The position numbers were made by a program, and so were the translations under genes. The notes under the pieces were generated by a model that saw nothing but the letters and a program-made list of their open reading frames with translations, ran no database searches and was not told where the DNA came from. Below, one piece after another: positions 1 through 64,000 of a stretch of 64,000 bases of DNA. The stretch covers positions 1 through 64,000 of the forward strand of contig JABDKA010000049.1 of NCBI GenBank assembly GCA_013002405.1. The letters run 5' to 3'. Numbering within the stretch: the stretch's first letter is position 1; every line of letters begins with the position of its first letter. Source of the stretch: Sulfitobacter sp. GTDB taxonomy: Bacteria; Pseudomonadota; Alphaproteobacteria; Rhodobacterales; Rhodobacteraceae.

Positions 1-1121
1 CAGTAGCCCAGCATCGCATTCGGACCTTTGACAGCAATCTCCCCGGTATCCCCGCGCGGCAGCTCGTTCATAGCCTTATCCACGATCCGGATCTCGACGA
101 TCCGCGTGGGCCGTCCGGCAGACCGCAACTTGCCCGCCAGCGGGCCCTCGAAGACGTGGTATTTCGCGGGCAGGAAGGTTGCCACCGGGGCCAGTTCCGT
201 CTGACCGTAGGCCTGCACAAAGGTAACACCGGGAAAACGCTCAAAAGCCATCCGCAGAGTGCCCTCGGTGATGGGCGAGGCACCGTAAGTGATCATCTCA
301 AGCGAGGAAATATCCGTCTCCGCCAGCTTTTCTGACCCCAGTACCATCTGCAACATAACTGGCACCAGCAGTACCACGCTTGGCCGGTGCTTCTCAATCG
401 CCGCAAGGGTCGCTTCGGGAGTGAACATCGGGATCACCACGTGCGTCCCGGCCATCATCGTCACGGCGGTGAAATAGATGATGTCGGCGATGTGAAACAT
501 CGGTGCGGCGTGCAAATAGACCACCCCATCCTCCACCATTGCCTCATGCGCGTTTGACACCGTCCCGACAAAGAAATTCGTGTGGGACAACATCACGCCC
601 TTGGGAAAGCCGGTCGTGCCCCCGGTATAGAAAATCCCCGCCAGATCATCGCCCGCGCGGCCTGCATCCTCTGCCGGCTCCGCCCCTGCGATCAGTTCCT
701 CATAGTTCAGCATCCCCTCCGGCGTCTCTCCGTCGCCGCAGTAAACAAGCGTCTCCAAACCCGGCACCTCCGCCTTGATGGCGTCCGCCAGTCCCCTGAA
801 GGCCTCGTCCACCAGCAGGATCTTGGCCTCCGCATCGTTCAGGGCATAGGCACACTCGGGCGCGGCCCAGCGGATGTTCATGGGCATCATCGCCCCGCCA
901 CCCCAGACGGTGGCATAAAAGTACTCCAGGAACCTGTCCGAGTTTAGCGACAGAAGCGCCACCCGGTCCCCCGTCCCCATGCCAAGGCCCTGCAGCGCCC
1001 CCGCCAGCCGCGCCACGCGGTCCTCCATCTGCGCCCAGGTCTGTTGCCTGTCGCCGTAAATGCTCGCGATACCTTTGGAATTGATCTGCGCCGCCCGCCT
1101 GAGTATCGCTGTAATCTGCAT
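1..1121 (-). CDS. Acyl-CoA synthetase / AMP-dependent ligase (C-terminus truncated by window edge)
   Basis: Minus-strand reading frame open from ATG at 1121 to the edge: MQITAILRRAAQINSKGIASIYGDRQQTW...; AMP-binding motif IFYTGGTTGFPKGVMLSH and YGQTELAP. Confidence 0.9.
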   Translation of the reverse strand, partial: MQITAILRRAAQINSKGIASIYGDRQQTWAQMEDRVARLAGALQGLGMGTGDRVALLSLNSDRFLEYFYATVWGGGAMMPMNIRWAAPECAYALNDAEAKILLVDEAFRGLADAIKAEVPGLETLVYCGDGETPEGMLNYEELIAGAEPAEDAGRAGDDLAGIFYTGGTTGFPKGVMLSHTNFFVGTVSNAHEAMVEDGVVYLHAAPMFHIADIIYFTAVTMMAGTHVVIPMFTPEATLAAIEKHRPSVVLLVPVMLQMVLGSEKLAETDISSLEMITYGASPITEGTLRMAFERFPGVTFVQAYGQTELAPVATFLPAKYHVFEGPLAGKLRSAGRPTRIVEIRIVDKAMNELPRGDTGEIAVKGPNAMLGY

Positions 1122-1224
1122 TGTGCCCTCCCCCCGGCCGATAATCGGATCAGGCTAGAGGCGCCCCCGCGGACCTGTCAACGAAAGCCTGTCCCAGAGA
1201 TCCTCGAAGGCGTCCGGCGCAACT

Positions 1225-2592
1225 TCAGTGCCGCCCGGCGATATAACCCAGCACAGTTGCCGCCAGCAGCCCATTGCCAGACAGATACCCGCTGTCACTC
1301 TTGCCAGAGACCCCCACGGCAGCCCCGCCCGCGGCGTAAAGGTTCTCAAACAGCCCGCCTTCAGCACGTTTCACCAGCGCCGACCCGGGGTCGATATCGA
1401 GGCCCCCTTGCGTATGGAACAGTGCCCCGGTCACCTTGACCGCGCAGTAGGGCGGGGCGAGTGGGGGGCTGTCCCAGTTTCTGCCAAACCCGTCTGGCCC
1501 CTGTTCAGGTTTCGCCGCGAAAGCTTGCCGAAGGGCTTCTACCGGCAAATCGCAGGCTGAAGCCAAGTCCTCAATGCTTTCCGTCTGAACGATTGCGCCC
1601 TGAGCCTCAGCGTTCTTGAAGTCTTCGAATTGTCGCGCGATGGCTGCGATCCGATCATCGAAGATGGTCCAGGCGACCCCGCCAGGCTGCGCCAGAACCG
1701 CCCGCGCGGCCTCGGAATAACCTTGCGACTCGTCCCAGAACCGCTCCCCCTTGGTGTTTACCTGGAACCCCCCTTGGGTGATCACAGCCCAGGTGATTAG
1801 GATCCCGTGCGGATAGGCAACATTGCCGTGGCCCTGATAGGCGCTGAGGTGCGCCGTCCTGGCACCGAGCTTCCGGCCCCAGGTCACGGCTTCGCCTCTG
1901 TTGCCGTCGTGACCGAACCAGAGGGCATTTTCGATCTCGGGCATATGGGCCATCACCATCTTCCGGTTCCCACCAAACCCGTTGCAGGCGAGGATGATCC
2001 GCCCTGCGCCCACCGTTTCGAAGGACCCGTCCGGCAGGGCAAGTTTCGCGCCGAAAACATGCGGGCCTTCGGCGAACAAGGTCACCGCCCTGCGGTCGCA
2101 GACCAGCGGGATTTGCAATGCATCGACCCGGGCACGCAGGGCATCGACCAGTTCCGCTCCGGCGCGGGTGGGAAGGCCGTGCATCCGGCGGCGCGAATGG
2201 CCGGGATAGTCGAAATCATCGACGACAGAGAAGGGAAGCGCGTGGGTCTTCGCCAGCCAGTCGATGACCGTTGCGGCCCCTTCGGCCAGGGCCTTTACCA
2301 GGGCTGGGTCATTCTCATCGTGGGCCTTTTTCTGGATGTCGGCGGCAAAAAGGTCTGGGCTGTCCTCAATCCCCGCGGCCCGCTGGATCGACGTGCCAGC
2401 GGCGGGGATCAGACCCGCGCTGAGGGCAGTGGAGCCCGAGGGCAGGGGGTCCGCCTCGACAAGTAGCACCTCTTGGCCCATCTCATGTGCGGCAAGCGCC
2501 GCGACGAGGCCGCAGGCGCCTGCGCCGATGATCAGGGTTTGGACCTCGACATCGTAGGTTTCAGGCGGCGCTGCGAGGTCAGGATTTGCCAT
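1225..2592 (-). CDS. FAD-dependent oxidoreductase (fumarate reductase/KSTD-like flavoprotein family)
   Basis: ORF 455 aa; N-terminal dinucleotide motif TLIIGAGACGLVAALAAHEMG; C-terminal NLYAAGGAAVGVSG...GYLSGNGLLAATVLGYIAG. Confidence 0.85.
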   Translation of the reverse strand: MANPDLAAPPETYDVEVQTLIIGAGACGLVAALAAHEMGQEVLLVEADPLPSGSTALSAGLIPAAGTSIQRAAGIEDSPDLFAADIQKKAHDENDPALVKALAEGAATVIDWLAKTHALPFSVVDDFDYPGHSRRRMHGLPTRAGAELVDALRARVDALQIPLVCDRRAVTLFAEGPHVFGAKLALPDGSFETVGAGRIILACNGFGGNRKMVMAHMPEIENALWFGHDGNRGEAVTWGRKLGARTAHLSAYQGHGNVAYPHGILITWAVITQGGFQVNTKGERFWDESQGYSEAARAVLAQPGGVAWTIFDDRIAAIARQFEDFKNAEAQGAIVQTESIEDLASACDLPVEALRQAFAAKPEQGPDGFGRNWDSPPLAPPYCAVKVTGALFHTQGGLDIDPGSALVKRAEGGLFENLYAAGGAAVGVSGKSDSGYLSGNGLLAATVLGYIAGRH

Positions 2593-3439
2593 CGAAACGC
2601 TTTCCCAGCGTCAGCATTTCTGGCGTGCCGATGGCGGCGTTCAGCCCGTCAAAATCGTGCATCCGGTCAGCGAAGGGGGTGTTGGAGCCATTGGCGTGCA
2701 GGCTGGCATAGTAGTCCTGCGCGGTCTTGGCCAAGGCCCGGACGATGCCACCGGGGAAGATGACGATGTCAAAGCCCATCCGCTCAAGCGCGTCGGCAGA
2801 GGAAATGGGCGTTGCCCCCCCTTCGACCATGTTGGCAAGCAGCGGGATGCGGCCCCGGAAGGCCTCGGCCACCTTGCCAAGTTCATCGGAAGAACGGGGG
2901 GCCTCGATGAAGAGCACGTCCGCCCCGGCCTCGATATAGATTTCGCCGCGAGCCCGGGCGGCCTCGAAGCCTTCTACGGCGATCGCGTCGGTGCGGGCGA
3001 TGATGAGTGTGTCCTCGCGGCGGGCGTCTGCCATCGCTGCGATCTTTCCAGCCATTTCATCACTTGAAATCAATGATTTATCCGAAAGATGGCCGCATTT
3101 CTTGGGATACGTCTGATCCTCTACCTGCAAGGCGGCAGCGCCCGCGCGTTCATAGGTCTGAATGGTGCGCCGGGCATTCAGGGCGTTCCCGAAACCGGTG
3201 TCGGCGTCCATGATCACAGGCAGGTCTGTGCGATCGCCGATCAGGGCCATCGTTTCCGCCATCTCGGAGGCTGTGCTGAGGCCGATGTCAGGGCGGCCGA
3301 GGCGGGTGTAAGCGACGGCGGCACCCGATAAATAAAGCGCCTCGAATCCCGCGTCGGTGGCCAGCGCGGCGGTGAGACCATCGTAGACGCCGGGGGCGAC
3401 AAGGATGCCGGGTTCTTTCAGGCGGTCACGCAGGCTCAT
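2579..3439 (-). CDS. Isocitrate lyase/PEP mutase superfamily C-C lyase
   Basis: ORF 286 aa; MDADTGFGNALN, VEDQTYPKKCGHL (KKCGH motif of the lyases), IARTDA. Confidence 0.88.
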   Translation of the reverse strand: MSLRDRLKEPGILVAPGVYDGLTAALATDAGFEALYLSGAAVAYTRLGRPDIGLSTASEMAETMALIGDRTDLPVIMDADTGFGNALNARRTIQTYERAGAAALQVEDQTYPKKCGHLSDKSLISSDEMAGKIAAMADARREDTLIIARTDAIAVEGFEAARARGEIYIEAGADVLFIEAPRSSDELGKVAEAFRGRIPLLANMVEGGATPISSADALERMGFDIVIFPGGIVRALAKTAQDYYASLHANGSNTPFADRMHDFDGLNAAIGTPEMLTLGKRFDGKS

Positions 3440-4038
3440 GACGGTCCTCCGATCATCTGCAGCGCCTCGGCGCAGGTGACCACGTCCGTGACGGAGCCGA
3501 GCGAGATGAGCGTTGCCTCATGCACCTCATCCTTGAAGGCGGCGCAGCCATCCGACAGCAGAATGGTGTGAATGTTGCGCAGGTGGGCGTCGCGCACGGT
3601 GCTGGCCACACCACCGTTGGTGACGATGCCACCAACGATCAGTGTGTCGATCTCAATCGCGCGCAGGATGTATTCCAGGCGGGTCTGGTAGAAGGCGGAG
3701 TAGGCCACCTTTTCCACCGTGAAATCGGCTGGCGCAAGCGTGTCGACAAGCGAGTGACCGAAGCCGCCGGGGGCGAAATCGCCTTTTGTCAGGAAGGGGC
3801 GGAGTTTCTTCAGATGGGGGGCGATGAGGGGTTCATTGTCGCGGCCCGGAACAAGGGTGAACTGGGCGGAGATATAGGTGCCTCCGACCCTTGTTAGAGC
3901 CTGTTTCAGAGGCAGGATGCGATCGGGCAGGGCGGTGATGGCCCCTGCCGTCTGGCCCGCGCGTCCGTAGGCGCCTTCGGGGTGCAGAAAATCGTTCTGC
4001 AGGTCGATCGTCAGCAGTGCTGTCTTGGAAGGGGTCAT
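3436..4038 (-). CDS. Isochorismatase-family hydrolase lacking the usual catalytic cysteine
   Basis: ORF 200 aa; ALLTIDLQNDFLHPEG, VEKVAYSAFYQT, IVGGIVTNGGVASTVRDAHL (usual TNxCVxSTxRDA; Cys position is Gly). 4-bp overlap with the next gene. Confidence 0.85.
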   Translation of the reverse strand: MTPSKTALLTIDLQNDFLHPEGAYGRAGQTAGAITALPDRILPLKQALTRVGGTYISAQFTLVPGRDNEPLIAPHLKKLRPFLTKGDFAPGGFGHSLVDTLAPADFTVEKVAYSAFYQTRLEYILRAIEIDTLIVGGIVTNGGVASTVRDAHLRNIHTILLSDGCAAFKDEVHEATLISLGSVTDVVTCAEALQMIGGPS

Positions 4039-6095
4039 GAGGCGGCCCTTTCAATGATGGTGTTGCCGTAGGTGTCGATGCGGCCCACAAGATCGGGTTC
4101 GATCAGGACCGTGGTGTCGGGCTGTTCCAGGATCGCGGGGCCGGGCACTTCGGCACCGACGGGCAGGGCGAGGCGGCTGTAGATCTTCGTCTCAAACCAT
4201 GCCTCATCGAAGTGAACCTGCCGGGTGCCTTTCAGCGCTTTCTCCAGGCTGCCCCCTTCAGGGGCGAGGGTTCCCAGATCGAACCGGGGCCGCTTGCCCG
4301 TGACGGCAGAGCGCAGGTTGATGACGCGCCGCGTGCCGTTCTTGAGAAGCCTTCCGTAGGCAGCGCGGTAGGCTGCATCGAAGGCCTCGCGGATTTCCTC
4401 TTCCGTCGGCGGGATCACCTTGCCATCGGTCACCGTGACGGCCAGGGGAACGGAGACGGTGTGTGTCTGGCCGAGGTAGGCCATGTCGAGGGTAAAGGCG
4501 GTCTCTCGGGCCTCGAAGGTGGTCTGTGCTGCCTCAAGCGTGGCAAGGCCGCTGTCGACGTGGGCCTGCATATGGGCGGTCAGCGCGTTAGTGTCGATGC
4601 CTGCGAGCATGGTGTTGATGGTCTGGACGAAATCCTGCCGCATGTCGGCAATGACACAGCCCATGGCAGAGGTGACACCGGGGTAGCGCGGCACGATGGC
4701 GCGGGCCAGGCCCACGTCGGCCAGCATGGCCCCCGCATGGAGAGCGCCGCCGCCGCCGAAGGGCATGAAAGCAAAGCGCTTGGGGTCAAAACCCCGTTCA
4801 ATAGAGACCAACCTGAGGGCCCCTGCCATGCGCGAATTGGCGACCCGCAGGATGGCTTCGGCGGCTTTGAGGGCGTCGAGGCCGAGGGGTTTGCCGACCT
4901 GTTCCAGGATTGCCGCCTTCGCGGATTCGACGTCAAGCCTGTCCAGCTTGCCGCCGATGGGGTTTTCGGGGTCGATCCGGCCCAGGACGACGTTGGCGTC
5001 AGTTACAGTGGGGCGGGTGTTGCCCTGGCCGTAGGCGACGGGGCCGGGGGTGGAGCCGGCACTTTCGGGGCCGATGTTCAGCAATCCGCCCTTGTCCACC
5101 CAGGCGATAGAGCCGCCACCGGCGCCGATGGTCGTGATCTCGATCATCGGCGAGCGAACGACCATGCCAAAGTCGATCGAGGTCTGTGGCGAGAGCATGC
5201 TCTGCCCTTGCGCGATGAGCGAGACATCGAAGGAGGTGCCGCCCATGTCGCCGGTGATGACATCGGGGAAACCCGCCGCTTCGGCGATGTAGCCTGCGGC
5301 GATGACGCCCGCGGCGGGGCCGGAGAGGGCGGTGCGGATAGGGAAGGAGGCCGCCGTGTCCACGTCCATGACGCCGCCGTTGGACTGGACGATCATGAAT
5401 TCGCCCTCAAAGCCGCCTTCCTTCAAAGCAGTCTCTAACCGGGCCAAATAGCCCGAAACCTCAGGCTGGAGGTAGGCGTTGAGGGCGGTGGTTGAGAAAC
5501 GTTCGAATTCCCGGATCTCTGGGAGGATTTCGGAGGAGCAGGAGACGTGGGCGTTGGGCCAGATTTCACGAACCGCCTCGACCGCCTGCCTTTCGTTTTC
5601 CGAATTGGCGTAGCTGTTGGCGAAAAGGATTGCGCAGGCGAGACAGCCTTCGTCGATGAGCATTCGGGCCGCGATGCGTACGGCGCCAAGATCCACGGGC
5701 GTGCGGATGGTGCCATCTGCAAGAGTCCGTTCGGGCACTTCGAGGCGCAGGGCACGGTCCACGACCGGCTTGAAGTCGCCGCGCAGGCCCCATGTGCGAG
5801 GGCGGTCCCGTCGGCGCATTTCAAGCACGTCGCGCAGGCCTTGGGTGGTGATGACGCCGATGCGCGCGCCCTTCCGTTCCAGCAGGGCGTTGGTGCCTGC
5901 GGTGGTGCCGTGAACGACGACGCTGACCTCGCTCAGGTCGTCGACGCGCGATCCGATGCCGCTCAGGAAGCCGCCCGACTGGTCAGGGCGCGTGGTGGGG
6001 ACCTTGGCCACCTGGGCAATACCGGTGGATTCGTCCAGGACGAAGATGTCCGTGAAGGTGCCGCCGACATCGACGCCGATCATCTTGCCGGTCAT
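4035..6095 (-). CDS. hyuA: Hydantoinase/oxoprolinase family protein, HyuA-type ATP-dependent subunit
   Basis: Start ATG at 6095 (MTGKMIGVDVGGTFTDIFVLDE), ATGA overlap with hyuB; GDMGGTSFDVSLI, ITTIGAGGGSIAWVD. Confidence 0.9.
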   Translation of the reverse strand: MTGKMIGVDVGGTFTDIFVLDESTGIAQVAKVPTTRPDQSGGFLSGIGSRVDDLSEVSVVVHGTTAGTNALLERKGARIGVITTQGLRDVLEMRRRDRPRTWGLRGDFKPVVDRALRLEVPERTLADGTIRTPVDLGAVRIAARMLIDEGCLACAILFANSYANSENERQAVEAVREIWPNAHVSCSSEILPEIREFERFSTTALNAYLQPEVSGYLARLETALKEGGFEGEFMIVQSNGGVMDVDTAASFPIRTALSGPAAGVIAAGYIAEAAGFPDVITGDMGGTSFDVSLIAQGQSMLSPQTSIDFGMVVRSPMIEITTIGAGGGSIAWVDKGGLLNIGPESAGSTPGPVAYGQGNTRPTVTDANVVLGRIDPENPIGGKLDRLDVESAKAAILEQVGKPLGLDALKAAEAILRVANSRMAGALRLVSIERGFDPKRFAFMPFGGGGALHAGAMLADVGLARAIVPRYPGVTSAMGCVIADMRQDFVQTINTMLAGIDTNALTAHMQAHVDSGLATLEAAQTTFEARETAFTLDMAYLGQTHTVSVPLAVTVTDGKVIPPTEEEIREAFDAAYRAAYGRLLKNGTRRVINLRSAVTGKRPRFDLGTLAPEGGSLEKALKGTRQVHFDEAWFETKIYSRLALPVGAEVPGPAILEQPDTTVLIEPDLVGRIDTYGNTIIERAAS

Positions 6096-7786
6096 TGGGC
6101 AGTCTCCCATGCCGGGCCATAGGTTTCTGTGGCCTTCCCTGGCGATATCAGTCCGCCCGCGACATCGCGGGCCACAGCTGCGGGTGCGCGCGTTGCGGGA
6201 TCGCCGTAGCCGCCTCCGCCTGGGGTGTCGAGTCGCACGGATTGACCTTGTTTGAGACTGATACCGACCATTTTCGAGGCCATGGGCGGATGGTGCCATC
6301 CGTCCGCCTGTTCGTAGGAAAAGACGTTGAGCGCCGCTTCGCCCCCGCCTGCGGCCCCCTTGGGCGCATGGCGTCCGCGTTCACCAAAGAGAAAGGCCTT
6401 GGCCCCGTTCCCTTCGAGCACCTCAATCTCATAAGTGGCCCCCAGACCGCCGCGATGCATGCCCGCGCCAGCACTGTCGGGACGCAGGGCCCATTGTCTG
6501 AACATGACCGGATAGGCCGCCTCAAGGATCTCCATCGGGGGGATCGTCGCGGTGGAGATGGGGGCGTTGCCGTGGTTGAGGCCGTCGGACTCGATGCTGC
6601 CGCCGTGGCCGCCACCGTAGAAGGAGAACATCACCCAAGGCTGACCGTTGTCCCGCTTGCCCGAGATGGAGAGGGCGTTGATCGTGCCGTAGGCGTTGGC
6701 GACGACGCGTTCGGGTGCGGCCTGAGAGGCTGCTGCGAAGATCACGTCAATCATGCGCAGGATCGTTTCGGTATAGCCGCCCACGGGGGCCGGGAAGGGG
6801 GCCGAAAGGAGGGAGCCTTCGGGGATCTGCACGTCGATGGGGCGCATAACGCCTGCGTTGGCGGGCAGGGTCGGAAAAATGTGCTTGATCGCCACATAGG
6901 CGGTGGCAACAGCGGTGGGCAGGGCAATGTTGACGGGTCCGGCGCAGCGCGGGGCGGTGCCGGTGAAGTCGAGCGTCATGGTATCGCCTGCGATTTCCAG
7001 GGCCACCGTGATGGGCAGGGGTTCATCGGTGATGCCGTCATTGTCGAGATAGTCGGTCGCCTCCCAGCGGCCATCGGGCAGCTCTGTCAGTTCGGCGCGC
7101 ATGAGCGCCTCCGCCCGGTCCTGCAAAGCATCAAGGGCGGCGCGAACGGTATCGGCGCCGTATTCGCCCAGCAGTTCGTCCATGCGTTTGACGCCCAGGT
7201 CGAGCGCGCCAAGCTGGCCATTCAGGTCGCCCTGCGCCGATTGGGGCAGGCGGGTGTTGCGCATGAGGATGTCGATGATGTCCTGCTGGACCTCGCCCGC
7301 CTTTGCCAGACGCACAGGGGGAAGCACGAAAGCCTCCTGAAAGGCGTCTGTCGCGGCGGGGTTGTAGTTGCCGGGGACCGCACCGCCCACATCATGCCAA
7401 TGGCCAACGGAGGCAAGGTAGCAAAAGAGCTGCCCGTCGTGAAAGTAGGGTCTAACAAGGCGCATATCGCTCAAGTGAGTGCCGCCAAGGTGAGCATCGT
7501 TGAAGATGTAGATGTCCCCGTCGGCCAGATCACCGTTCTCTTCCGCCTTGTCGATGACGGCCTTCACGGCAAAGGACATGACCCCGACAAAGATGGGCAG
7601 ACCTGATTTGCCCTGCACCAGCGTATCGCCGGTGCCCGCATGGTAAAGCCCGTGGGAGGCATCGTGCGCCTCGGCGATGATCGGGTTGAAGGCGGCGCGG
7701 AAAAGCGTCGCGTCCATCTCATCTGCGATCTGCTCCATCCGGCCGGCAAGAACGGCCAGCGTGATCGGGTCAATCTCGGCGCTCAT
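6092..7786 (-). CDS. hyuB: Hydantoinase B/oxoprolinase family protein, HyuB-type subunit
   Basis: ORF 564 aa; FNPIIAEAHDASHGLY, YIFNDAHLGGTHLSDM, C-terminal TPGGGGYGDPATRAPAAVARDVAGGLIS. Confidence 0.92.
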   Translation of the reverse strand: MSAEIDPITLAVLAGRMEQIADEMDATLFRAAFNPIIAEAHDASHGLYHAGTGDTLVQGKSGLPIFVGVMSFAVKAVIDKAEENGDLADGDIYIFNDAHLGGTHLSDMRLVRPYFHDGQLFCYLASVGHWHDVGGAVPGNYNPAATDAFQEAFVLPPVRLAKAGEVQQDIIDILMRNTRLPQSAQGDLNGQLGALDLGVKRMDELLGEYGADTVRAALDALQDRAEALMRAELTELPDGRWEATDYLDNDGITDEPLPITVALEIAGDTMTLDFTGTAPRCAGPVNIALPTAVATAYVAIKHIFPTLPANAGVMRPIDVQIPEGSLLSAPFPAPVGGYTETILRMIDVIFAAASQAAPERVVANAYGTINALSISGKRDNGQPWVMFSFYGGGHGGSIESDGLNHGNAPISTATIPPMEILEAAYPVMFRQWALRPDSAGAGMHRGGLGATYEIEVLEGNGAKAFLFGERGRHAPKGAAGGGEAALNVFSYEQADGWHHPPMASKMVGISLKQGQSVRLDTPGGGGYGDPATRAPAAVARDVAGGLISPGKATETYGPAWETAQ

Positions 7787-7788
7787 GT

Positions 7789-8349
7789 CTATCCTTTAAT
7801 CTCTGCAAGGTCGTTCCAGACGTCCTGGCGGGTCAGCATTCCGTGGGTGACCTCGAACCGGTCGATAAATCGGATGCCTTCAAAGGGCGTGCCATCGGGC
7901 CATTCGCCCGAGAGGGTGCCGCGGCAGTAGACGATGGCCTGCTCCCCTTCGGACTGCATGGCGTCAAAGCCTGCGTAGCTTTTGGTGACGAAACGGTAGC
8001 GGGGGGCGGCCCAGTCGATCAGCTCTTCCAGCGTGGTCATGTGCACGTCACCCGGAAAGGTCATTTGGAAACCGGCCCCCAGCATGGCCTTTGCGGTATT
8101 AAGGTCGCGGGCCTCCATCGCCTTGAGAAAGGCGCGGACAGTTTCGCCGGGGTCGGGCAGCGCAGGGGCGGGGGAGCGGTGCTGTCGGCCCCGCATATAG
8201 TCGGCGGGAGCCATTTCGTTGATCATGACGGTGACGGCCTCGGGTGCTGCGGGAACGACGATTCGCACGGCGTCGGTCAGGGCTTCGCAGAGGCGTTTTT
8301 TGTCATCATCGTTGTATCCTGCGATGACGTGGCACTGGATGACCGGCAT
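7789..8349 (-). CDS. Tautomerase (4-OT-like, Pro1) fused to SnoaL/NTF2-like domain
   Basis: MPVIQCHVIAGYNDDDKKRLCEALTDAV at the N-terminus; C-terminal VRAFLKAMEARDLNTAKAMLGAGFQMTFPG...GIRFIDRFEVTHGMLTRQDVWNDL typical of SnoaL-like proteins. Confidence 0.75.
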   Translation of the reverse strand: MPVIQCHVIAGYNDDDKKRLCEALTDAVRIVVPAAPEAVTVMINEMAPADYMRGRQHRSPAPALPDPGETVRAFLKAMEARDLNTAKAMLGAGFQMTFPGDVHMTTLEELIDWAAPRYRFVTKSYAGFDAMQSEGEQAIVYCRGTLSGEWPDGTPFEGIRFIDRFEVTHGMLTRQDVWNDLAEIKG

Positions 8350-8366
8350 TGTGTATCCCCCTCAAC

Positions 8367-8407
8367 CTGTATTTTTCATAATACAGATCTGTCAAGTTTG
8401 ATAGATC
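8367..8407. promoter_or_regulatory. Candidate operator region in the divergent intergenic region (two inverted repeats)
   Basis: CTGTATT-N6-AATACAG at 8367-8386 and imperfect palindrome GATCTGTCAAGTTTGATAGATC at 8386-8407, between the divergent catabolic operon and the GntR gene. Confidence 0.5.
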
Positions 8408-8465
8408 AAATTTCTTGCATTTGCATATTCTATCGGTAGTCTGCGCGTTAGTCTGGGGGATTCCT

Positions 8466-9281
8466 ATGCAAGACAGACAGCAGCAGGAGACAGGTATTGG
8501 CCTGCCCGAAGGGGGCAAAGCCAGGCGTGTCTATCTGCAGCTGAAGGAAGAGATTGCGCGTGGGGTCCACGCCGAAGGCAGCCTGCTGCCGGGGGAGCAG
8601 AAATTGGCCGCGCTGCTGGATGTCTCGCGCGTCACGGTGCGCCGTGCGATGGATGCGCTTGAAGCCGACGGGCTGGTGGAACGGCGCGCGGGTGCGGGCA
8701 CCAAGGTACGCGGCGCGGGGCGAAAACCGACGATGGCGGCGGACTTTACCACGCTGATCCCGCAGGTCGTGCAGATGGGGCAGGAAACGACCGCGCGGCT
8801 GCTTTCCTTTGCCTACGGGAAAGCCCCCGCCGCGGTGGCGCGAGCGATGGAGTTGCCGGAAAATGCGCGCATGCAGACCGCCGTCAGGTTGCGTCTGGTG
8901 GAGGGGCAGCCCTTTTCCCACCTCACCACGCACGTGCCCGAAGAGATTGCCCAGAATTACACCGAGGCCGAGCTGGCGACCACGCCGCTCTATGCGCTGC
9001 TGGAACGGTCGGGCGTGAAGGTGGAGCGTGCGCGTCAGTCTGTCAGTGCGACTCTCGCGGCCCCTGATGTGGCCGAGGTTCTGGGGCTGAGCATCGGTGC
9101 GCCGCTTCTGTCGCTGGAAAGGGTCGTACGGGACGCGCAGGGCAGGGGGGTTGAATACCTGTCGGCCCTCTACCGTCCCGATATGTTCCGGCTGGAAATG
9201 GAATTGAGCCACGTAGGTGCCGGCAAGGGCCGTCATTGGGAGCCGGTCATCGGTCCGGCGGGACGGGAGGCGGCGGAATGA
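8466..9281 (+). CDS. GntR family transcriptional regulator with UTRA ligand domain
   Basis: ATG at 8466; KARRVYLQLKEEIARGVHAEGSLLPGEQKLAALLDVSRVTVRRAMDALEADGLVERRAGAGTKV (wHTH), followed by a UTRA-like C-terminus. Confidence 0.9.
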   Translation: MQDRQQQETGIGLPEGGKARRVYLQLKEEIARGVHAEGSLLPGEQKLAALLDVSRVTVRRAMDALEADGLVERRAGAGTKVRGAGRKPTMAADFTTLIPQVVQMGQETTARLLSFAYGKAPAAVARAMELPENARMQTAVRLRLVEGQPFSHLTTHVPEEIAQNYTEAELATTPLYALLERSGVKVERARQSVSATLAAPDVAEVLGLSIGAPLLSLERVVRDAQGRGVEYLSALYRPDMFRLEMELSHVGAGKGRHWEPVIGPAGREAAE

Positions 9282-10645
9282 GCGTACCGCTTACCTTGCT
9301 GGACAGGCTTTGGGATGCGCATGAGATTTTGCGGCGCGACGATGGCACGTCCCTCCTTTGGGTGGATCGCCATCTGGTGCACGAAGGGTCGCACCATGCA
9401 TTTGCCAAGCTGGCGTCGCGCGGGATGCCTGTGGCGGAGCCGGAGCTGACTTTTGCGGTGGTCGATCATTACGCGCCTACGCGGGCGGGTGAAGTGGCGC
9501 CCGACATCCGCCGGATGATCCGAACACTGGGAGAGAATGCGCGGGCGCAGGGTATCCGTCTCTTTGATCTGAAGGATCCGGGGCAGGGGATTGTCCACGT
9601 GATCGGGCCGGAGCAGGGACTGACTCTGCCGGGGTTGCTGATCAACTGCGGAGATTCGCATACGTCAACGCACGGCGCTTTCGGTGCCCTGGCCTTTGGC
9701 GTTGGGGCGACAGAGGTGGCGCATATCCTGGCCACCCAGACGATCTGGCAGCGCAAGCCGAAGGCCTTGCGGATGGTCTTTGACGGAACGCTTGCAGCAG
9801 GGGTGACGGCCAAGGACATGGCATTGCACTGGATTTCCAAGCTGGGCACCGGCGGCGCGCAGGGCCATGCCATCGAATATGCGGGGGCGGCTGTTGAAGC
9901 GCTGTCGATGGAGGGGCGGCTGACGCTGTGCAACCTTTCCATCGAGGGGGGTGCGCGGTTCGGCATGGTGGCTCCGGATGAGGTGACCTTCGATTATCTG
10001 AAGGACCGTCCTTTCGCTCCCAAGGGGGCCGAATGGCAAGCCGCGCTGGAAGACTGGCGCGGGCTGCGATCCGATGAAGGTGCCTCCTTTGACCGGGAGG
10101 CGCAGTTCGACGCGGGTGAGATCGCGCCGACGGTCACCTGGGGCACCATGCCCGAGGAGGCCCTGCCGATCACCGAAGTGGTGCCGGACGCCGCACGAGA
10201 GACGCTTGAGTATATGGCGCTAGAGCCGGGTCTGCCCCTGTCGGAAGTGGCTGTTGATCAGGTTTTCATCGGCTCCTGCACGAACGGGCGCATCGAGGAC
10301 CTGCGCATGGCAGCGAAGGTCCTGAAGGGGCGTAAGGCGAAGGTGCCGGGGCTGGTTTCTCCGGGCTCCACCCAGATCAAGAAGCAGGCCGAAGATGAGG
10401 GGCTGGCGCGCATCTTTACCGAAGCCGGACTTGAGTGGGCCGGGGCGGGCTGTTCCATGTGCGTCGGCATGAATGGCGATCTTGTGGAAAGCGGTAAGCG
10501 TTGTGCCTCATCGACCAACCGGAATTTCAAGGGCCGTCAGGGCAGGGGGGCACGCACCCACCTTATGAGCCCCGCGATGGTGGCCGCAGCCGCCGTAAAG
10601 GGACATCTGGCCGATGTGCGGCCCCTACTGGAGGGGCGTACGTGA
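9278..10645 (+). CDS. Aconitase-superfamily dehydratase large subunit (LeuC-like)
   Basis: Start 9278 overlapping the GntR stop; NCGDSHTSTHGAFGALAFGVGATEV, FIGSCTNGRIEDLRMAAKVLKGRK, GAGCSMCVGMNGD (4Fe-4S ligands). Confidence 0.9.
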   Translation: MSVPLTLLDRLWDAHEILRRDDGTSLLWVDRHLVHEGSHHAFAKLASRGMPVAEPELTFAVVDHYAPTRAGEVAPDIRRMIRTLGENARAQGIRLFDLKDPGQGIVHVIGPEQGLTLPGLLINCGDSHTSTHGAFGALAFGVGATEVAHILATQTIWQRKPKALRMVFDGTLAAGVTAKDMALHWISKLGTGGAQGHAIEYAGAAVEALSMEGRLTLCNLSIEGGARFGMVAPDEVTFDYLKDRPFAPKGAEWQAALEDWRGLRSDEGASFDREAQFDAGEIAPTVTWGTMPEEALPITEVVPDAARETLEYMALEPGLPLSEVAVDQVFIGSCTNGRIEDLRMAAKVLKGRKAKVPGLVSPGSTQIKKQAEDEGLARIFTEAGLEWAGAGCSMCVGMNGDLVESGKRCASSTNRNFKGRQGRGARTHLMSPAMVAAAAVKGHLADVRPLLEGRT

Positions 10646-11232
10646 GCGGCTGGTCGAAGATGGATGGGCGTGCCGTGGCGCTGGCACAGGCCAATGTGGA
10701 CACCGATCAGTTGATCCCGGCGCGCTTCATGTCGCAGCCGCGGTCCGAAGGGTACGGCGCGTTCCTGCTGCAGGATGCGCGGGCGGATGATGAAGGGCAT
10801 GTGTTGAACCGGCACAGTGATGTGCAGGTGTTGGTGAGCCGCCGCAATTTTGGCAGCGGATCCAGCCGGGAGGCGGCGGTCTATGCGCTGGTGGATTTCG
10901 GTATCCGGGCGGTCTTTGCGCCTTCCTTCGGGGACATCTTCGCCTCCAACGCTGTGAACAACGGGCTCTTGCCCGCGCGGCTGAGTGAGGATCAGATCGA
11001 GGAATTGATCGCGGCGCTTGGGCCGGGGGAGGCCACTGCTTCGATTGACCTGGAGATGGGTGCGGCGGTGATCGCGGGGCGCGAAGTGCGCTTTGATCTG
11101 GATCCTGTCTGGCAGCAGAAGCTGGTGAATGGATGGGACGATATCGACCTTACTGCCCAGTATGACGACGCCACCAAGAAGTTTCGAGCGGACCGCATGG
11201 CCGCATATCCGTGGGCCATGCCTGCATCATGA
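10642..11232 (+). CDS. Aconitase-superfamily dehydratase small subunit (LeuD-like)
   Basis: GTG start at 10642 overlapping the LeuC-like stop (GTGA); ANVDTDQLIPARFM, NFGSGSSREAAVYALVDFGIRAVFAPSFGDIFASNAVNNGLLP. Confidence 0.88.
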   Translation: MSGWSKMDGRAVALAQANVDTDQLIPARFMSQPRSEGYGAFLLQDARADDEGHVLNRHSDVQVLVSRRNFGSGSSREAAVYALVDFGIRAVFAPSFGDIFASNAVNNGLLPARLSEDQIEELIAALGPGEATASIDLEMGAAVIAGREVRFDLDPVWQQKLVNGWDDIDLTAQYDDATKKFRADRMAAYPWAMPAS

Positions 11233-11274
11233 AGACCGGGCCGTACGTGGCCCACATAAAACGGGAGAAGAACC

Positions 11275-12270
11275 ATGAAACATACGATTTTTGCGAGCGT
11301 GATCGCAGGGGCGGCGATGGTTGGCAGCGCCAGCGCGCAGGAGACCATCACGGCGGTCCACGCCTTTCCTGAGTCGCTGATCTACACCAAGTCGTTCCTT
11401 GAGTTTGTCGACAAGGTGAACGAGGCGGGCGACGGCGTTGTCCAGATCGAGGTGCGTGGCGGCCCCGAGGCCATCGGCATGTTCCAGCAGCCCGACGCGG
11501 TGCGCGCGGGTGTGGTGGATATGGTCTATACTCCCGGCTCTTTCTACGCCGGTGCCCTGCCCGAGAAGGACGCGCTCGTTGCCTCCAACCTGACGGCGGT
11601 GGAGACGCGCGAGAATGGCGGTATCGCCCTGATCGATGAGATCCATCAGGAGAAGATGGGCTTGAAGTACCTGGGCTGGTTTGATTCCGGCGTCTGCTAC
11701 AACCTCTGGACCCGCAATGAGCCGACGCTGGACGATGGTGGCAATCTGGATGTGTCGGGTCTGAAACTGCGCGGCAACGCGGTCTACAACGCCTTCTTTA
11801 CCGAATACCTTGGTGCGCAGGTGATCGACCTGCCGACGACAGAGGTCTATTCCGCGCTGGAGCGTGGCGTGGTGGATGCGACGGGCTGGACCCAGATCGG
11901 CCTGATCGACCTGAAGTGGAACGAGTTCCTGAACTACCGGATCGAGCCCTGCTTCTTCTCTACCGACCTTGGGGTGATCGTGAACCTGGACAAGTGGAAC
12001 AGCCTGTCCGATGAGGCCAAACAGATCGTCCAGGATGTGGCCATCGCCCACGAGAAGGACTCTGCCTCCAAGCTGGGTGCCAAGCGGGACGAGGACTTTG
12101 CCGCGCTGGACGAACAGGGCATGAAGGTTGTCACCCTCGAAGGGCAAGCGGCCGAAAACTATCTGGCTGCTGCTGTGGAAAAGACCCACGCCCGCATGAA
12201 GAAGCTGATGGAAGAAAGCCCGCAGGGTGCAGGTAACTATGACCGCCTGATCGAGCTTTTCTACGAATAA
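11275..12270 (+). CDS. dctP: TRAP transporter DctP-type solute-binding protein
   Basis: Signal peptide MKHTIFASVIAGAAMVGSASAQ; VDLPTTEVYSALERGVVDATGW-type motif; followed by DctQ and DctM. Confidence 0.88.
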   Translation: MKHTIFASVIAGAAMVGSASAQETITAVHAFPESLIYTKSFLEFVDKVNEAGDGVVQIEVRGGPEAIGMFQQPDAVRAGVVDMVYTPGSFYAGALPEKDALVASNLTAVETRENGGIALIDEIHQEKMGLKYLGWFDSGVCYNLWTRNEPTLDDGGNLDVSGLKLRGNAVYNAFFTEYLGAQVIDLPTTEVYSALERGVVDATGWTQIGLIDLKWNEFLNYRIEPCFFSTDLGVIVNLDKWNSLSDEAKQIVQDVAIAHEKDSASKLGAKRDEDFAALDEQGMKVVTLEGQAAENYLAAAVEKTHARMKKLMEESPQGAGNYDRLIELFYE

Positions 12271-12341
12271 GCCAAGAGCGGTTTGCAAAAGTGGCGCGCG
12301 GGGGGTTCCTTTCGCGCGTCAGGCTCACAAAGGGGCAGGGC

Positions 12342-12848
12342 ATGGAACTGATCGGCAAGCTCTACCGCATGGTGCTTTATGCCATGGCGGGTATCGCGGG
12401 GGCGATGCTGATCTGGCTGATGATCTCTGTCGTCACCTCCGTCGTGATGCGGAATGCGGGGATGCAGCCCTTTGCCTGGCTCTTTACCTCCTCCGAATAT
12501 GCCATCCTTTACATGACCATGCTGGGCGCGCCCTGGCTGGTGCGCGAAAAGGGGCACGTGCACATCGAACTGGTGACCGCCGCCCTGCCCGCACCCGCGC
12601 GCCGAGTGGTAAGCCGCGCGGTGGCCGCCCTTTGCGTGGCAGTCTGCGTCATGTTGGCCTGGAAGGGGGCAGAACTGTTCCTGACCAATGTCGAACGCAA
12701 CGATCTGGACGTGCGCGCTTACTATTTCCCCAAGTGGATCCTGACGATCGCCTTTCCAATCAGCTTTGGCTTGATGGCGATCGAGTTTTCGCGGTTCGTT
12801 TTCGGGTCTGACCTGATGCATTCAGGCGAAGCGGGGATTCACGAATAA
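12342..12848 (+). CDS. dctQ: TRAP transporter small permease (DctQ)
   Basis: Start 12342 (MELIGKLYRMVLYAM); four hydrophobic segments; between dctP and dctM. Confidence 0.8.
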   Translation: MELIGKLYRMVLYAMAGIAGAMLIWLMISVVTSVVMRNAGMQPFAWLFTSSEYAILYMTMLGAPWLVREKGHVHIELVTAALPAPARRVVSRAVAALCVAVCVMLAWKGAELFLTNVERNDLDVRAYYFPKWILTIAFPISFGLMAIEFSRFVFGSDLMHSGEAGIHE

Positions 12849-14155
12849 TGGAATGGTTTGAAGCGCTTGGCCTGCTGATTGGGGCAATCCTTGTCCTCAT
12901 GGCCATCGGGATGCCGGTGGCGCTGGCCTTTCTGGCGGCAAACATCATCGGCGCCTTCATCTTTATGGGGGGCACGCGCGGCGTAACCCTGATGCTGAAC
13001 AACGGCTTCGGGGGGCTGACGAACTTTGCCCTCGTGCCCATCCCGCTTTTCCTGCTGATGGGAGAGATCTTTTTCCACACCGGGCTGGGTGCCCGGATGT
13101 TCAATGCCATCGACAAGCTTCTGGGCCGTCTGCCGGGGCGTCTATCCTATGTCACGGTACTGGGCGGCACGGCCTTTTCGACGCTCTCGGGGTCTTCCAT
13201 GGGGTCCACGGCGTTGCTGGGTTCGCTCATGGTGCCGGAGATGACGCAGCGGGGATACAAAAAGCACATGTCCATCGGGCCGATTCTGGGCACCGGGGGG
13301 CTGGCCATCATCATTCCGCCGTCTGCGCTGGCGGTGCTGCTGGCGACCCTGGCGCGCATCGACGTGGGCGCGCTGCTGATCGCGGGGATCGTGCCGGGTT
13401 TGATCCTTGCGGGCTTTTACATGGCGACGATCTTTGTGCAGACGCGGATCGACCCCGACGCGGCCCCTCCCTATGAGGTGGAGCGTCACACCCTTGGCGA
13501 AAAGCTGGGTCTGCTGTTCCGGGACATTCTGCCGATGCTGTCGGTCATGGTGATTATCGTGATCGGCATGGTGGGCGGCCTGATCACACCGTCCGAGGCC
13601 GCGGCCTTTGGCGCACTTGGCGTGTTGATCCTGGCGGTGGTTTTTCGCTGTCTGACCTGGGAGGCGATGAAGAAATCCATCGTGGGGGCGCTTCGGGTGA
13701 CGCTTATGGCCTATCTGATCGTCTTTGGGTCGGCCACTTTCAGCCAGCTTCTGGCCTTCTCCGGCGCTTCCAGCGGGCTCATCCGCTGGGCAACCTCTTT
13801 CGATCTGGCCCCGGTTGCCATGCTGCTGGTCATGTTCGCGGTGCTTCTGGTGCTTGGCATGTTCATGGAGCAGATTTCCATGATGCTGCTGACCGTGCCG
13901 ATCTTTTTCCCGCTGGCCACGACGCTGGGGTTTGATCCGATCTGGTTTGGCCTGATCATCCTGCTGGCGCTTGAGATCAGCTTTACGACGCCGCCCTTTG
14001 GATTGCTGCTGTTCGTGATGAAAGGGGTCGCCCCGAAGGATACGACCATGCGGGACATCTACGGATCGGCCATTCCCTATATGGCCTGTTCTATGCTGCT
14101 GGTGGCGTTGCTGATCCTTTTCCCGCAGCTGGCGCTGTGGTTGCCGGGGCTTTAA
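12848..14155 (+). CDS. dctM: TRAP transporter large permease (DctM)
   Basis: ORF 435 aa; GMPVALAFLAANIIGAF, LSGSSMGSTALLGSLMVPEMTQRGY, IIPPSALAVLLATLARIDVGALLIAGIVPGL. Confidence 0.92.
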   Translation: MEWFEALGLLIGAILVLMAIGMPVALAFLAANIIGAFIFMGGTRGVTLMLNNGFGGLTNFALVPIPLFLLMGEIFFHTGLGARMFNAIDKLLGRLPGRLSYVTVLGGTAFSTLSGSSMGSTALLGSLMVPEMTQRGYKKHMSIGPILGTGGLAIIIPPSALAVLLATLARIDVGALLIAGIVPGLILAGFYMATIFVQTRIDPDAAPPYEVERHTLGEKLGLLFRDILPMLSVMVIIVIGMVGGLITPSEAAAFGALGVLILAVVFRCLTWEAMKKSIVGALRVTLMAYLIVFGSATFSQLLAFSGASSGLIRWATSFDLAPVAMLLVMFAVLLVLGMFMEQISMMLLTVPIFFPLATTLGFDPIWFGLIILLALEISFTTPPFGLLLFVMKGVAPKDTTMRDIYGSAIPYMACSMLLVALLILFPQLALWLPGL

Positions 14156-14277
14156 CTTTTTGCACGAAACTGTGTGACGGGTGTGACATTTGTAAAGGTG
14201 GATATACTTTGTCCGAAACGCAGGATATTATTCAGCCGATGCAGGCCGCTGTGGCCCGCCGTTTCGAAAGATTATCG

Positions 14278-15051
14278 ATGATGCCACGCCTGACCAGTAC
14301 TCTTTTCGCCCTCATTCTTGGCCTTTCCGCGGCACTGCCTGCTGCGGCGCAGGAACGGTCCTTTACCTTTGCTTTGCGCGGCGGGCTGGCGGTGACGCCG
14401 GAATACCCCGGTTCGGACAATTACGAGCCGGGTCCCGATATCGGGTTCACCTTCGGATCGCTAAGCTGGGGCCGCCTGAATGTGGGCCAGGGTATCGGCA
14501 ATGCACCCGCAACGGGGCTAAGCTTTCGCGGTGCTTTCAGGTTCATCGGGGAGCGGGAAAGCTCCGACTATCCCGAATTGGCGGGTCTGAACGACATCGA
14601 CGCAACGGTCGAACTGGGCTTTGGCGCGATCTACCGGGAGCGGAACTGGCAGGCCTTCGGTGAGGTCCGTAAGGGCATCGGCGGTCACGATGGGTTCACC
14701 GGCACCCTGGGGGCCAACCTTGTGTTTCGCCCGACGGAGCGGTTTACCCTGCTGGCCGGACCGCGTGTGTCCTTTGGCGACAGCGATTATGCATCCACCT
14801 ATTTCGGCGTGAGCGCGGCGGAGGCTGCGGCCTCCCAGTTCGGTCAGTTCAACGCGGGTGGCGGCGCACTGGGGGCCGGGGTTGAGGTGCAGGGCACCTA
14901 CCGCATCAATGACCGCTGGGCGGTTGAAGGGGCCGTGTCTTACGAAAAGCTGCTGAACGATGCGGCCGACAGCCCGATCACCGCCATCGGGTCGGAAGAT
15001 CAGTGGCGCATGCGTCTTGGGCTGAGCCGGACGTTCAATCTGCGTTTCTGA
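14278..15051 (+). CDS. MipA/OmpV family outer membrane protein
   Basis: Signal peptide MMPRLTSTLFALILGLSAALPAAAQ; GGLAVTPEYPGSDNYEPGPDIGF; C-terminal beta-strand ending GLSRTFNLRF. Confidence 0.8.
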   Translation: MMPRLTSTLFALILGLSAALPAAAQERSFTFALRGGLAVTPEYPGSDNYEPGPDIGFTFGSLSWGRLNVGQGIGNAPATGLSFRGAFRFIGERESSDYPELAGLNDIDATVELGFGAIYRERNWQAFGEVRKGIGGHDGFTGTLGANLVFRPTERFTLLAGPRVSFGDSDYASTYFGVSAAEAAASQFGQFNAGGGALGAGVEVQGTYRINDRWAVEGAVSYEKLLNDAADSPITAIGSEDQWRMRLGLSRTFNLRF

Positions 15052-15066
15052 AGTTCGGGCCTTTCC

Positions 15067-15762
15067 ATGAATCTGACCGACGCCATGCAAGGACGCCGCT
15101 CCATCCGCGGCTTCCAGAAGAAGGCTGTTCCCAAAGAGCTGCTTGAAGAGATCATTGGCCTGGCCAACCGCGCGCCTTCCTCAATGAACACCCAACCCTG
15201 GCATTTTCACGTGCTAACCGGTGCCCCGCTGGAACGGGTGCGCGAAGGCAATTCCACGCGCATGATGTCGGGTGTGCCCCCGGTCCGCGAGATCGTGGAT
15301 CACGGTGTCTACGAAGGGCCACACCGCGACCGTCAGGTGGAGATCGCCAAGCAGCTTTTCGCCGCCATGGGCATCGCGCGCGAGGACAAGGAGATGCGGC
15401 AGGACTGGGTGATGCGCGGATTTCGTCAGTTCGACGCGCCTGTCTCTGTCGTGGTGACCTTCGACAAAGCGCTGGAGGGGACGACGATCGCCTCCTTCGA
15501 TACGGGTGCAGTGACCTACGGTCTGGTGCTGGCTGCCTGGTCGAAAGGGCTGGGCGCGGTGATTAACGGGCAGGGCATCATGCAATCTCCGGTCGTTCGG
15601 CAGGAGGCGGGTATCCCGGACAATGAAGTCATCATGACCTGCGTCGCGCTGGGCTGGCCGGACGAGGAATTTGCCGCCAACAGCGTGGTTTCGCGCCGAC
15701 GTCCGGTGGAAGCGGTTGCGCGGTTCGTGGGGTTTGACGAAGAAGACCGCAACGCGGGCTAG
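15067..15762 (+). CDS. Nitroreductase family protein
   Basis: MNLTDAMQGRRSIRGFQKKAVPKELLEEIIGLANRAPSSMNTQPWHFHVLTG. Confidence 0.92.
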   Translation: MNLTDAMQGRRSIRGFQKKAVPKELLEEIIGLANRAPSSMNTQPWHFHVLTGAPLERVREGNSTRMMSGVPPVREIVDHGVYEGPHRDRQVEIAKQLFAAMGIAREDKEMRQDWVMRGFRQFDAPVSVVVTFDKALEGTTIASFDTGAVTYGLVLAAWSKGLGAVINGQGIMQSPVVRQEAGIPDNEVIMTCVALGWPDEEFAANSVVSRRRPVEAVARFVGFDEEDRNAG

Positions 15763-16349
15763 GGCTCGCGCGTCTCCTGCTCATCCCCGAAAGCCACGAT
15801 GGAGAGGGCAAGGAAAAGCAGCCCCGCCAGGACCGAAGTCTGCAAAGAAATCCCCGCCGTGTAGCTGAGGCCTGGCAGATCCGTTGTTCCGGTGAGGTTC
15901 ATCAGGGTGATGGCAAGTGCGGCGGAGATGCCGAGAACCCCTATGCATTCGACGGCGAAGAAGGACCGCTTCAGGATCCGGTTCGCCGCCCAAACATAGA
16001 GTACAAGGACAAGGGCCGTTATCATGGCCATCCGCTCCGTTGCCTCTGTCTGCGCAAAGAAAAGCGCGGAGGGCCCGTGCCAGCCAGAGACCTGACCCAT
16101 CATCGTCAGCCCGACAAGGCCAAGCAGAAGGGCGTTCAGCAGATGGCTGAGCTTCACCCGACCGCTCAGGGCCGTAATCATGGACAGGCCGGCGAAGACA
16201 AATGAAAGGGCCGTCGCGGGGACCATGGCCGTCTGCGTAAGGGAATGGCGGACCAAGCCACTGATCTGCAGACCCCATCCCAGAAAGAGTGCTGCGACCG
16301 CGTAGAGGGCCACGATCAAGGCCAGTGTCGCGGCTGCGAAGGGGACCAA
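15759..16349 (-). CDS. Hypothetical integral membrane protein (about six hydrophobic segments)
   Basis: ORF 196 aa with repeated hydrophobic stretches (ALIVALYAVAALFLGWGLQ, LLNALLLGLVGLTMM, MITALVLVLYVWAA, CIGVLGISAALAITLM). No family recognised. Confidence 0.6.
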   Translation of the reverse strand: MVPFAAATLALIVALYAVAALFLGWGLQISGLVRHSLTQTAMVPATALSFVFAGLSMITALSGRVKLSHLLNALLLGLVGLTMMGQVSGWHGPSALFFAQTEATERMAMITALVLVLYVWAANRILKRSFFAVECIGVLGISAALAITLMNLTGTTDLPGLSYTAGISLQTSVLAGLLFLALSIVAFGDEQETREP

Positions 16350-16422
16350 ATTCTTCTTTTGTCTCTGGCGTTCGATGGCAGATACTCCTGCCGCAGATGT
16401 CTATTTTCTCATCCTTCAATAG

Positions 16423-16438
16423 GTCTATTATAATAGAC
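16423..16438. promoter_or_regulatory. Perfect 16-bp palindrome upstream of the minus-strand membrane protein
   Basis: GTCTATTATAATAGAC is its own reverse complement; a further ATGTCTATT half-site begins at about 16397. Confidence 0.45.
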
Positions 16439-16846
16439 ATCGTCCAATAACCCTAGCGCGAAGCACCCCTGTGAGGCGCGTCGGCGGATTACAGCATGTC
16501 ATGCCCGGAGGATGGGGGAATCCTGCAATCGAACCAGCCGCTTACATCAACAGCGCTTTCCTGATCCAGTGCGCGCCTTTTTTTGGCGGGGGCGATATCT
16601 GAACGCCACTTGTCATCGGATCGCTACCAAATCGTCAGAGAGGTCCCGCGAATCAGGGCAGCGAAAGGATGCACGACTCTGCGAGAAGTTGCGCTTGGCA
16701 GGAAAAGGATTGCGCGGCGGCCTATCGGGAATGGCCGCTCCATCTGCGCAGGCCGCAGCCCATGACTGACCACCTTGCGTTGGTGCAAGGTCCGGGACCC
16801 CTGGCATTTCGGGAACGTCCGGGATCGTTGGCGTGCGTTTACCAGT

Positions 16847-18397
16847 TTACCCCCGAATATGCTTGAACACCTTGGGCTCCACGCTCGCCGCGGCCAGAAG
16901 GCCGCCCCAGAGGGCACCTGGCACACCGGGGCTCGCCACGTCCTGACCCGCCAGATACAATCCCTCGACGGGTGTCTCAGCGCGCAACGCGTCGCTCATG
17001 ATGCGTTGGGGCGTGACATCCAGACCGTAGAAAGCGCCCCGATGATGCCCGGTGATTTCCGCGGTGGCGAGAGGCGTGGAAACCTCCTTGAAGACCACCA
17101 GTTTGGCAAGTTCGGGGAAGTAGGCTTTGAACTGCGCGAAGAGAGTTTCTTCCAGCTGGCTCTTGAAGGCCCGGTAGTCCTCACCCCGCGCCTGTGACGG
17201 AAGTTCGCCCCATCGGGCCACGGTCGACCAGTCCGTCCAGGCTATCAGTTCGCCCGCATGCTTTTGTCGGGGTCCCGGATCGTGCGAGGGATCCTTGAGA
17301 GAGGCGAAAGAAACGAACATCGCTGGCGGCTGACCCTTGGGCGCGTCCGTCCAGATTGCATCGACCTCTCCCGTTGGATACAGCCAATGGTTCGACCGTG
17401 TCGCCCCCGCCGCCTCAATATCGCCTTCAAAGCCCAAAAAGAGGCTGAAGTGCGCGATGGAGGCTGGAAGGGAAAGGATTTCCGCGCGCCAATCCTCCGG
17501 TCCGCATCCGTCGGGGAGGAGGGTGTTCACGGTCTCACGCGCGCCAATGCTTGAAATCACGACGTCGGATCGAAACTCCTCGCCATCTGCGGTTCGCACC
17601 CCATAAACCCGGTCGCCTTCGATCAGCAGACTTTCCACCGACACCCCTGCGCGGGCATCCCCGCCTGCCTTTGTAATCGTCGGCAGGATGTGGTCCGCGA
17701 TGGCGGCCCCGCCGCCGACCGGATACCAGGCTCCACAATCCAGGTAGGAGCCCGAGATGAGTGCGTGCAACGCAAAGCTTGCCTTGCTCGGCCGCCCGCC
17801 GTGATCGGCCCACTGTGCGGCAAAGGCGGCGGCCAGCAGGGGATTGGATGTGATTTCGTCGATCACCTCCTGGGTAGTCCGGCCGCACCAGCGTTCAGTG
17901 GTCCGGCTGTTCCACCACCGGAGCGCGGTGGCCGCAAGCTCCGGCATCGTCCGCGTCGGAAAGACACCCATGGCCGCATCGCGCCCGGCCTTCAGGGCGG
18001 CCGTCCAGGCCTCGATCGCCTCAATCTCATCCGGAAACCGTTCCTTGAAATCCAGTTCCTGCGCCTCGTAAGGCCGCGACAGCTGCAGTGGCGGGGCATC
18101 GCCGATGTGCAGATTGTCATAGACGGCACCCAGAGGTGCAAACTCAATGGGCGTGTCGGACAGCCAGTCGATCAAATTGCGCATAGGCTCGCCCGGCGCG
18201 ACACCGCTGAGGTAATGAATGCCCGCGTCCCAACTGAAACCCTCGCGGCTGAAACTGTGGGTCAGGCCACCGAGCTTTTGGTACTGCTCAAGCACCAGAA
18301 CCCTTTTCCCAAGTCGTGACAGGACGGCGGCGGCGCCCATTCCCCCCATGCCCGATCCAATGACGATGGCGTCCCAATTCTCCTTTTCGGTCTTCAT
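16847..18397 (-). CDS. NAD(P)/FAD-dependent oxidoreductase (phytoene desaturase/retinol saturase-like family)
   Basis: Start ATG 18397; WDAIVIGSGMGGMGAAAVLSRLGKRVLVLEQYQKLGGLTHSFSREGFSWDAGIHYL; C-terminal LYLAGQDVASPGVPGALWGGLLAA. Confidence 0.85.
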   Translation of the reverse strand: MKTEKENWDAIVIGSGMGGMGAAAVLSRLGKRVLVLEQYQKLGGLTHSFSREGFSWDAGIHYLSGVAPGEPMRNLIDWLSDTPIEFAPLGAVYDNLHIGDAPPLQLSRPYEAQELDFKERFPDEIEAIEAWTAALKAGRDAAMGVFPTRTMPELAATALRWWNSRTTERWCGRTTQEVIDEITSNPLLAAAFAAQWADHGGRPSKASFALHALISGSYLDCGAWYPVGGGAAIADHILPTITKAGGDARAGVSVESLLIEGDRVYGVRTADGEEFRSDVVISSIGARETVNTLLPDGCGPEDWRAEILSLPASIAHFSLFLGFEGDIEAAGATRSNHWLYPTGEVDAIWTDAPKGQPPAMFVSFASLKDPSHDPGPRQKHAGELIAWTDWSTVARWGELPSQARGEDYRAFKSQLEETLFAQFKAYFPELAKLVVFKEVSTPLATAEITGHHRGAFYGLDVTPQRIMSDALRAETPVEGLYLAGQDVASPGVPGALWGGLLAAASVEPKVFKHIRG

Positions 18398-18494
18398 TCT
18401 GAAATCCCTTCTCTGTGGCGCAATACTGAAATGATATTCAGGAAATAGATGTCGGATGTTCGCGGCATTTAACCGAAAGAAGCGACCGGCACAT

Positions 18495-18508
18495 TTGATC
18501 GACGTCAA
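18495..18508. promoter_or_regulatory. Candidate FNR/CRP-family (FnrL/Dnr-type) box
   Basis: TTGATCGACGTCAA, 9/10 match to TTGAT-N4-ATCAA; about 100 bp upstream of the start at 18397. Confidence 0.5.
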
Positions 18509-18544
18509 TTCGGGGTGGTGTAGAAACAAGCGCGCCTTGCCAAA

Positions 18545-19696
18545 TCAGATAATGACGTCTGGCAGGTCCTTGGGATGGTGCGTGATCGCCTCAAAACCAT
18601 CGTCGGTCACGATAAAGCTGTCGCCGACCTGGGCGCGGAAGCTGTCGACCGTGACGGAACCGTCGATGGCAAAGACCATGCCCGGCTGCAGGGTCGTTCT
18701 GTCGCCGGTGACCAGCTGCGGCTTTTCCAAAAAGCTGAAGCCGGTCGCACGCCCGCAGCGGAAGGGATAGTCATACCCGGCGCTCTGGATCACATCGGCA
18801 TAGGCGGTGTGCACGCTTTCCGCCGTCACACCGGGGCGCAGGGCAGCAAGGGCAGCCCGCTGGCTTTCCACCGCAACGCCATAAACCTGCGCCTGGGATT
18901 TGTCTGCGATTTCCCCGATCCAGAAAGTGCGGTCAAAACCCAGCTTGAACCGGTGGAAGTTCGTCATGCCGCAGAAACACAGAAAGACCGGCTCGCCCTT
19001 CCTCATGATGCGGGTTGAGGCACGGTGGTGGGTTTTGGTGATTTCGGGGCCAGAGGCCATGATCTGCAGGAAATGCGTGTTGGGCGACATATCCGCATCA
19101 TCGTAGTGGGCCGAGAGCAATTCAGCCGCCTTTCGGGTGCCCGCCTCGGAGGTTGCGAGGGCCACTTCGTATTCGGGCACGCCGTCTCCGATAGCCGCGC
19201 GCCCGGCGGCCATCATGGCCCCGGCCACTTCGCCCGCGTGCCGGGCGAGTTGCAGCTCTTCGTTTGACTTGATCATCCGCATGTCCGCCAGCAACGGAGT
19301 GACGGTGGTCAGGCGCTTGGATGGGATCAGATCGCCAAGGTACGCACGCACAAGGGGCGGCATCTGATCCGGCTCGATCCCGATCTTGGCCGCTCCCTTG
19401 GCGATCTGGGGCAGTTCGGCGCGCCATTCGCCACCCATGCCGTCATTCCAGGGCGCGATGCGGTCGACACGGGCCGCTGACCGAGCAGCGTTGAAGTCAA
19501 GGTTGGGGGTGATCAGCAGCGTCTCGCCATCACGTGGGATGGCCAGGATGGTCGGTCTGCCGAACTCCATATGCAGGTAGTCGTAGTAGCCTGTCAGGTA
19601 ATAGACGTTGTCGTCATCGGTGATGAGCGCCACATCGATGCCCGCCTCTTGCAGACGTGCGCGGAAAGCCTGCTGTCGGGTTTGATAGTCCGTCAT
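18545..19696 (-). CDS. M24 family metallopeptidase (Xaa-Pro peptidase; ectoine-hydrolase-like candidate)
   Basis: MTDYQTRQQAFRARLQEAGIDVALITDDDNVYYLTGYYDYLHMEFGRP creatinase-type N-terminus; C-terminal GRATGFSF...LQPGMVFAIDGSV. Confidence 0.82.
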   Translation of the reverse strand: MTDYQTRQQAFRARLQEAGIDVALITDDDNVYYLTGYYDYLHMEFGRPTILAIPRDGETLLITPNLDFNAARSAARVDRIAPWNDGMGGEWRAELPQIAKGAAKIGIEPDQMPPLVRAYLGDLIPSKRLTTVTPLLADMRMIKSNEELQLARHAGEVAGAMMAAGRAAIGDGVPEYEVALATSEAGTRKAAELLSAHYDDADMSPNTHFLQIMASGPEITKTHHRASTRIMRKGEPVFLCFCGMTNFHRFKLGFDRTFWIGEIADKSQAQVYGVAVESQRAALAALRPGVTAESVHTAYADVIQSAGYDYPFRCGRATGFSFLEKPQLVTGDRTTLQPGMVFAIDGSVTVDSFRAQVGDSFIVTDDGFEAITHHPKDLPDVII

Positions 19697-19799
19697 CCCT
19701 TTTTCTCCGCTGCCGATAGAGTCGCGCAGACCAAGAGTGCGTGAGGTTTAGCAGAGATGACAGCTTTTTCTAAAGGAGCACGGCACCGGGCCACCGCCT

Positions 19800-21179
19800 T
19801 CAGTTGATGCTGATCACCCTCTCTGGGTTCTCACCTTTCGCGGTTTCGCAGGCATCCGGCGCCGAATTGCAGAACATCACGGTCCGTCCGGTAAGTTGCC
19901 TGATCCGCTCCAAAATGGCGATTTCCTTCTGAATGAAGGCTTTGCGCGCGGAATCCATCTCACTCACCTTGCCGGTCAGGTAGATCTGACCTTGGACGGC
20001 TGAAACACGTTCCGCAATCGCCTGCGTGTCTGACTGCCAGTCCCGGTGGGTGCTGAATTGCATGAAGGTAAGCTGCAGGTGAAAGGCGGCGACAAGCAGG
20101 AGAAGCTTTGGTGTGATCTGCCGGTGGTCTGCAGCGTCTCGGTGCAGGATGATTGCCGCGCGGACCACGATCAGGGCGTAGAAGACCCAGGCGAAGATGA
20201 AGGCACGGGGTGGGGTGATCACGCCGAGTTTGAGAACCTGCACCACGATCAGCGCAATGCCCATCCAAAGACCCGCATGTAGATATAGAGCCTCAAGCCG
20301 CGCTCTCTTGACCAGCACCAGGGTGGCGCCGCCGAACAGGGCGATATGGAAAAAGAGCGCGGGCTGGAAATCGAAGGTTGAGCGGTCAAAGAAATGGGCA
20401 AAGGACTGGAGGATCAAAGGAATATTCGTGATCAAACCATTGAGGTCGGCGGCGGGCGTACCCTCGCGCCATTCGGCCGGGGGGACGCCAAAGACGCCAT
20501 GGACCTGCCAGTTGATCGCGAATGCTGTCAGAACGGCCAGGACAAAGCTTGTCGTGAAGAGGCTGAGAAGACCGAAGAGGTCGAGGAAGGACCTTCTGTA
20601 GGTGCGGGCCAGGCATACCGCCAGCAGCAGAAGCGGGTAGGTCGTGTAGGCCAGGAAGGTGAGCGTGACGAAGAGGGGCAGCAATGCGCGATGGGTGCGG
20701 ACCGAAAGGGTGCAGCCGAGTGCGGCGTAAAGCGCGACAAGGGCAAGCCCCGGAATGAGTGTGTTGAACCAGAGCGCGATCAGGGAGGCCGATGGGGCCA
20801 CGAGCACGATCAGGGCAAGAACCGCGGCGAACCAGGGGGAGCCGTCCCTGCCCATCGCCACCACGCCGATGGCGGCGGCAAAGAGCGCCCATAGGGCCTG
20901 GTAGACCGCGAAATTCAGCCAGGCGGGTGTCACGATCTCTCGCAGATGCCAGAGGTAGTTGACCCAACGTCCTTCGTGCAGGGTTTTGGGCCAGAAGGCG
21001 TCCGGCTCAGCGAAGAAGGCGGGATAATCATCGTGTCGGATCAGGGGATCCGCTATCGTGGGGAGCGAGATCAGCAAGACACCGATCAGGGCCACGACAA
21101 ACGTGGGCCAGAGCCGAACACCCTCCCGTTCTGCTTCGGTGGGTGCGTAGTCCGTCGAATAGGTAGCGGCGTGCGTCAT
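19800..21179 (-). CDS. GtrII-like glucosyltransferase-domain integral membrane protein
   Basis: Start 21179 (ATGA overlap with the methyltransferase stop); many TM segments; LIRHDDYPAFFAEPDAFWPKTLHEGRWVNYLW N-terminal signature; next to GtrA and GtrB homologues. Confidence 0.7.
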   Translation of the reverse strand: MTHAATYSTDYAPTEAEREGVRLWPTFVVALIGVLLISLPTIADPLIRHDDYPAFFAEPDAFWPKTLHEGRWVNYLWHLREIVTPAWLNFAVYQALWALFAAAIGVVAMGRDGSPWFAAVLALIVLVAPSASLIALWFNTLIPGLALVALYAALGCTLSVRTHRALLPLFVTLTFLAYTTYPLLLLAVCLARTYRRSFLDLFGLLSLFTTSFVLAVLTAFAINWQVHGVFGVPPAEWREGTPAADLNGLITNIPLILQSFAHFFDRSTFDFQPALFFHIALFGGATLVLVKRARLEALYLHAGLWMGIALIVVQVLKLGVITPPRAFIFAWVFYALIVVRAAIILHRDAADHRQITPKLLLLVAAFHLQLTFMQFSTHRDWQSDTQAIAERVSAVQGQIYLTGKVSEMDSARKAFIQKEIAILERIRQLTGRTVMFCNSAPDACETAKGENPERVISIN

Positions 21180-21949
21180 GCAAGCTGGCCGGTCGGGTTG
21201 GATTTGCGCCGGGCGCGTGCTGCGATGATCTTGGCGCGGGTTTGCGCGATACGGGTGACGGTCCCTTCGGGAAGGTGTGACACCAGCGCCCGGCGCAGTT
21301 TCCAAAGTGCGTCGCCGCCATTTTCAACCGCCTGACCGGCGGGCACTTCGCAGGCCAGAACTTCCGCTGGCAGACCCCTCCGGCCAGCCTCATTTACGTA
21401 CAAGATGGCGTTAAAACGGTACCAGGGTTCAACCTCTTGTGCGCCTTTGAGCCGTGGACGTAGACAATCGAAGGCGGTGTAGCCGCGCGTGGCGAAGAGA
21501 TCCTGCCAGAAGGAAAGCGGCTGTTCGTTGACGTGAAATTCTCCGCCCTGACCGGTTACGGCCGCAGAGAAGAGGACGCGGTCAGAGGCGCGGGTGAGGC
21601 TGTCAACAAGCGTTTCCGAGGCGGAGGTTGGCAGGTGTTCGCCCACCTCAAGGCTTTGCGCCAAGTCGAAGAGGCGGCCTGTCTCAACCGGTTTTGTAAG
21701 ATCGGCGGCCAGAAAGCAGTCCTTGGGCACCGCAAGCTGCGTGCGATCGACGTAGTCACCGTCGACGGCCAGCACTTCGCCTGCGCCGAAGTTCTGCCAT
21801 TCGTTCAGCCAGACGCCGCGGCCGCTGCCCAGATCCAGTACGCTTGCGGGTTCGATCCAGGGGCCCAATTCGCCGATGAGTCGCTGCGCGGAGCGGCGCG
21901 CGCCCTCATCGATGTAGTCGAAAAAGGTGTTGTTATAGATATGTGTCAC
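21176..21949 (-). CDS. Class I SAM-dependent methyltransferase
   Basis: GTG start at 21949 overlapping the gtrA stop (GTGA); ASVLDLGSGRGVWLNEWQNFGAGEVLAVDGDYVDR; LAQSLEVGEHLP. Confidence 0.82.
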   Translation of the reverse strand: MTHIYNNTFFDYIDEGARRSAQRLIGELGPWIEPASVLDLGSGRGVWLNEWQNFGAGEVLAVDGDYVDRTQLAVPKDCFLAADLTKPVETGRLFDLAQSLEVGEHLPTSASETLVDSLTRASDRVLFSAAVTGQGGEFHVNEQPLSFWQDLFATRGYTAFDCLRPRLKGAQEVEPWYRFNAILYVNEAGRRGLPAEVLACEVPAGQAVENGGDALWKLRRALVSHLPEGTVTRIAQTRAKIIAARARRKSNPTGQLA

Positions 21950-22347
21950 GACAATTTCTCCGTTTGATTGGGATCCCTGCCAAAGACCCAGAGTGACATT
22001 AGAATGAAGTTCTGTAGGGGAAGGATAACCGTGACCATCAAGGCGGATACGCCATCGCTTAGGCCAAGGTGCGGCCCGATCCATCCGGTGACGAGCGCGG
22101 AGGTCAGGAAGCCCAGCCCGATCATCACGCTGAAACGCAGAAACTGCCAACTGTCGGCCAGCTTGCGGTCGAAGGTGAAGGCCGCCTGCCCGATATACTG
22201 AACCGCCACGGCCAGTCCGAATGCTAGCGCGTTGGCCAGCGCCTGCGCGACCCCAAGGTGCAGCAGCACCAGATAGGCCAGCACATAAAGGCCGGCAACG
22301 CCCACACCCACCAGGGCAAACCGCACCATGGTCCCACCCGTGCGCAT
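21946..22347 (-). CDS. GtrA family membrane protein (flippase-type)
   Basis: VRFALVGVGVAGLYVLAYLVLLHLGVAQALANALAFGLAVAVQYIGQAAFTF, four hydrophobic segments. Confidence 0.85.
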   Translation of the reverse strand: MRTGGTMVRFALVGVGVAGLYVLAYLVLLHLGVAQALANALAFGLAVAVQYIGQAAFTFDRKLADSWQFLRFSVMIGLGFLTSALVTGWIGPHLGLSDGVSALMVTVILPLQNFILMSLWVFGRDPNQTEKLS

Positions 22348-22349
22348 CG

Positions 22350-23324
22350 TCAGGCCCGCTTTCTCAGCGGTGTGGGCTCATTGATCTGCGCTTCCTCGGC
22401 TCCGTTCGCCTCGGCATGCTCGGACTTGTAGTAAAGCGGACGACCCTTCGCTTCGATATAGAGGCGGCCGATGTATTCCCCCATAATACCCAAGGTGAGG
22501 AGTTGGATCCCTGAAAAGATGCTGATCGCCAGGACGATGGAGGCCCAACCGGGTGCCGTCTGGTAGACGATCAGGGAGTGAAGCACGTAGATCATCATCA
22601 GCGCGGAAAACCCGAGGCTGAAGAAGGAAAGGCGCGTCGCCAGTTTCAGCGGCTTGGTCGAAAATGCGGTGATGGCGTCCGTGGCAAAGCGCAGCATCTT
22701 GCGCAGCGGATATTTCGTCTCGCCCCATTCGCGGCCCGCGCGGGTGTATTCGATGCCGATCTGGCTGAATCCGACCCAGGCGAACATGCCGCGGATAAAC
22801 CGTGCGCGTTCCGGCATGGCGAGAACAGCGTCCAGCGCGCGTCGGCTGACAAGGCGGAAATCACCGGTGTCGCGTGGTATTTCGATATCCGACATGATGT
22901 TCAGAAAGCGGTAAAAGCCGTAGGCGGTGACCCGCTTGAAAAGCGTCTCGCCCTTCCGTTCAATCCGGCGTCCGTAGACGACATCGTGACCCCGGTCCAT
23001 CATTTGCATCATGTCGGCCAGAAGCTCGGGTGGATCCTGAAGATCCGCGTCCAGCATGAAGATCCGCTCGCCCTTCGCCGCCTCTAGACCTGCGGTAAGG
23101 GCAACCTGATGCCCGCGATTGGCGGAAAGGCGCAGACCGGCCAGTTGCGGGCAGGTCTTGCGGGCCTCTTCGATGGCCTGCCAGGTGCCGTCCGTGGAGC
23201 CGTCATCGACCAGAATGATCTCGGCCTGCTTCCCGTAAACGGCCGTCGTCTCATAGAGCCGAACCACCAGATGCGGGATCGACTCCTGTTCATTCATGCA
23301 GGGTACGACAACGGAAAGTAACAT
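22350..23324 (-). CDS. Glycosyltransferase family 2 (GtrB/DPM1-like polyprenyl-phosphate glycosyltransferase)
   Basis: MLLSVVVPCMNEQESIPHLVVRLYE...IILVDDGSTDGTW...IFMLDADLQDPPELL; C-terminal TM pair and LTLGIMGEYIGRLYIEAKGRPLYY. Confidence 0.92.
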   Translation of the reverse strand: MLLSVVVPCMNEQESIPHLVVRLYETTAVYGKQAEIILVDDGSTDGTWQAIEEARKTCPQLAGLRLSANRGHQVALTAGLEAAKGERIFMLDADLQDPPELLADMMQMMDRGHDVVYGRRIERKGETLFKRVTAYGFYRFLNIMSDIEIPRDTGDFRLVSRRALDAVLAMPERARFIRGMFAWVGFSQIGIEYTRAGREWGETKYPLRKMLRFATDAITAFSTKPLKLATRLSFFSLGFSALMMIYVLHSLIVYQTAPGWASIVLAISIFSGIQLLTLGIMGEYIGRLYIEAKGRPLYYKSEHAEANGAEEAQINEPTPLRKRA

Positions 23325-23703
23325 GCTCAGCCCTTTGGGGTTCTATCGCAGGACCAAATTTAGGGATGGTTTGTGTCCCAAATTGGGCTTGGATTGGGCG
23401 ATACTCTGAAACAGTTTGTCTTTCATTTGGAAACGACGCTTTGAATTTGCCCGGTCCGTCGTCACACGCACACCTTCATGGACCCTCGAGCGGTGTCGAG
23501 TGACCCTTCTGACAATTAGAAATAGGCAGCAAGTAACTGGGAATGCAGGGGGAGGTCACAAAAATAATTCCTAAATAGATATATATTTCAATGGTTTGAT
23601 CTCATTATCAGGCAACTACTGCACATTTTTTTGAACCATTTTTTCTTACAGTCGTTGTTTTCCCAACACCGCCTTGATGGCGTAGAAATGAAAGGAACTA
23701 GAG

Positions 23704-23985
23704 ATGAAGACAGGACTCGCAATCGCAGGTGTCGTTGTTGTCGCCGCCGTGGCCGCCGCAGGTTTCTACATGGTCGACATCGACCAAACCCAGGAAACGC
23801 GCCTGCCGGACGTTGAAGTCACCGTCGAAGACGGCCAAATGCCCAAGTTCGACGCTGAGGTAGGTTCGGTGAGTGTCGGGCAGGAAGAGGTGACCGTCGA
23901 GGTGCCTGAAGTCAATGTGACGATGGAAGAAGAGACCGTCACGGTCCCGAAGATCAGCGTCAATCCGCCAAGCGACGACAGCTAA
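23704..23985 (+). CDS. Small acidic single-TM/lipid-exposed envelope protein of unknown function
   Basis: 93 aa: MKTGLAIAGVVVVAAVAAAGFYMVDIDQTQETRLPDVEVTVEDGQMPKFDAEV...; followed directly by a strong terminator. Confidence 0.75.
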   Translation: MKTGLAIAGVVVVAAVAAAGFYMVDIDQTQETRLPDVEVTVEDGQMPKFDAEVGSVSVGQEEVTVEVPEVNVTMEEETVTVPKISVNPPSDDS

Positions 23986-24009
23986 CCGCAAATTCAGAAC
24001 ACTTTGAGA

Positions 24010-24035
24010 AGCCCCGCCAATCGGCGGGGCTTTTT
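24010..24035 (+). terminator. Rho-independent terminator
   Basis: AGCCCCGCC-AATC-GGCGGGGCT-TTTT. Confidence 0.92.
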
Positions 24036-24165
24036 GCTGTGGGAAGGGCATGCCAAAGGTAGTCGTGGCATCGTCCGGCCACTTCACGCTATCAATGTCC
24101 TGCGCACTTTGCCCCAGCGGCAGGAGACCCGCTTGACCCGGCTTTTTTCATCCAAAGACCGTCCC

Positions 24166-27100
24166 ATGCACCTCGGCCCCTATCCGGTGGAAAAGCTGCG
24201 CCGGATGGTTGCCCTTCCGGACCTCGGAAAGGTCCCGCCGATGGTGCCGCTGAGCTTTGATCGGCCGGAGGATCCCTTTTCCATCGTCAATGCGATGCGG
24301 GAACATCAGGCGATGCTGGACACGATCCGGGGCGGATTGGTGAATGGGGTGATAGCGGTCACTCCTGACGATCCGCTAGAGCGCGCGAACCACCTGAAAT
24401 CATTTGGTTACTTTGCCGACGCCGCTGTCGTTGGGACCTGCCTCTTGCCTGAGGCGGCGCTTCTGGAAAGGCCGATTATCAATCCGGATGTGGCGCAGCT
24501 GGCAGAAGACTTACAGACAAAGCAGACCAAGACACTGGCCTCGGGCATCGACATGATCATGGCTGATCTCAAGGAATCCGCTGCTGCCGAGCTGCCGGGA
24601 ATTGAGGGTCACAGCCACGCGATTGTCTTTCTCTACGAAAACCCCCGTGAGGTCCGGACGGATGAGCCCGGGATCTGCTGGATCAGGGACGCGCAGGCCC
24701 ACCGGGCCGGTCTGCTTGCCGCAGAAACGGCCTGCGTGATCGCCAATTACCTGCGGTTGCTGGGGCACGATGCGCGGGGGCATACGGTATCGGCAAGCGA
24801 TGTTGACCTGGGCAAGCTGGCGGTCGCTGCGGGTCTGGCGACGGTCGAGAAGGGCGCTTTACACCACCCCTACATCAGAGACCGCTTTGGTCTGGCGGCC
24901 GTGACCACCAGCTTTGAGATTGCGCCGGACCAGCCGCTTGCGTCGCTCGCGGATCAGCCCGGCTCGGCCTTTGGCATTGGTTGGCGCATGGCGGGCTCGG
25001 CCCCCAAGAACGCGGGTAATGCGGTCCCCTATGCCAAGCGCCGCTTCGTTGACGGTGCCCAACCGTTCGAGCGGCTCAAGCGGGTGGATGAACCCACGAC
25101 ATACATCGATGAGGCGCAGGTTGCCCGGGTGCCCAAACGCACCGACATGTTCGCCCGCGCACAGTTCGGCGACATGGGCAAGAAGCTGCAGGAAAGCGCA
25201 ACTGGCGGGCACTACGTGCGCAAGGCGGCACCCTCCATGGCACAGCGCCGGGCACTTGGCGCTTTCGTTCTGTTGCAGGACGGGACGCCTGCGGAAGAAA
25301 AGCAAGAGATCGAGCCGCAGACAGCCGCTGACCTGATCAAGGCGACCAGCTATTTCCTGGGAATCGACGCGGTCGGTATATCCCGTTGTCCCGACTGGAC
25401 CTGGTACAGCCACGACGCCCGGGGAGAGGTCATTGACCCGCCGCACGATCAGGCCATCAGCATGGTGGTCGATCAGGGATATGAGACCATGGAAGGCTCC
25501 TCGGGCGATGACTGGATCGCCGTGGCACAGTCCATGCGTGCCTATCTTCGGTTTTCATTGCTGGGCGGTGTGATCGCCAAGCAGATTCGAAACCTGGGCT
25601 ACAGCGCCAAGGCCCATACGGTGATGGATGGTGAGGTTCTGCAGCCGCCGCTGCTGCTCTTGTCAGGGTTGGGAGAGGTCAGCCGCATCGGTGAGGTGAT
25701 ACTCAACCCCTATCTGGGGCCACGGTTGAAGTCCGGCGTTGTCACGACCGACCTGCCGATGGCGCACGACAAGCCCATTGATTTCGGCCTGCAGACCTTT
25801 TGCGAAAGCTGCAACAAATGCGCGCGGGAATGTCCTGCGGGGGCCATCACGGCAGGTCCCAAGCTGATGTTCAACGGCTACGAAATCTGGAAATCAGACA
25901 GCCAGAAATGCACGACCTACCGGATCACCACCGAAGGCGGCGCAATGTGCGGGCGCTGCATGAAGACCTGCCCCTGGAATCTTGAGGGCATTTTCAAGGA
26001 AAGACCTTTCCGGTGGGCCGCGATGAACGTACCGCAACTGGCCCCCGCACTGGCCCGGTTGGACGATGCGGTGGGCAACGGGGGGCTGAACCCGGTCAAG
26101 AAATGGTGGTGGGACCTGGAGATCAGGGAGGATGGCGGCTACCGCCCCACCACCAAGCCCGTGAACCGGCGCGATCTGCAGCGCGATCTTGATCTGAAGT
26201 ATGAGGATCAGACCCTGGCCGTCTATCCTGCCCCCCTGGCCCCGCACCCCTATCCCTATCCCTTCCCCATGGACCGCGAGGCGGGGATCCAGGCCTATCA
26301 GGCGATGGTCAGCGCGGATGAGCACCGGAGGCGCCGGGCCCAGGGAGACGAGAGGGTGCTGCACAAATACACCGCACGTGATGAAAGTCCCGTGCTTGAG
26401 GTTGAGATCACCCGGGCGGAGGAAATGGCCGACGGGGTGACCAAGTATGAGTTCCAACTGACGGATCGGGGCGATCTGCCAGTCTGGGAGGCGGGCGCGC
26501 ACCTCGATCTTGTGGTCGCGCCGGAATACCTTCGGCAGTATTCGATGTCCGGCGATCCGGCAGACCGGAGCCGCTATCAGATCGGAGTTCTGCGAGAGGA
26601 GGCCGGGCGGGGCGGCTCCAAACTGCTGCACCGTATCTTTGACGTCGGTCGGCGCATCTTCATCTCGCGGCCGATCAATCACTTCGCGCTCGACCCCTCG
26701 GCGACGAAGGTCTTCCTCATGGGTGGCGGGATCGGGATCACCCCGATGATCGCCATGGCCCAGACCCTGCACCGCGAAAGGCGCGAGTTCGAGATGCACT
26801 ATTCGGGCCGCTCTCGTAACCAGATGGGATACCTGAAAGATCTGGACAGCTTTGAGTGGTCCGATCGGGTGCATTTGCACATCAGTGATGAAGGCACGCG
26901 GCTGGACCTGGCGCGGTTCTTTGACCGCTACAATGAAGGTTGGCACGTCTACACCTGCGGGGCGGATCGCTACATGACCGCGGTACTGGATGCGGCGGAA
27001 CGGGCGGGCTTTCCCGAAGGGGCGCGGCACCTGGAATATTTCTCCGTTCCCGAGGTCCCCGAGTATGAGAACCATCCCTTCAAACTGCGTCTTGCTTCAA

Positions 27101-27339
27101 CCGGTGAGACACTTGATGTCCCGGCTGACAAGACAGCCGCTGAGGTGCTGATTGCCCATGGTCATCCTGTCGACATGAAGTGCGATGATGGCATCTGCGG
27201 TGTCTGCCGCTGCGGGGTCATCGCGGGAGAGGTCGAGCACCGCGATTTCGTCCTTTCGGCGGTGCAAAGGAAGGACGGCATGATCCTGTGCCAATCGCGC
27301 GCCCTCGCAAAAGACGGTGAGATCACGCTCGACCTTTGA
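24166..27339 (+). CDS. Self-sufficient (BhbA/NpRdhA-type) cobalamin-dependent reductive dehalogenase fused to a flavin/NAD(P)H reductase and [2Fe-2S] ferredoxin domain
   Basis: Start ATG 24166 (alternative TTG 24133); the ORF-track start at 24004 precedes the terminator. FCESCNKCARECPAGAIT and AMCGRCMKTCPWN 4Fe-4S motifs; FLMGGGIGITPMIAMAQTL NAD-binding; CDDGICGVCRCGV...LCQSRA plant-type [2Fe-2S]. Confidence 0.88.
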   Translation: MHLGPYPVEKLRRMVALPDLGKVPPMVPLSFDRPEDPFSIVNAMREHQAMLDTIRGGLVNGVIAVTPDDPLERANHLKSFGYFADAAVVGTCLLPEAALLERPIINPDVAQLAEDLQTKQTKTLASGIDMIMADLKESAAAELPGIEGHSHAIVFLYENPREVRTDEPGICWIRDAQAHRAGLLAAETACVIANYLRLLGHDARGHTVSASDVDLGKLAVAAGLATVEKGALHHPYIRDRFGLAAVTTSFEIAPDQPLASLADQPGSAFGIGWRMAGSAPKNAGNAVPYAKRRFVDGAQPFERLKRVDEPTTYIDEAQVARVPKRTDMFARAQFGDMGKKLQESATGGHYVRKAAPSMAQRRALGAFVLLQDGTPAEEKQEIEPQTAADLIKATSYFLGIDAVGISRCPDWTWYSHDARGEVIDPPHDQAISMVVDQGYETMEGSSGDDWIAVAQSMRAYLRFSLLGGVIAKQIRNLGYSAKAHTVMDGEVLQPPLLLLSGLGEVSRIGEVILNPYLGPRLKSGVVTTDLPMAHDKPIDFGLQTFCESCNKCARECPAGAITAGPKLMFNGYEIWKSDSQKCTTYRITTEGGAMCGRCMKTCPWNLEGIFKERPFRWAAMNVPQLAPALARLDDAVGNGGLNPVKKWWWDLEIREDGGYRPTTKPVNRRDLQRDLDLKYEDQTLAVYPAPLAPHPYPYPFPMDREAGIQAYQAMVSADEHRRRRAQGDERVLHKYTARDESPVLEVEITRAEEMADGVTKYEFQLTDRGDLPVWEAGAHLDLVVAPEYLRQYSMSGDPADRSRYQIGVLREEAGRGGSKLLHRIFDVGRRIFISRPINHFALDPSATKVFLMGGGIGITPMIAMAQTLHRERREFEMHYSGRSRNQMGYLKDLDSFEWSDRVHLHISDEGTRLDLARFFDRYNEGWHVYTCGADRYMTAVLDAAERAGFPEGARHLEYFSVPEVPEYENHPFKLRLASTGETLDVPADKTAAEVLIAHGHPVDMKCDDGICGVCRCGVIAGEVEHRDFVLSAVQRKDGMILCQSRALAKDGEITLDL

Positions 27340-27482
27340 CCTTCCGATAAGGGCATTTCACCTCCTGTTTAATTTGCCCGGGCCACGATGCCGGTCAAAG
27401 CAACCAGTTCTGCTCGGGTCGCCGCGTGGCTTCAGATGCAGGGCCGCAATCAAGGATTTGCCTAAACGCGGCGAGGATAAAT

Positions 27483-28120
27483 ATGAACACGCCGAACACC
27501 CTGTCGAGCTTTGTTGACCGGATGCCGACCAGCACACTGGAGCAGTGTAATCGGGAAGAGATCCACCTGTCCGGTCCCATTCAGGAAGGTGGAGCCCCTG
27601 TCCTGCTGGTTCGGAAAAAAGCGCCAAATCGTTGGGGTTTCGAAGGACCTCGATGCCTTTCTGCCCCGCAACCCGCCGAGCTGCTTTCCCGTCCCCTCAT
27701 GACACCGGGTGCCGGTCTGGCGGATAAGATCGATGCAGTTGAAGGCGAGCAGCAGGTCCTGCACGGGGTTCTTGAATTTGGTTTTCCCCGGGGTGGCGTT
27801 GAATAGGCCACCGTCCCCCACCTGCACGATGGCAAACGGACCATCGAATTTCTGCCGAATCACAGACCCTCAGCCAAGGCGGTGCGGAGCAAGATGCGGC
27901 TCTGCGGATCAGGCTGGACGTCCACGCCGAGAACGACAAAATGGTCGAGGTCGCGGTGACGGACACTGATCTTGGCATTCCTGCGGAGCTTGCGGAGAAT
28001 GTGATGAAGCCAATGCAAAGGCTGCACAGTCCGGCCGCGTCATTGGGGGATTGGGTCACGGCCTTCTGCAAAGGCACCGGGGCATCGCCGCCGTCCCCCC
28101 AAATCGGTGGATCCCAATCA
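27483..28120 (+). pseudogene. Bacteriophytochrome (BphP) histidine kinase remnant: frameshifted PAS-2 domain joined to a decayed HATPase C-terminus
   Basis: LEQCNREEIHLSGPIQEGGAPVLL (cf. ENCEREPIHIPGSIQPHGALL of DrBphP), frame change to RQIVGVSKDLDAFLPRNP, frame return PAELLSRPLM, in-frame TAG at 27804, then TVPHLHDGKRTIEFLPN; then in another frame DAALRIRLDVHAENDKMVEVAVTDTDLGIPAELAENVMKPMQRLHS (HATPase). Confidence 0.82.
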
Positions 28121-28124
28121 GCAT

Positions 28125-29567
28125 TCAGCCCGCACCAAAAGCATCCCGCGCAACCTGAGCTGTGACCAGCAGGCCGGTTTCCATATTGGTGAACTCCAAC
28201 CGGCCACCGTGCAAAGCCACGATCTCGGAGGCGATGGACAGGCCCAGCCCCACACCCCGCTCCTTCGTCGCGCCGTGGCCGCGCATGAAGGGCAGGATCA
28301 CCCGGTCCAACTGATCCGGCTCGATGCCGGGCCCGAAATCGCGGACACTGACCTTGAGCGTGCTCTCCGTATCCGGACCCACCTCAACTACCGCGCGGCC
28401 GCCGTATTTCAGTGCATTGTCGATCAGGTTGGAAAAGGCGCGCCGCAGCTTGTCCGGCTGCCCCCGCATGAAGCACTGGTTGTCCGCGCGCACCCGGACA
28501 TCTTCGGCAGCGGCAAAGATTGACCCGGCAGAGCGCAGATCAACCTCTTCGGGTGCGATGAATTCTACATTTCGCCCCACATCGCGGTAGTCATTCACGA
28601 GGCTTTCCAGAAGGGAGACAAGCGAGAAGCGCAGGCTTTCTTCCTCCTGCGCGCCGATGCTGAGCAAATCCAACGCACCGTCGATGATGCCGGTGATCTC
28701 ATCCAGGTCCGCTTCGAACCTCTCGTGGAGTGCCGGATCCTCAAGCAATTCGGTGCGCAGCCGCATCCGGGTCACAGGCGTGCGCAGATCGTGCGAGATG
28801 GCCGCAAGCCCGCGGGACTTGCGTTCCTGTTCGTTGCGGAACTGTTCGGTCAGATGGTCAATCCGGTCCCCGATCATCAGCGCTTCGGTCGAGGCGAGGG
28901 GCGGCATGGGGCGCGTGGCCAATCGCCGGATGGCAAGCCGTTGGAAGGGCGCGGCGAGGTTCACGGCCAGCGGCAGAAAGAGCGAAAGGCCAATCGCGAA
29001 ACCGGCAACGCCAAGGAGTGCTGTGAGGGTCTGGCTGAACCGGTCCTGCCAGAGACGTGGCGCGTCGATGAAAAGAACGTCACCGCCCGGCAGGAACAGC
29101 ACCAGGCGCGTCTCCTGATCCTGACGGGCAATCGCCTTGGACAGGGCGGCAAGACGGTCCGCGGCGGAAAGGGTGCTGTCCCCGGTCTGCAGCGCCTGGG
29201 GCAGTTTGGCGGGCTGATCAAACCTGATGGCTGCACGGTAGCGGGTCTCATCCAGCTCCAGGATCAGGGGAACGGTGGCGGTCGGCAGGGCCTCCGGCAG
29301 GCTGCGGCGGCGTTCGACCGTATAGGGCGCCCGGGTGTAACTGCCTGGGGCATTCAGGGATTTCGCTGTTTCGCGCCGGATGATTTCGGCCAGAACCTCA
29401 CCCGATGTTTCTGCCTCGTTCAGCGCGCTGCCGCGTTTGTTGAAATTGTATACGGACAGCCCCGTTATGACCGCGCCCGCAACGTAGGCGACCAGCACAA
29501 GCAGTGGAAGGCGTTGCGCCAGCGCCTGCGGCAGAAGGCCGATCATGCTTGGGATTGGCCCCTTCAC
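28125..29567 (-). CDS. Sensor histidine kinase (HAMP, HisKA, HATPase_c)
   Basis: GLAAISHDLRTPVTRMRLRTELL H-box; DNALKYGG N-box; VRDFGPGIEPDQLDRVILPFMRG; GVGLGLSIASEIVALHGG. Confidence 0.93.
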   Translation of the reverse strand: MKGPIPSMIGLLPQALAQRLPLLVLVAYVAGAVITGLSVYNFNKRGSALNEAETSGEVLAEIIRRETAKSLNAPGSYTRAPYTVERRRSLPEALPTATVPLILELDETRYRAAIRFDQPAKLPQALQTGDSTLSAADRLAALSKAIARQDQETRLVLFLPGGDVLFIDAPRLWQDRFSQTLTALLGVAGFAIGLSLFLPLAVNLAAPFQRLAIRRLATRPMPPLASTEALMIGDRIDHLTEQFRNEQERKSRGLAAISHDLRTPVTRMRLRTELLEDPALHERFEADLDEITGIIDGALDLLSIGAQEEESLRFSLVSLLESLVNDYRDVGRNVEFIAPEEVDLRSAGSIFAAAEDVRVRADNQCFMRGQPDKLRRAFSNLIDNALKYGGRAVVEVGPDTESTLKVSVRDFGPGIEPDQLDRVILPFMRGHGATKERGVGLGLSIASEIVALHGGRLEFTNMETGLLVTAQVARDAFGAG

Positions 29568-29568
29568 C

Positions 29569-30279
29569 TCAGCGCAACTTTTTCAGCTCTGCGGCGAACT
29601 GGTAGCCCTTGTTGCGCACCGTGCGGATGAAATCCGCGCCATGGACGGCCCCTGACAGCTTCTTTCGCAGGCGGCTAACCAATATGTCGACACGGCGGTC
29701 TTCGGGTCCCAGCTCCATCTCGAATATTCGCCGCCCGATCACTTCACGGCTGACAGGATCGGGGGAGGCGCCAAGGAGAAGCGTGATAAGCTGGTATTCG
29801 GTCGAACTGAGGGGAACGTGCGTGTTGTCCGGGCTCTGTAATTTCTGGTTTGCCATATCCAGCATCCAACCGGCAAAGCCAACCGTCCCGGAGAGGCGCC
29901 TTTCCGTGCTCTCCCGGCTGCGACGAAGAAGTCCGTTGATGCGGGCCAGCAGTTCGCGCGGGTTGAAGGGCTTTTCAAGGTAGTCGTCAGCGCCCAATTC
30001 GATGCCCTTGATCCTGTTGGCATCCCCCCGCATCGCCGACAGGATGATCAGCGGCACATCGGACTGCCCGCGCACCCATCTGCAAAAGGACAGGCCATCC
30101 TGCCCGGGCAGCGTGATGTCGACGATGAACAGATCAAACCCGTCCAGGCCCTGACGCTGGCCCGATTCCGCCGTGTCTGACACCACGCATTCAAAGTCGC
30201 GCTTCTTCAGGTAGGTGGATAGAAGCGAGGAGATTTCGGCGTCATCCTCGATGATGTGAACACGGGGCAAGGGTGTCAT
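29569..30279 (-). CDS. OmpR-family response regulator
   Basis: Start 30279; RVHIIEDDAEISSLLSTYLKKRDFEC, LFIVDITLPGQDGLSFCRWVR, C-terminal winged helix DRRVDILVSRLRKKL...IRTVRNKGYQF. Confidence 0.93.
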   Translation of the reverse strand: MTPLPRVHIIEDDAEISSLLSTYLKKRDFECVVSDTAESGQRQGLDGFDLFIVDITLPGQDGLSFCRWVRGQSDVPLIILSAMRGDANRIKGIELGADDYLEKPFNPRELLARINGLLRRSRESTERRLSGTVGFAGWMLDMANQKLQSPDNTHVPLSSTEYQLITLLLGASPDPVSREVIGRRIFEMELGPEDRRVDILVSRLRKKLSGAVHGADFIRTVRNKGYQFAAELKKLR

Positions 30280-30421
30280 CCCCTCCTCTGGGATCTGGTC
30301 TGGTGAGGCTATCAGCATCCAGTGCGATACAAAATGTAACAAATCCAACCGGTACGGGTGGCGCTGTTTTTGCCTAAGGTTGCGCAGGCTCAACAGCCCA
30401 ACACGATTCTGGGAGGAACAC

Positions 30422-31675
30422 ATGACATATTTTTCGAAAGCGCTGGTCAGCGCCGTTGCCCTGACCGTTGCAATGGCCGCTCCGGCCAAGGCGGACCCCA
30501 AGGCCGAGGTGCTCCACTATTGGACATCCGGTGGTGAAGCCAAGGCGGTGAAGGCGCTGCAGGAGGCATTTGCCGCCCGCGGTGGCGAATGGATCGACGC
30601 ACCGGTGGCCGGTGGCGGCGGTGACGCGCAGGCGGCCGTTCTGCGGGCGCGCGTGCTGGCTGGCGATCCGCCAGCGGCCGTACAAATCAAGGGCCCCAAT
30701 ATTCAGGAGTGGGCCGAGGCCGGTGCACTGGCAGACCTGTCCGATGTGGCAGAGGCCCAGAACTGGGACGCGGTGTTGCCCCAGACCATTCAGGATATCG
30801 TCAAGTACGAAGGCAACTACGTGGCCGTTCCGGTGAACGTACACCGGGTTGACTGGATCTGGGCCAACCCCGAGGTGCTGGCGAAGGTTGGTGCCGACGT
30901 GCCGACAACATGGGACGAATTCAACGCGACAGCGGACAAGCTGCTGGCGGCCGGGATCATCCCTCTGGCCCACGGCGGACAGCCCTGGCAAGACGCGACT
31001 GTCTTTGAAACCGTTGTGCTGGGCATCGGCGGTGTGGACTTCTACCGCAAGGCGCTGGTGGATCTGGACATGGACGCGCTGGGCTCTGACACGATGGTCG
31101 CGGTCTTCGACCAGATGCGCAAAATGCGCGGCTATGTGGACCCCGACTTCCCGGGCCGCGACTGGAACCTGGCGACGGCCATGGTGATGCGCGGTGAGGC
31201 CGCCATGCAGATTATGGGCGACTGGGCCAAGGGCGAGTTTGCCGCAGCAGGGTTGGAGCCGGGCAAGGACTATGTCTGCGCGCCGACACCTTCCGAGGGG
31301 GGCTACCTACTCAACTCTGACAGCTTCGCGATGTTCAACGTCTCTGGCGCGGACCAGGTGGAAGGCCAGAACCTTCTGTCCGAACTGATCCTCGGAACCG
31401 AGTTCCAGGAGACATTCAACCTCTTCAAGGGCTCCATTCCCGCCCGTACGGACGTACCGCGTGGTGAGTTCGACGCCTGTGCAATCAAGTCGATGGATGA
31501 CATGGTTGCGGCGGCCGACGGCGGTACCCTTCTGGGCTCCATGGCGCACGAGATCGCACAGGCCGGTGCCGTCCGCGGCGCCTTCATCGACGTGGCCACG
31601 GCCCACTTCAACTCGGACATGTCCTCTGAAGAAGCGGTCGAAAAGCTGGTCTCTTCGATCAAGCTCGCGATGTAA
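30422..31675 (+). CDS. Sugar ABC transporter substrate-binding protein (GtsA-like)
   Basis: Signal peptide MTYFSKALVSAVALTVAMAAPAKA; EVLHYWTSGGEAKAVKALQEAFAARGGEWIDAPVAGGGGDAQAAVLRARVLAGDPP. Confidence 0.9.
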   Translation: MTYFSKALVSAVALTVAMAAPAKADPKAEVLHYWTSGGEAKAVKALQEAFAARGGEWIDAPVAGGGGDAQAAVLRARVLAGDPPAAVQIKGPNIQEWAEAGALADLSDVAEAQNWDAVLPQTIQDIVKYEGNYVAVPVNVHRVDWIWANPEVLAKVGADVPTTWDEFNATADKLLAAGIIPLAHGGQPWQDATVFETVVLGIGGVDFYRKALVDLDMDALGSDTMVAVFDQMRKMRGYVDPDFPGRDWNLATAMVMRGEAAMQIMGDWAKGEFAAAGLEPGKDYVCAPTPSEGGYLLNSDSFAMFNVSGADQVEGQNLLSELILGTEFQETFNLFKGSIPARTDVPRGEFDACAIKSMDDMVAAADGGTLLGSMAHEIAQAGAVRGAFIDVATAHFNSDMSSEEAVEKLVSSIKLAM

Positions 31676-31750
31676 GCCTTCTCCCAACGCGGCCTGGCCT
31701 CATTCGGGGTCGGGCCGCGCACCTTTACAGAGGTCGAGGAGAGGACAGTC

Positions 31751-32647
31751 ATGTCACGCCCCCCCATTCCCTTTACGGATCGCATCGCCCGGGCGCTGCC
31801 GCAGATCGTCGTGGCCCCTTCATTTGCCGCGATCCTGTTCTTCGTCTACGGCTTTATCGCCTGGACCGGTTATATCTCGATGTCCAAGTCGAAGATGCTG
31901 CCAAACTACGATTTCGTCGGCATTCGTCAGTACTGGCGTCTTTTTCAGATGGACCGCTGGTCAGTCGCGCTGGAAAACCTCTTCATCTTCGGATTCCTTT
32001 TCATCGCGGTCGCCATCGTCATCGGCTGTCTGCTGGCTGTCCTGCTGGATCAGCGCATCCGGGCCGAAGGTTTCATCCGCACCATCTATCTCTACCCGAT
32101 GGCGATTTCCTTTATCATCACCGGAACGGCCTGGAAGTGGATCATGAACCCATCGCTGGGTCTGGAAACGGTCGTGCGCGGCTGGGGCTGGGAAAGCTTC
32201 CGCTTTGGCTGGACCAACGATGAAACGCTCGCCGTTTACGCGCTGGTCATGGCCGCCGTCTGGCAAAGCGCGGGCTTCGTGATGGCGCTGTTCCTCTCCG
32301 CCCTGCGGTCGGTCGATCAGGACATCATCAAGGCGGCGAGCCTGGATGGCGCTTCCCCCTGGAAAATCTACACCCGCATCATCTTGCCCTCCATGAGGCC
32401 TGTCTTCATGTCGGCCGTGGTGATCCTGGCCCACCTTGCGATCAAGAGCTTCGATCTGGTCGTGGCGCTCACCGGCGGCGGTCCTGGCTATGCCTCAACC
32501 CTGCCCGCAAATTTCATGTACGAGATGACCTTCCGCCGGAATGAGATCGGCGTGGGTGCGGCCTCTGCCATGGTAATGCTGGCGACGGTGGCGGCGATCA
32601 TGGTGCCCTACCTTTATTCTGAATTGCGGGGGAAGAAGCATGTCTGA
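31751..32647 (+). CDS. Sugar ABC transporter permease (MalF/UgpA type)
   Basis: ORF 298 aa, multi-TM; EAA-type loop IIKAASLDGASPWKIYTRIILPSMRPVF. Confidence 0.92.
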   Translation: MSRPPIPFTDRIARALPQIVVAPSFAAILFFVYGFIAWTGYISMSKSKMLPNYDFVGIRQYWRLFQMDRWSVALENLFIFGFLFIAVAIVIGCLLAVLLDQRIRAEGFIRTIYLYPMAISFIITGTAWKWIMNPSLGLETVVRGWGWESFRFGWTNDETLAVYALVMAAVWQSAGFVMALFLSALRSVDQDIIKAASLDGASPWKIYTRIILPSMRPVFMSAVVILAHLAIKSFDLVVALTGGGPGYASTLPANFMYEMTFRRNEIGVGAASAMVMLATVAAIMVPYLYSELRGKKHV

Positions 32648-33524
32648 TCACACCTACTCCCCCGCCCAAGGCCAGTCCGTCCTCTGGATGCGGCTCTTGC
32701 TTTGGGCGCTGCTGATCCTCTTTGCGATCTGGTTCCTGCTGCCTGCCTATGTGGTCGTTGGAACCTCGCTCAAGGATCTTGAGGAAATCCGCGGGGGCTC
32801 ACTCCTTGCCCTCCCGCATGAGCTGAACTTCAGCGCCTGGAAACATGCCTGGAACGAGGCCTGCATCGGTGTCCGGTGCACCGGGTTGGAGCCGTATTTC
32901 TGGAACTCCGTCTTCATGGCCCTTCCGGCTGTCTTCATCTCAACCCTGCTGGGTGCGCTGACGGGTTATGCCCTGACCAAGTTTCAGTTTCGCGGGGCCA
33001 ACATGATTTTCGCGCTGATCCTCTTTGGCTGTTTCGTGCCCTTCCAGGTGGTGATCCTGCCCATGGCTCAGACTTTGGGACGGCTGGGCATCACCAACAC
33101 TGTCTATGGTCTGATCCTGGTTCACTCGGTCTATGGTCTGGCCTTCACCACGCTTTTTTTCCGCAACTACTATGTCACCATTCCCGATGAACTGGTGCGC
33201 GCGGCTACCATCGACGGGGCGGGGTTCTTCACCATCTTTCGCCGGATCATTCTGCCCCTGTCACCACCCATCATCGTGGTGTCTGTCATTTGGCAGTTCA
33301 CCCAGATCTGGAACGATTTCCTCTTCGGGGCCTCCTTCACCACCGGCGGCGCGCAGCCCATCACGGTGGCGATGAACAACCTTGTGAATACCACCACGGG
33401 CGTCAAACAGTACAACGTCGATATGGCCGCGGCCCTGATCACCGCCGCGCCCACGCTTTTCGTCTATATCGTCGCGGGCCGCTATTTCGTGCGCGGGCTG
33501 ACGGCGGGATCGGTCAAAGGATAA
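32640..33524 (+). CDS. Sugar ABC transporter permease (MalG/UgpE type)
   Basis: ORF 294 aa, multi-[29 protein letters not shown]. Confidence 0.92.
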
Positions 33525-33528
33525 TCTC

Positions 33529-34647
33529 ATGGCTTCTCTGACAATCAAGAACGCGGTCAAACGCTACGGCAACGTCGAGGTTCTCAAGGGCGTCGATATC
33601 GACCTTGAGGATGGAGAGTTCCTGGTGCTGCTCGGGGCCTCCGGCTGCGGCAAATCCACCCTGTTGAACATGATCGCGGGGCTGGAAAGCGTGACCGAAG
33701 GTGAGATCATGATTGGTGACCGGGTCATCAACGACGTCCATCCCAAGGACCGCGACATCGCGATGGTGTTCCAGTCCTACGCGCTTTACCCCAACATGTC
33801 GGTTGGCAAGAACATCTCCTTCGGGCTGGAAATGCGCGGCGTGCCCAAGAAGGAGCGGGACCAGGCGGTGCAGGAGGTGGCGAAGATGCTGCAGATGGAT
33901 CACCTGCTGGACCGCAAACCGTCACAGCTTTCCGGTGGTCAGCGGCAGCGGGTGGCCATGGGCCGCGCCTTGGTGCGGCGGCCTGAGGTATTCCTGTTCG
34001 ACGAACCGCTTTCAAACCTTGACGCCAAGCTGCGCCTTGAGATGCGGACCGAGATCAAGCGCCTGCACAAGCGGCTGAATGCGACCATGGTATATGTCAC
34101 GCACGACCAGATCGAGGCGCTGACGCTGGCCGACCGTATCGCGATCCTGAAGGACGGTGAGGTCCAGCAACTGGGCACCCCGGCTGAGATTTATGACCGT
34201 CCGGTGAATATGTTCGTTGCTGGCCTTGTCGGCTCACCACCGATGAACTTCATTGAGGCGACGGTGGTGCGCACCGATAGTGGATACGCCGCTGAGGTCA
34301 TGGTCCGCGCCGCAGGGGCGGATCAGACAGTCCTTCTCGACCTTGATGCGCAGGCGGCGGATGTCTCTGACCGGGTGGGGCGAAAGATCATCGTGGGATT
34401 GCGCCCCGAAGCGATCACCCAGGCCGGTCAAAAGGCGGGCGGCGATGCACAAAGCTTTCCCTCCGACATCGACGTGACCGAGGCAACGGGGGCTGACACG
34501 CTTTGCGTGCTGCACTGGAATGGCAAGGAAGTCATGGCGCGGGTCAGTTCCGGCTATGCCCAGATCATCGAAGGGACGATGGATTTTGCCGTGGACATGA
34601 GCCGCGCGAGCCTGTTCGATCCAGAAACCGAGAAGCGGCTGGACTGA
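33529..34647 (+). CDS. Sugar ABC transporter ATP-binding protein (UgpC/MalK type)
   Basis: [19 protein letters not shown] Walker [37 protein letters not shown]. Confidence 0.95.
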
Positions 34648-34671
34648 CCCCGCACCGGTCGGGAGGCGAAG

Positions 34672-35646
34672 ATGTGGCACCTTGTTGCGGATGTGGGCGG
34701 TACGAACATGCGGCTTGCGGCCCTGTCGCCGGAAGGCGCGATATTGGAGCAGTGCTCCTTCGCCAGCGCCGATGCGCAGACGGTGCCTGACGCCTGCGCC
34801 GCATTCATTTCGGGGCGCGGCGCCGATCCGGCCTGGATCGTGGTGGCGGCGGCGGGTCCGGTTCGGGAAGGTGCGGTCAAGCTGACGAATGTGCACCAGA
34901 CCCTGACGGAGGCGCAGTTGGCTGCGATTTGCCCGTCGGCCACCGTCCGCATTCTGAATGATTTCGAGGCGGCGGCCTGGTCACTGGCGACAGTCAGCCA
35001 GAAAGACGTGGAAATGCTTCGGGGTGCCTTGGACAATCGGAAGGCACCCCGTCTGATCATCGGTCCCGGGACGGGGCTGGGCGTGGGTGCCTTGATCTGG
35101 GCGCAAGGTCAGCCGCAGGTAGTCGCAGGCGAGGGCGGTCACGTGAGCCTGGCCCCTCGAACCTTTGAGGAAAGCCCCTATTTCGAGGCGCTTGTGGCCG
35201 CCCAGCCAGATTTCCGCATCGGCAACACCCTCGCTGTTGAGGCGGAGGCGATCCTGTCGGGGACCGGCATGCCCCACTTCTACCGCGCCATTGCGCAGGT
35301 GGAGGGGCAGGCGGCACCGCTTATCGGATCAGGGGAAATCTTTGCGGCCGCACGCGACAGACGTGACGGAGCGGCAGTGCGAGCAGTGACGCTTTTTCGG
35401 GACTACCTCGGCGGACTTGCAGGCGATCTGGGGCTGGCCTTCGGGGCCTGGGGCGGCATTTTCCTCACCGGCGGTGTGGCTCAGTCAAACCGCTGGCTCT
35501 TTGACGACGCTTTTCTGTCGGCGGTGAACGCGGGCGGACGGCACACTGCCTGGCGCGAGCGGTTGCCCGTCTGCCTTTACCAGGATGCAAACTTTGGCCT
35601 GCTGGGCGCACGAAACTACATCGCGGCGCGGGAGCGGGGGGCATGA
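34672..35646 (+). CDS. glk: Glucokinase (Glk family)
   Basis: MWHLVADVGGTNMRLAALSPEG; LIIGPGTGLGVGALIW; GEGGHVSLAPRT; GGIFLTGGVA. Confidence 0.9.
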   Translation: MWHLVADVGGTNMRLAALSPEGAILEQCSFASADAQTVPDACAAFISGRGADPAWIVVAAAGPVREGAVKLTNVHQTLTEAQLAAICPSATVRILNDFEAAAWSLATVSQKDVEMLRGALDNRKAPRLIIGPGTGLGVGALIWAQGQPQVVAGEGGHVSLAPRTFEESPYFEALVAAQPDFRIGNTLAVEAEAILSGTGMPHFYRAIAQVEGQAAPLIGSGEIFAAARDRRDGAAVRAVTLFRDYLGGLAGDLGLAFGAWGGIFLTGGVAQSNRWLFDDAFLSAVNAGGRHTAWRERLPVCLYQDANFGLLGARNYIAARERGA

Positions 35647-36665
35647 GCCCTATCAAGGTGGGTCTTCTGGGCTACGGCATGGCGGGCCGGGTGTTCCACG
35701 CGCCCCTGATCATGACAGAGCCGCGGATGGAGTTGGTAAGGATCGGCAGCCGGACCTTCGCCGACAAGAAATTGCCAGAGGGCGTAACGGCTGGCGCCAT
35801 CGATGCGGTCATTGACGATCCCGAGATTGACCTGATTGTCATCGCCACGCCCAACGACAGCCACGCGCCACTGGCCAGGCGCGCGCTTGCGGCGGGCAAA
35901 CATGTAGTGGTGGATAAGCCTTTTGCCCTGTCGGCAGAGGAAGCCGTTTCTGTGATCGAAGCAGCGCGGGAGGCGGATCGTCTGCTCAGCGTTTTTCAGA
36001 ATCGTCGCTGGGACGGTGGCTTTCTAACCGCGCAAATGGCGCTGTCAAAGAATCGTCTGGGCGAGGTCAGCTATGCCGCCCTGCATTTTGACCGCTACAG
36101 CCCGGTGATAAAAAATCGCTGGCGGGAGCAGGCAGTTCCGGGGTCGGGGGTACTTTACGATCTGGGGCCCCATCTTCTGGATCAAATCCTTTGTCTCTTC
36201 GGCAAGCCGGACGCCATCACCGCAACCCTCGCCGCGCAGCGTGAGGGAGCTATCGTGGACGACTTTTTTCACATCACCTGTGGCTTCGGTGCCCGACAGG
36301 TGGTGGCCCACGCCAGCGCTCTCATGCCTGACCACGGCCCGCGCATCGCGCTTTACGGCGATAGGGCGACGCTCTTTCAGTACGGCTTTGACGGGCAGGA
36401 AGGGGCACTCAAGGAAGGTCGCGCGCCGGACGATCCGGGCTGGGGTGAGACGCCGGGTAGTACGGTTATTCAGGTAGGGCCCGATGGGACTGAGACGGAG
36501 TTGGAGCCGCGCAAAGGCGCTTACGAGGCCTACTACGCGAACGTTGCCGCAGCCATCCTTGATGGTGCCCCGCTGGAGGTGACGCCCGATCAGGCGCTGA
36601 CGGTAATGCAGATGCTGGACGCCGCCCGATTGAGTGCGGAGACGGGTCGCCGTGTGACGCTCTAA
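35643..36665 (+). CDS. Gfo/Idh/MocA family oxidoreductase
   Basis: IKVGLLGYGMAGRVFHAPLI; LIVIATPNDSHAPLARRALAAGKHVVVDKPFAL. Confidence 0.93.
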   Translation: MSPIKVGLLGYGMAGRVFHAPLIMTEPRMELVRIGSRTFADKKLPEGVTAGAIDAVIDDPEIDLIVIATPNDSHAPLARRALAAGKHVVVDKPFALSAEEAVSVIEAAREADRLLSVFQNRRWDGGFLTAQMALSKNRLGEVSYAALHFDRYSPVIKNRWREQAVPGSGVLYDLGPHLLDQILCLFGKPDAITATLAAQREGAIVDDFFHITCGFGARQVVAHASALMPDHGPRIALYGDRATLFQYGFDGQEGALKEGRAPDDPGWGETPGSTVIQVGPDGTETELEPRKGAYEAYYANVAAAILDGAPLEVTPDQALTVMQMLDAARLSAETGRRVTL

Positions 36666-37306
36666 GCCAGTCCTGCCGCGGCGCGGGCCAGCTCTTCGAT
36701 CCCTTCCCAATCGCCCTTTTCCATCAGATCCCGCGGCGCGACCCAGCTGCCGCCGGCGCAGATGACGTTGGGCAGGGAAAGATAGTCGGCGGCATTGACC
36801 GTGCTGACGCCACCCGTGGGGCAGAAACCGATCTGCGGGAGCGGGGAGGCGAGCGATTTCAGAAAAGGCACGCCCCCGGCAGCTTCGGCCGGGAAGAATT
36901 TGAGCATATCGTAACCGCGTTCCAACAGGCGCATCGCTTCGCTTGCGCTGGCAGCGCCGGGTAGAAGGGGCAGTTCGGCCGCCTCGCACGCGTGCAGCAG
37001 GCGGTCTGTGGCACCCGGCGAAACGGCAAACACCGCGCCCGCGTCGCGCGCCGCTATGACATCATCGGGGGTCAGGACAGTCCCCGCCCCGACATGACCG
37101 CCGGGGACCTTCGCCATCTCGGCGATGACTTCGAGTGCGGCTGGTGTGCGGAGGGTGACTTCCAGGGCTGGTAATCCGCCCCGGATCAATGCTTCGGCCA
37201 GGGGCCGGGCATGGGCGGGTTCGTGAACCACCAGCACCGGAACGATCGGGGCCAGGGCACAGATTTCGCGCGCGCGGGCGCTGGCCTCGTGAGGTTGCAG
37301 GGTCAT
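36662..37306 (-). CDS. eda: 2-dehydro-3-deoxyphosphogluconate (KDPG) aldolase
   Basis: ALIRGGLPALEVTLRTPAALEVI; VGAGTVLTPDDV; LKFFPAEAAGGVPFLKSLASP. Confidence 0.93.
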   Translation of the reverse strand: MTLQPHEASARAREICALAPIVPVLVVHEPAHARPLAEALIRGGLPALEVTLRTPAALEVIAEMAKVPGGHVGAGTVLTPDDVIAARDAGAVFAVSPGATDRLLHACEAAELPLLPGAASASEAMRLLERGYDMLKFFPAEAAGGVPFLKSLASPLPQIGFCPTGGVSTVNAADYLSLPNVICAGGSWVAPRDLMEKGDWEGIEELARAAAGLA

Positions 37307-39117
37307 GCCATCTCTCCAAAAACGCTCGCACCGGTTTCGGCTGTACCGACCGCGCTGCGGAAGGCGGCAAACAATTCGCGTCCAGTGCCGAAGCTGTTGG
37401 GCGACAGATCGACCGTGGCGGCAGGCCGGTCCAGCACACCTTCGGTGAGGATCTCCAACTGCCCGCTATCCGCATCCAGACGCAGCCGGTCACCGTCACG
37501 CAATTTTGCAATGGGTCCACCGCTGGCCGCCTCCGGGCAGACATGGATCGCGGCGGGCACCTTGCCCGAGGCGCCGGACATGCGCCCGTCGGTCACAAGA
37601 GCGACCTTCAGGCCGCGCCCCTGCAGGATCGACAGAAGCGGTGTCAGGGCATGCAGTTCGGGCATGCCGTTCGCCTGGGGGCCCTGAAAGCGGACCACGA
37701 CGATGGTATCGTCCGTGAACTCACCCGCTTTGAAGGCGGTCTTGACCGCCTCCTGATCCGAAAAGACCCGGACGGGCGCTTCGACGATATGGTGTTCTGG
37801 TGCGACCGCAGAAACCTTGATCACCGCACTGCCAAGGGAACCAGTCAGTTGCACAAGCCCGCCGGTGGACTGAAAGGGGTCGGAGGCAGGGCGCAGGATC
37901 TTGTCATTCAGGCTTTCGCCCGCGCCCGCTTCCCAGGTCAGTTCACCATCTCTGAGCCTGGGCTCCTGCGTGTAGCGGTGCAGGCCATCCCCGGCCACGG
38001 TACGGGTGTCGGGATGCAAAAAACCGCTCTCAAGCAGGGAGCCGATCATGTAGCCCAGGCCGCCGGCTGCGTGGAAGTGGTTCACATCCGCCAGTCCGTT
38101 CGGATAGACCCGCGCCATCAGGGGTACGGCGGCGGAGATGTCGGCGAAGTCCTGAGCTTCCAGAATGATGCCGCCCGCGCGCGCCATTGCGATGAGGTGG
38201 ATCAGCAGGTTGGTGGACCCGCCCGTGGCCATCAGGCCCACAATGCCGTTGACGAAGGCCTTTTCATCCAACACCTCACAAACCGGTGTATATGCATTGC
38301 CAAGCGCGCTTAGCTCAAGCGCGCGCTGCGCACCGGCGCGGGTGAGTGCTTCGCGCAGGGGCGTGCCGGGGTTGACGAAGCTTGCGCCGGGCAGATGCAG
38401 GCCCATGAACTCCATCAGCATCTGGTTGGTATTCGCCGTGCCATAGAAGGTGCAGGTGCCGGGGCCGTGGTAGGCGGCCATCTCGGCGGCCATCAGCTTG
38501 TCCCGCCCGCATTCGCCAGCGGCGAATTCCTGGCGTACCTTAGCCTTTTCATCGTTGGCCAAGCCGCTGGTCATTGGCCCCGCGGGCATGAAGACTGCTG
38601 GAAGGTGGCCGAAAGTCTGCGCGGCGATGACAAGGCCCGGCACGATCTTGTCGCAGACGCCCAGAAATACGGCTGCGTCAAAGGTGTTGTGGCTAAGCGC
38701 GACACCCGTCGCCATCGCAATCACGTCGCGGGAGAAGAGGCTCAGCTCCATACCCGCCTCCCCTTGCGTGACCCCGTCACACATGGCCGGCACGCCACCG
38801 GCGACCTGCGCGGTGCATCCTACGTCGCGTGCCGCTATCCGGATCAGATCGGGGTAACTCTCAAACGGCTGGTGGGCTGACAGCATGTCGTTGTAGGCGG
38901 TGACGATGCCCAGATGGGCCGCACGTCCCCCGGCGAGGGCCGCCTGATCGTTCCCCGTCGCGGCATAGGCGTGGGCCTGACCGCTGCAGGAGAGATGCGC
39001 CCGGGAGGGTCCCTTGGACTGGGCGGCCTTCATGCGGCCCAGAAAGATCCCACGCGGCTTTTCGCTGCGCGCGATGATGCGGTCGGTTACCTCTACGATC
39101 TTGGCGTTCAAAGCCAT
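37303..39117 (-). CDS. edd: Phosphogluconate dehydratase
   Basis: ORF 604 aa; GIVTAYNDMLSAHQPFESYPD, GVPAMCDGVTQGEAGMELSLFSRDVIAM, TFYGTANTNQMLMEFMGLHLPG. Confidence 0.95.
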   Translation of the reverse strand: MALNAKIVEVTDRIIARSEKPRGIFLGRMKAAQSKGPSRAHLSCSGQAHAYAATGNDQAALAGGRAAHLGIVTAYNDMLSAHQPFESYPDLIRIAARDVGCTAQVAGGVPAMCDGVTQGEAGMELSLFSRDVIAMATGVALSHNTFDAAVFLGVCDKIVPGLVIAAQTFGHLPAVFMPAGPMTSGLANDEKAKVRQEFAAGECGRDKLMAAEMAAYHGPGTCTFYGTANTNQMLMEFMGLHLPGASFVNPGTPLREALTRAGAQRALELSALGNAYTPVCEVLDEKAFVNGIVGLMATGGSTNLLIHLIAMARAGGIILEAQDFADISAAVPLMARVYPNGLADVNHFHAAGGLGYMIGSLLESGFLHPDTRTVAGDGLHRYTQEPRLRDGELTWEAGAGESLNDKILRPASDPFQSTGGLVQLTGSLGSAVIKVSAVAPEHHIVEAPVRVFSDQEAVKTAFKAGEFTDDTIVVVRFQGPQANGMPELHALTPLLSILQGRGLKVALVTDGRMSGASGKVPAAIHVCPEAASGGPIAKLRDGDRLRLDADSGQLEILTEGVLDRPAATVDLSPNSFGTGRELFAAFRSAVGTAETGASVFGEMA

Positions 39118-39149
39118 ATCAGGGGTCCTTTCGGTGGATTCTGGTAATT

Positions 39150-39161
39150 GTTAGCGCTAAC
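39150..39161. promoter_or_regulatory. Candidate LacI-family operator upstream of edd
   Basis: Perfect 12-bp palindrome GTTAGCGCTAAC about 33 bp upstream of the edd start. Confidence 0.6.
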
Positions 39162-39210
39162 TATCACCATAACGAAGGGTCTGGCAACGGATTAAGGGCG
39201 ATCTCCCTCA

Positions 39211-40980
39211 TCAGGTGAGGCGAAGGAAGACCGTGGCCAGTCCGATGAGAAGAAGGACCAGCCGCATCGGCAGCGCGGCCCGGCCGATGAGCGCGAAGGA
39301 GAGACAGGAAAGACCAACGCCGACCTGCGCAAAGGAGAAGAGGGCAGTCAGAGGTGCGCTGGTCAAGCGGATCAGGCTGTCATGCACAATCATGCTCAAG
39401 GGTATGACGTAGAGCCCGACGCCAAGGGCCATGGCTGTCAGGGCCACCTTGAGCCAGTTTTCCCCGATCATGCCGGCCGCGATGAAGACAGCCCCGCAGA
39501 CCGGGGGCGTAATAGTCGACAGGAGCGCAAACCAGAAGACGAAAAGGTGCGCCTGCAGGGCCTGCAGACCAAGCTCGATCAGGGCGGGCCCCGCGACGGA
39601 GACACAGATCACGTAGGCGGCGGTGGTCGGCACTTCCATCCCGAGGATCAAACAGGCAAGTGCCGTCAGCAAAAGCGCGGGCCAGAGCGCGCCACCGGAG
39701 CCGGACAGGATGACGGAAGTGATCTTGACCCCCAGACCGGTGATTCCCAGCACGCCGATGATGATCGAGGCACAGATGATGATCGCCGCAATCATGGCGA
39801 CCTGAGAACCGGCGTTGATCAGTGTGTCGCCCAGTCGGCTGAGCCCCTGGCGCAGGTCGATCACGGGCCGCGCATCGACGAAAAGCGCGGCAGTTCCGGC
39901 AAATATGGCGAGGGCGGCAGCATACTGCGGAGTGAAGCCAAGGACGAACATTGCGCCCAGCAGAACGGTGAAGGGAACGAGGAAAAAGGCGGAGGTGATG
40001 AACACCGCGCGCCGGTCGGGTCTTTCATCCACTGGCACGCCCTTCAGTTCGAACCGTTGCGCGTAGGCGTTGATGCCCATCCAGACGGTCAGGAAATAGA
40101 GTATTGCGGGCAGAAGGGCAGCCAGCATGATTTCAACGTAAGGCACACCCGTCAGTTCCACCATGACAAAGGCCCCGGCCCCCATCAGCGGCGGCATGAT
40201 TTGCCCACCCGAGGAGGCGACGGCCTCAACCGCCGCCGCCAGCCGTTTTGGGTATCCCAGCTTGGTCATGGCAGGCAGCGTGATCGCCCCGGTGGAGGCG
40301 ACATTGGCCGAGGCCGAGCCCGAGATGGAGCCGAAGAGCGCCGATGAGAGAACCGAGACCTTCGCGGCACCCCCCGTCAGCCGCCCCGCGGCGGCGGAGG
40401 CGAGGTTCATGAAACCCTGTCCCGCTTCACCCGCGTTCAGCACTGTGCCGAAGATGACAAAGATCGCCACCACGCCCACCGAAACACCCGTCAGGCTGCC
40501 CCAAAGGCCACCTTCCGCCGCGACCAGCGTGCCAAGAAAACTGCGCAGGGGCGTGCCCGCGTGTCCGAATTCACCAGGTATGTGCTGTCCGAAGAGGCCG
40601 TAGAGAAGGGCCGCCAGCGCGACCAGCGGGAGGGGCCAGCCAATCATCCGCCGCGCGCCTTCCATTGCGATGAGAAGCAGGGAAACGGCAAGGATCACCT
40701 GAAAGCGGTCCTCAAGGAAACCGTATTGATTGCGCAGGACCTGGTGGTTCACTGCCACCCAGAGGCAGCCCGCGATGCCAACAGCGGCGATCGCCAGCCC
40801 GCTCCACCTGTGAAAGGAGGTCCGCGCGGCAAAGATAAAGACCCAAGGCAGGATCAGCGCCATGTGCAGGGGCCGCGCCACCAGGTTGGGCACCAGACCG
40901 TAGAAAATCAGCCCGATGTGAAAGAAGCACGTCAGGGCACCAAGGCCGATCCAGAGGGGCCTCAAGGGGCTGTCGGTCAT
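39211..40980 (-). CDS. TRAP transporter fused 4TM/12TM permease (TAXI-associated)
   Basis: Start 40980; GAITLPAMTKLGYPKRLAAAVEAVASSGGQIMPPLMGAGAFVM typical of fused TRAP permeases. Confidence 0.9.
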   Translation of the reverse strand: MTDSPLRPLWIGLGALTCFFHIGLIFYGLVPNLVARPLHMALILPWVFIFAARTSFHRWSGLAIAAVGIAGCLWVAVNHQVLRNQYGFLEDRFQVILAVSLLLIAMEGARRMIGWPLPLVALAALLYGLFGQHIPGEFGHAGTPLRSFLGTLVAAEGGLWGSLTGVSVGVVAIFVIFGTVLNAGEAGQGFMNLASAAAGRLTGGAAKVSVLSSALFGSISGSASANVASTGAITLPAMTKLGYPKRLAAAVEAVASSGGQIMPPLMGAGAFVMVELTGVPYVEIMLAALLPAILYFLTVWMGINAYAQRFELKGVPVDERPDRRAVFITSAFFLVPFTVLLGAMFVLGFTPQYAAALAIFAGTAALFVDARPVIDLRQGLSRLGDTLINAGSQVAMIAAIIICASIIIGVLGITGLGVKITSVILSGSGGALWPALLLTALACLILGMEVPTTAAYVICVSVAGPALIELGLQALQAHLFVFWFALLSTITPPVCGAVFIAAGMIGENWLKVALTAMALGVGLYVIPLSMIVHDSLIRLTSAPLTALFSFAQVGVGLSCLSFALIGRAALPMRLVLLLIGLATVFLRLT

Positions 40981-41031
40981 GGGGAAATCCGGATTTGGCC
41001 CCGCCCTTCGCATGGGGCAGGGCCTGGTTCC

Positions 41032-41988
41032 TTACATGTGCGCGTCGCTCAAGGCAGCGCCGATTTCCTTGTAGTACTCAACAGCACCCGGATGGATCTT
41101 GTTGGTGATATTGCTCAGCATGTCCGTGCTGACCCCGGCCCACCAGGCCGCATCACCGGCCATCTTGCCCTTGTTCTCCCAGTACGTCTTGGTCAGCGTG
41201 TAGGCGGTTTCATCATCCATCTTGGAGGTCGTGTAGGCCACCACCGGCAAGGAGGTCGTGACGATGTCGCTCTTTTGCCCCGCGTAGGTGCCCGCAGGGA
41301 TGACCAGCCGCGTCCGCTTGGACTGCGCCACCTGATCGTCGGTGAGCGAGATGACGTTGACCCCCGTCGATGCCGCCGCCTCGATCACGTTGGGCGCGGG
41401 GTAGGAGCCTGCGGTCACAAAACCGTCGATCTGGCCGTTTTTGAGCGCATTCACGGCATTGGAAAGCTCCGAATCCGCCATTTTCACCTTCCCCTCCAGA
41501 CCAAAGAGCCCAAGGTACTTGGCCCCCTCGCGCGCTCCGAATGAACCGGAGCCAAGCAGGATCGTCTTGCCCTCCATCCCGGCGAAATCGGTCACGCCGC
41601 TCTCCTCTGACATGACAAAGTGCATCGTCAGCGAGGGAATGGGGAAAAGCGCGCGGATCTCATCAAAGGCCGGATCGCCCTTCCCCTCGAACATTGCCTT
41701 GCCACCCTGGGCCAGTCCCACCAGCGCGGGCGGCGTGGTAAAGACATAGTCGCCCCCGCGAGCGCGCACCTCCATCACGTTCTGAACCGACCCCTGGCTT
41801 TCTTCGACGGTGACGTTGATCTCTCCGTCAGTGCCCGCCTTCATGGCTTCGGCCAGTTGAACGCCCATCTGGTAGTAGGACGAAGTACTCTTGGCGGACT
41901 TGTAGGTGACGCGGGTTTCTGCCCATGCGGCGGAGCCAAAGGCGATGGCGGTTGCGGCCGCAAGGCCAAGTGTTCTTGCGAAAGTCAT
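41032..41988 (-). CDS. TAXI family TRAP transporter solute-binding protein
   Basis: Signal peptide MTFARTLGLAAATAIAFGSAAWA; TYKSAKSTSSYYQMGVQLAEAMKAG; ILLGSGSFGAREGAKYL. Confidence 0.85.
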   Translation of the reverse strand: MTFARTLGLAAATAIAFGSAAWAETRVTYKSAKSTSSYYQMGVQLAEAMKAGTDGEINVTVEESQGSVQNVMEVRARGGDYVFTTPPALVGLAQGGKAMFEGKGDPAFDEIRALFPIPSLTMHFVMSEESGVTDFAGMEGKTILLGSGSFGAREGAKYLGLFGLEGKVKMADSELSNAVNALKNGQIDGFVTAGSYPAPNVIEAAASTGVNVISLTDDQVAQSKRTRLVIPAGTYAGQKSDIVTTSLPVVAYTTSKMDDETAYTLTKTYWENKGKMAGDAAWWAGVSTDMLSNITNKIHPGAVEYYKEIGAALSDAHM

Positions 41989-42152
41989 GTGATCCTCCCA
42001 ATCATTAAGGCGCTACACTGCGATCTGCGGTGACGAAGGGCAAGTCCGGGGTACGGGCCCGAGCAAATCCGCATCCGCGCATGCCGGGGCCTTGCCAGTA
42101 TGGCGCGCCGAAGATAGGCAGAAATGAACCGACGCCGGGGAAAGGATACCGC

Positions 42153-43007
42153 ATGACCGACGATCCAAAGACACTCGTTTCAACCGACTGGTTGGCCAAA
42201 CACCTCAAGGATCCCGACATGCGCGTCCTTGACGCTTCCTGGTATCTGCCCGACGCGAACCGCGATGCGAAGGCCGAATACGATGCCGCCCACATTCCCG
42301 GCGCGCGCTTCTTCGACATCGATGAGATCTCGGATGCCCGCTCCTCCCTGCCGCACATGGCGCCGCCGGTGGAAAAGTTCATGTCGCGGATGCGCGCGAT
42401 GGGCGTGGGTGACGGGCATCAGGTGGTGGTCTACGACGGCGACGGTCTGCTCTCGGCGGCACGGGTATGGTGGCTCTTCCGGCTGATGGGTCAGGAAAAC
42501 GTTGCGGTGCTGGACGGCGGTCTGCCCAAATGGGTGGCCGAAGGGCACCCGACCGAAGATATGCCACCCATCGCGCGGGACCGTCACATGACTGTCCGGC
42601 TGCAAAACCAGCTGGTGCGGGATGTCACGCAGGTCGCACAGGCGTCAAAGCTGGGCGATCCGCAGATTGTCGACGCCCGCTCCACCGCGCGTTTCAAAGG
42701 GGATGCACCCGAGCCGCGAGAAGGACTGCGCGCCGGTCACATCCCCAAGTCGCGCAATCTGCCCTACGCCGACCTTCTGAATGATGATAAGACAATGAAG
42801 TCCACCGACGCGCTGCGCAGCGCATTCGAGGCGGCGGGTGTCGACCTGGAACGTCCGGTCATCACCACCTGCGGATCAGGCGTGACCGCCGCGATCCTGG
42901 TTCTCGCGCTGGAGCGTTTGGGCCACCATGACTGGTCCCTTTATGATGGATCCTGGGCCGAATGGGGGGCCTTCCCCACCGTGCCCGTCGCAACCGGAGA
43001 AGCCTGA
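42153..43007 (+). CDS. sseA: 3-mercaptopyruvate/thiosulfate sulfurtransferase
   Basis: TDWLAKHLKDPDMRVLDASWYLPDANRDAKAEYDAAHIPGARFFDIDEISD; active-site loop VITTCGSGVTAAIL. Confidence 0.93.
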   Translation: MTDDPKTLVSTDWLAKHLKDPDMRVLDASWYLPDANRDAKAEYDAAHIPGARFFDIDEISDARSSLPHMAPPVEKFMSRMRAMGVGDGHQVVVYDGDGLLSAARVWWLFRLMGQENVAVLDGGLPKWVAEGHPTEDMPPIARDRHMTVRLQNQLVRDVTQVAQASKLGDPQIVDARSTARFKGDAPEPREGLRAGHIPKSRNLPYADLLNDDKTMKSTDALRSAFEAAGVDLERPVITTCGSGVTAAILVLALERLGHHDWSLYDGSWAEWGAFPTVPVATGEA

Positions 43008-44191
43008 TGCTGGAAAACCTGCAAGCGCAACCTGCCGACAAGATCCTCATGCTGATGCAGATGTACCGTGAGGACCCCCGCGATACCAAGATCGACCTTG
43101 GCGTCGGCGTCTACAAGGATGCCAGCGGCCTTACCCCGATCATGCGCGCCGTCAAAACGGCCGAACAGCGGATCTGGGAGAGTCAGGATACCAAGGTCTA
43201 CACCGGTCTCATCGGTGATCCGGCCTTTGGCGATGCGATGGTGTCGCTGGTTCTCGGAGAGGCAGTGCCGCGCGACAGGGTCGCAGCGGCGGCGACACCC
43301 GGCGGCACGGGCGCCGTGCGTCAGGCCTTCGAAATGATCCGCATGGCCAACAAGGACGCGCGGATCTTCGTTTCTGATCCGACCTGGCCGAACCACCTGT
43401 CGATCCTGAAGTATCTGGGGATGGAGATGGTCCCCTATCGCTATTTCGACGATGAGACACGCGGTGTGAACTTCGACGGCATGATTGCCGATCTGAAACA
43501 GGCCAAGAAGGGTGACGTGGTTCTCCTGCACGGCTGTTGTCACAACCCGACCGGCGCAAATCTCAACAGCTCCGAATGGGATCAGGTGATCGAGGTACTG
43601 CTTGAAACCGGCGCGATGCCGATGATCGACATCGCCTACCAGGGGTTCGGCGATGGCCTGGACAATGACGCCGCCGCAACCCGCAAGGTGGCCGCTGCCG
43701 TGCCGGAATGCCTGATCGCGGCAAGCTGTTCGAAAAACTTCGGCATCTACCGGGAACGCACCGGGCTCCTGATGGCGATCGCTGCCGACCCGGGGGCGCG
43801 CAAGCTGAACCAGGATACGCTCGCCTTCCTCAACCGTCAGAACTACAGCTTCCCGCCAGATCACGGCGCGCGGATCGTTACCACGATCCTGAACGATGCT
43901 GACCTGCGGGCGGACTGGGCGACAGAGCTGGAGGAGGTCCGCAATTCCATGTTGGGTCTGCGTCAGCAACTGGCGGATGAATTGCAGCGGCAATCGGGCT
44001 CCAACCGTTTCGGATTTCTCGCCCAGCATCGCGGAATGTTCTCGCGGCTTGGCACGACGCCCGACAAGGTGGAGGCGTTGCGGGAAAAGCACGGGATCTA
44101 CATGGTGGGCGACAGCCGCATGAACATTGCGGGCCTGAACCAGCAAACCATCCCGATCCTTGCCAAGGCCATCGTCGACGTCGGTATCTGA
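43007..44191 (+). CDS. Aromatic/aspartate aminotransferase (class I, TyrB/AspC-like)
   Basis: MLENLQAQPADKILMLMQMYREDPRDTKIDLGVGVYKDASGLTPIMRAV; AASCSKNFGIYRERTG (PLP Lys). 1-bp overlap with sseA. Confidence 0.93.
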   Translation: MLENLQAQPADKILMLMQMYREDPRDTKIDLGVGVYKDASGLTPIMRAVKTAEQRIWESQDTKVYTGLIGDPAFGDAMVSLVLGEAVPRDRVAAAATPGGTGAVRQAFEMIRMANKDARIFVSDPTWPNHLSILKYLGMEMVPYRYFDDETRGVNFDGMIADLKQAKKGDVVLLHGCCHNPTGANLNSSEWDQVIEVLLETGAMPMIDIAYQGFGDGLDNDAAATRKVAAAVPECLIAASCSKNFGIYRERTGLLMAIAADPGARKLNQDTLAFLNRQNYSFPPDHGARIVTTILNDADLRADWATELEEVRNSMLGLRQQLADELQRQSGSNRFGFLAQHRGMFSRLGTTPDKVEALREKHGIYMVGDSRMNIAGLNQQTIPILAKAIVDVGI

Positions 44192-44311
44192 CCCGAACAG
44201 CCAGGGGCCGGACCTTAGCCTTCGCCGGCACCCGGCCCCGCTCCATTTTGCCAAAAATACTCAGTCCTGCAGGCGCAACCCTTGCGCTCTTGGAGCTTGA
44301 GGACCGACACA

Positions 44312-44348
44312 GAAAAAGGGCCCGAAGCAAAGCTCCGGGCCCTTTTCT
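44312..44348. terminator. Bidirectional rho-independent terminator between convergent genes
   Basis: GAAAAAGGGCCCG-AAGCAAAGCT-CGGGCCCTTTTC. Confidence 0.88.
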
Positions 44349-44368
44349 AGATTTCTGAAAGGTGCCAA

Positions 44369-45685
44369 TCAGCCCTTGGAGAAATCGGGGTAGGCTTCCA
44401 TGCCCAACTCCGAGGTGTCGAGACCGTTGATCTCCGCCTCTTCGCTGACCCGGATGCCCATGACGGCCTTGAGGATGAACCAGACGATCGCTGCGGCCAC
44501 GAAGGTGAAGACACCGTAGGCGACGATACCGGTCAGCTGTGTGACAAGCGATGCTTCGCTGTTATAGAAGACCACCGCGATGGTGCCCCAGATGCCCGCA
44601 AAGAGGTGAACCGGGATCGCACCGACCACATCGTCGATCTTGAGTTTGTCGAGCATCGGGACTGTAAAGACCACGATCACACCACCGATGGCACCGATCC
44701 AGAGCGAACCGAAGAGCGAGGGCGCCAGAGGTTCGGCCGTGATCGACACGAGGCCCGCCAGACAGCCGTTCAGAACCATGGTCAGGTCGACCTTGCCGTA
44801 AACGACCTGGGTCAGGATCAGGGCTGCGACGGCGCCGGATGCGGCGGCCATGTTGGTGTTGGCAAAGATGCGGCCCACATCGGTGATGTCGCCCACGGTG
44901 CCGGCAGCCAGTTGCGAGCCACCGTTAAAGCCGAACCAACCCAGCCACAGGATGAACGTACCCAGTGTGGCAAGCGCGAGGTTGGAGCCGGGGAAGGGGT
45001 GAACCCTGCCGTCCTTGTACTTGCCGATACGCGGCCCGAGGATCAGCGCACCTGCCAGAGCGGCCCAGCCACCCACGGAGTGTACGATCGTGGAACCGGC
45101 GAAGTCGGAGAAGCCCATTTCGCTCAGCCAGCCGCCGCCCCACTGCCAGGAGCCGGAAATCGGGTACATGATGCCGGTCAGTACCACGACGAAGATCAGG
45201 AAGGGCCAGAGCTTGATCCGCTCAGCCAGGGCACCCGACACGATGGAAGCCGTTGCAGCCACGAACATCAGCTGGAAGAAGAAATCCGATGCGACCGATG
45301 CATAATCAAGCGAGGCATCCGCCGCCGCCAGACCCACGGGCTCAAGCGAAGTGGGGACGAAGTTGAAGGCAAAGTAGCCGTTGAAGTCGCCCGGATACAT
45401 GAGGTTGAAACCAACCAGCCAGTACATGATCGCAGCAATCGAGAAGAGCGCGATGTTCTTTGTCAGCTGCATCGTCACGTTCTTGGAGCGCACGAGACCG
45501 GCCTCGAGCATGGCAAATCCTGCTGCCATCCAGAAGACCAGGAAACCGCCCACCAGGAACAGGAGGGTGGTCATGATATAGGGCCCGATTTCGTCAAAAC
45601 TCGGAGCCGCATCTTGCGCCAACGCGAAGGTCGGCAAGATCGCGACCGCACCGGCGAGGGGGATGAGATATGTCTTTTTCATCAT
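44369..45685 (-). CDS. amtB: Ammonium transporter
   Basis: ORF 438 aa; FWMAAGFAMLEAGLVRSKNVTMQLTKNI; GGWAALAGALILGPRIGKY; adjacent to glnK. Confidence 0.95.
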   Translation of the reverse strand: MMKKTYLIPLAGAVAILPTFALAQDAAPSFDEIGPYIMTTLLFLVGGFLVFWMAAGFAMLEAGLVRSKNVTMQLTKNIALFSIAAIMYWLVGFNLMYPGDFNGYFAFNFVPTSLEPVGLAAADASLDYASVASDFFFQLMFVAATASIVSGALAERIKLWPFLIFVVVLTGIMYPISGSWQWGGGWLSEMGFSDFAGSTIVHSVGGWAALAGALILGPRIGKYKDGRVHPFPGSNLALATLGTFILWLGWFGFNGGSQLAAGTVGDITDVGRIFANTNMAAASGAVAALILTQVVYGKVDLTMVLNGCLAGLVSITAEPLAPSLFGSLWIGAIGGVIVVFTVPMLDKLKIDDVVGAIPVHLFAGIWGTIAVVFYNSEASLVTQLTGIVAYGVFTFVAAAIVWFILKAVMGIRVSEEAEINGLDTSELGMEAYPDFSKG

Positions 45686-45697
45686 TTCGTCCTTTGA

Positions 45698-48511
<2,814 letters not shown>

Positions 48512-48626
48512 TCCGGATTGCACGACCGTCGCAAGCGATTCTTAAGCAAGCTGTGGTTTAGCTATGTCTGTGGGGCGCCCGCATCTGTCGGGTTTCTGCC
48601 AGGTGTGCAAGGACCAGTGATTGCCG

Positions 48627-50363
48627 ATGGATGCGCAAAAGCTTCGTGAGGGAAGAAGGGAACTGCGTCGGCTGAGCGGTAGCTTCCGTGCCTCCTTTTG
48701 GGTGGTGGCGTGCTTCAGCTTCGTCGCCAATGTCCTGATGCTGTCGGGACCCATCTACATGCTGCAGGTCTATGACCGGGTGCTCAGCTCCGGCTCGGTT
48801 GAGACATTGCTCGCACTTTCGCTTTTGCTACTCTTTCTCTACCTCATCATGGGCACGCTGGATGTTGCCCGCAGCCGCATCTTGACGCGGATAGCGGGGC
48901 AACTGGAGAGGAAGCTTCGCCAGAGGGTGTTTGAAGCGATTCTGAAGCGTTCCGCGCTGGGCCCAAGTGAGCGCGCGGCGGGTTCGCTGGAGGACCTGAG
49001 CGCCCTTCAGCGCATGGTGGCCGCACCGGCTGTCGGGGCCCTTTTCGATCTGCCTTGGGCGCCTCTTTTCTTTGCGGCGATATTCATCTTTCATCCTCTT
49101 CTGGGGCTGCTTGCGGTCTTTGGTGCCCTCTGCCTTGCCGTCATCACGCTGGCCAACCAGTTACTTTCCAGGCGCGGGCAGGCTCAGGCCTTGAGGGTTG
49201 GCGCCAAGGCCGATGCGCTTGCGGCGCAACTGAAGGTGGAGGCCGAGGTCGTGCAAAGCCTCGGCATGCGGCGCGCGGCCTTCGGGATCTGGAGCAGTCA
49301 CCGGTGTGATGCCCAGAAAGGTGAGCTTCGGTCAGCAGAAGTCGGCGCAGGCTTTTCCGCGGTGACACGGTCCATGCGGCTGGCGCTGCAGTCCGCGATT
49401 CTGGGTCTGGGTGCCTGGCTGGTTCTGCGCGGGCTGATGACACCGGGCGGCATGATTGCGGGGTCGGTTCTCATGGGACGCGGGCTTGCACCGATTGAGA
49501 CGCTTTTGAATCAGTGGTCCACCCTGCAGCGGGGCCTGACGGGCTGGCGACATCTGGCAGAACTTTTGGGCCGGGTTCCGGACCCCGGGCCCCGAACCGC
49601 ATTGCCCAAGCCCCGCGCGCGTTTGTCGGCGGAGGGGGTGACGATTGTGCCGCCGGGTGAAAGCCGTGCAGGCCTGCGCGGCATCAGCTTTGACCTGGAA
49701 CCAGGGCAGGCGCTGGGCGTCATCGGGCCCTCGGGTGCCGGCAAGTCCACACTCGCGAGGGCGCTCACCGGGGTCTGGCCGCCCAGGGCCGGCACGATCA
49801 AGCTGGATGGGGCCCCAATCAGCCAATACGGGGCCGAGACGCTGTGCCGCTACATCGGCTATCTCCCGCAACGCCTTCAGCTTTTCGACGGGACATTGGC
49901 GCAGAACATCGCGCGGCTGGCATCCGACCCTGATGCGGAGAGGGTCGTCGCCGCGGCCCGGATGGCCGGGGCGCATGAGATGATCCTGGATCTGCCCGAT
50001 GGCTATGACACACCGGTCGTTGGTGGGCAGGTGCGTCTGTCAGGCGGGCAGATCCAGCGGATCGGTTTGGCCCGCGCGCTTTACGATGATCCGGTGCTGG
50101 TCGTGCTGGATGAGCCGAATTCGAACCTTGATAACGCCGGATCAGTGGCGCTCAACGCCGCGATCCGGCAGCTCAAGGATCTTGGGCGCGCCGTTCTGAT
50201 CATGGCCCACCGGCCTGCCGCGATCCAGGAATGTGAGATGTTGATGGTGCTCGACAAAGGTGCGCGGGCGGCCTTCGGGCCGAAGGATGAGGTGCTGGCG
50301 GGCATGGTGCGCAATGTCTCCGCCCTGCGCGGGGCACCACTCAAGACCGCGGGGGCTGGCTGA
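48627..50363 (+). CDS. Type I secretion system permease/ATPase (PrtD/HlyB-like)
   Basis: SGPIYMLQVYDRVLSSGSVETLLALS; VIGPSGAGKSTLARALTGVWPPRAGTIKLDGAPI; RLSGGQIQRIGLARALYDDPVLVVLDEPNSNLD. Confidence 0.93.
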   Translation: MDAQKLREGRRELRRLSGSFRASFWVVACFSFVANVLMLSGPIYMLQVYDRVLSSGSVETLLALSLLLLFLYLIMGTLDVARSRILTRIAGQLERKLRQRVFEAILKRSALGPSERAAGSLEDLSALQRMVAAPAVGALFDLPWAPLFFAAIFIFHPLLGLLAVFGALCLAVITLANQLLSRRGQAQALRVGAKADALAAQLKVEAEVVQSLGMRRAAFGIWSSHRCDAQKGELRSAEVGAGFSAVTRSMRLALQSAILGLGAWLVLRGLMTPGGMIAGSVLMGRGLAPIETLLNQWSTLQRGLTGWRHLAELLGRVPDPGPRTALPKPRARLSAEGVTIVPPGESRAGLRGISFDLEPGQALGVIGPSGAGKSTLARALTGVWPPRAGTIKLDGAPISQYGAETLCRYIGYLPQRLQLFDGTLAQNIARLASDPDAERVVAAARMAGAHEMILDLPDGYDTPVVGGQVRLSGGQIQRIGLARALYDDPVLVVLDEPNSNLDNAGSVALNAAIRQLKDLGRAVLIMAHRPAAIQECEMLMVLDKGARAAFGPKDEVLAGMVRNVSALRGAPLKTAGAG

Positions 50364-51649
50364 TGGGCGAGAGTGCTAACGGGACTTCGATCTTTGGCCC
50401 GGTCCTTGCAGGGTTCATTGCGATCCTTATCTTTGGCGCCGGTCTTCTGCTTTGGGCCACGCAAAGCCGAATCTCGGGCGCGGTCGTCGCCGATGGAACG
50501 GTCCGGACGACAAGGGCACACCAGCTGATCCAACACCAGACGGGTGGCATCGTCTTGTCAGTGCGGGTCACCGAAGGGGACAGCACCAGGAAAGGCGATC
50601 CCCTGCTAGAGCTGGATCCCAAGTCGCTGCAGGCGGCGCTGTCATCGGTTGAAAACCGGATCGTCAGCCAGCGGGCGCGCCTATCCGCCGAACGCGGGCG
50701 CGCACCGCTGCTTGAGTTTGATGCGGCCACGCTTGATCTGGCCGCGACGCGCACGAACGGCATGACCCCGTTGCATCATGAGATGCAGCTTTTCGAAGCC
50801 AAGAAAGCAGCCCGTGCGGCAACCGCGAGGCACTTTGCCGAAAGGCGCGCACAGATCAGAACACAGCGAAAGGGCCTTTCTTCGCGCAAGGCCGCCCTGG
50901 CTGAGCAGTTGGAGTTGGCCCGCCGCGAACGCCGCGATCAGGACGATCTGCTGAGCAGGGGACTGGTGGCTGCAAGGCCGGTCAACGCGCTCCGGCGGGA
51001 GGAAGTAAGGCTTGTCGGTGCAATGGGAGAGCTTCGGGCGACGCAGGATGCCTTTACGGCCCAGTTGCGGACGCTCACGGCGGAGGAGGCCGCGCTTGAT
51101 ACGGAAGTCGCCCAGCGCACGGCAACGGCACTTGTCGCGGCCGGAGAAGAGGTGGTTGCCCTTGAGGGCCGCGCGCGGGAGCTGAGGCGGCAGATCGCGG
51201 GCCTTGTCATCCGTGCCCCTGCTGCGGGAATCGTACATGCCCTGCGGGTGGAGACGCCCGGTGCCGTCATCCGCCCCGCAGAACCGATAATGGAGATTGT
51301 CCCCGCCACGGGCCGCAGCCGGATTTCCGCTCACGTCTCTCCTGCCGACATCGATCAGGTCTATCCCGGTCAACCGGTCAAGGTGCGGCTATCGGGGCTC
51401 AACCAGCGCATCACGCCCGAACTGGAAGGCCTGGTCACGCAAATATCGGCCGATACAGTCGTGATCGGGGACGGCAGCCCGCCGCGCTACCGGGTGACGG
51501 TCCGGCTGCCCGCACAGCAAAAGGGCGATCCGGTCCTGCTTCCAGGCATGCCCGCGCAGCTGTTCTTTCAGACCGAATCCCGCTCCCCGCTGGCCTATCT
51601 GATACAGCCGCTTACGGACTATTTCGCCCGCGCCCTGCGGGAAAGCTGA
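50363..51649 (+). CDS. HlyD family type I secretion periplasmic adaptor
   Basis: VVADGTVRTTRAHQLIQHQTGGIVLSVRVTEGDSTRKGDPLLELD; VIRAPAAGIVHALRVETPGAVIRPAEPIMEIVP. Confidence 0.92.
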   Translation: MGESANGTSIFGPVLAGFIAILIFGAGLLLWATQSRISGAVVADGTVRTTRAHQLIQHQTGGIVLSVRVTEGDSTRKGDPLLELDPKSLQAALSSVENRIVSQRARLSAERGRAPLLEFDAATLDLAATRTNGMTPLHHEMQLFEAKKAARAATARHFAERRAQIRTQRKGLSSRKAALAEQLELARRERRDQDDLLSRGLVAARPVNALRREEVRLVGAMGELRATQDAFTAQLRTLTAEEAALDTEVAQRTATALVAAGEEVVALEGRARELRRQIAGLVIRAPAAGIVHALRVETPGAVIRPAEPIMEIVPATGRSRISAHVSPADIDQVYPGQPVKVRLSGLNQRITPELEGLVTQISADTVVIGDGSPPRYRVTVRLPAQQKGDPVLLPGMPAQLFFQTESRSPLAYLIQPLTDYFARALRES

Positions 51650-51721
51650 GACAGGTCTTTTCGTTTCCATGCATCGGCGCTAGCGTCCGCGCACCCGCAG
51701 TTGATCCAAGGATACAGTCCC

Positions 51722-52180
51722 ATGCGCATTACCGACCGTTTGTCCGAACTTGGCGTGACCCTGCCCGACGCGCCCGCGCCCGCCGCCAATTACGTGCCCT
51801 TCGTTCAGGTGGGCAATCTGGTCTTTGTGTCCGGTCAGATCTCCAACGGGCCGGACGGACTGATAACTGGAAAACTGGGTGATGACATGGCGGTTGAGGC
51901 AGGTGCCGCCGCCGCCAAAAGCTGCGCGATCAGTCTGCTGGCGCAGGTCAAGGCGGCCTGTGGTGGGGACATCGAGCGGCTTCAGAGGGTAATCAAATTG
52001 ACGGGTTTCGTGAACTCCACCCCCGATTTCACCGATCAGCCCAAGGTCATCAACGGCTGCTCCGATTTCCTGGTCGCGGCACTGGGAGAGGCGGGCCGCC
52101 ATTCCCGCTCTGCCGTCTCCGCGCCGTCTCTGCCGCTGGGTGTCGCGGTTGAGATCGAGGGGATCTTTGAGGTAAAATGA
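51722..52180 (+). CDS. RidA family protein
   Basis: MRITDRLSELGVTLPDAPAPAANYVPFVQVGNLVFVSGQI; RHSRSAVSAPSLPLGVAVEIEGIFEV. Confidence 0.92.
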   Translation: MRITDRLSELGVTLPDAPAPAANYVPFVQVGNLVFVSGQISNGPDGLITGKLGDDMAVEAGAAAAKSCAISLLAQVKAACGGDIERLQRVIKLTGFVNSTPDFTDQPKVINGCSDFLVAALGEAGRHSRSAVSAPSLPLGVAVEIEGIFEVK

Positions 52181-52938
52181 CACTCGCTTCTGTCTTCCTT
52201 CGCAGGCCCTTCGCCCACCGGGGGCTGCACAATGTGGAAGATGGCCAACCCGAGAACAGCCTGGCCGCCTTTCGCGCTGCCATCGCAGGTGGGTACGGGA
52301 TTGAGCTGGACCTGCAGCTTAGCGCCGATGGCGCCGCGATGGTGTTTCACGATTATGCGCTGGACCGTCTGACCCACGAAAAGGGGGCTGTGCGGTTGCG
52401 CAAGGCCGCAGAACTCGGGGCGACTCGATTGAAAGGCGGGGATGAGGGTATCCCGACCCTCATGGAAGTGCTGTCGCTGGTGGCAGGCCGCGCGCCAATG
52501 CTGATCGAGTTGAAGGATCAAGATGGTGGCATGGGGGATGACCTGGGCCCGCTCGAAGCGGCGGTAGCAGCCGCGCTCGCGGACTACGAGGGTCCCGCGG
52601 CGGTGATGTCCTTCAATCCAAACTCCGTGGCGCGGCTGGCTCAACTCGCGCCGCAGGTGCCCCGTGGGATCGTCACGGACCCCTATAGGTACAACGAGTG
52701 GCCCCTGCCCGAGGCGACCTGCGACCGGCTGCGGGAGATACCGGATTACGACCGGGTCGGGGCGACCTTCATCAGCCACGACGTCAATGACCTGGGCCGT
52801 CCGCGGGTCGCCGAACTGAAGGCAGCGGGCGCCTCGATCCTCTGCTGGACGGTCCGTTCCGCCTTGCAGGAGGCGGAGGCGCGCAGGATTGTCGACAACA
52901 TTACCTTCGAAGGCTATGCCGCCGCTCTGCCCGCTTGA
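52177..52938 (+). CDS. Glycerophosphodiester phosphodiesterase
   Basis: FAHRGLHNVEDGQPENSLAAFRAAIAGGYGIELDLQLSADGAAMVFHDYALDRLT. Confidence 0.93.
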   Translation: MTLASVFLRRPFAHRGLHNVEDGQPENSLAAFRAAIAGGYGIELDLQLSADGAAMVFHDYALDRLTHEKGAVRLRKAAELGATRLKGGDEGIPTLMEVLSLVAGRAPMLIELKDQDGGMGDDLGPLEAAVAAALADYEGPAAVMSFNPNSVARLAQLAPQVPRGIVTDPYRYNEWPLPEATCDRLREIPDYDRVGATFISHDVNDLGRPRVAELKAAGASILCWTVRSALQEAEARRIVDNITFEGYAAALPA

Positions 52939-52986
52939 TTCCGCGCCGCAGAGCTACAGATAGAGCGGCAGTCGCGAAGGCAGAGC

Positions 52987-54174
52987 ATGAACGCACAGGA
53001 AGTCGAGATCAGGGTCGTTCCCCACCTGTCCGAAATCGGGCAGGAGGTCTGGGACAGCTGTGCCTGCCCCGAGGCCGCCGATGGCGGTCCGCCGCTTGAT
53101 CCCTTTACCACCTTCCGCTTTCTGTCAGCACTTGAGGAAAGTGGCAGCGTCGGGCCCGGTACCGGCTGGAAACCCCAGTATCTGCAGGCCAGCATCGCCG
53201 GTGAGGTGATTGCGGTCGCACCCCTTTACGCAAAGTCGCACAGCCAGGGGGAGTACATCTTTGATCATAGCTGGGCACATGCCTACGAACGGGCGGGCGG
53301 ACGCTATTATCCCAAGTTACAGATTGCGGTACCGCACACGCCCGCAACGGGGCGCCGTTTCCTGGTGCGACCGGGGTTCGAGGAAAGTGGAACGGCCGCG
53401 CTGATACAGGGTGCCGTGCAATTGACCGAAAACAATGCGTTGTCCTCACTGCACGTGACTTTTTGCACGGGCGATGAGGCACGGCGCGCGGAAGAGATTG
53501 GTTTGATGGCGCGCAAGAGCCAGCAGTTCCACTGGCGCAACGACGGCTATGCGGATTTTGACGCCTTCTTGGCCACGCTCAATTCCCGCAAGCGCAAGAA
53601 TATCCGCAAGGAACGCGCGCAGGCTCAAAACTTCGGCGGGACGATCCGGACCTTTTCGGGCGACGATCTGCAACCCGAACACTGGGACGCCTTCTGGCGC
53701 TTCTACCAGGATACCGGCGCGCGCAAGTGGGGCTCGCCTTACCTCACACGGCAGTTCTTTGACCTTGCTCAGGAACATCTGCGCGACGACGTCGCCCTTG
53801 TCCTGGCCGCGCGCGAGGGGCGCTGGGTGGCCGGTGCACTGAATTTTGTCGGGCGAGAGACGCTCTATGGCCGCTACTGGGGCTGTACCGAGCATCATCC
53901 CTGCCTGCATTTCGAGTTGTGCTATTATCAGGCCATCGACATTGCCATCGCGCGCGGCCTCAAGACCGTTGAGGCCGGCGCGCAGGGCGAACACAAGCTG
54001 GCGCGCGGCTATCTGCCGACGCCCACCTGGTCCCTGCATTGGATGCGGGACGAAGGCTTTGCCAACGCGGTTGCTGACTATCTTGAGGCAGAGCGGAACG
54101 CGGTGGATCAGGAGATTGAAATCTTAACCGATTATGGGCCGTTCAAGCGCGCTCACGTGGAGGAACAGGAATGA
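52987..54174 (+). CDS. GNAT/FemAB-like N-acyltransferase (DUF482-type)
   Basis: ORF 395 aa; [82 protein letters not shown]. Confidence 0.88.
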
Positions 54175-54479
54175 CCGAGAAATTGAGCGAAGAGACCCGG
54201 CACACCGTTTTGCAGCCCTTGTTCGCTACCGGCTGGCAGATGGTCGAAGGACGGGATGCGATCGAAAAGGAGTTCGTCTTTGACAATTTTGTCGATGCCT
54301 TTGGCTGGATGACCCGTGCGGCCATCTACGCAGAGAAATGGAATCACCATCCGGAGTGGTTCAATGTTTACAAGACCGTCAAAGTGAGGCTAACGACCCA
54401 CGACGCTGGGGGCCTGAGCGCATTGGACGCGAAATTGGCCCGCAAAATGGATGGGCTTGTTGGGGCGAACGCGAACTGA
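54171..54479 (+). CDS. phhB: 4a-hydroxytetrahydrobiopterin dehydratase
   Basis: [62 protein letters not shown]. Confidence 0.93.
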
Positions 54480-55339
54480 TGGACGAACAAATTAACGATG
54501 TGCTGCGCACGGAGATCTGGCAGGGCAAGTCCCTCGGTGATCTGTTGACGCTTGAATTCCTGGCCAGTGCGGCGGGGTCTGTGATGGCTGCGATCCTGAT
54601 CCTGATATTGGGCTGGATTGTCTCGAAATGGTTGCAGACCCGGGTGCAGAACCTGGGGAAGAGAAACAAGCATCTCGATGAGATGCTCTTTGATTTCCTG
54701 GCCTCCGTCGTCCGCTACGTGGTGCTGGGCTTTACGGCGCTTTTTGTCCTCAACACCTTTGGGGTGCAGACAACCTCCGTTGTGGCCCTCGTCGGTGCGG
54801 CCGGTCTGGCCATCGGTCTGGCGCTTCAGGGCACCCTTTCGAACGTGGCCGCGGGGGTCATGCTGATCCTTTTCCGCCCGATCAAGGTTGGTGATTTTGT
54901 TGAGGTCGCGGGCAAGATGGGAACGGTCAAACAGATCAACCTGAACTTCACTGAACTGGCGGACCTCTCGAACGTCCATGTGGTTGTCCCGAACTCAGAG
55001 GTCTGGGGGAACATCATCACCAACTATTCCGTGAACGAGACGCGGCGCGCGGAATGGACCTTTGGTGTGGGCTATGGGGCGAACCTGAAGACGGCCGAAG
55101 ATATCATTCGCGAAACAATTATGGCCGACGACCGGGCGCATGCGGAACCTGCTCCCTTCATCCAGGTGACTAACTTGGGGGACAGTTCGGTCGATTTTCT
55201 CGTACGGGTCTGGTGCAGCGCCGGAGATTACTTTGCCTTCAAGGCCGACATGACCCGCAAGGTCAAAGAAGCGCTGGACGCAGGCGGTGTGGACATTCCC
55301 TTCCCCACGCGGACCTTCATTCAGGCAACCGCAGACTAA
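54479..55339 (+). CDS. mscS: Small-conductance mechanosensitive ion channel (MscS family)
   Basis: VALVGAAGLAIGLALQGTLSNVAAGVMLILFRPIKVGDFVEVAGKMGTVKQINLNFTELADLSNVHVVVPNS. Confidence 0.93.
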   Translation: MDEQINDVLRTEIWQGKSLGDLLTLEFLASAAGSVMAAILILILGWIVSKWLQTRVQNLGKRNKHLDEMLFDFLASVVRYVVLGFTALFVLNTFGVQTTSVVALVGAAGLAIGLALQGTLSNVAAGVMLILFRPIKVGDFVEVAGKMGTVKQINLNFTELADLSNVHVVVPNSEVWGNIITNYSVNETRRAEWTFGVGYGANLKTAEDIIRETIMADDRAHAEPAPFIQVTNLGDSSVDFLVRVWCSAGDYFAFKADMTRKVKEALDAGGVDIPFPTRTFIQATAD

Positions 55340-55344
55340 GCAAC

Positions 55345-55406
55345 GAGGTCCCGGACCTGATCCGGGACCTCCTGCGCAGATCACAGGCCCCGGACAGGTC
55401 CGGGGC
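55345..55406. repeat. Tandem pair of related REP-like palindromes; the second may act as a terminator
   Basis: GAGGTCCCGGA-CCTGA-TCCGGGACCTC (55345-55371) and GCCCCGGAC-AG-GTCCGGGGC (55387-55406). Confidence 0.65.
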
Positions 55407-55416
55407 TTTCCTTCGG

Positions 55417-55905
55417 CTACATATTGTCCAACAGCGATTCACCGCCCGACACGTCGCAAACGCCGGGGCTTTCCTCGGGCTGGAATAGCGAAACCTTGCC
55501 GTCCTCCACCAGCATCGCGTACCGCTTGGAGCGGGCGACCAGACCCGCAGGCGGCGCGTCAAAATCCATTCCGATGGCCTTGGTGAACTCGGACTGCGCG
55601 TCGGCCAGCATGGTGATGCCTGCCGCTGTGGCCCCCGTGGCCTCGCCCCAGGCCTTCATCACGAAGGGATCGTTGCAGGAGATGCAGATGATCTCTTCCA
55701 CGCCCTTGGCATCGAACTGGTCCTTGGTGCGTACGAAGCTGGGCACATGGGCGGAATGGCATGTGGGCGTGAAGGCCCCCGGCACGGCAAAGACCACAAC
55801 CTTGCGGCCCTTGACCTTGTCCGAAATCTTGACCGGCGTTGGTCCTTCCGCGCCCATTTCAACAAGCGTTGCGTCAGGCAGGGTGTCCCCTTGGGAAATT
55901 GTCAT
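55417..55905 (-). CDS. Peroxiredoxin (Prx5-like/redoxin family)
   Basis: Start 55905 (MTISQGDTLPDATLVEMG); VVVFAVPGAFTPTCHSAHVPSFV. Confidence 0.95.
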   Translation of the reverse strand: MTISQGDTLPDATLVEMGAEGPTPVKISDKVKGRKVVVFAVPGAFTPTCHSAHVPSFVRTKDQFDAKGVEEIICISCNDPFVMKAWGEATGATAAGITMLADAQSEFTKAIGMDFDAPPAGLVARSKRYAMLVEDGKVSLFQPEESPGVCDVSGGESLLDNM

Positions 55906-55993
55906 GGCGTATCCTCTCATCTGATTGTCATTATCCTCAGGCTGCATATAGGTTCCCGTTCCATAGGCGACCAGTCAAAAGAGGGGGCACTAG

Positions 55994-57202
55994 ATGAGGC
56001 ACGTCGTGGTGATCGGGGCTGGACAGGCCGGGGCCTCCTGCGTGGCCAAGCTGCGCAACACCGGTTTTGACGGGCACATTACCCTGATCGGCGAAGAACC
56101 GGTGCCACCCTACCAGCGCCCCCCGCTGAGCAAGGCCTACCTGCTGGGAGAGATGGCGGTAGAAAGGCTTTTTCTCAGGCCCGAGAGCTTTTACGCGGAA
56201 CAGGACATCACCCTGCGCACCGACGCGTCCGTGACCGCAATCGACACGGGTGCGCGCAGGGTTCACCTTGGGGATGAAGTGATTGCCTATGACGAACTGG
56301 TCCTGACCACCGGGTCGGAGCCGAACCGCCTGCCCGCCGCGATCGGCGGCGATCTCGACGGTGTCTTCACCGTCCGCGACCTTGGAAATGTCGATGCGGT
56401 AGCACCCTACTTTGAAGAAGGTGCGCGGGTGCTGATCGTCGGGGGCGGATACATCGGGCTTGAAGCGGCGGCCGTAGCGGCAAAACGCGGGTTACAGGTT
56501 ACCCTGATTGAGATGGCCCCCCGTATCCTGCAAAGGGTTGCGGCGCCGGAAACGAGCGATTTCTTCCGCGTCCTGCACCAGCGCCACGGCGTGGATATAC
56601 AAGAGGGTATCGGCCTGAAACGGCTCACGGGTGAGGGGCACGTCACGGCAGCGGAACTGAGTGACGGCAGCAGGCTTGAAGTGGACCTTGTCATCGTCGG
56701 TGTCGGTATACACCCCCGTACGGAATTGGCCGAGGCCGCGGAACTTGAGATCGACAACGGCATCAAGGTGGATGACCGGGGCCGAACATCGGTCCCCCAC
56801 ATCTGGGCCGCCGGGGACTGCGCCTCCTTTCCCTACCGCGGTCACCGCATCCGTCTGGAATCGGTGCCTCATGCCATCGAGCAGGCGGAATGTGTGGCCG
56901 AAAACATTCTGGGCGCAGCCAAGGCCTATGTGGCCAAGCCCTGGTTCTGGTCCGATCAGTATGACGTGAAGCTGCAGATTGCGGGGCTGAACAGAGGCTA
57001 CGATAAGATTGTGACCCGGCAGTCTGACGCGGACAGCGTGTCCTTCTGGTACTATCAGGGTGATACCCTTTTGGCCGTCGACGCCATGAATGATCCGCGC
57101 GGCTACATGGTGGGCAAAAGGCTGATTGAAAGCGGGAAATCCCCCGCGCCGGAGGCCATTGCGGACACCGGGACGGACCTCAAAAGCCTGCTGCGGCCGT
57201 GA
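55994..57202 (+). CDS. FAD-dependent NAD(P)H:ferredoxin/rubredoxin-type reductase
   Basis: MRHVVVIGAGQAGASCVAKLRNTGFDGHITLIGEEPVPPYQRPPLSKAYL; RVLIVGGGYIGLEAAAVAAKRG; HIWAAGDCASFP. Confidence 0.93.
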   Translation: MRHVVVIGAGQAGASCVAKLRNTGFDGHITLIGEEPVPPYQRPPLSKAYLLGEMAVERLFLRPESFYAEQDITLRTDASVTAIDTGARRVHLGDEVIAYDELVLTTGSEPNRLPAAIGGDLDGVFTVRDLGNVDAVAPYFEEGARVLIVGGGYIGLEAAAVAAKRGLQVTLIEMAPRILQRVAAPETSDFFRVLHQRHGVDIQEGIGLKRLTGEGHVTAAELSDGSRLEVDLVIVGVGIHPRTELAEAAELEIDNGIKVDDRGRTSVPHIWAAGDCASFPYRGHRIRLESVPHAIEQAECVAENILGAAKAYVAKPWFWSDQYDVKLQIAGLNRGYDKIVTRQSDADSVSFWYYQGDTLLAVDAMNDPRGYMVGKRLIESGKSPAPEAIADTGTDLKSLLRP

Positions 57203-57753
57203 GGATCATCGCGGGGCGGTTTCGCGGTACGGCCCTGGCTGCTGTCGGGAAGGGAGACGCCGACGCGCACCTGCGGCCGACGTCCGACCGGGTACGCGAA
57301 AGCCTCTTTTCCATGCTGACCCACCGTGACGTGATCGAAGGCGCGCGGGTGCTGGACCTTTTTGCGGGCACCGGCGCGTTGGGGTTGGAGGCGCTGTCGC
57401 GCGGTGCGCGGGAGGTATGCTTTGTCGAAAGCGGCCGCGTGGGTCAGCGGTTGATCCGGGAGAACATCGAAAAGCTGCGCGTGGAGAAGGAGACCACCCT
57501 GATGCGCAACGATGCGACCAGGCTGGGGGCCTGGCCCAATGCGCCCTTTGATCTGGTCTTCCTCGATCCGCCTTACGGCAAGGGCATGGGGGAACGGGCG
57601 TTGGCCGCCTTGCGGGACGGTGGTTGGATAACGGCGGAGGCACTGGTGGTCTGGGAAGAGAATGCGCCCATGGCAGCGCCCGATGGGTTTGAGCGGGTCG
57701 AGACGCGCAAATATGGCGATACGCACATCACCCTGCTTGAGCTTGCCACCTAG
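57199..57753 (+). CDS. rsmD: 16S rRNA (guanine(966)-N(2))-methyltransferase
   Basis: MRIIAGRFRGTALAA...LRPTSDRVRESLFSML; VLDLFAGTGALGLEALSRGA; DLVFLDPPYGKG. Confidence 0.94.
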   Translation: MRIIAGRFRGTALAAVGKGDADAHLRPTSDRVRESLFSMLTHRDVIEGARVLDLFAGTGALGLEALSRGAREVCFVESGRVGQRLIRENIEKLRVEKETTLMRNDATRLGAWPNAPFDLVFLDPPYGKGMGERALAALRDGGWITAEALVVWEENAPMAAPDGFERVETRKYGDTHITLLELAT

Positions 57754-58958
57754 CCCGCGCGAATGGCGTCGGCCAGCCGTGCGATCCCCGCGTCGATCTG
57801 AGTGTCATTCGCCAGAGAAAAACTCAGCCGCAGGGTGTTCGCGTTAGAGCGATCCGCAAAGAAGGCCTGCCCCGGCACAAAAGCCACTCGCTGGCGCGCC
57901 AATGCAGAGCGCAGCAGGGCGCCCCCGTCCATGCCACGTGGCAAGGTCAGCCAGATGAACATGCCCCCATCGGGCCGGGTCCAGGACACGCCATCGGGCA
58001 TATGGGTTTCAAGGGCGGTCAGCATGGCATCGCGGCGGGCCTTGTAGGTATCGCGCAGTTTGGCGGTGTGGGTTTCAAAGATGCTGCGGGCCACGTGGTT
58101 GATGGCCATCTGGTTCAGGCTGGCGCTGTGCAGATCGGCGGCCTGCTTTATCAGCACCAATTGAGAGACCACCTGGCTGGCCCCGCACACCCATCCCACG
58201 CGCAGGCCGGGTGCCAGTGTCTTTGAAAAACTCCCGCAGTAAAGCGTTCGACACGCTTCAATGCTGCCCTTGCGCGCGATCTCAAGCGCCAGCATCGGCG
58301 GGACAGGCTCCCCGTCATAGCGCAACGCCTGATAGGCGGCGTCTTCGATCACCGCAATGTCCAGGCTGTCCGCAAGCGACAGCACCTCTTCCCGAGCGGC
58401 CAGGTCCAGGGTTTCGCCAGTGGGATTGGCAAAGTCGACGGAGGCATAGGCGAATTTCACCCGGCCACCGTTTTCAGCAGCCCTTTGAGCGTAATCCTCC
58501 GCCGATCGATTGCCGCCCGGAGTGAGCCGGTCAAAGTGGGGCTCGTAGGCATTGAAGGCCCCCAGGGCGCCCATGTAGGTGGGCCAGCATACCAGTGCGG
58601 TATCCCGGGGCGACAGCATCAGCTTGCCCAGGTAATCAAGCGCCTGTTGCGAGCCCGAGGTGATCAGGATGTTGTCACGGGTGCAGGGAATGCCAAGCTT
58701 ACCCATCTCTGCAATGATCCAGTCCCGCAGGGGGGCGTACCCTTCGGAAACGGAATACTGCAGGGCCAAGGCGGCACTGCCGGGTGAAAGCGCTTCCGTC
58801 ATCGCGTCCTGAAAGGCATCCGTGGGGAAAAGAGCAGGGTCGGGAATGCCACCCGCGAATGAGATAATGCCAGGCTGATCAAGCAGCTTGAGCAGTTCGC
58901 GTATCTCGCTTGCCTTCATTTGGTTCATACGGGTGGCAAAGATGTCGCGCCAATTCAT
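57750..58958 (-). CDS. PLP-dependent aminotransferase family protein (2-aminoadipate aminotransferase-like)
   Basis: MNWRDIFATRMNQMKASEIRELLKLLDQPGIISFAGGIPDPALFP; YCGSFSKTLAPGLRVGWVCG. Confidence 0.92.
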   Translation of the reverse strand: MNWRDIFATRMNQMKASEIRELLKLLDQPGIISFAGGIPDPALFPTDAFQDAMTEALSPGSAALALQYSVSEGYAPLRDWIIAEMGKLGIPCTRDNILITSGSQQALDYLGKLMLSPRDTALVCWPTYMGALGAFNAYEPHFDRLTPGGNRSAEDYAQRAAENGGRVKFAYASVDFANPTGETLDLAAREEVLSLADSLDIAVIEDAAYQALRYDGEPVPPMLALEIARKGSIEACRTLYCGSFSKTLAPGLRVGWVCGASQVVSQLVLIKQAADLHSASLNQMAINHVARSIFETHTAKLRDTYKARRDAMLTALETHMPDGVSWTRPDGGMFIWLTLPRGMDGGALLRSALARQRVAFVPGQAFFADRSNANTLRLSFSLANDTQIDAGIARLADAIRAG

Positions 58959-59095
58959 GTCAGAATCTCTTCCCTATTTCCGGCAGCACAGCATAGAAGG
59001 AAATATATGGCAATAATTATTACCTATATCGGTCACAATCGTGCGACTGGCGGTTCCGGATTGGAAAAAGGTGAGGCCAAGCCTATCCTAGGCCC

Positions 59096-59287
59096 ATGAC
59101 CGACGCGACCTATCTTGATCACCACTACGCTCGCGCCGCTGCCCGGCAGCAAGAGGACATGGTGCACCTGCCCACGCCACAGGCTTTCGCGGCGCCGGTT
59201 TTCATCCACGACTGCGTCACCCCGCTGGCGGGAGAGACGGTGCTGTCGCTGCTGATGAAACGAATGATGGCCGGGGATCAGCCGTAG
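59096..59287 (+). CDS. Small hypothetical protein (63 aa)
   Basis: Uninterrupted ORF convergent with map, no conflicting feature: MTDATYLDHHYARAAARQQEDMVHLPTPQAFAAPVFIHDCVTPLAGETVLSLLMKRMMAGDQP. Confidence 0.4.
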   Translation: MTDATYLDHHYARAAARQQEDMVHLPTPQAFAAPVFIHDCVTPLAGETVLSLLMKRMMAGDQP

Positions 59288-60102
59288 GTCGGATGGAACT
59301 TGCCTGCCGGTGAGAGAGTGAAGATCTCGCACCCTCCTTCGGTCACACCCACCGAATGTTCGAACTGAGCCGACAGTGACTTGTCCCGGGTCACGGCGGT
59401 CCAGTCATCGGCCAATGTCTTGGTCTCCGCGCGGCCAAGGTTCACCATGGGCTCAATGGTAAAGAACATGCCCGGCTCAAGCGTGGCCCCGGTGCCGGGG
59501 CGGCCATAGTGCAGCACGTTGGGCGGTGCGTGGAACACGCGGCCCAGACCATGGCCGCAGAAATCCGTAACGACGGACATGCGATGGCTTTCTACGAAGG
59601 ACTGGATGGCGTGCCCGATGTCGCCGAAGGTGTTGCCGGGTTTCACAGCCTCGATGCCCCGCATCAGGCTGTCGTGGGTCACCTGGATCAGACGTTCTGC
59701 CTTGCGGGACAATTTGCCTGCAACGTACATCCGGCTCGTGTCGCCGAACCAGCCGTCGACGATTACGGTCACATCGATATTCAGGATATCGCCGTCCTTC
59801 AGCTTCTTGTCGCCGGGGATACCGTGGCAAACCACATGATTGACCGAAATGCAGCTGGCATGCTGATAGCCTTTGTATCCTATGGTCGCCGATTTTGCGC
59901 CCGCCGCTTCGACCCTTTCCTCGATGACGCGGTCAATTTCGCCCGTTGTCTGACCGACAAAGACATGCTCAGCGATCTCATCGAGTATGCGGGCGGCAAG
60001 TGCCCCCGCGGTATGCATGCCCGCAAAGTCAGATGGATCGTAGATACGGATGCCGTCCTTTGTACGACGGCCACGGTGCAGTTCGTTCACCGGGGTCTCC
60101 AT
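59278..60102 (-). CDS. map: Type I methionyl aminopeptidase
   Basis: Start 60102; CISVNHVVCHGIPGDKKLKDGDILNIDVTVIVDGWFGDTSRMYVAG; FCGHGLGRVFHAPPNVLHYGR. Confidence 0.95.
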   Translation of the reverse strand: METPVNELHRGRRTKDGIRIYDPSDFAGMHTAGALAARILDEIAEHVFVGQTTGEIDRVIEERVEAAGAKSATIGYKGYQHASCISVNHVVCHGIPGDKKLKDGDILNIDVTVIVDGWFGDTSRMYVAGKLSRKAERLIQVTHDSLMRGIEAVKPGNTFGDIGHAIQSFVESHRMSVVTDFCGHGLGRVFHAPPNVLHYGRPGTGATLEPGMFFTIEPMVNLGRAETKTLADDWTAVTRDKSLSAQFEHSVGVTEGGCEIFTLSPAGKFHPTYG

Positions 60103-60121
60103 TCGTTTTCTCCCTGACTGT

Positions 60122-60835
60122 TTATCTTGCCGGGCCGCGCAGGGCCAGAGGGGCGGCCAATTCGACGCCCCGAGGGCTGATATGGGTGCCGATGCAAAGC
60201 GTTTCCACCCCTGCGGCATACGCTGCAGCGTGGGCCTGTGCATAGCCTGGGTCAATATCGCGGGCTAGATCAACCTCCCCGCAGTCGGTGCGTTGCACAA
60301 GATAGAGCAATACCGCCCGGTGTCCGGCCTGCGCCATTTCGGCCAGATTGCCAAGATGTTTCGCGCCCCGCGTGGTCACGCTGTCGGGGAACTCGGCCAG
60401 CCCCGGCTGGCGGCACAGGGTCACGGATTTCACCTCAAGGTAAGCATCCGGCAGGCCCTCCTCTTGCAGGAGAAAGTCGATGCGAGAGCCTTCCGCGTAC
60501 TTCACTTCGGGCCTTACAGTTCGGTAGGCGCGCAGTGCGTCGATCTGACGGGCCTCAAGCGCCGCCCGCACCGCGCGGTTGGGCAGGCCCGTATCCACAC
60601 CCGTGAAATGACCATTCTCGTGGTCCACCAGGCGCCAGCCGTATCTGAGCTTTTTTCTGGGATCATCGTTGGGCTCAAGCCAGATTCTGGTACCAGGCTC
60701 CGCCAGTCCCATCATTGAGCCGGGGTTGGCGCAGTGAGCCACCACCTCGCATCCGTCCTCAAGCGTGCAATCGGCCAGGAACCTCTTGTAGCGGCGAATG
60801 AGACGGGCGGGCACAAGTTCAGTTTGAAAGCGCAT
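60122..60835 (-). CDS. sfsA: DNA/RNA nuclease SfsA
   Basis: Start 60835; LIRRYKRFLADCTLEDGCEVVAHCANPGSMMGLAEPGTRIWLE; RIDFLLQEEGLPDAYLEVKSVTL. Confidence 0.95.
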   Translation of the reverse strand: MRFQTELVPARLIRRYKRFLADCTLEDGCEVVAHCANPGSMMGLAEPGTRIWLEPNDDPRKKLRYGWRLVDHENGHFTGVDTGLPNRAVRAALEARQIDALRAYRTVRPEVKYAEGSRIDFLLQEEGLPDAYLEVKSVTLCRQPGLAEFPDSVTTRGAKHLGNLAEMAQAGHRAVLLYLVQRTDCGEVDLARDIDPGYAQAHAAAYAAGVETLCIGTHISPRGVELAAPLALRGPAR

Positions 60836-60882
60836 GGGGCGCGGCCTATACCGTGAGAGCGCCGCGCTCAAGGAGTTAGCCG

Positions 60883-61602
60883 ATGACCAATCCCACCGCC
60901 GCCATGATCGTGATCGGGGACGAGATCCTGTCGGGCCGGACCCGTGACAGCAACATGCACCATCTGGCCGGTGAACTGAGCGAAGTGGGCATTGATCTGA
61001 AAGAGGTCAGGGTGATCGGCGATGACCGCGGCGTGATCATCGCCGCCGTGCAGGCCCTGTCAAAGGCCTTTGATCATGTCTTCACGAGCGGCGGAATCGG
61101 GCCGACCCACGATGACATCACCGCCGATTGCATCGCGGCTGCCTTCAACCGTGCTATTGACGTTCGCGACGACGCGCGGTCCATCCTCGCGGCCTTCTAC
61201 GAAAAGAACGGGACGGACCTGAACACCGCCCGCCTGCGCATGGCGCGGATTCCCGAGGGGGCTGAACTGATCGAAAACCCCGTTTCCGCCGCGCCCGGCT
61301 TCAAGCTGGAGAATGTGCATGTCATGGCCGGGGTGCCCTCGGTTTTTCAGGCCATGGTAGCCTCTGTCCTGCCAACACTGACTGGCGGCGCCAAGCTGAT
61401 CAGTGAGACGCTTCGGATCGAGCGGGGGGAGGGTGATATCGCGGGCCCGCTGGGCGAGGTTGCGGAGGCTCACCCGGCCCTGTCGATTGGGTCCTACCCG
61501 TTTCAGCGCAACGGTGTCTTTGGTGCACATGTGGTGATCCGCGGCAATGACGCGGAGGATATCAACTCCGCGATGAGCCAGCTAAAGGCCATCTTTGGAT
61601 GA
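60883..61602 (+). CDS. Competence/damage-inducible CinA-like molybdopterin-binding domain protein
   Basis: AAMIVIGDEILSGRTRDSNMHHLAGELSEVGIDLKEVRVIGDD; VFTSGGIGPTHDDITADCIAAAF. Confidence 0.93.
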   Translation: MTNPTAAMIVIGDEILSGRTRDSNMHHLAGELSEVGIDLKEVRVIGDDRGVIIAAVQALSKAFDHVFTSGGIGPTHDDITADCIAAAFNRAIDVRDDARSILAAFYEKNGTDLNTARLRMARIPEGAELIENPVSAAPGFKLENVHVMAGVPSVFQAMVASVLPTLTGGAKLISETLRIERGEGDIAGPLGEVAEAHPALSIGSYPFQRNGVFGAHVVIRGNDAEDINSAMSQLKAIFG

Positions 61603-62318
61603 CACCTGACTTGCGTAAATTACTGGCCGTATGTGAAGGCACATGGCCCCCCGCGCGGCGGTGGGAAGGTGACGGCTTCATCCTGCGGGACGGTCAGGGT
61701 GGGGGTCAGCGGGTTTCCGCAGCGACTGCAACCGGACCTGCCGACACGGCCCGGATCGAGGCGGCGGCCGAAGCCATGCGGCAGATCGGCCAGCGCCCGC
61801 TGTTTCAGTTGCGCGATGATGAAACGGCCTTTGCGGCCCAGCTTGAGGCGATGGGCTATGTCGCCAAGGACCCAACCTTGGCCTATTCCCTCCCGATTGA
61901 GAGATTGACCGATGTTCCCATCCCCCGTGTGACCGCTTTCACGATTTGGGAGCCGCTCGCCATCATGCGCGAGATATGGGCGACCGATGGCGTCGGACCG
62001 GAACGTCTGGCCGTCATGGACCGCGCGGCCTGCAAGACCGGCGTTCTGGCCCGCTGGAACGAAAAACCCGGCGGCGTGGCCTACGTTGGGGTGTATGAAG
62101 GGGTGGCGATGGTGCATGCGCTGGTTGTCCTGCCGCACCAGCGCAGGCAGGGGGTCGCGCAATGGCTGATGCGTGCGGCCGCCTTTTGGGCGCAGGGGCA
62201 GGGTGCGATGCACATGTCGGTCCTCTGCGTGGCGGCGAATGAGCCGGCCAACAAGCTTTACCGCGCACTGGGCTTCACGCCCGCGGGCGGATACCATTAC
62301 CGTGTGAAACCAGACTGA
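61599..62318 (+). CDS. GNAT family N-acetyltransferase
   Basis: VAMVHALVVLPHQRRQGVAQWLMRAAAFWAQGQGAMHMSVLCVAANEPANKLYRALGF. Confidence 0.9.
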   Translation: MTPDLRKLLAVCEGTWPPARRWEGDGFILRDGQGGGQRVSAATATGPADTARIEAAAEAMRQIGQRPLFQLRDDETAFAAQLEAMGYVAKDPTLAYSLPIERLTDVPIPRVTAFTIWEPLAIMREIWATDGVGPERLAVMDRAACKTGVLARWNEKPGGVAYVGVYEGVAMVHALVVLPHQRRQGVAQWLMRAAAFWAQGQGAMHMSVLCVAANEPANKLYRALGFTPAGGYHYRVKPD

Positions 62319-62328
62319 AGGATCCGTC

Positions 62329-62898
62329 ATGGCCAAAGATATGCCCACCGCCCTCAACCTGCCCATGGCCGATCCGCTGCCGGAAGCGACGCAGAAGTAT
62401 TTCGATGTCTGTCAGGAAAAGCTCGGGATGGTCCCCAACGTCCTGCAGGCCTACGCCTTTGACGTGGAGAAACTCAATGCCTTTACGGCCATGTACAATG
62501 ACCTGATGCTGGGCGACAGCGCACTGAGCAAACTGGAGCGCGAGATGATCGCGGTGGCCGTTTCCTCTTACAACAAGTGCTACTACTGTCTGGTGGCCCA
62601 CGGAGCCGCGGTGCGCCAGCTTTCGGGCGATCCTGAACTGGGTGAGGCGCTGGTGATGAACTACCGCGTTGCCAAGATTGACGCGCGGCAGCGGGCCATG
62701 CTGGATTTCGCGGTCAAACTGACACGCGAGAGCGCCGCCGTCGAGGAGGCCGACCGGGAGGCGCTGCGCGCCCAGGGGTTCACGGACCGGGACATCTGGG
62801 ACATCGCCAGCGTCGCGGGCTTTTTCAATATGACGAACCGGGTGGCCAGCGGCACCGATATGCGGCCGAACCCGGAATACCACGCACAGGCCCGATGA
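62329..62898 (+). CDS. Peroxidase-related / carboxymuconolactone decarboxylase (AhpD-like) protein
   Basis: SKLEREMIAVAVSSYNKCYYCLVAHGAAVRQL (CxxC...H active-site motif). Confidence 0.92.
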   Translation: MAKDMPTALNLPMADPLPEATQKYFDVCQEKLGMVPNVLQAYAFDVEKLNAFTAMYNDLMLGDSALSKLEREMIAVAVSSYNKCYYCLVAHGAAVRQLSGDPELGEALVMNYRVAKIDARQRAMLDFAVKLTRESAAVEEADREALRAQGFTDRDIWDIASVAGFFNMTNRVASGTDMRPNPEYHAQAR

Positions 62899-63839
62899 TC
62901 CGCGCGGCGCTTGCGTTTTTTCTTTTGGCGGCCCCGGCCGCGGCGCTGGAGCTGGAGCTTCCCCCGACCGCGCGCCAGACGGTTGAGCGCAACACCGCCG
63001 CAGATATCTATGCCGCGCCGTCCGGCGTCTTTGACGGTGACAAGGTGCCAACCTTGGCGGTTGAGGGGGAGATACGCCGTGCGGCATGGCGGCTCGACTC
63101 GCCCGGCCTTACACCCTTGCAGGTGATGCGCCCACTGCGGGCGCAGGTCCAAGCCGCAGGCTATGACCTGGTTCTCGATTGCACCAGCAGCGCTTGCGGC
63201 GGCTTTGATTTCCGCTTTGCGACCGAGATTCTGCCCGGGCCCAACATGTACGTGAATTTGCGGGCCTACCATTTCGTCACCGGCATCAAATACCTAGACG
63301 ACGTGCCGCAGGACGTCATTACGATCCTGGCAAGCACCTCTGCCACCTCAGCCTACGTGCAGGTTGTCCGTGCCCAGCCCGCGGATGTGCCCGCAGGCGA
63401 ACCTTCTGCTGCGCGGATTGATCCGCCCAGGCCCGTGCCTGCCGCACCCGATCCGGTCGGGAGGGAAAATCTGTCCGGGCAAATACTCGGTCAAGGATAC
63501 GCGGTTTTGGAAGGGCTCGATTTCGCAAGCGGCAGTACGGATCTGGGTCCGGGGCCCTTCGCCGCGCTTGAGGCGCTTGCGGCCTTTCTGCGGTCGCGGC
63601 CCGAAACCCGTATCGCGCTGGTGGGCCACACCGACACGATTGGTGGGCTGCAGCCGAATATCTCCATCAGCCGTGCGCGTGCTCAGTCTGTCCGCGCGCG
63701 CCTGATCGACGGCTACAAGATTGATCCCGCACGGCTTGATGCGGAGGGGATGGGTTACCTCTCCCCCATCGCCAGCAATCTGGAGCCTTCGGGACGCGAG
63801 GCCAACCGCCGGGTCGAGGCGGTGATCCTTACCGAATGA
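62895..63839 (+). CDS. OmpA family protein
   Basis: Signal peptide MIRAALAFFLLAAPAAA; C-terminal RIALVGHTDTIGGLQPNISISRARAQSVRARLIDGYKIDPARLDAEGMGYLSPIASNLEPSGREANRRVEAVI. Confidence 0.92.
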   Translation: MIRAALAFFLLAAPAAALELELPPTARQTVERNTAADIYAAPSGVFDGDKVPTLAVEGEIRRAAWRLDSPGLTPLQVMRPLRAQVQAAGYDLVLDCTSSACGGFDFRFATEILPGPNMYVNLRAYHFVTGIKYLDDVPQDVITILASTSATSAYVQVVRAQPADVPAGEPSAARIDPPRPVPAAPDPVGRENLSGQILGQGYAVLEGLDFASGSTDLGPGPFAALEALAAFLRSRPETRIALVGHTDTIGGLQPNISISRARAQSVRARLIDGYKIDPARLDAEGMGYLSPIASNLEPSGREANRRVEAVILTE

Positions 63840-63843
63840 CATG

Positions 63844-63876
63844 AAAAAGGCCCCGATACGCAAAGGCACCGGGGCT
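63844..63876 (-). terminator. Rho-independent terminator for the minus-strand gene at the right edge
   Basis: Minus strand AGCCCCG...CGGGGCCTTTTTC. Confidence 0.65.
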
Positions 63877-63906
63877 GAGGTCACACCGAGGGGAAAGTGG
63901 TGTTCC

Positions 63907-64000
63907 TTACCAGTCCGTTGGGCCCTTGTCGGCAAAGGCGTGGACCAGAAAATCAATAAAGGCGCGGACCTTCGGCTGGGTAAAGCGGCCCGGCGGATAG
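63907..64000 (-). CDS. C-terminal fragment of a probable LysR-family regulator (truncated by window edge)
   Basis: Minus strand reads ...YPPGRFTQPKVRAFIDFLVHAFADKGPTDW*, typical LysR C-terminus. Confidence 0.65.
   Translation of the reverse strand, partial: YPPGRFTQPKVRAFIDFLVHAFADKGPTDW

Follow-up and report, generated by a model that had tools for sequence, protein, structure and literature searches.

What reaction can be assigned to an isochorismatase-like protein that lacks the cysteine nucleophile of its family? This question is raised by a gene in a 64,000-nucleotide stretch of a Sulfitobacter sp. genome (GenBank assembly GCA_013002405.1, contig JABDKA010000049.1, positions 1 to 64,000; hereafter, the window). 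A preliminary description of the sequence had reported that the family Asp and Lys are kept and the Cys replaced by Gly, that a simple cysteine-amidase label would be unsafe, and that there is a likeness to EntB and PhzD, which hydrolyse vinyl ethers.

An isochorismatase fold without the cysteine

3436..4038 (-), Cys-less isochorismatase-like protein, 200 aa, with Asp12-Lys110-Gly143 (ORF, Pfam, alignment)
3598..3621 (-), TNGGVAST motif; the codon of Gly143 (nucleophile column), ggt, lies at 3610-3612

The replacement was confirmed by translation of the open reading frame, Pfam matching and alignment. The product carries TIDLQNDF (Asp12), VEKVAYSAF (Lys110) and TNGGVASTVRDA, and scores 106.9 bits against Pfam Isochorismatase (PF00857; gathering cut-off 27), which places it in the superfamily. 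In the alignment with RutB (TNVCVEST) and EntB (AHIGCMTT) that the preliminary description had proposed, with YecD (TNIGVEST) added, Gly143 falls in the nucleophile column. The Rossmann-like fold of the superfamily is supported by an AlphaFold model (mean pLDDT 85.6), which matches, with a probability of 1.00, the PDB structures of 3kl2, RutB, biuret and triuret hydrolases, YecD, NicF and isochorismatases.

A sequencing error at the Gly codon had been raised as a possible source of Gly143. Among 143 distinct homologues (at least 48% identity; a first set enlarged with genomes drawn from the wider family, class and phylum), the position holds Gly in 142, Ala in one and Cys in none, and a sequencing error is therefore excluded. 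Nor does another Cys serve as a substitute nucleophile, as had also been considered: Cys165 of SDGCAAF, the sole nearly constant Cys in the clade, sits elsewhere and is Ser in 7 of the 143 homologues, and the Cys of VVTCAEAL varies across relatives.

With Gly143, the protein lacks the Asp-Lys-Cys triad of cysteine amidohydrolases (RutB, NicF, biuret hydrolase type) and has the Asp-Lys-Gly triad of the isochorismatase enzymes EntB and PhzD. It scores below the NCBIfam equivalog cut-offs for RutB (65.4 of 377.95 bits), biuret hydrolase (58.1 of 370) and YecD (51.9 of 195). We therefore assign it to a clade of the isochorismatase fold that lacks the Cys, and class it neither with the cysteine amidohydrolases nor with the isochorismatase enzymes. 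The caution against a simple amidase label was well placed, as this is a genuine Cys-less member with the same triad as EntB and YecD.

The triad itself is already known, and what is new is this clade and its gene setting. YecD and EntB are listed as Asp-Lys-Gly in a published comparison (PMC12553813), and the EntB relatives in the PDB with alignments shown also have Gly in the nucleophile column. Escherichia coli YecD shares both the triad and the TNxGVxST motif, but is about 30% identical over the match and lacks Arg26, His75, Arg80 and Arg120, residues typical of the clade. EntB, VibB and PhzD likewise share the fold, the Asp-Lys pair and the Gly, but identity is approximately 20–25%, they lie on a separate branch, and isochorismate genes are absent around the Cys-less gene. 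RutB, the biuret and triuret hydrolases, and NicF have the fold, Asp and Lys in common with it, whereas RutB and triuret hydrolase follow the family norm of a Cys nucleophile. NicF and N-carbamoylsarcosine amidohydrolase were compared at the level of PDB matches.

A widespread and distinct clade

All of the first homologue set (110/110) read TNGGV, as do 140 of the 143 distinct homologues, the others being TNGGI (two) and TNGAV (one). Asp12 and Lys110 are invariant in all 143, as are His75 and Arg80, and Arg26 and Arg120 are nearly so. The combination of Arg26, His75, Arg80 and Arg120 is found in none of the aligned sequences from outside the clade, and these residues would suit an anionic substrate. 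Outside the clade, identity falls to about 36% or less, and the nucleophile column holds mostly Cys, with a few Val, Ala or Ser. In the tree, the clade forms a single, fully supported branch on a long stem. A common origin of its Gly site with that of EntB (AU p 0.29) or of YecD (AU p 0.13) is neither supported nor rejected. Whatever its substrate, ‘cysteine hydrolase’ is the wrong label for this widespread clade.

Some genomes (L119, L122, L123, L134 and L120) carry further distant isochorismatase-like genes without the Cys, which have Val (TNGV), Ala or Ser instead. L192 and L217 show a paralogue of 53% identity that has no hyuAB close to it; it reads TNGAV, has also lost Arg120, and perhaps has a derived function.

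The gene neighbourhood

1..1121 (-), acyl-CoA synthetase-like gene, cut by the contig end, next after the flavoprotein
1225..2592 (-), FAD-dependent dehydrogenase (flavocytochrome c / tricarballylate dehydrogenase-like; profile matches)
2579..3439 (-), ICL/PEP-mutase superfamily C-C lyase, methylisocitrate-lyase-like, with a KKCGH motif (profile and residue comparison)
4035..6095 (-), hyuA, ATP-dependent hydantoinase/oxoprolinase large subunit (ORF extends to 6299; start at MTGKMIG preferred)
6092..7786 (-), hyuB, hydantoinase/oxoprolinase small subunit (profile matches)
7789..8349 (-), tautomerase-SnoaL fusion (4-oxalocrotonate tautomerase-like and SnoaL-like domains; profile matches)
8415..9281 (+), GntR/UTRA regulator, divergent (profile matches)
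9278..10645 (+), LeuC-type hydratase large subunit (ORF from 9236; start inferred)
10660..11232 (+), LeuD-type hydratase small subunit (ORF from 10501; start inferred)
11275..14155 (+), TRAP transporter DctP, DctQ and DctM (DctP by profiles; full set conserved beside the cluster)

The cluster runs from the flavoprotein through the lyase, the Cys-less gene, hyuA, hyuB and the tautomerase-SnoaL fusion to the divergent GntR regulator, followed by leuC, leuD and the TRAP transporter. The Cys-less gene shares an ATGA overlap with hyuA on one side and with the lyase gene on the other. HyuA and HyuB carry the Pfam domains found in ATP-dependent caprolactamase and hydantoinase, but score 501.5 and 310.6 bits against the caprolactamase NCBIfam models, below the cut-offs of 1000.

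The lyase also falls short of an equivalog cut-off, that of NCBIfam prpB (293.2 of 354.4 bits). It retains the K(K/R)CGH loop, as KKCGH, and nearly all of the PrpB active-site residues compared, including Phe186; Leu234 is replaced by Ile. Phe186 and Leu234 line the methyl pocket of PrpB, and the residues at these positions would suit pyruvate as a product. A second LeuC is encoded elsewhere in the genome, and the LeuC of the cluster is therefore probably catabolic. The acyl-CoA synthetase-like gene, which is not conserved at this place in other loci, may activate a pathway product.

Gene linkage is conserved well beyond this genome. The hyuA gene lies directly upstream of the Cys-less gene in 140 of the 141 loci showing hyuA, and most of 77 long loci, which come mainly from Rhodobacterales and a few other Alphaproteobacteria, show the block seen in the window. 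In distant relatives, the gene order is reshuffled, and the gene set stays together. Of the 94 long loci whose sequences are distinct, all 94 have HyuA, 93 have the lyase, 92 have HyuB and 88 have LeuC of either type; 87 have all of them. The tautomerase-SnoaL fusion is kept in 76 of these 94 clusters. Transporters vary between lineages, and include TRAP, branched-chain-type ABC and other systems.

In many loci, LeuCD is exchanged for a non-orthologous pair, a LeuD/DmdB-type subunit with a homoaconitase-type partner. Selection therefore keeps the reaction type rather than one particular gene. The loop that reads a distal carboxylate in homoaconitase has Arg, Lys or His in nine of the ten small subunits of LeuD/DmdB type compared. 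This lends weak support to a substrate with such a carboxylate.

The near-constant position directly behind hyuA, together with the loss of the family nucleophile, could also be explained if the Cys-less protein were catalytically dead, acting as a partner or chaperone of HyuAB. This is very unlikely: the invariance of Asp12 and Lys110, and the near-invariance of four more polar residues across 143 sequences, would not be expected in a dead site, and the half-amide made in the pathway proposed below would otherwise have no enzyme.

Genes for glutarate metabolism are found in some of the clusters. Glutaryl-CoA dehydrogenase and/or glutarate CoA-transferase genes occur in 18 of them, in at least three arrangements. 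The dehydrogenase was identified by its best PDB matches (654 and 574 bits), and the CaiB-type CoA-transferase is closest to succinate-glutarate CoA-transferase, at 534 bits, which falls short of the curated cut-off (750). In 14 loci, one or both genes lie downstream of the flavoprotein or lyase; about nine of these loci are Marivita-like and are therefore not independent. Another family carries the genes between the Cys-less gene and leuC, with both present in L197, L203 and L204 and the transferase in L194. In the genome of the window, homologues of both genes are located on other contigs.

A proposed route from an imide to a diacid

From the directly observed residue pattern, clade, gene linkage and family assignments, we infer a substrate, an order of reactions and a mechanism. 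The Cys-less gene keeps its place behind hyuAB, in the company of genes for a hydratase and a C-C lyase, and the reaction may therefore still be amide hydrolysis, carried out without a thiol. This setting fits the conversion of an imide-derived half-amide into a diacid, the type of reaction that NicF, a maleamate amidohydrolase, performs on the half-amide of maleate. Whatever the exact substrate, such a conversion is the probable role of the protein, and the larger share of this confidence belongs to a route of the hematinic type.

Hematinic acid, or 3-(2-carboxyethyl)-4-methylmaleimide, arises as a monopyrrolic product when heme, bilins and chlorophyll are oxidised. Among the natural imides considered, it is the compound that, on the best reading, fits the gene set. 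This reading was recorded after the neighbouring genes had been listed, and its agreement with the glutarate genes does not count as a documented blind prediction. The compound has been reported in leaves and lake sediments (PMC7318184), and heme breakdown by ChuS is reported to yield it (PMC8131568). A full-text search of limited coverage found no published account of such a cluster or of genes for hematinic acid catabolism. That the protein is a thiol-independent amide hydrolase, acting second in the catabolism of a substituted maleimide that is most likely hematinic acid, is our tentative preference, held at slightly less than even confidence.

In this route, the imide would be taken up by the TRAP transporter, and HyuAB would use ATP to open the ring to a half-amide. 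The Cys-less enzyme would then remove ammonia to leave a substituted maleate, to which the LeuCD-type hydratase would add water, giving a homologue of 2-methylisocitrate. Cleavage by the PrpB-like lyase would yield pyruvate and glutarate, the latter being finished by the CoA-transferase and glutaryl-CoA dehydrogenase. Gene linkage supports this logic well.

The hydratase and lyase steps have a precedent in nicotinate fermentation, where dimethylmaleate hydratase and 2,3-dimethylmalate lyase, an aconitase-type hydratase and an ICL-type lyase, act on a disubstituted maleate. The cluster has the same two enzyme types, and one operon type even uses subunits of the LeuD/DmdB family. Unlike that pathway, it places ATP-dependent ring opening and the Cys-less hydrolase ahead of them, and adds the glutarate genes.

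The loss of the thiol would also be accommodated by this chemistry. In substituted maleamic acids, the amide is cleaved by the cis carboxyl group of the same molecule, and the quoted rate enhancements reach 10^10 M or more (PMC8198240). If HyuAB opens a disubstituted maleimide, its product would be of this kind, and an enzyme that positions this product, protonates the departing ammonia and hydrates the anhydride would require Asp and Lys but not a thiol. From chemistry and gene linkage together, we infer a mechanism in which the cis carboxylate of the dialkylmaleamate would attack the amide of the same molecule, in the way of Kirby's maleamic acids, within the space left by Gly143. Asp12 and Lys110 would act as acid-base catalysts, ammonia would leave in protonated form, and the anhydride would then be opened by water. 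Such half-amides tend to re-close, which would account for the use of ATP to drive the opening of the ring. Taken as a whole, an undescribed bacterial pathway from hematinic acid to pyruvate and glutarate, in which an isochorismatase-fold enzyme hydrolyses a dialkylmaleamate by letting the substrate carboxylate replace the lost Cys, is on the unlikely side.

Several observations count against the hematinic route. None of the small sample of flanking genes inspected is a tetrapyrrole-degradation gene, and no lyase gene was found within the available stretch of three clusters with glutarate genes (L197, L203 and L204). The flavoprotein and the tautomerase-SnoaL fusion have no clear place in it, and the transporters change from lineage to lineage. 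Moreover, YecD G145C hydrolyses amides that wild-type YecD does not (PMC12553813), and the inactivity of the wild type, which has the same triad, on the ordinary amides tested weighs against amide hydrolysis. A full-text search of limited coverage found no published account of such a cluster or of genes for hematinic acid catabolism.

A pathway of the same kind, with the same step from half-amide to diacid, could instead begin with another cyclic imide, for example ethylmethylmaleimide or methylmaleimide, or a substituted succinimide that the flavoprotein would oxidise first. All that the core genes call for is an imide, a diacid of the maleate type and a lyase substrate of the malate type, and other maleimides also derive from tetrapyrroles (PMC7318184). 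Glutarate genes are present in only 18 clusters, and substrates may therefore differ between lineages. However, these genes have joined the cluster in several arrangements, and neither ethylmethylmaleimide nor methylmaleimide would yield glutarate; this alternative is accordingly judged unlikely.

It is decidedly unlikely that the protein is not an amide hydrolase at all, but a hydrolase that uses acid-base catalysis on an enamine, imine or enol ether arising once the ring is open, working in the manner of EntB by delivering a proton to carbon and water to the resulting cation. EntB acts on a vinyl ether with the same triad, YSAF after the Lys is common to isochorismatases and the Cys-less protein, and a tautomerase is often present in the cluster. 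Nevertheless, no match to an isochorismate synthase (EntC) was obtained in any locus or in the window, and the hydratase and lyase downstream require a substituted maleate, which is directly available from an imide half-amide. The suggested parallel with vinyl-ether hydrolysis is not supported.

Two other assignments were rejected: isochorismate chemistry has no supporting genes, and hydantoin or creatinine catabolism (HyuAB with a carbamoyl hydrolase) leaves the hydratase, lyase and glutarate genes unexplained.

If the hematinic route is correct, the cluster would offer a genetic handle on the recycling of the smallest tetrapyrrole breakdown products by bacteria, mainly marine Rhodobacterales. 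The enzyme would also be a natural counterpart of carboxylate-assisted maleamic amide cleavage, an amidase able to discard its nucleophile because the substrate brings one.

Other observations

In L216, the hyuA-hydrolase pair lies near CoA-transferase genes and HMG-CoA-lyase-like and maleate-isomerase-like genes (approximately 12945-16631; judged by eye from sequence starts), which perhaps represent an alternative route from the same diacid. Elsewhere in the window, 24004-27339 (+) encodes a protein of 1111 aa in which a reductive dehalogenase domain (TIGR02486, 189 bits, cut-off 160) is joined to a C-terminal flavin/ferredoxin reductase-like part. Judged by its domains, it looks like a self-sufficient aerobic reductive dehalogenase.
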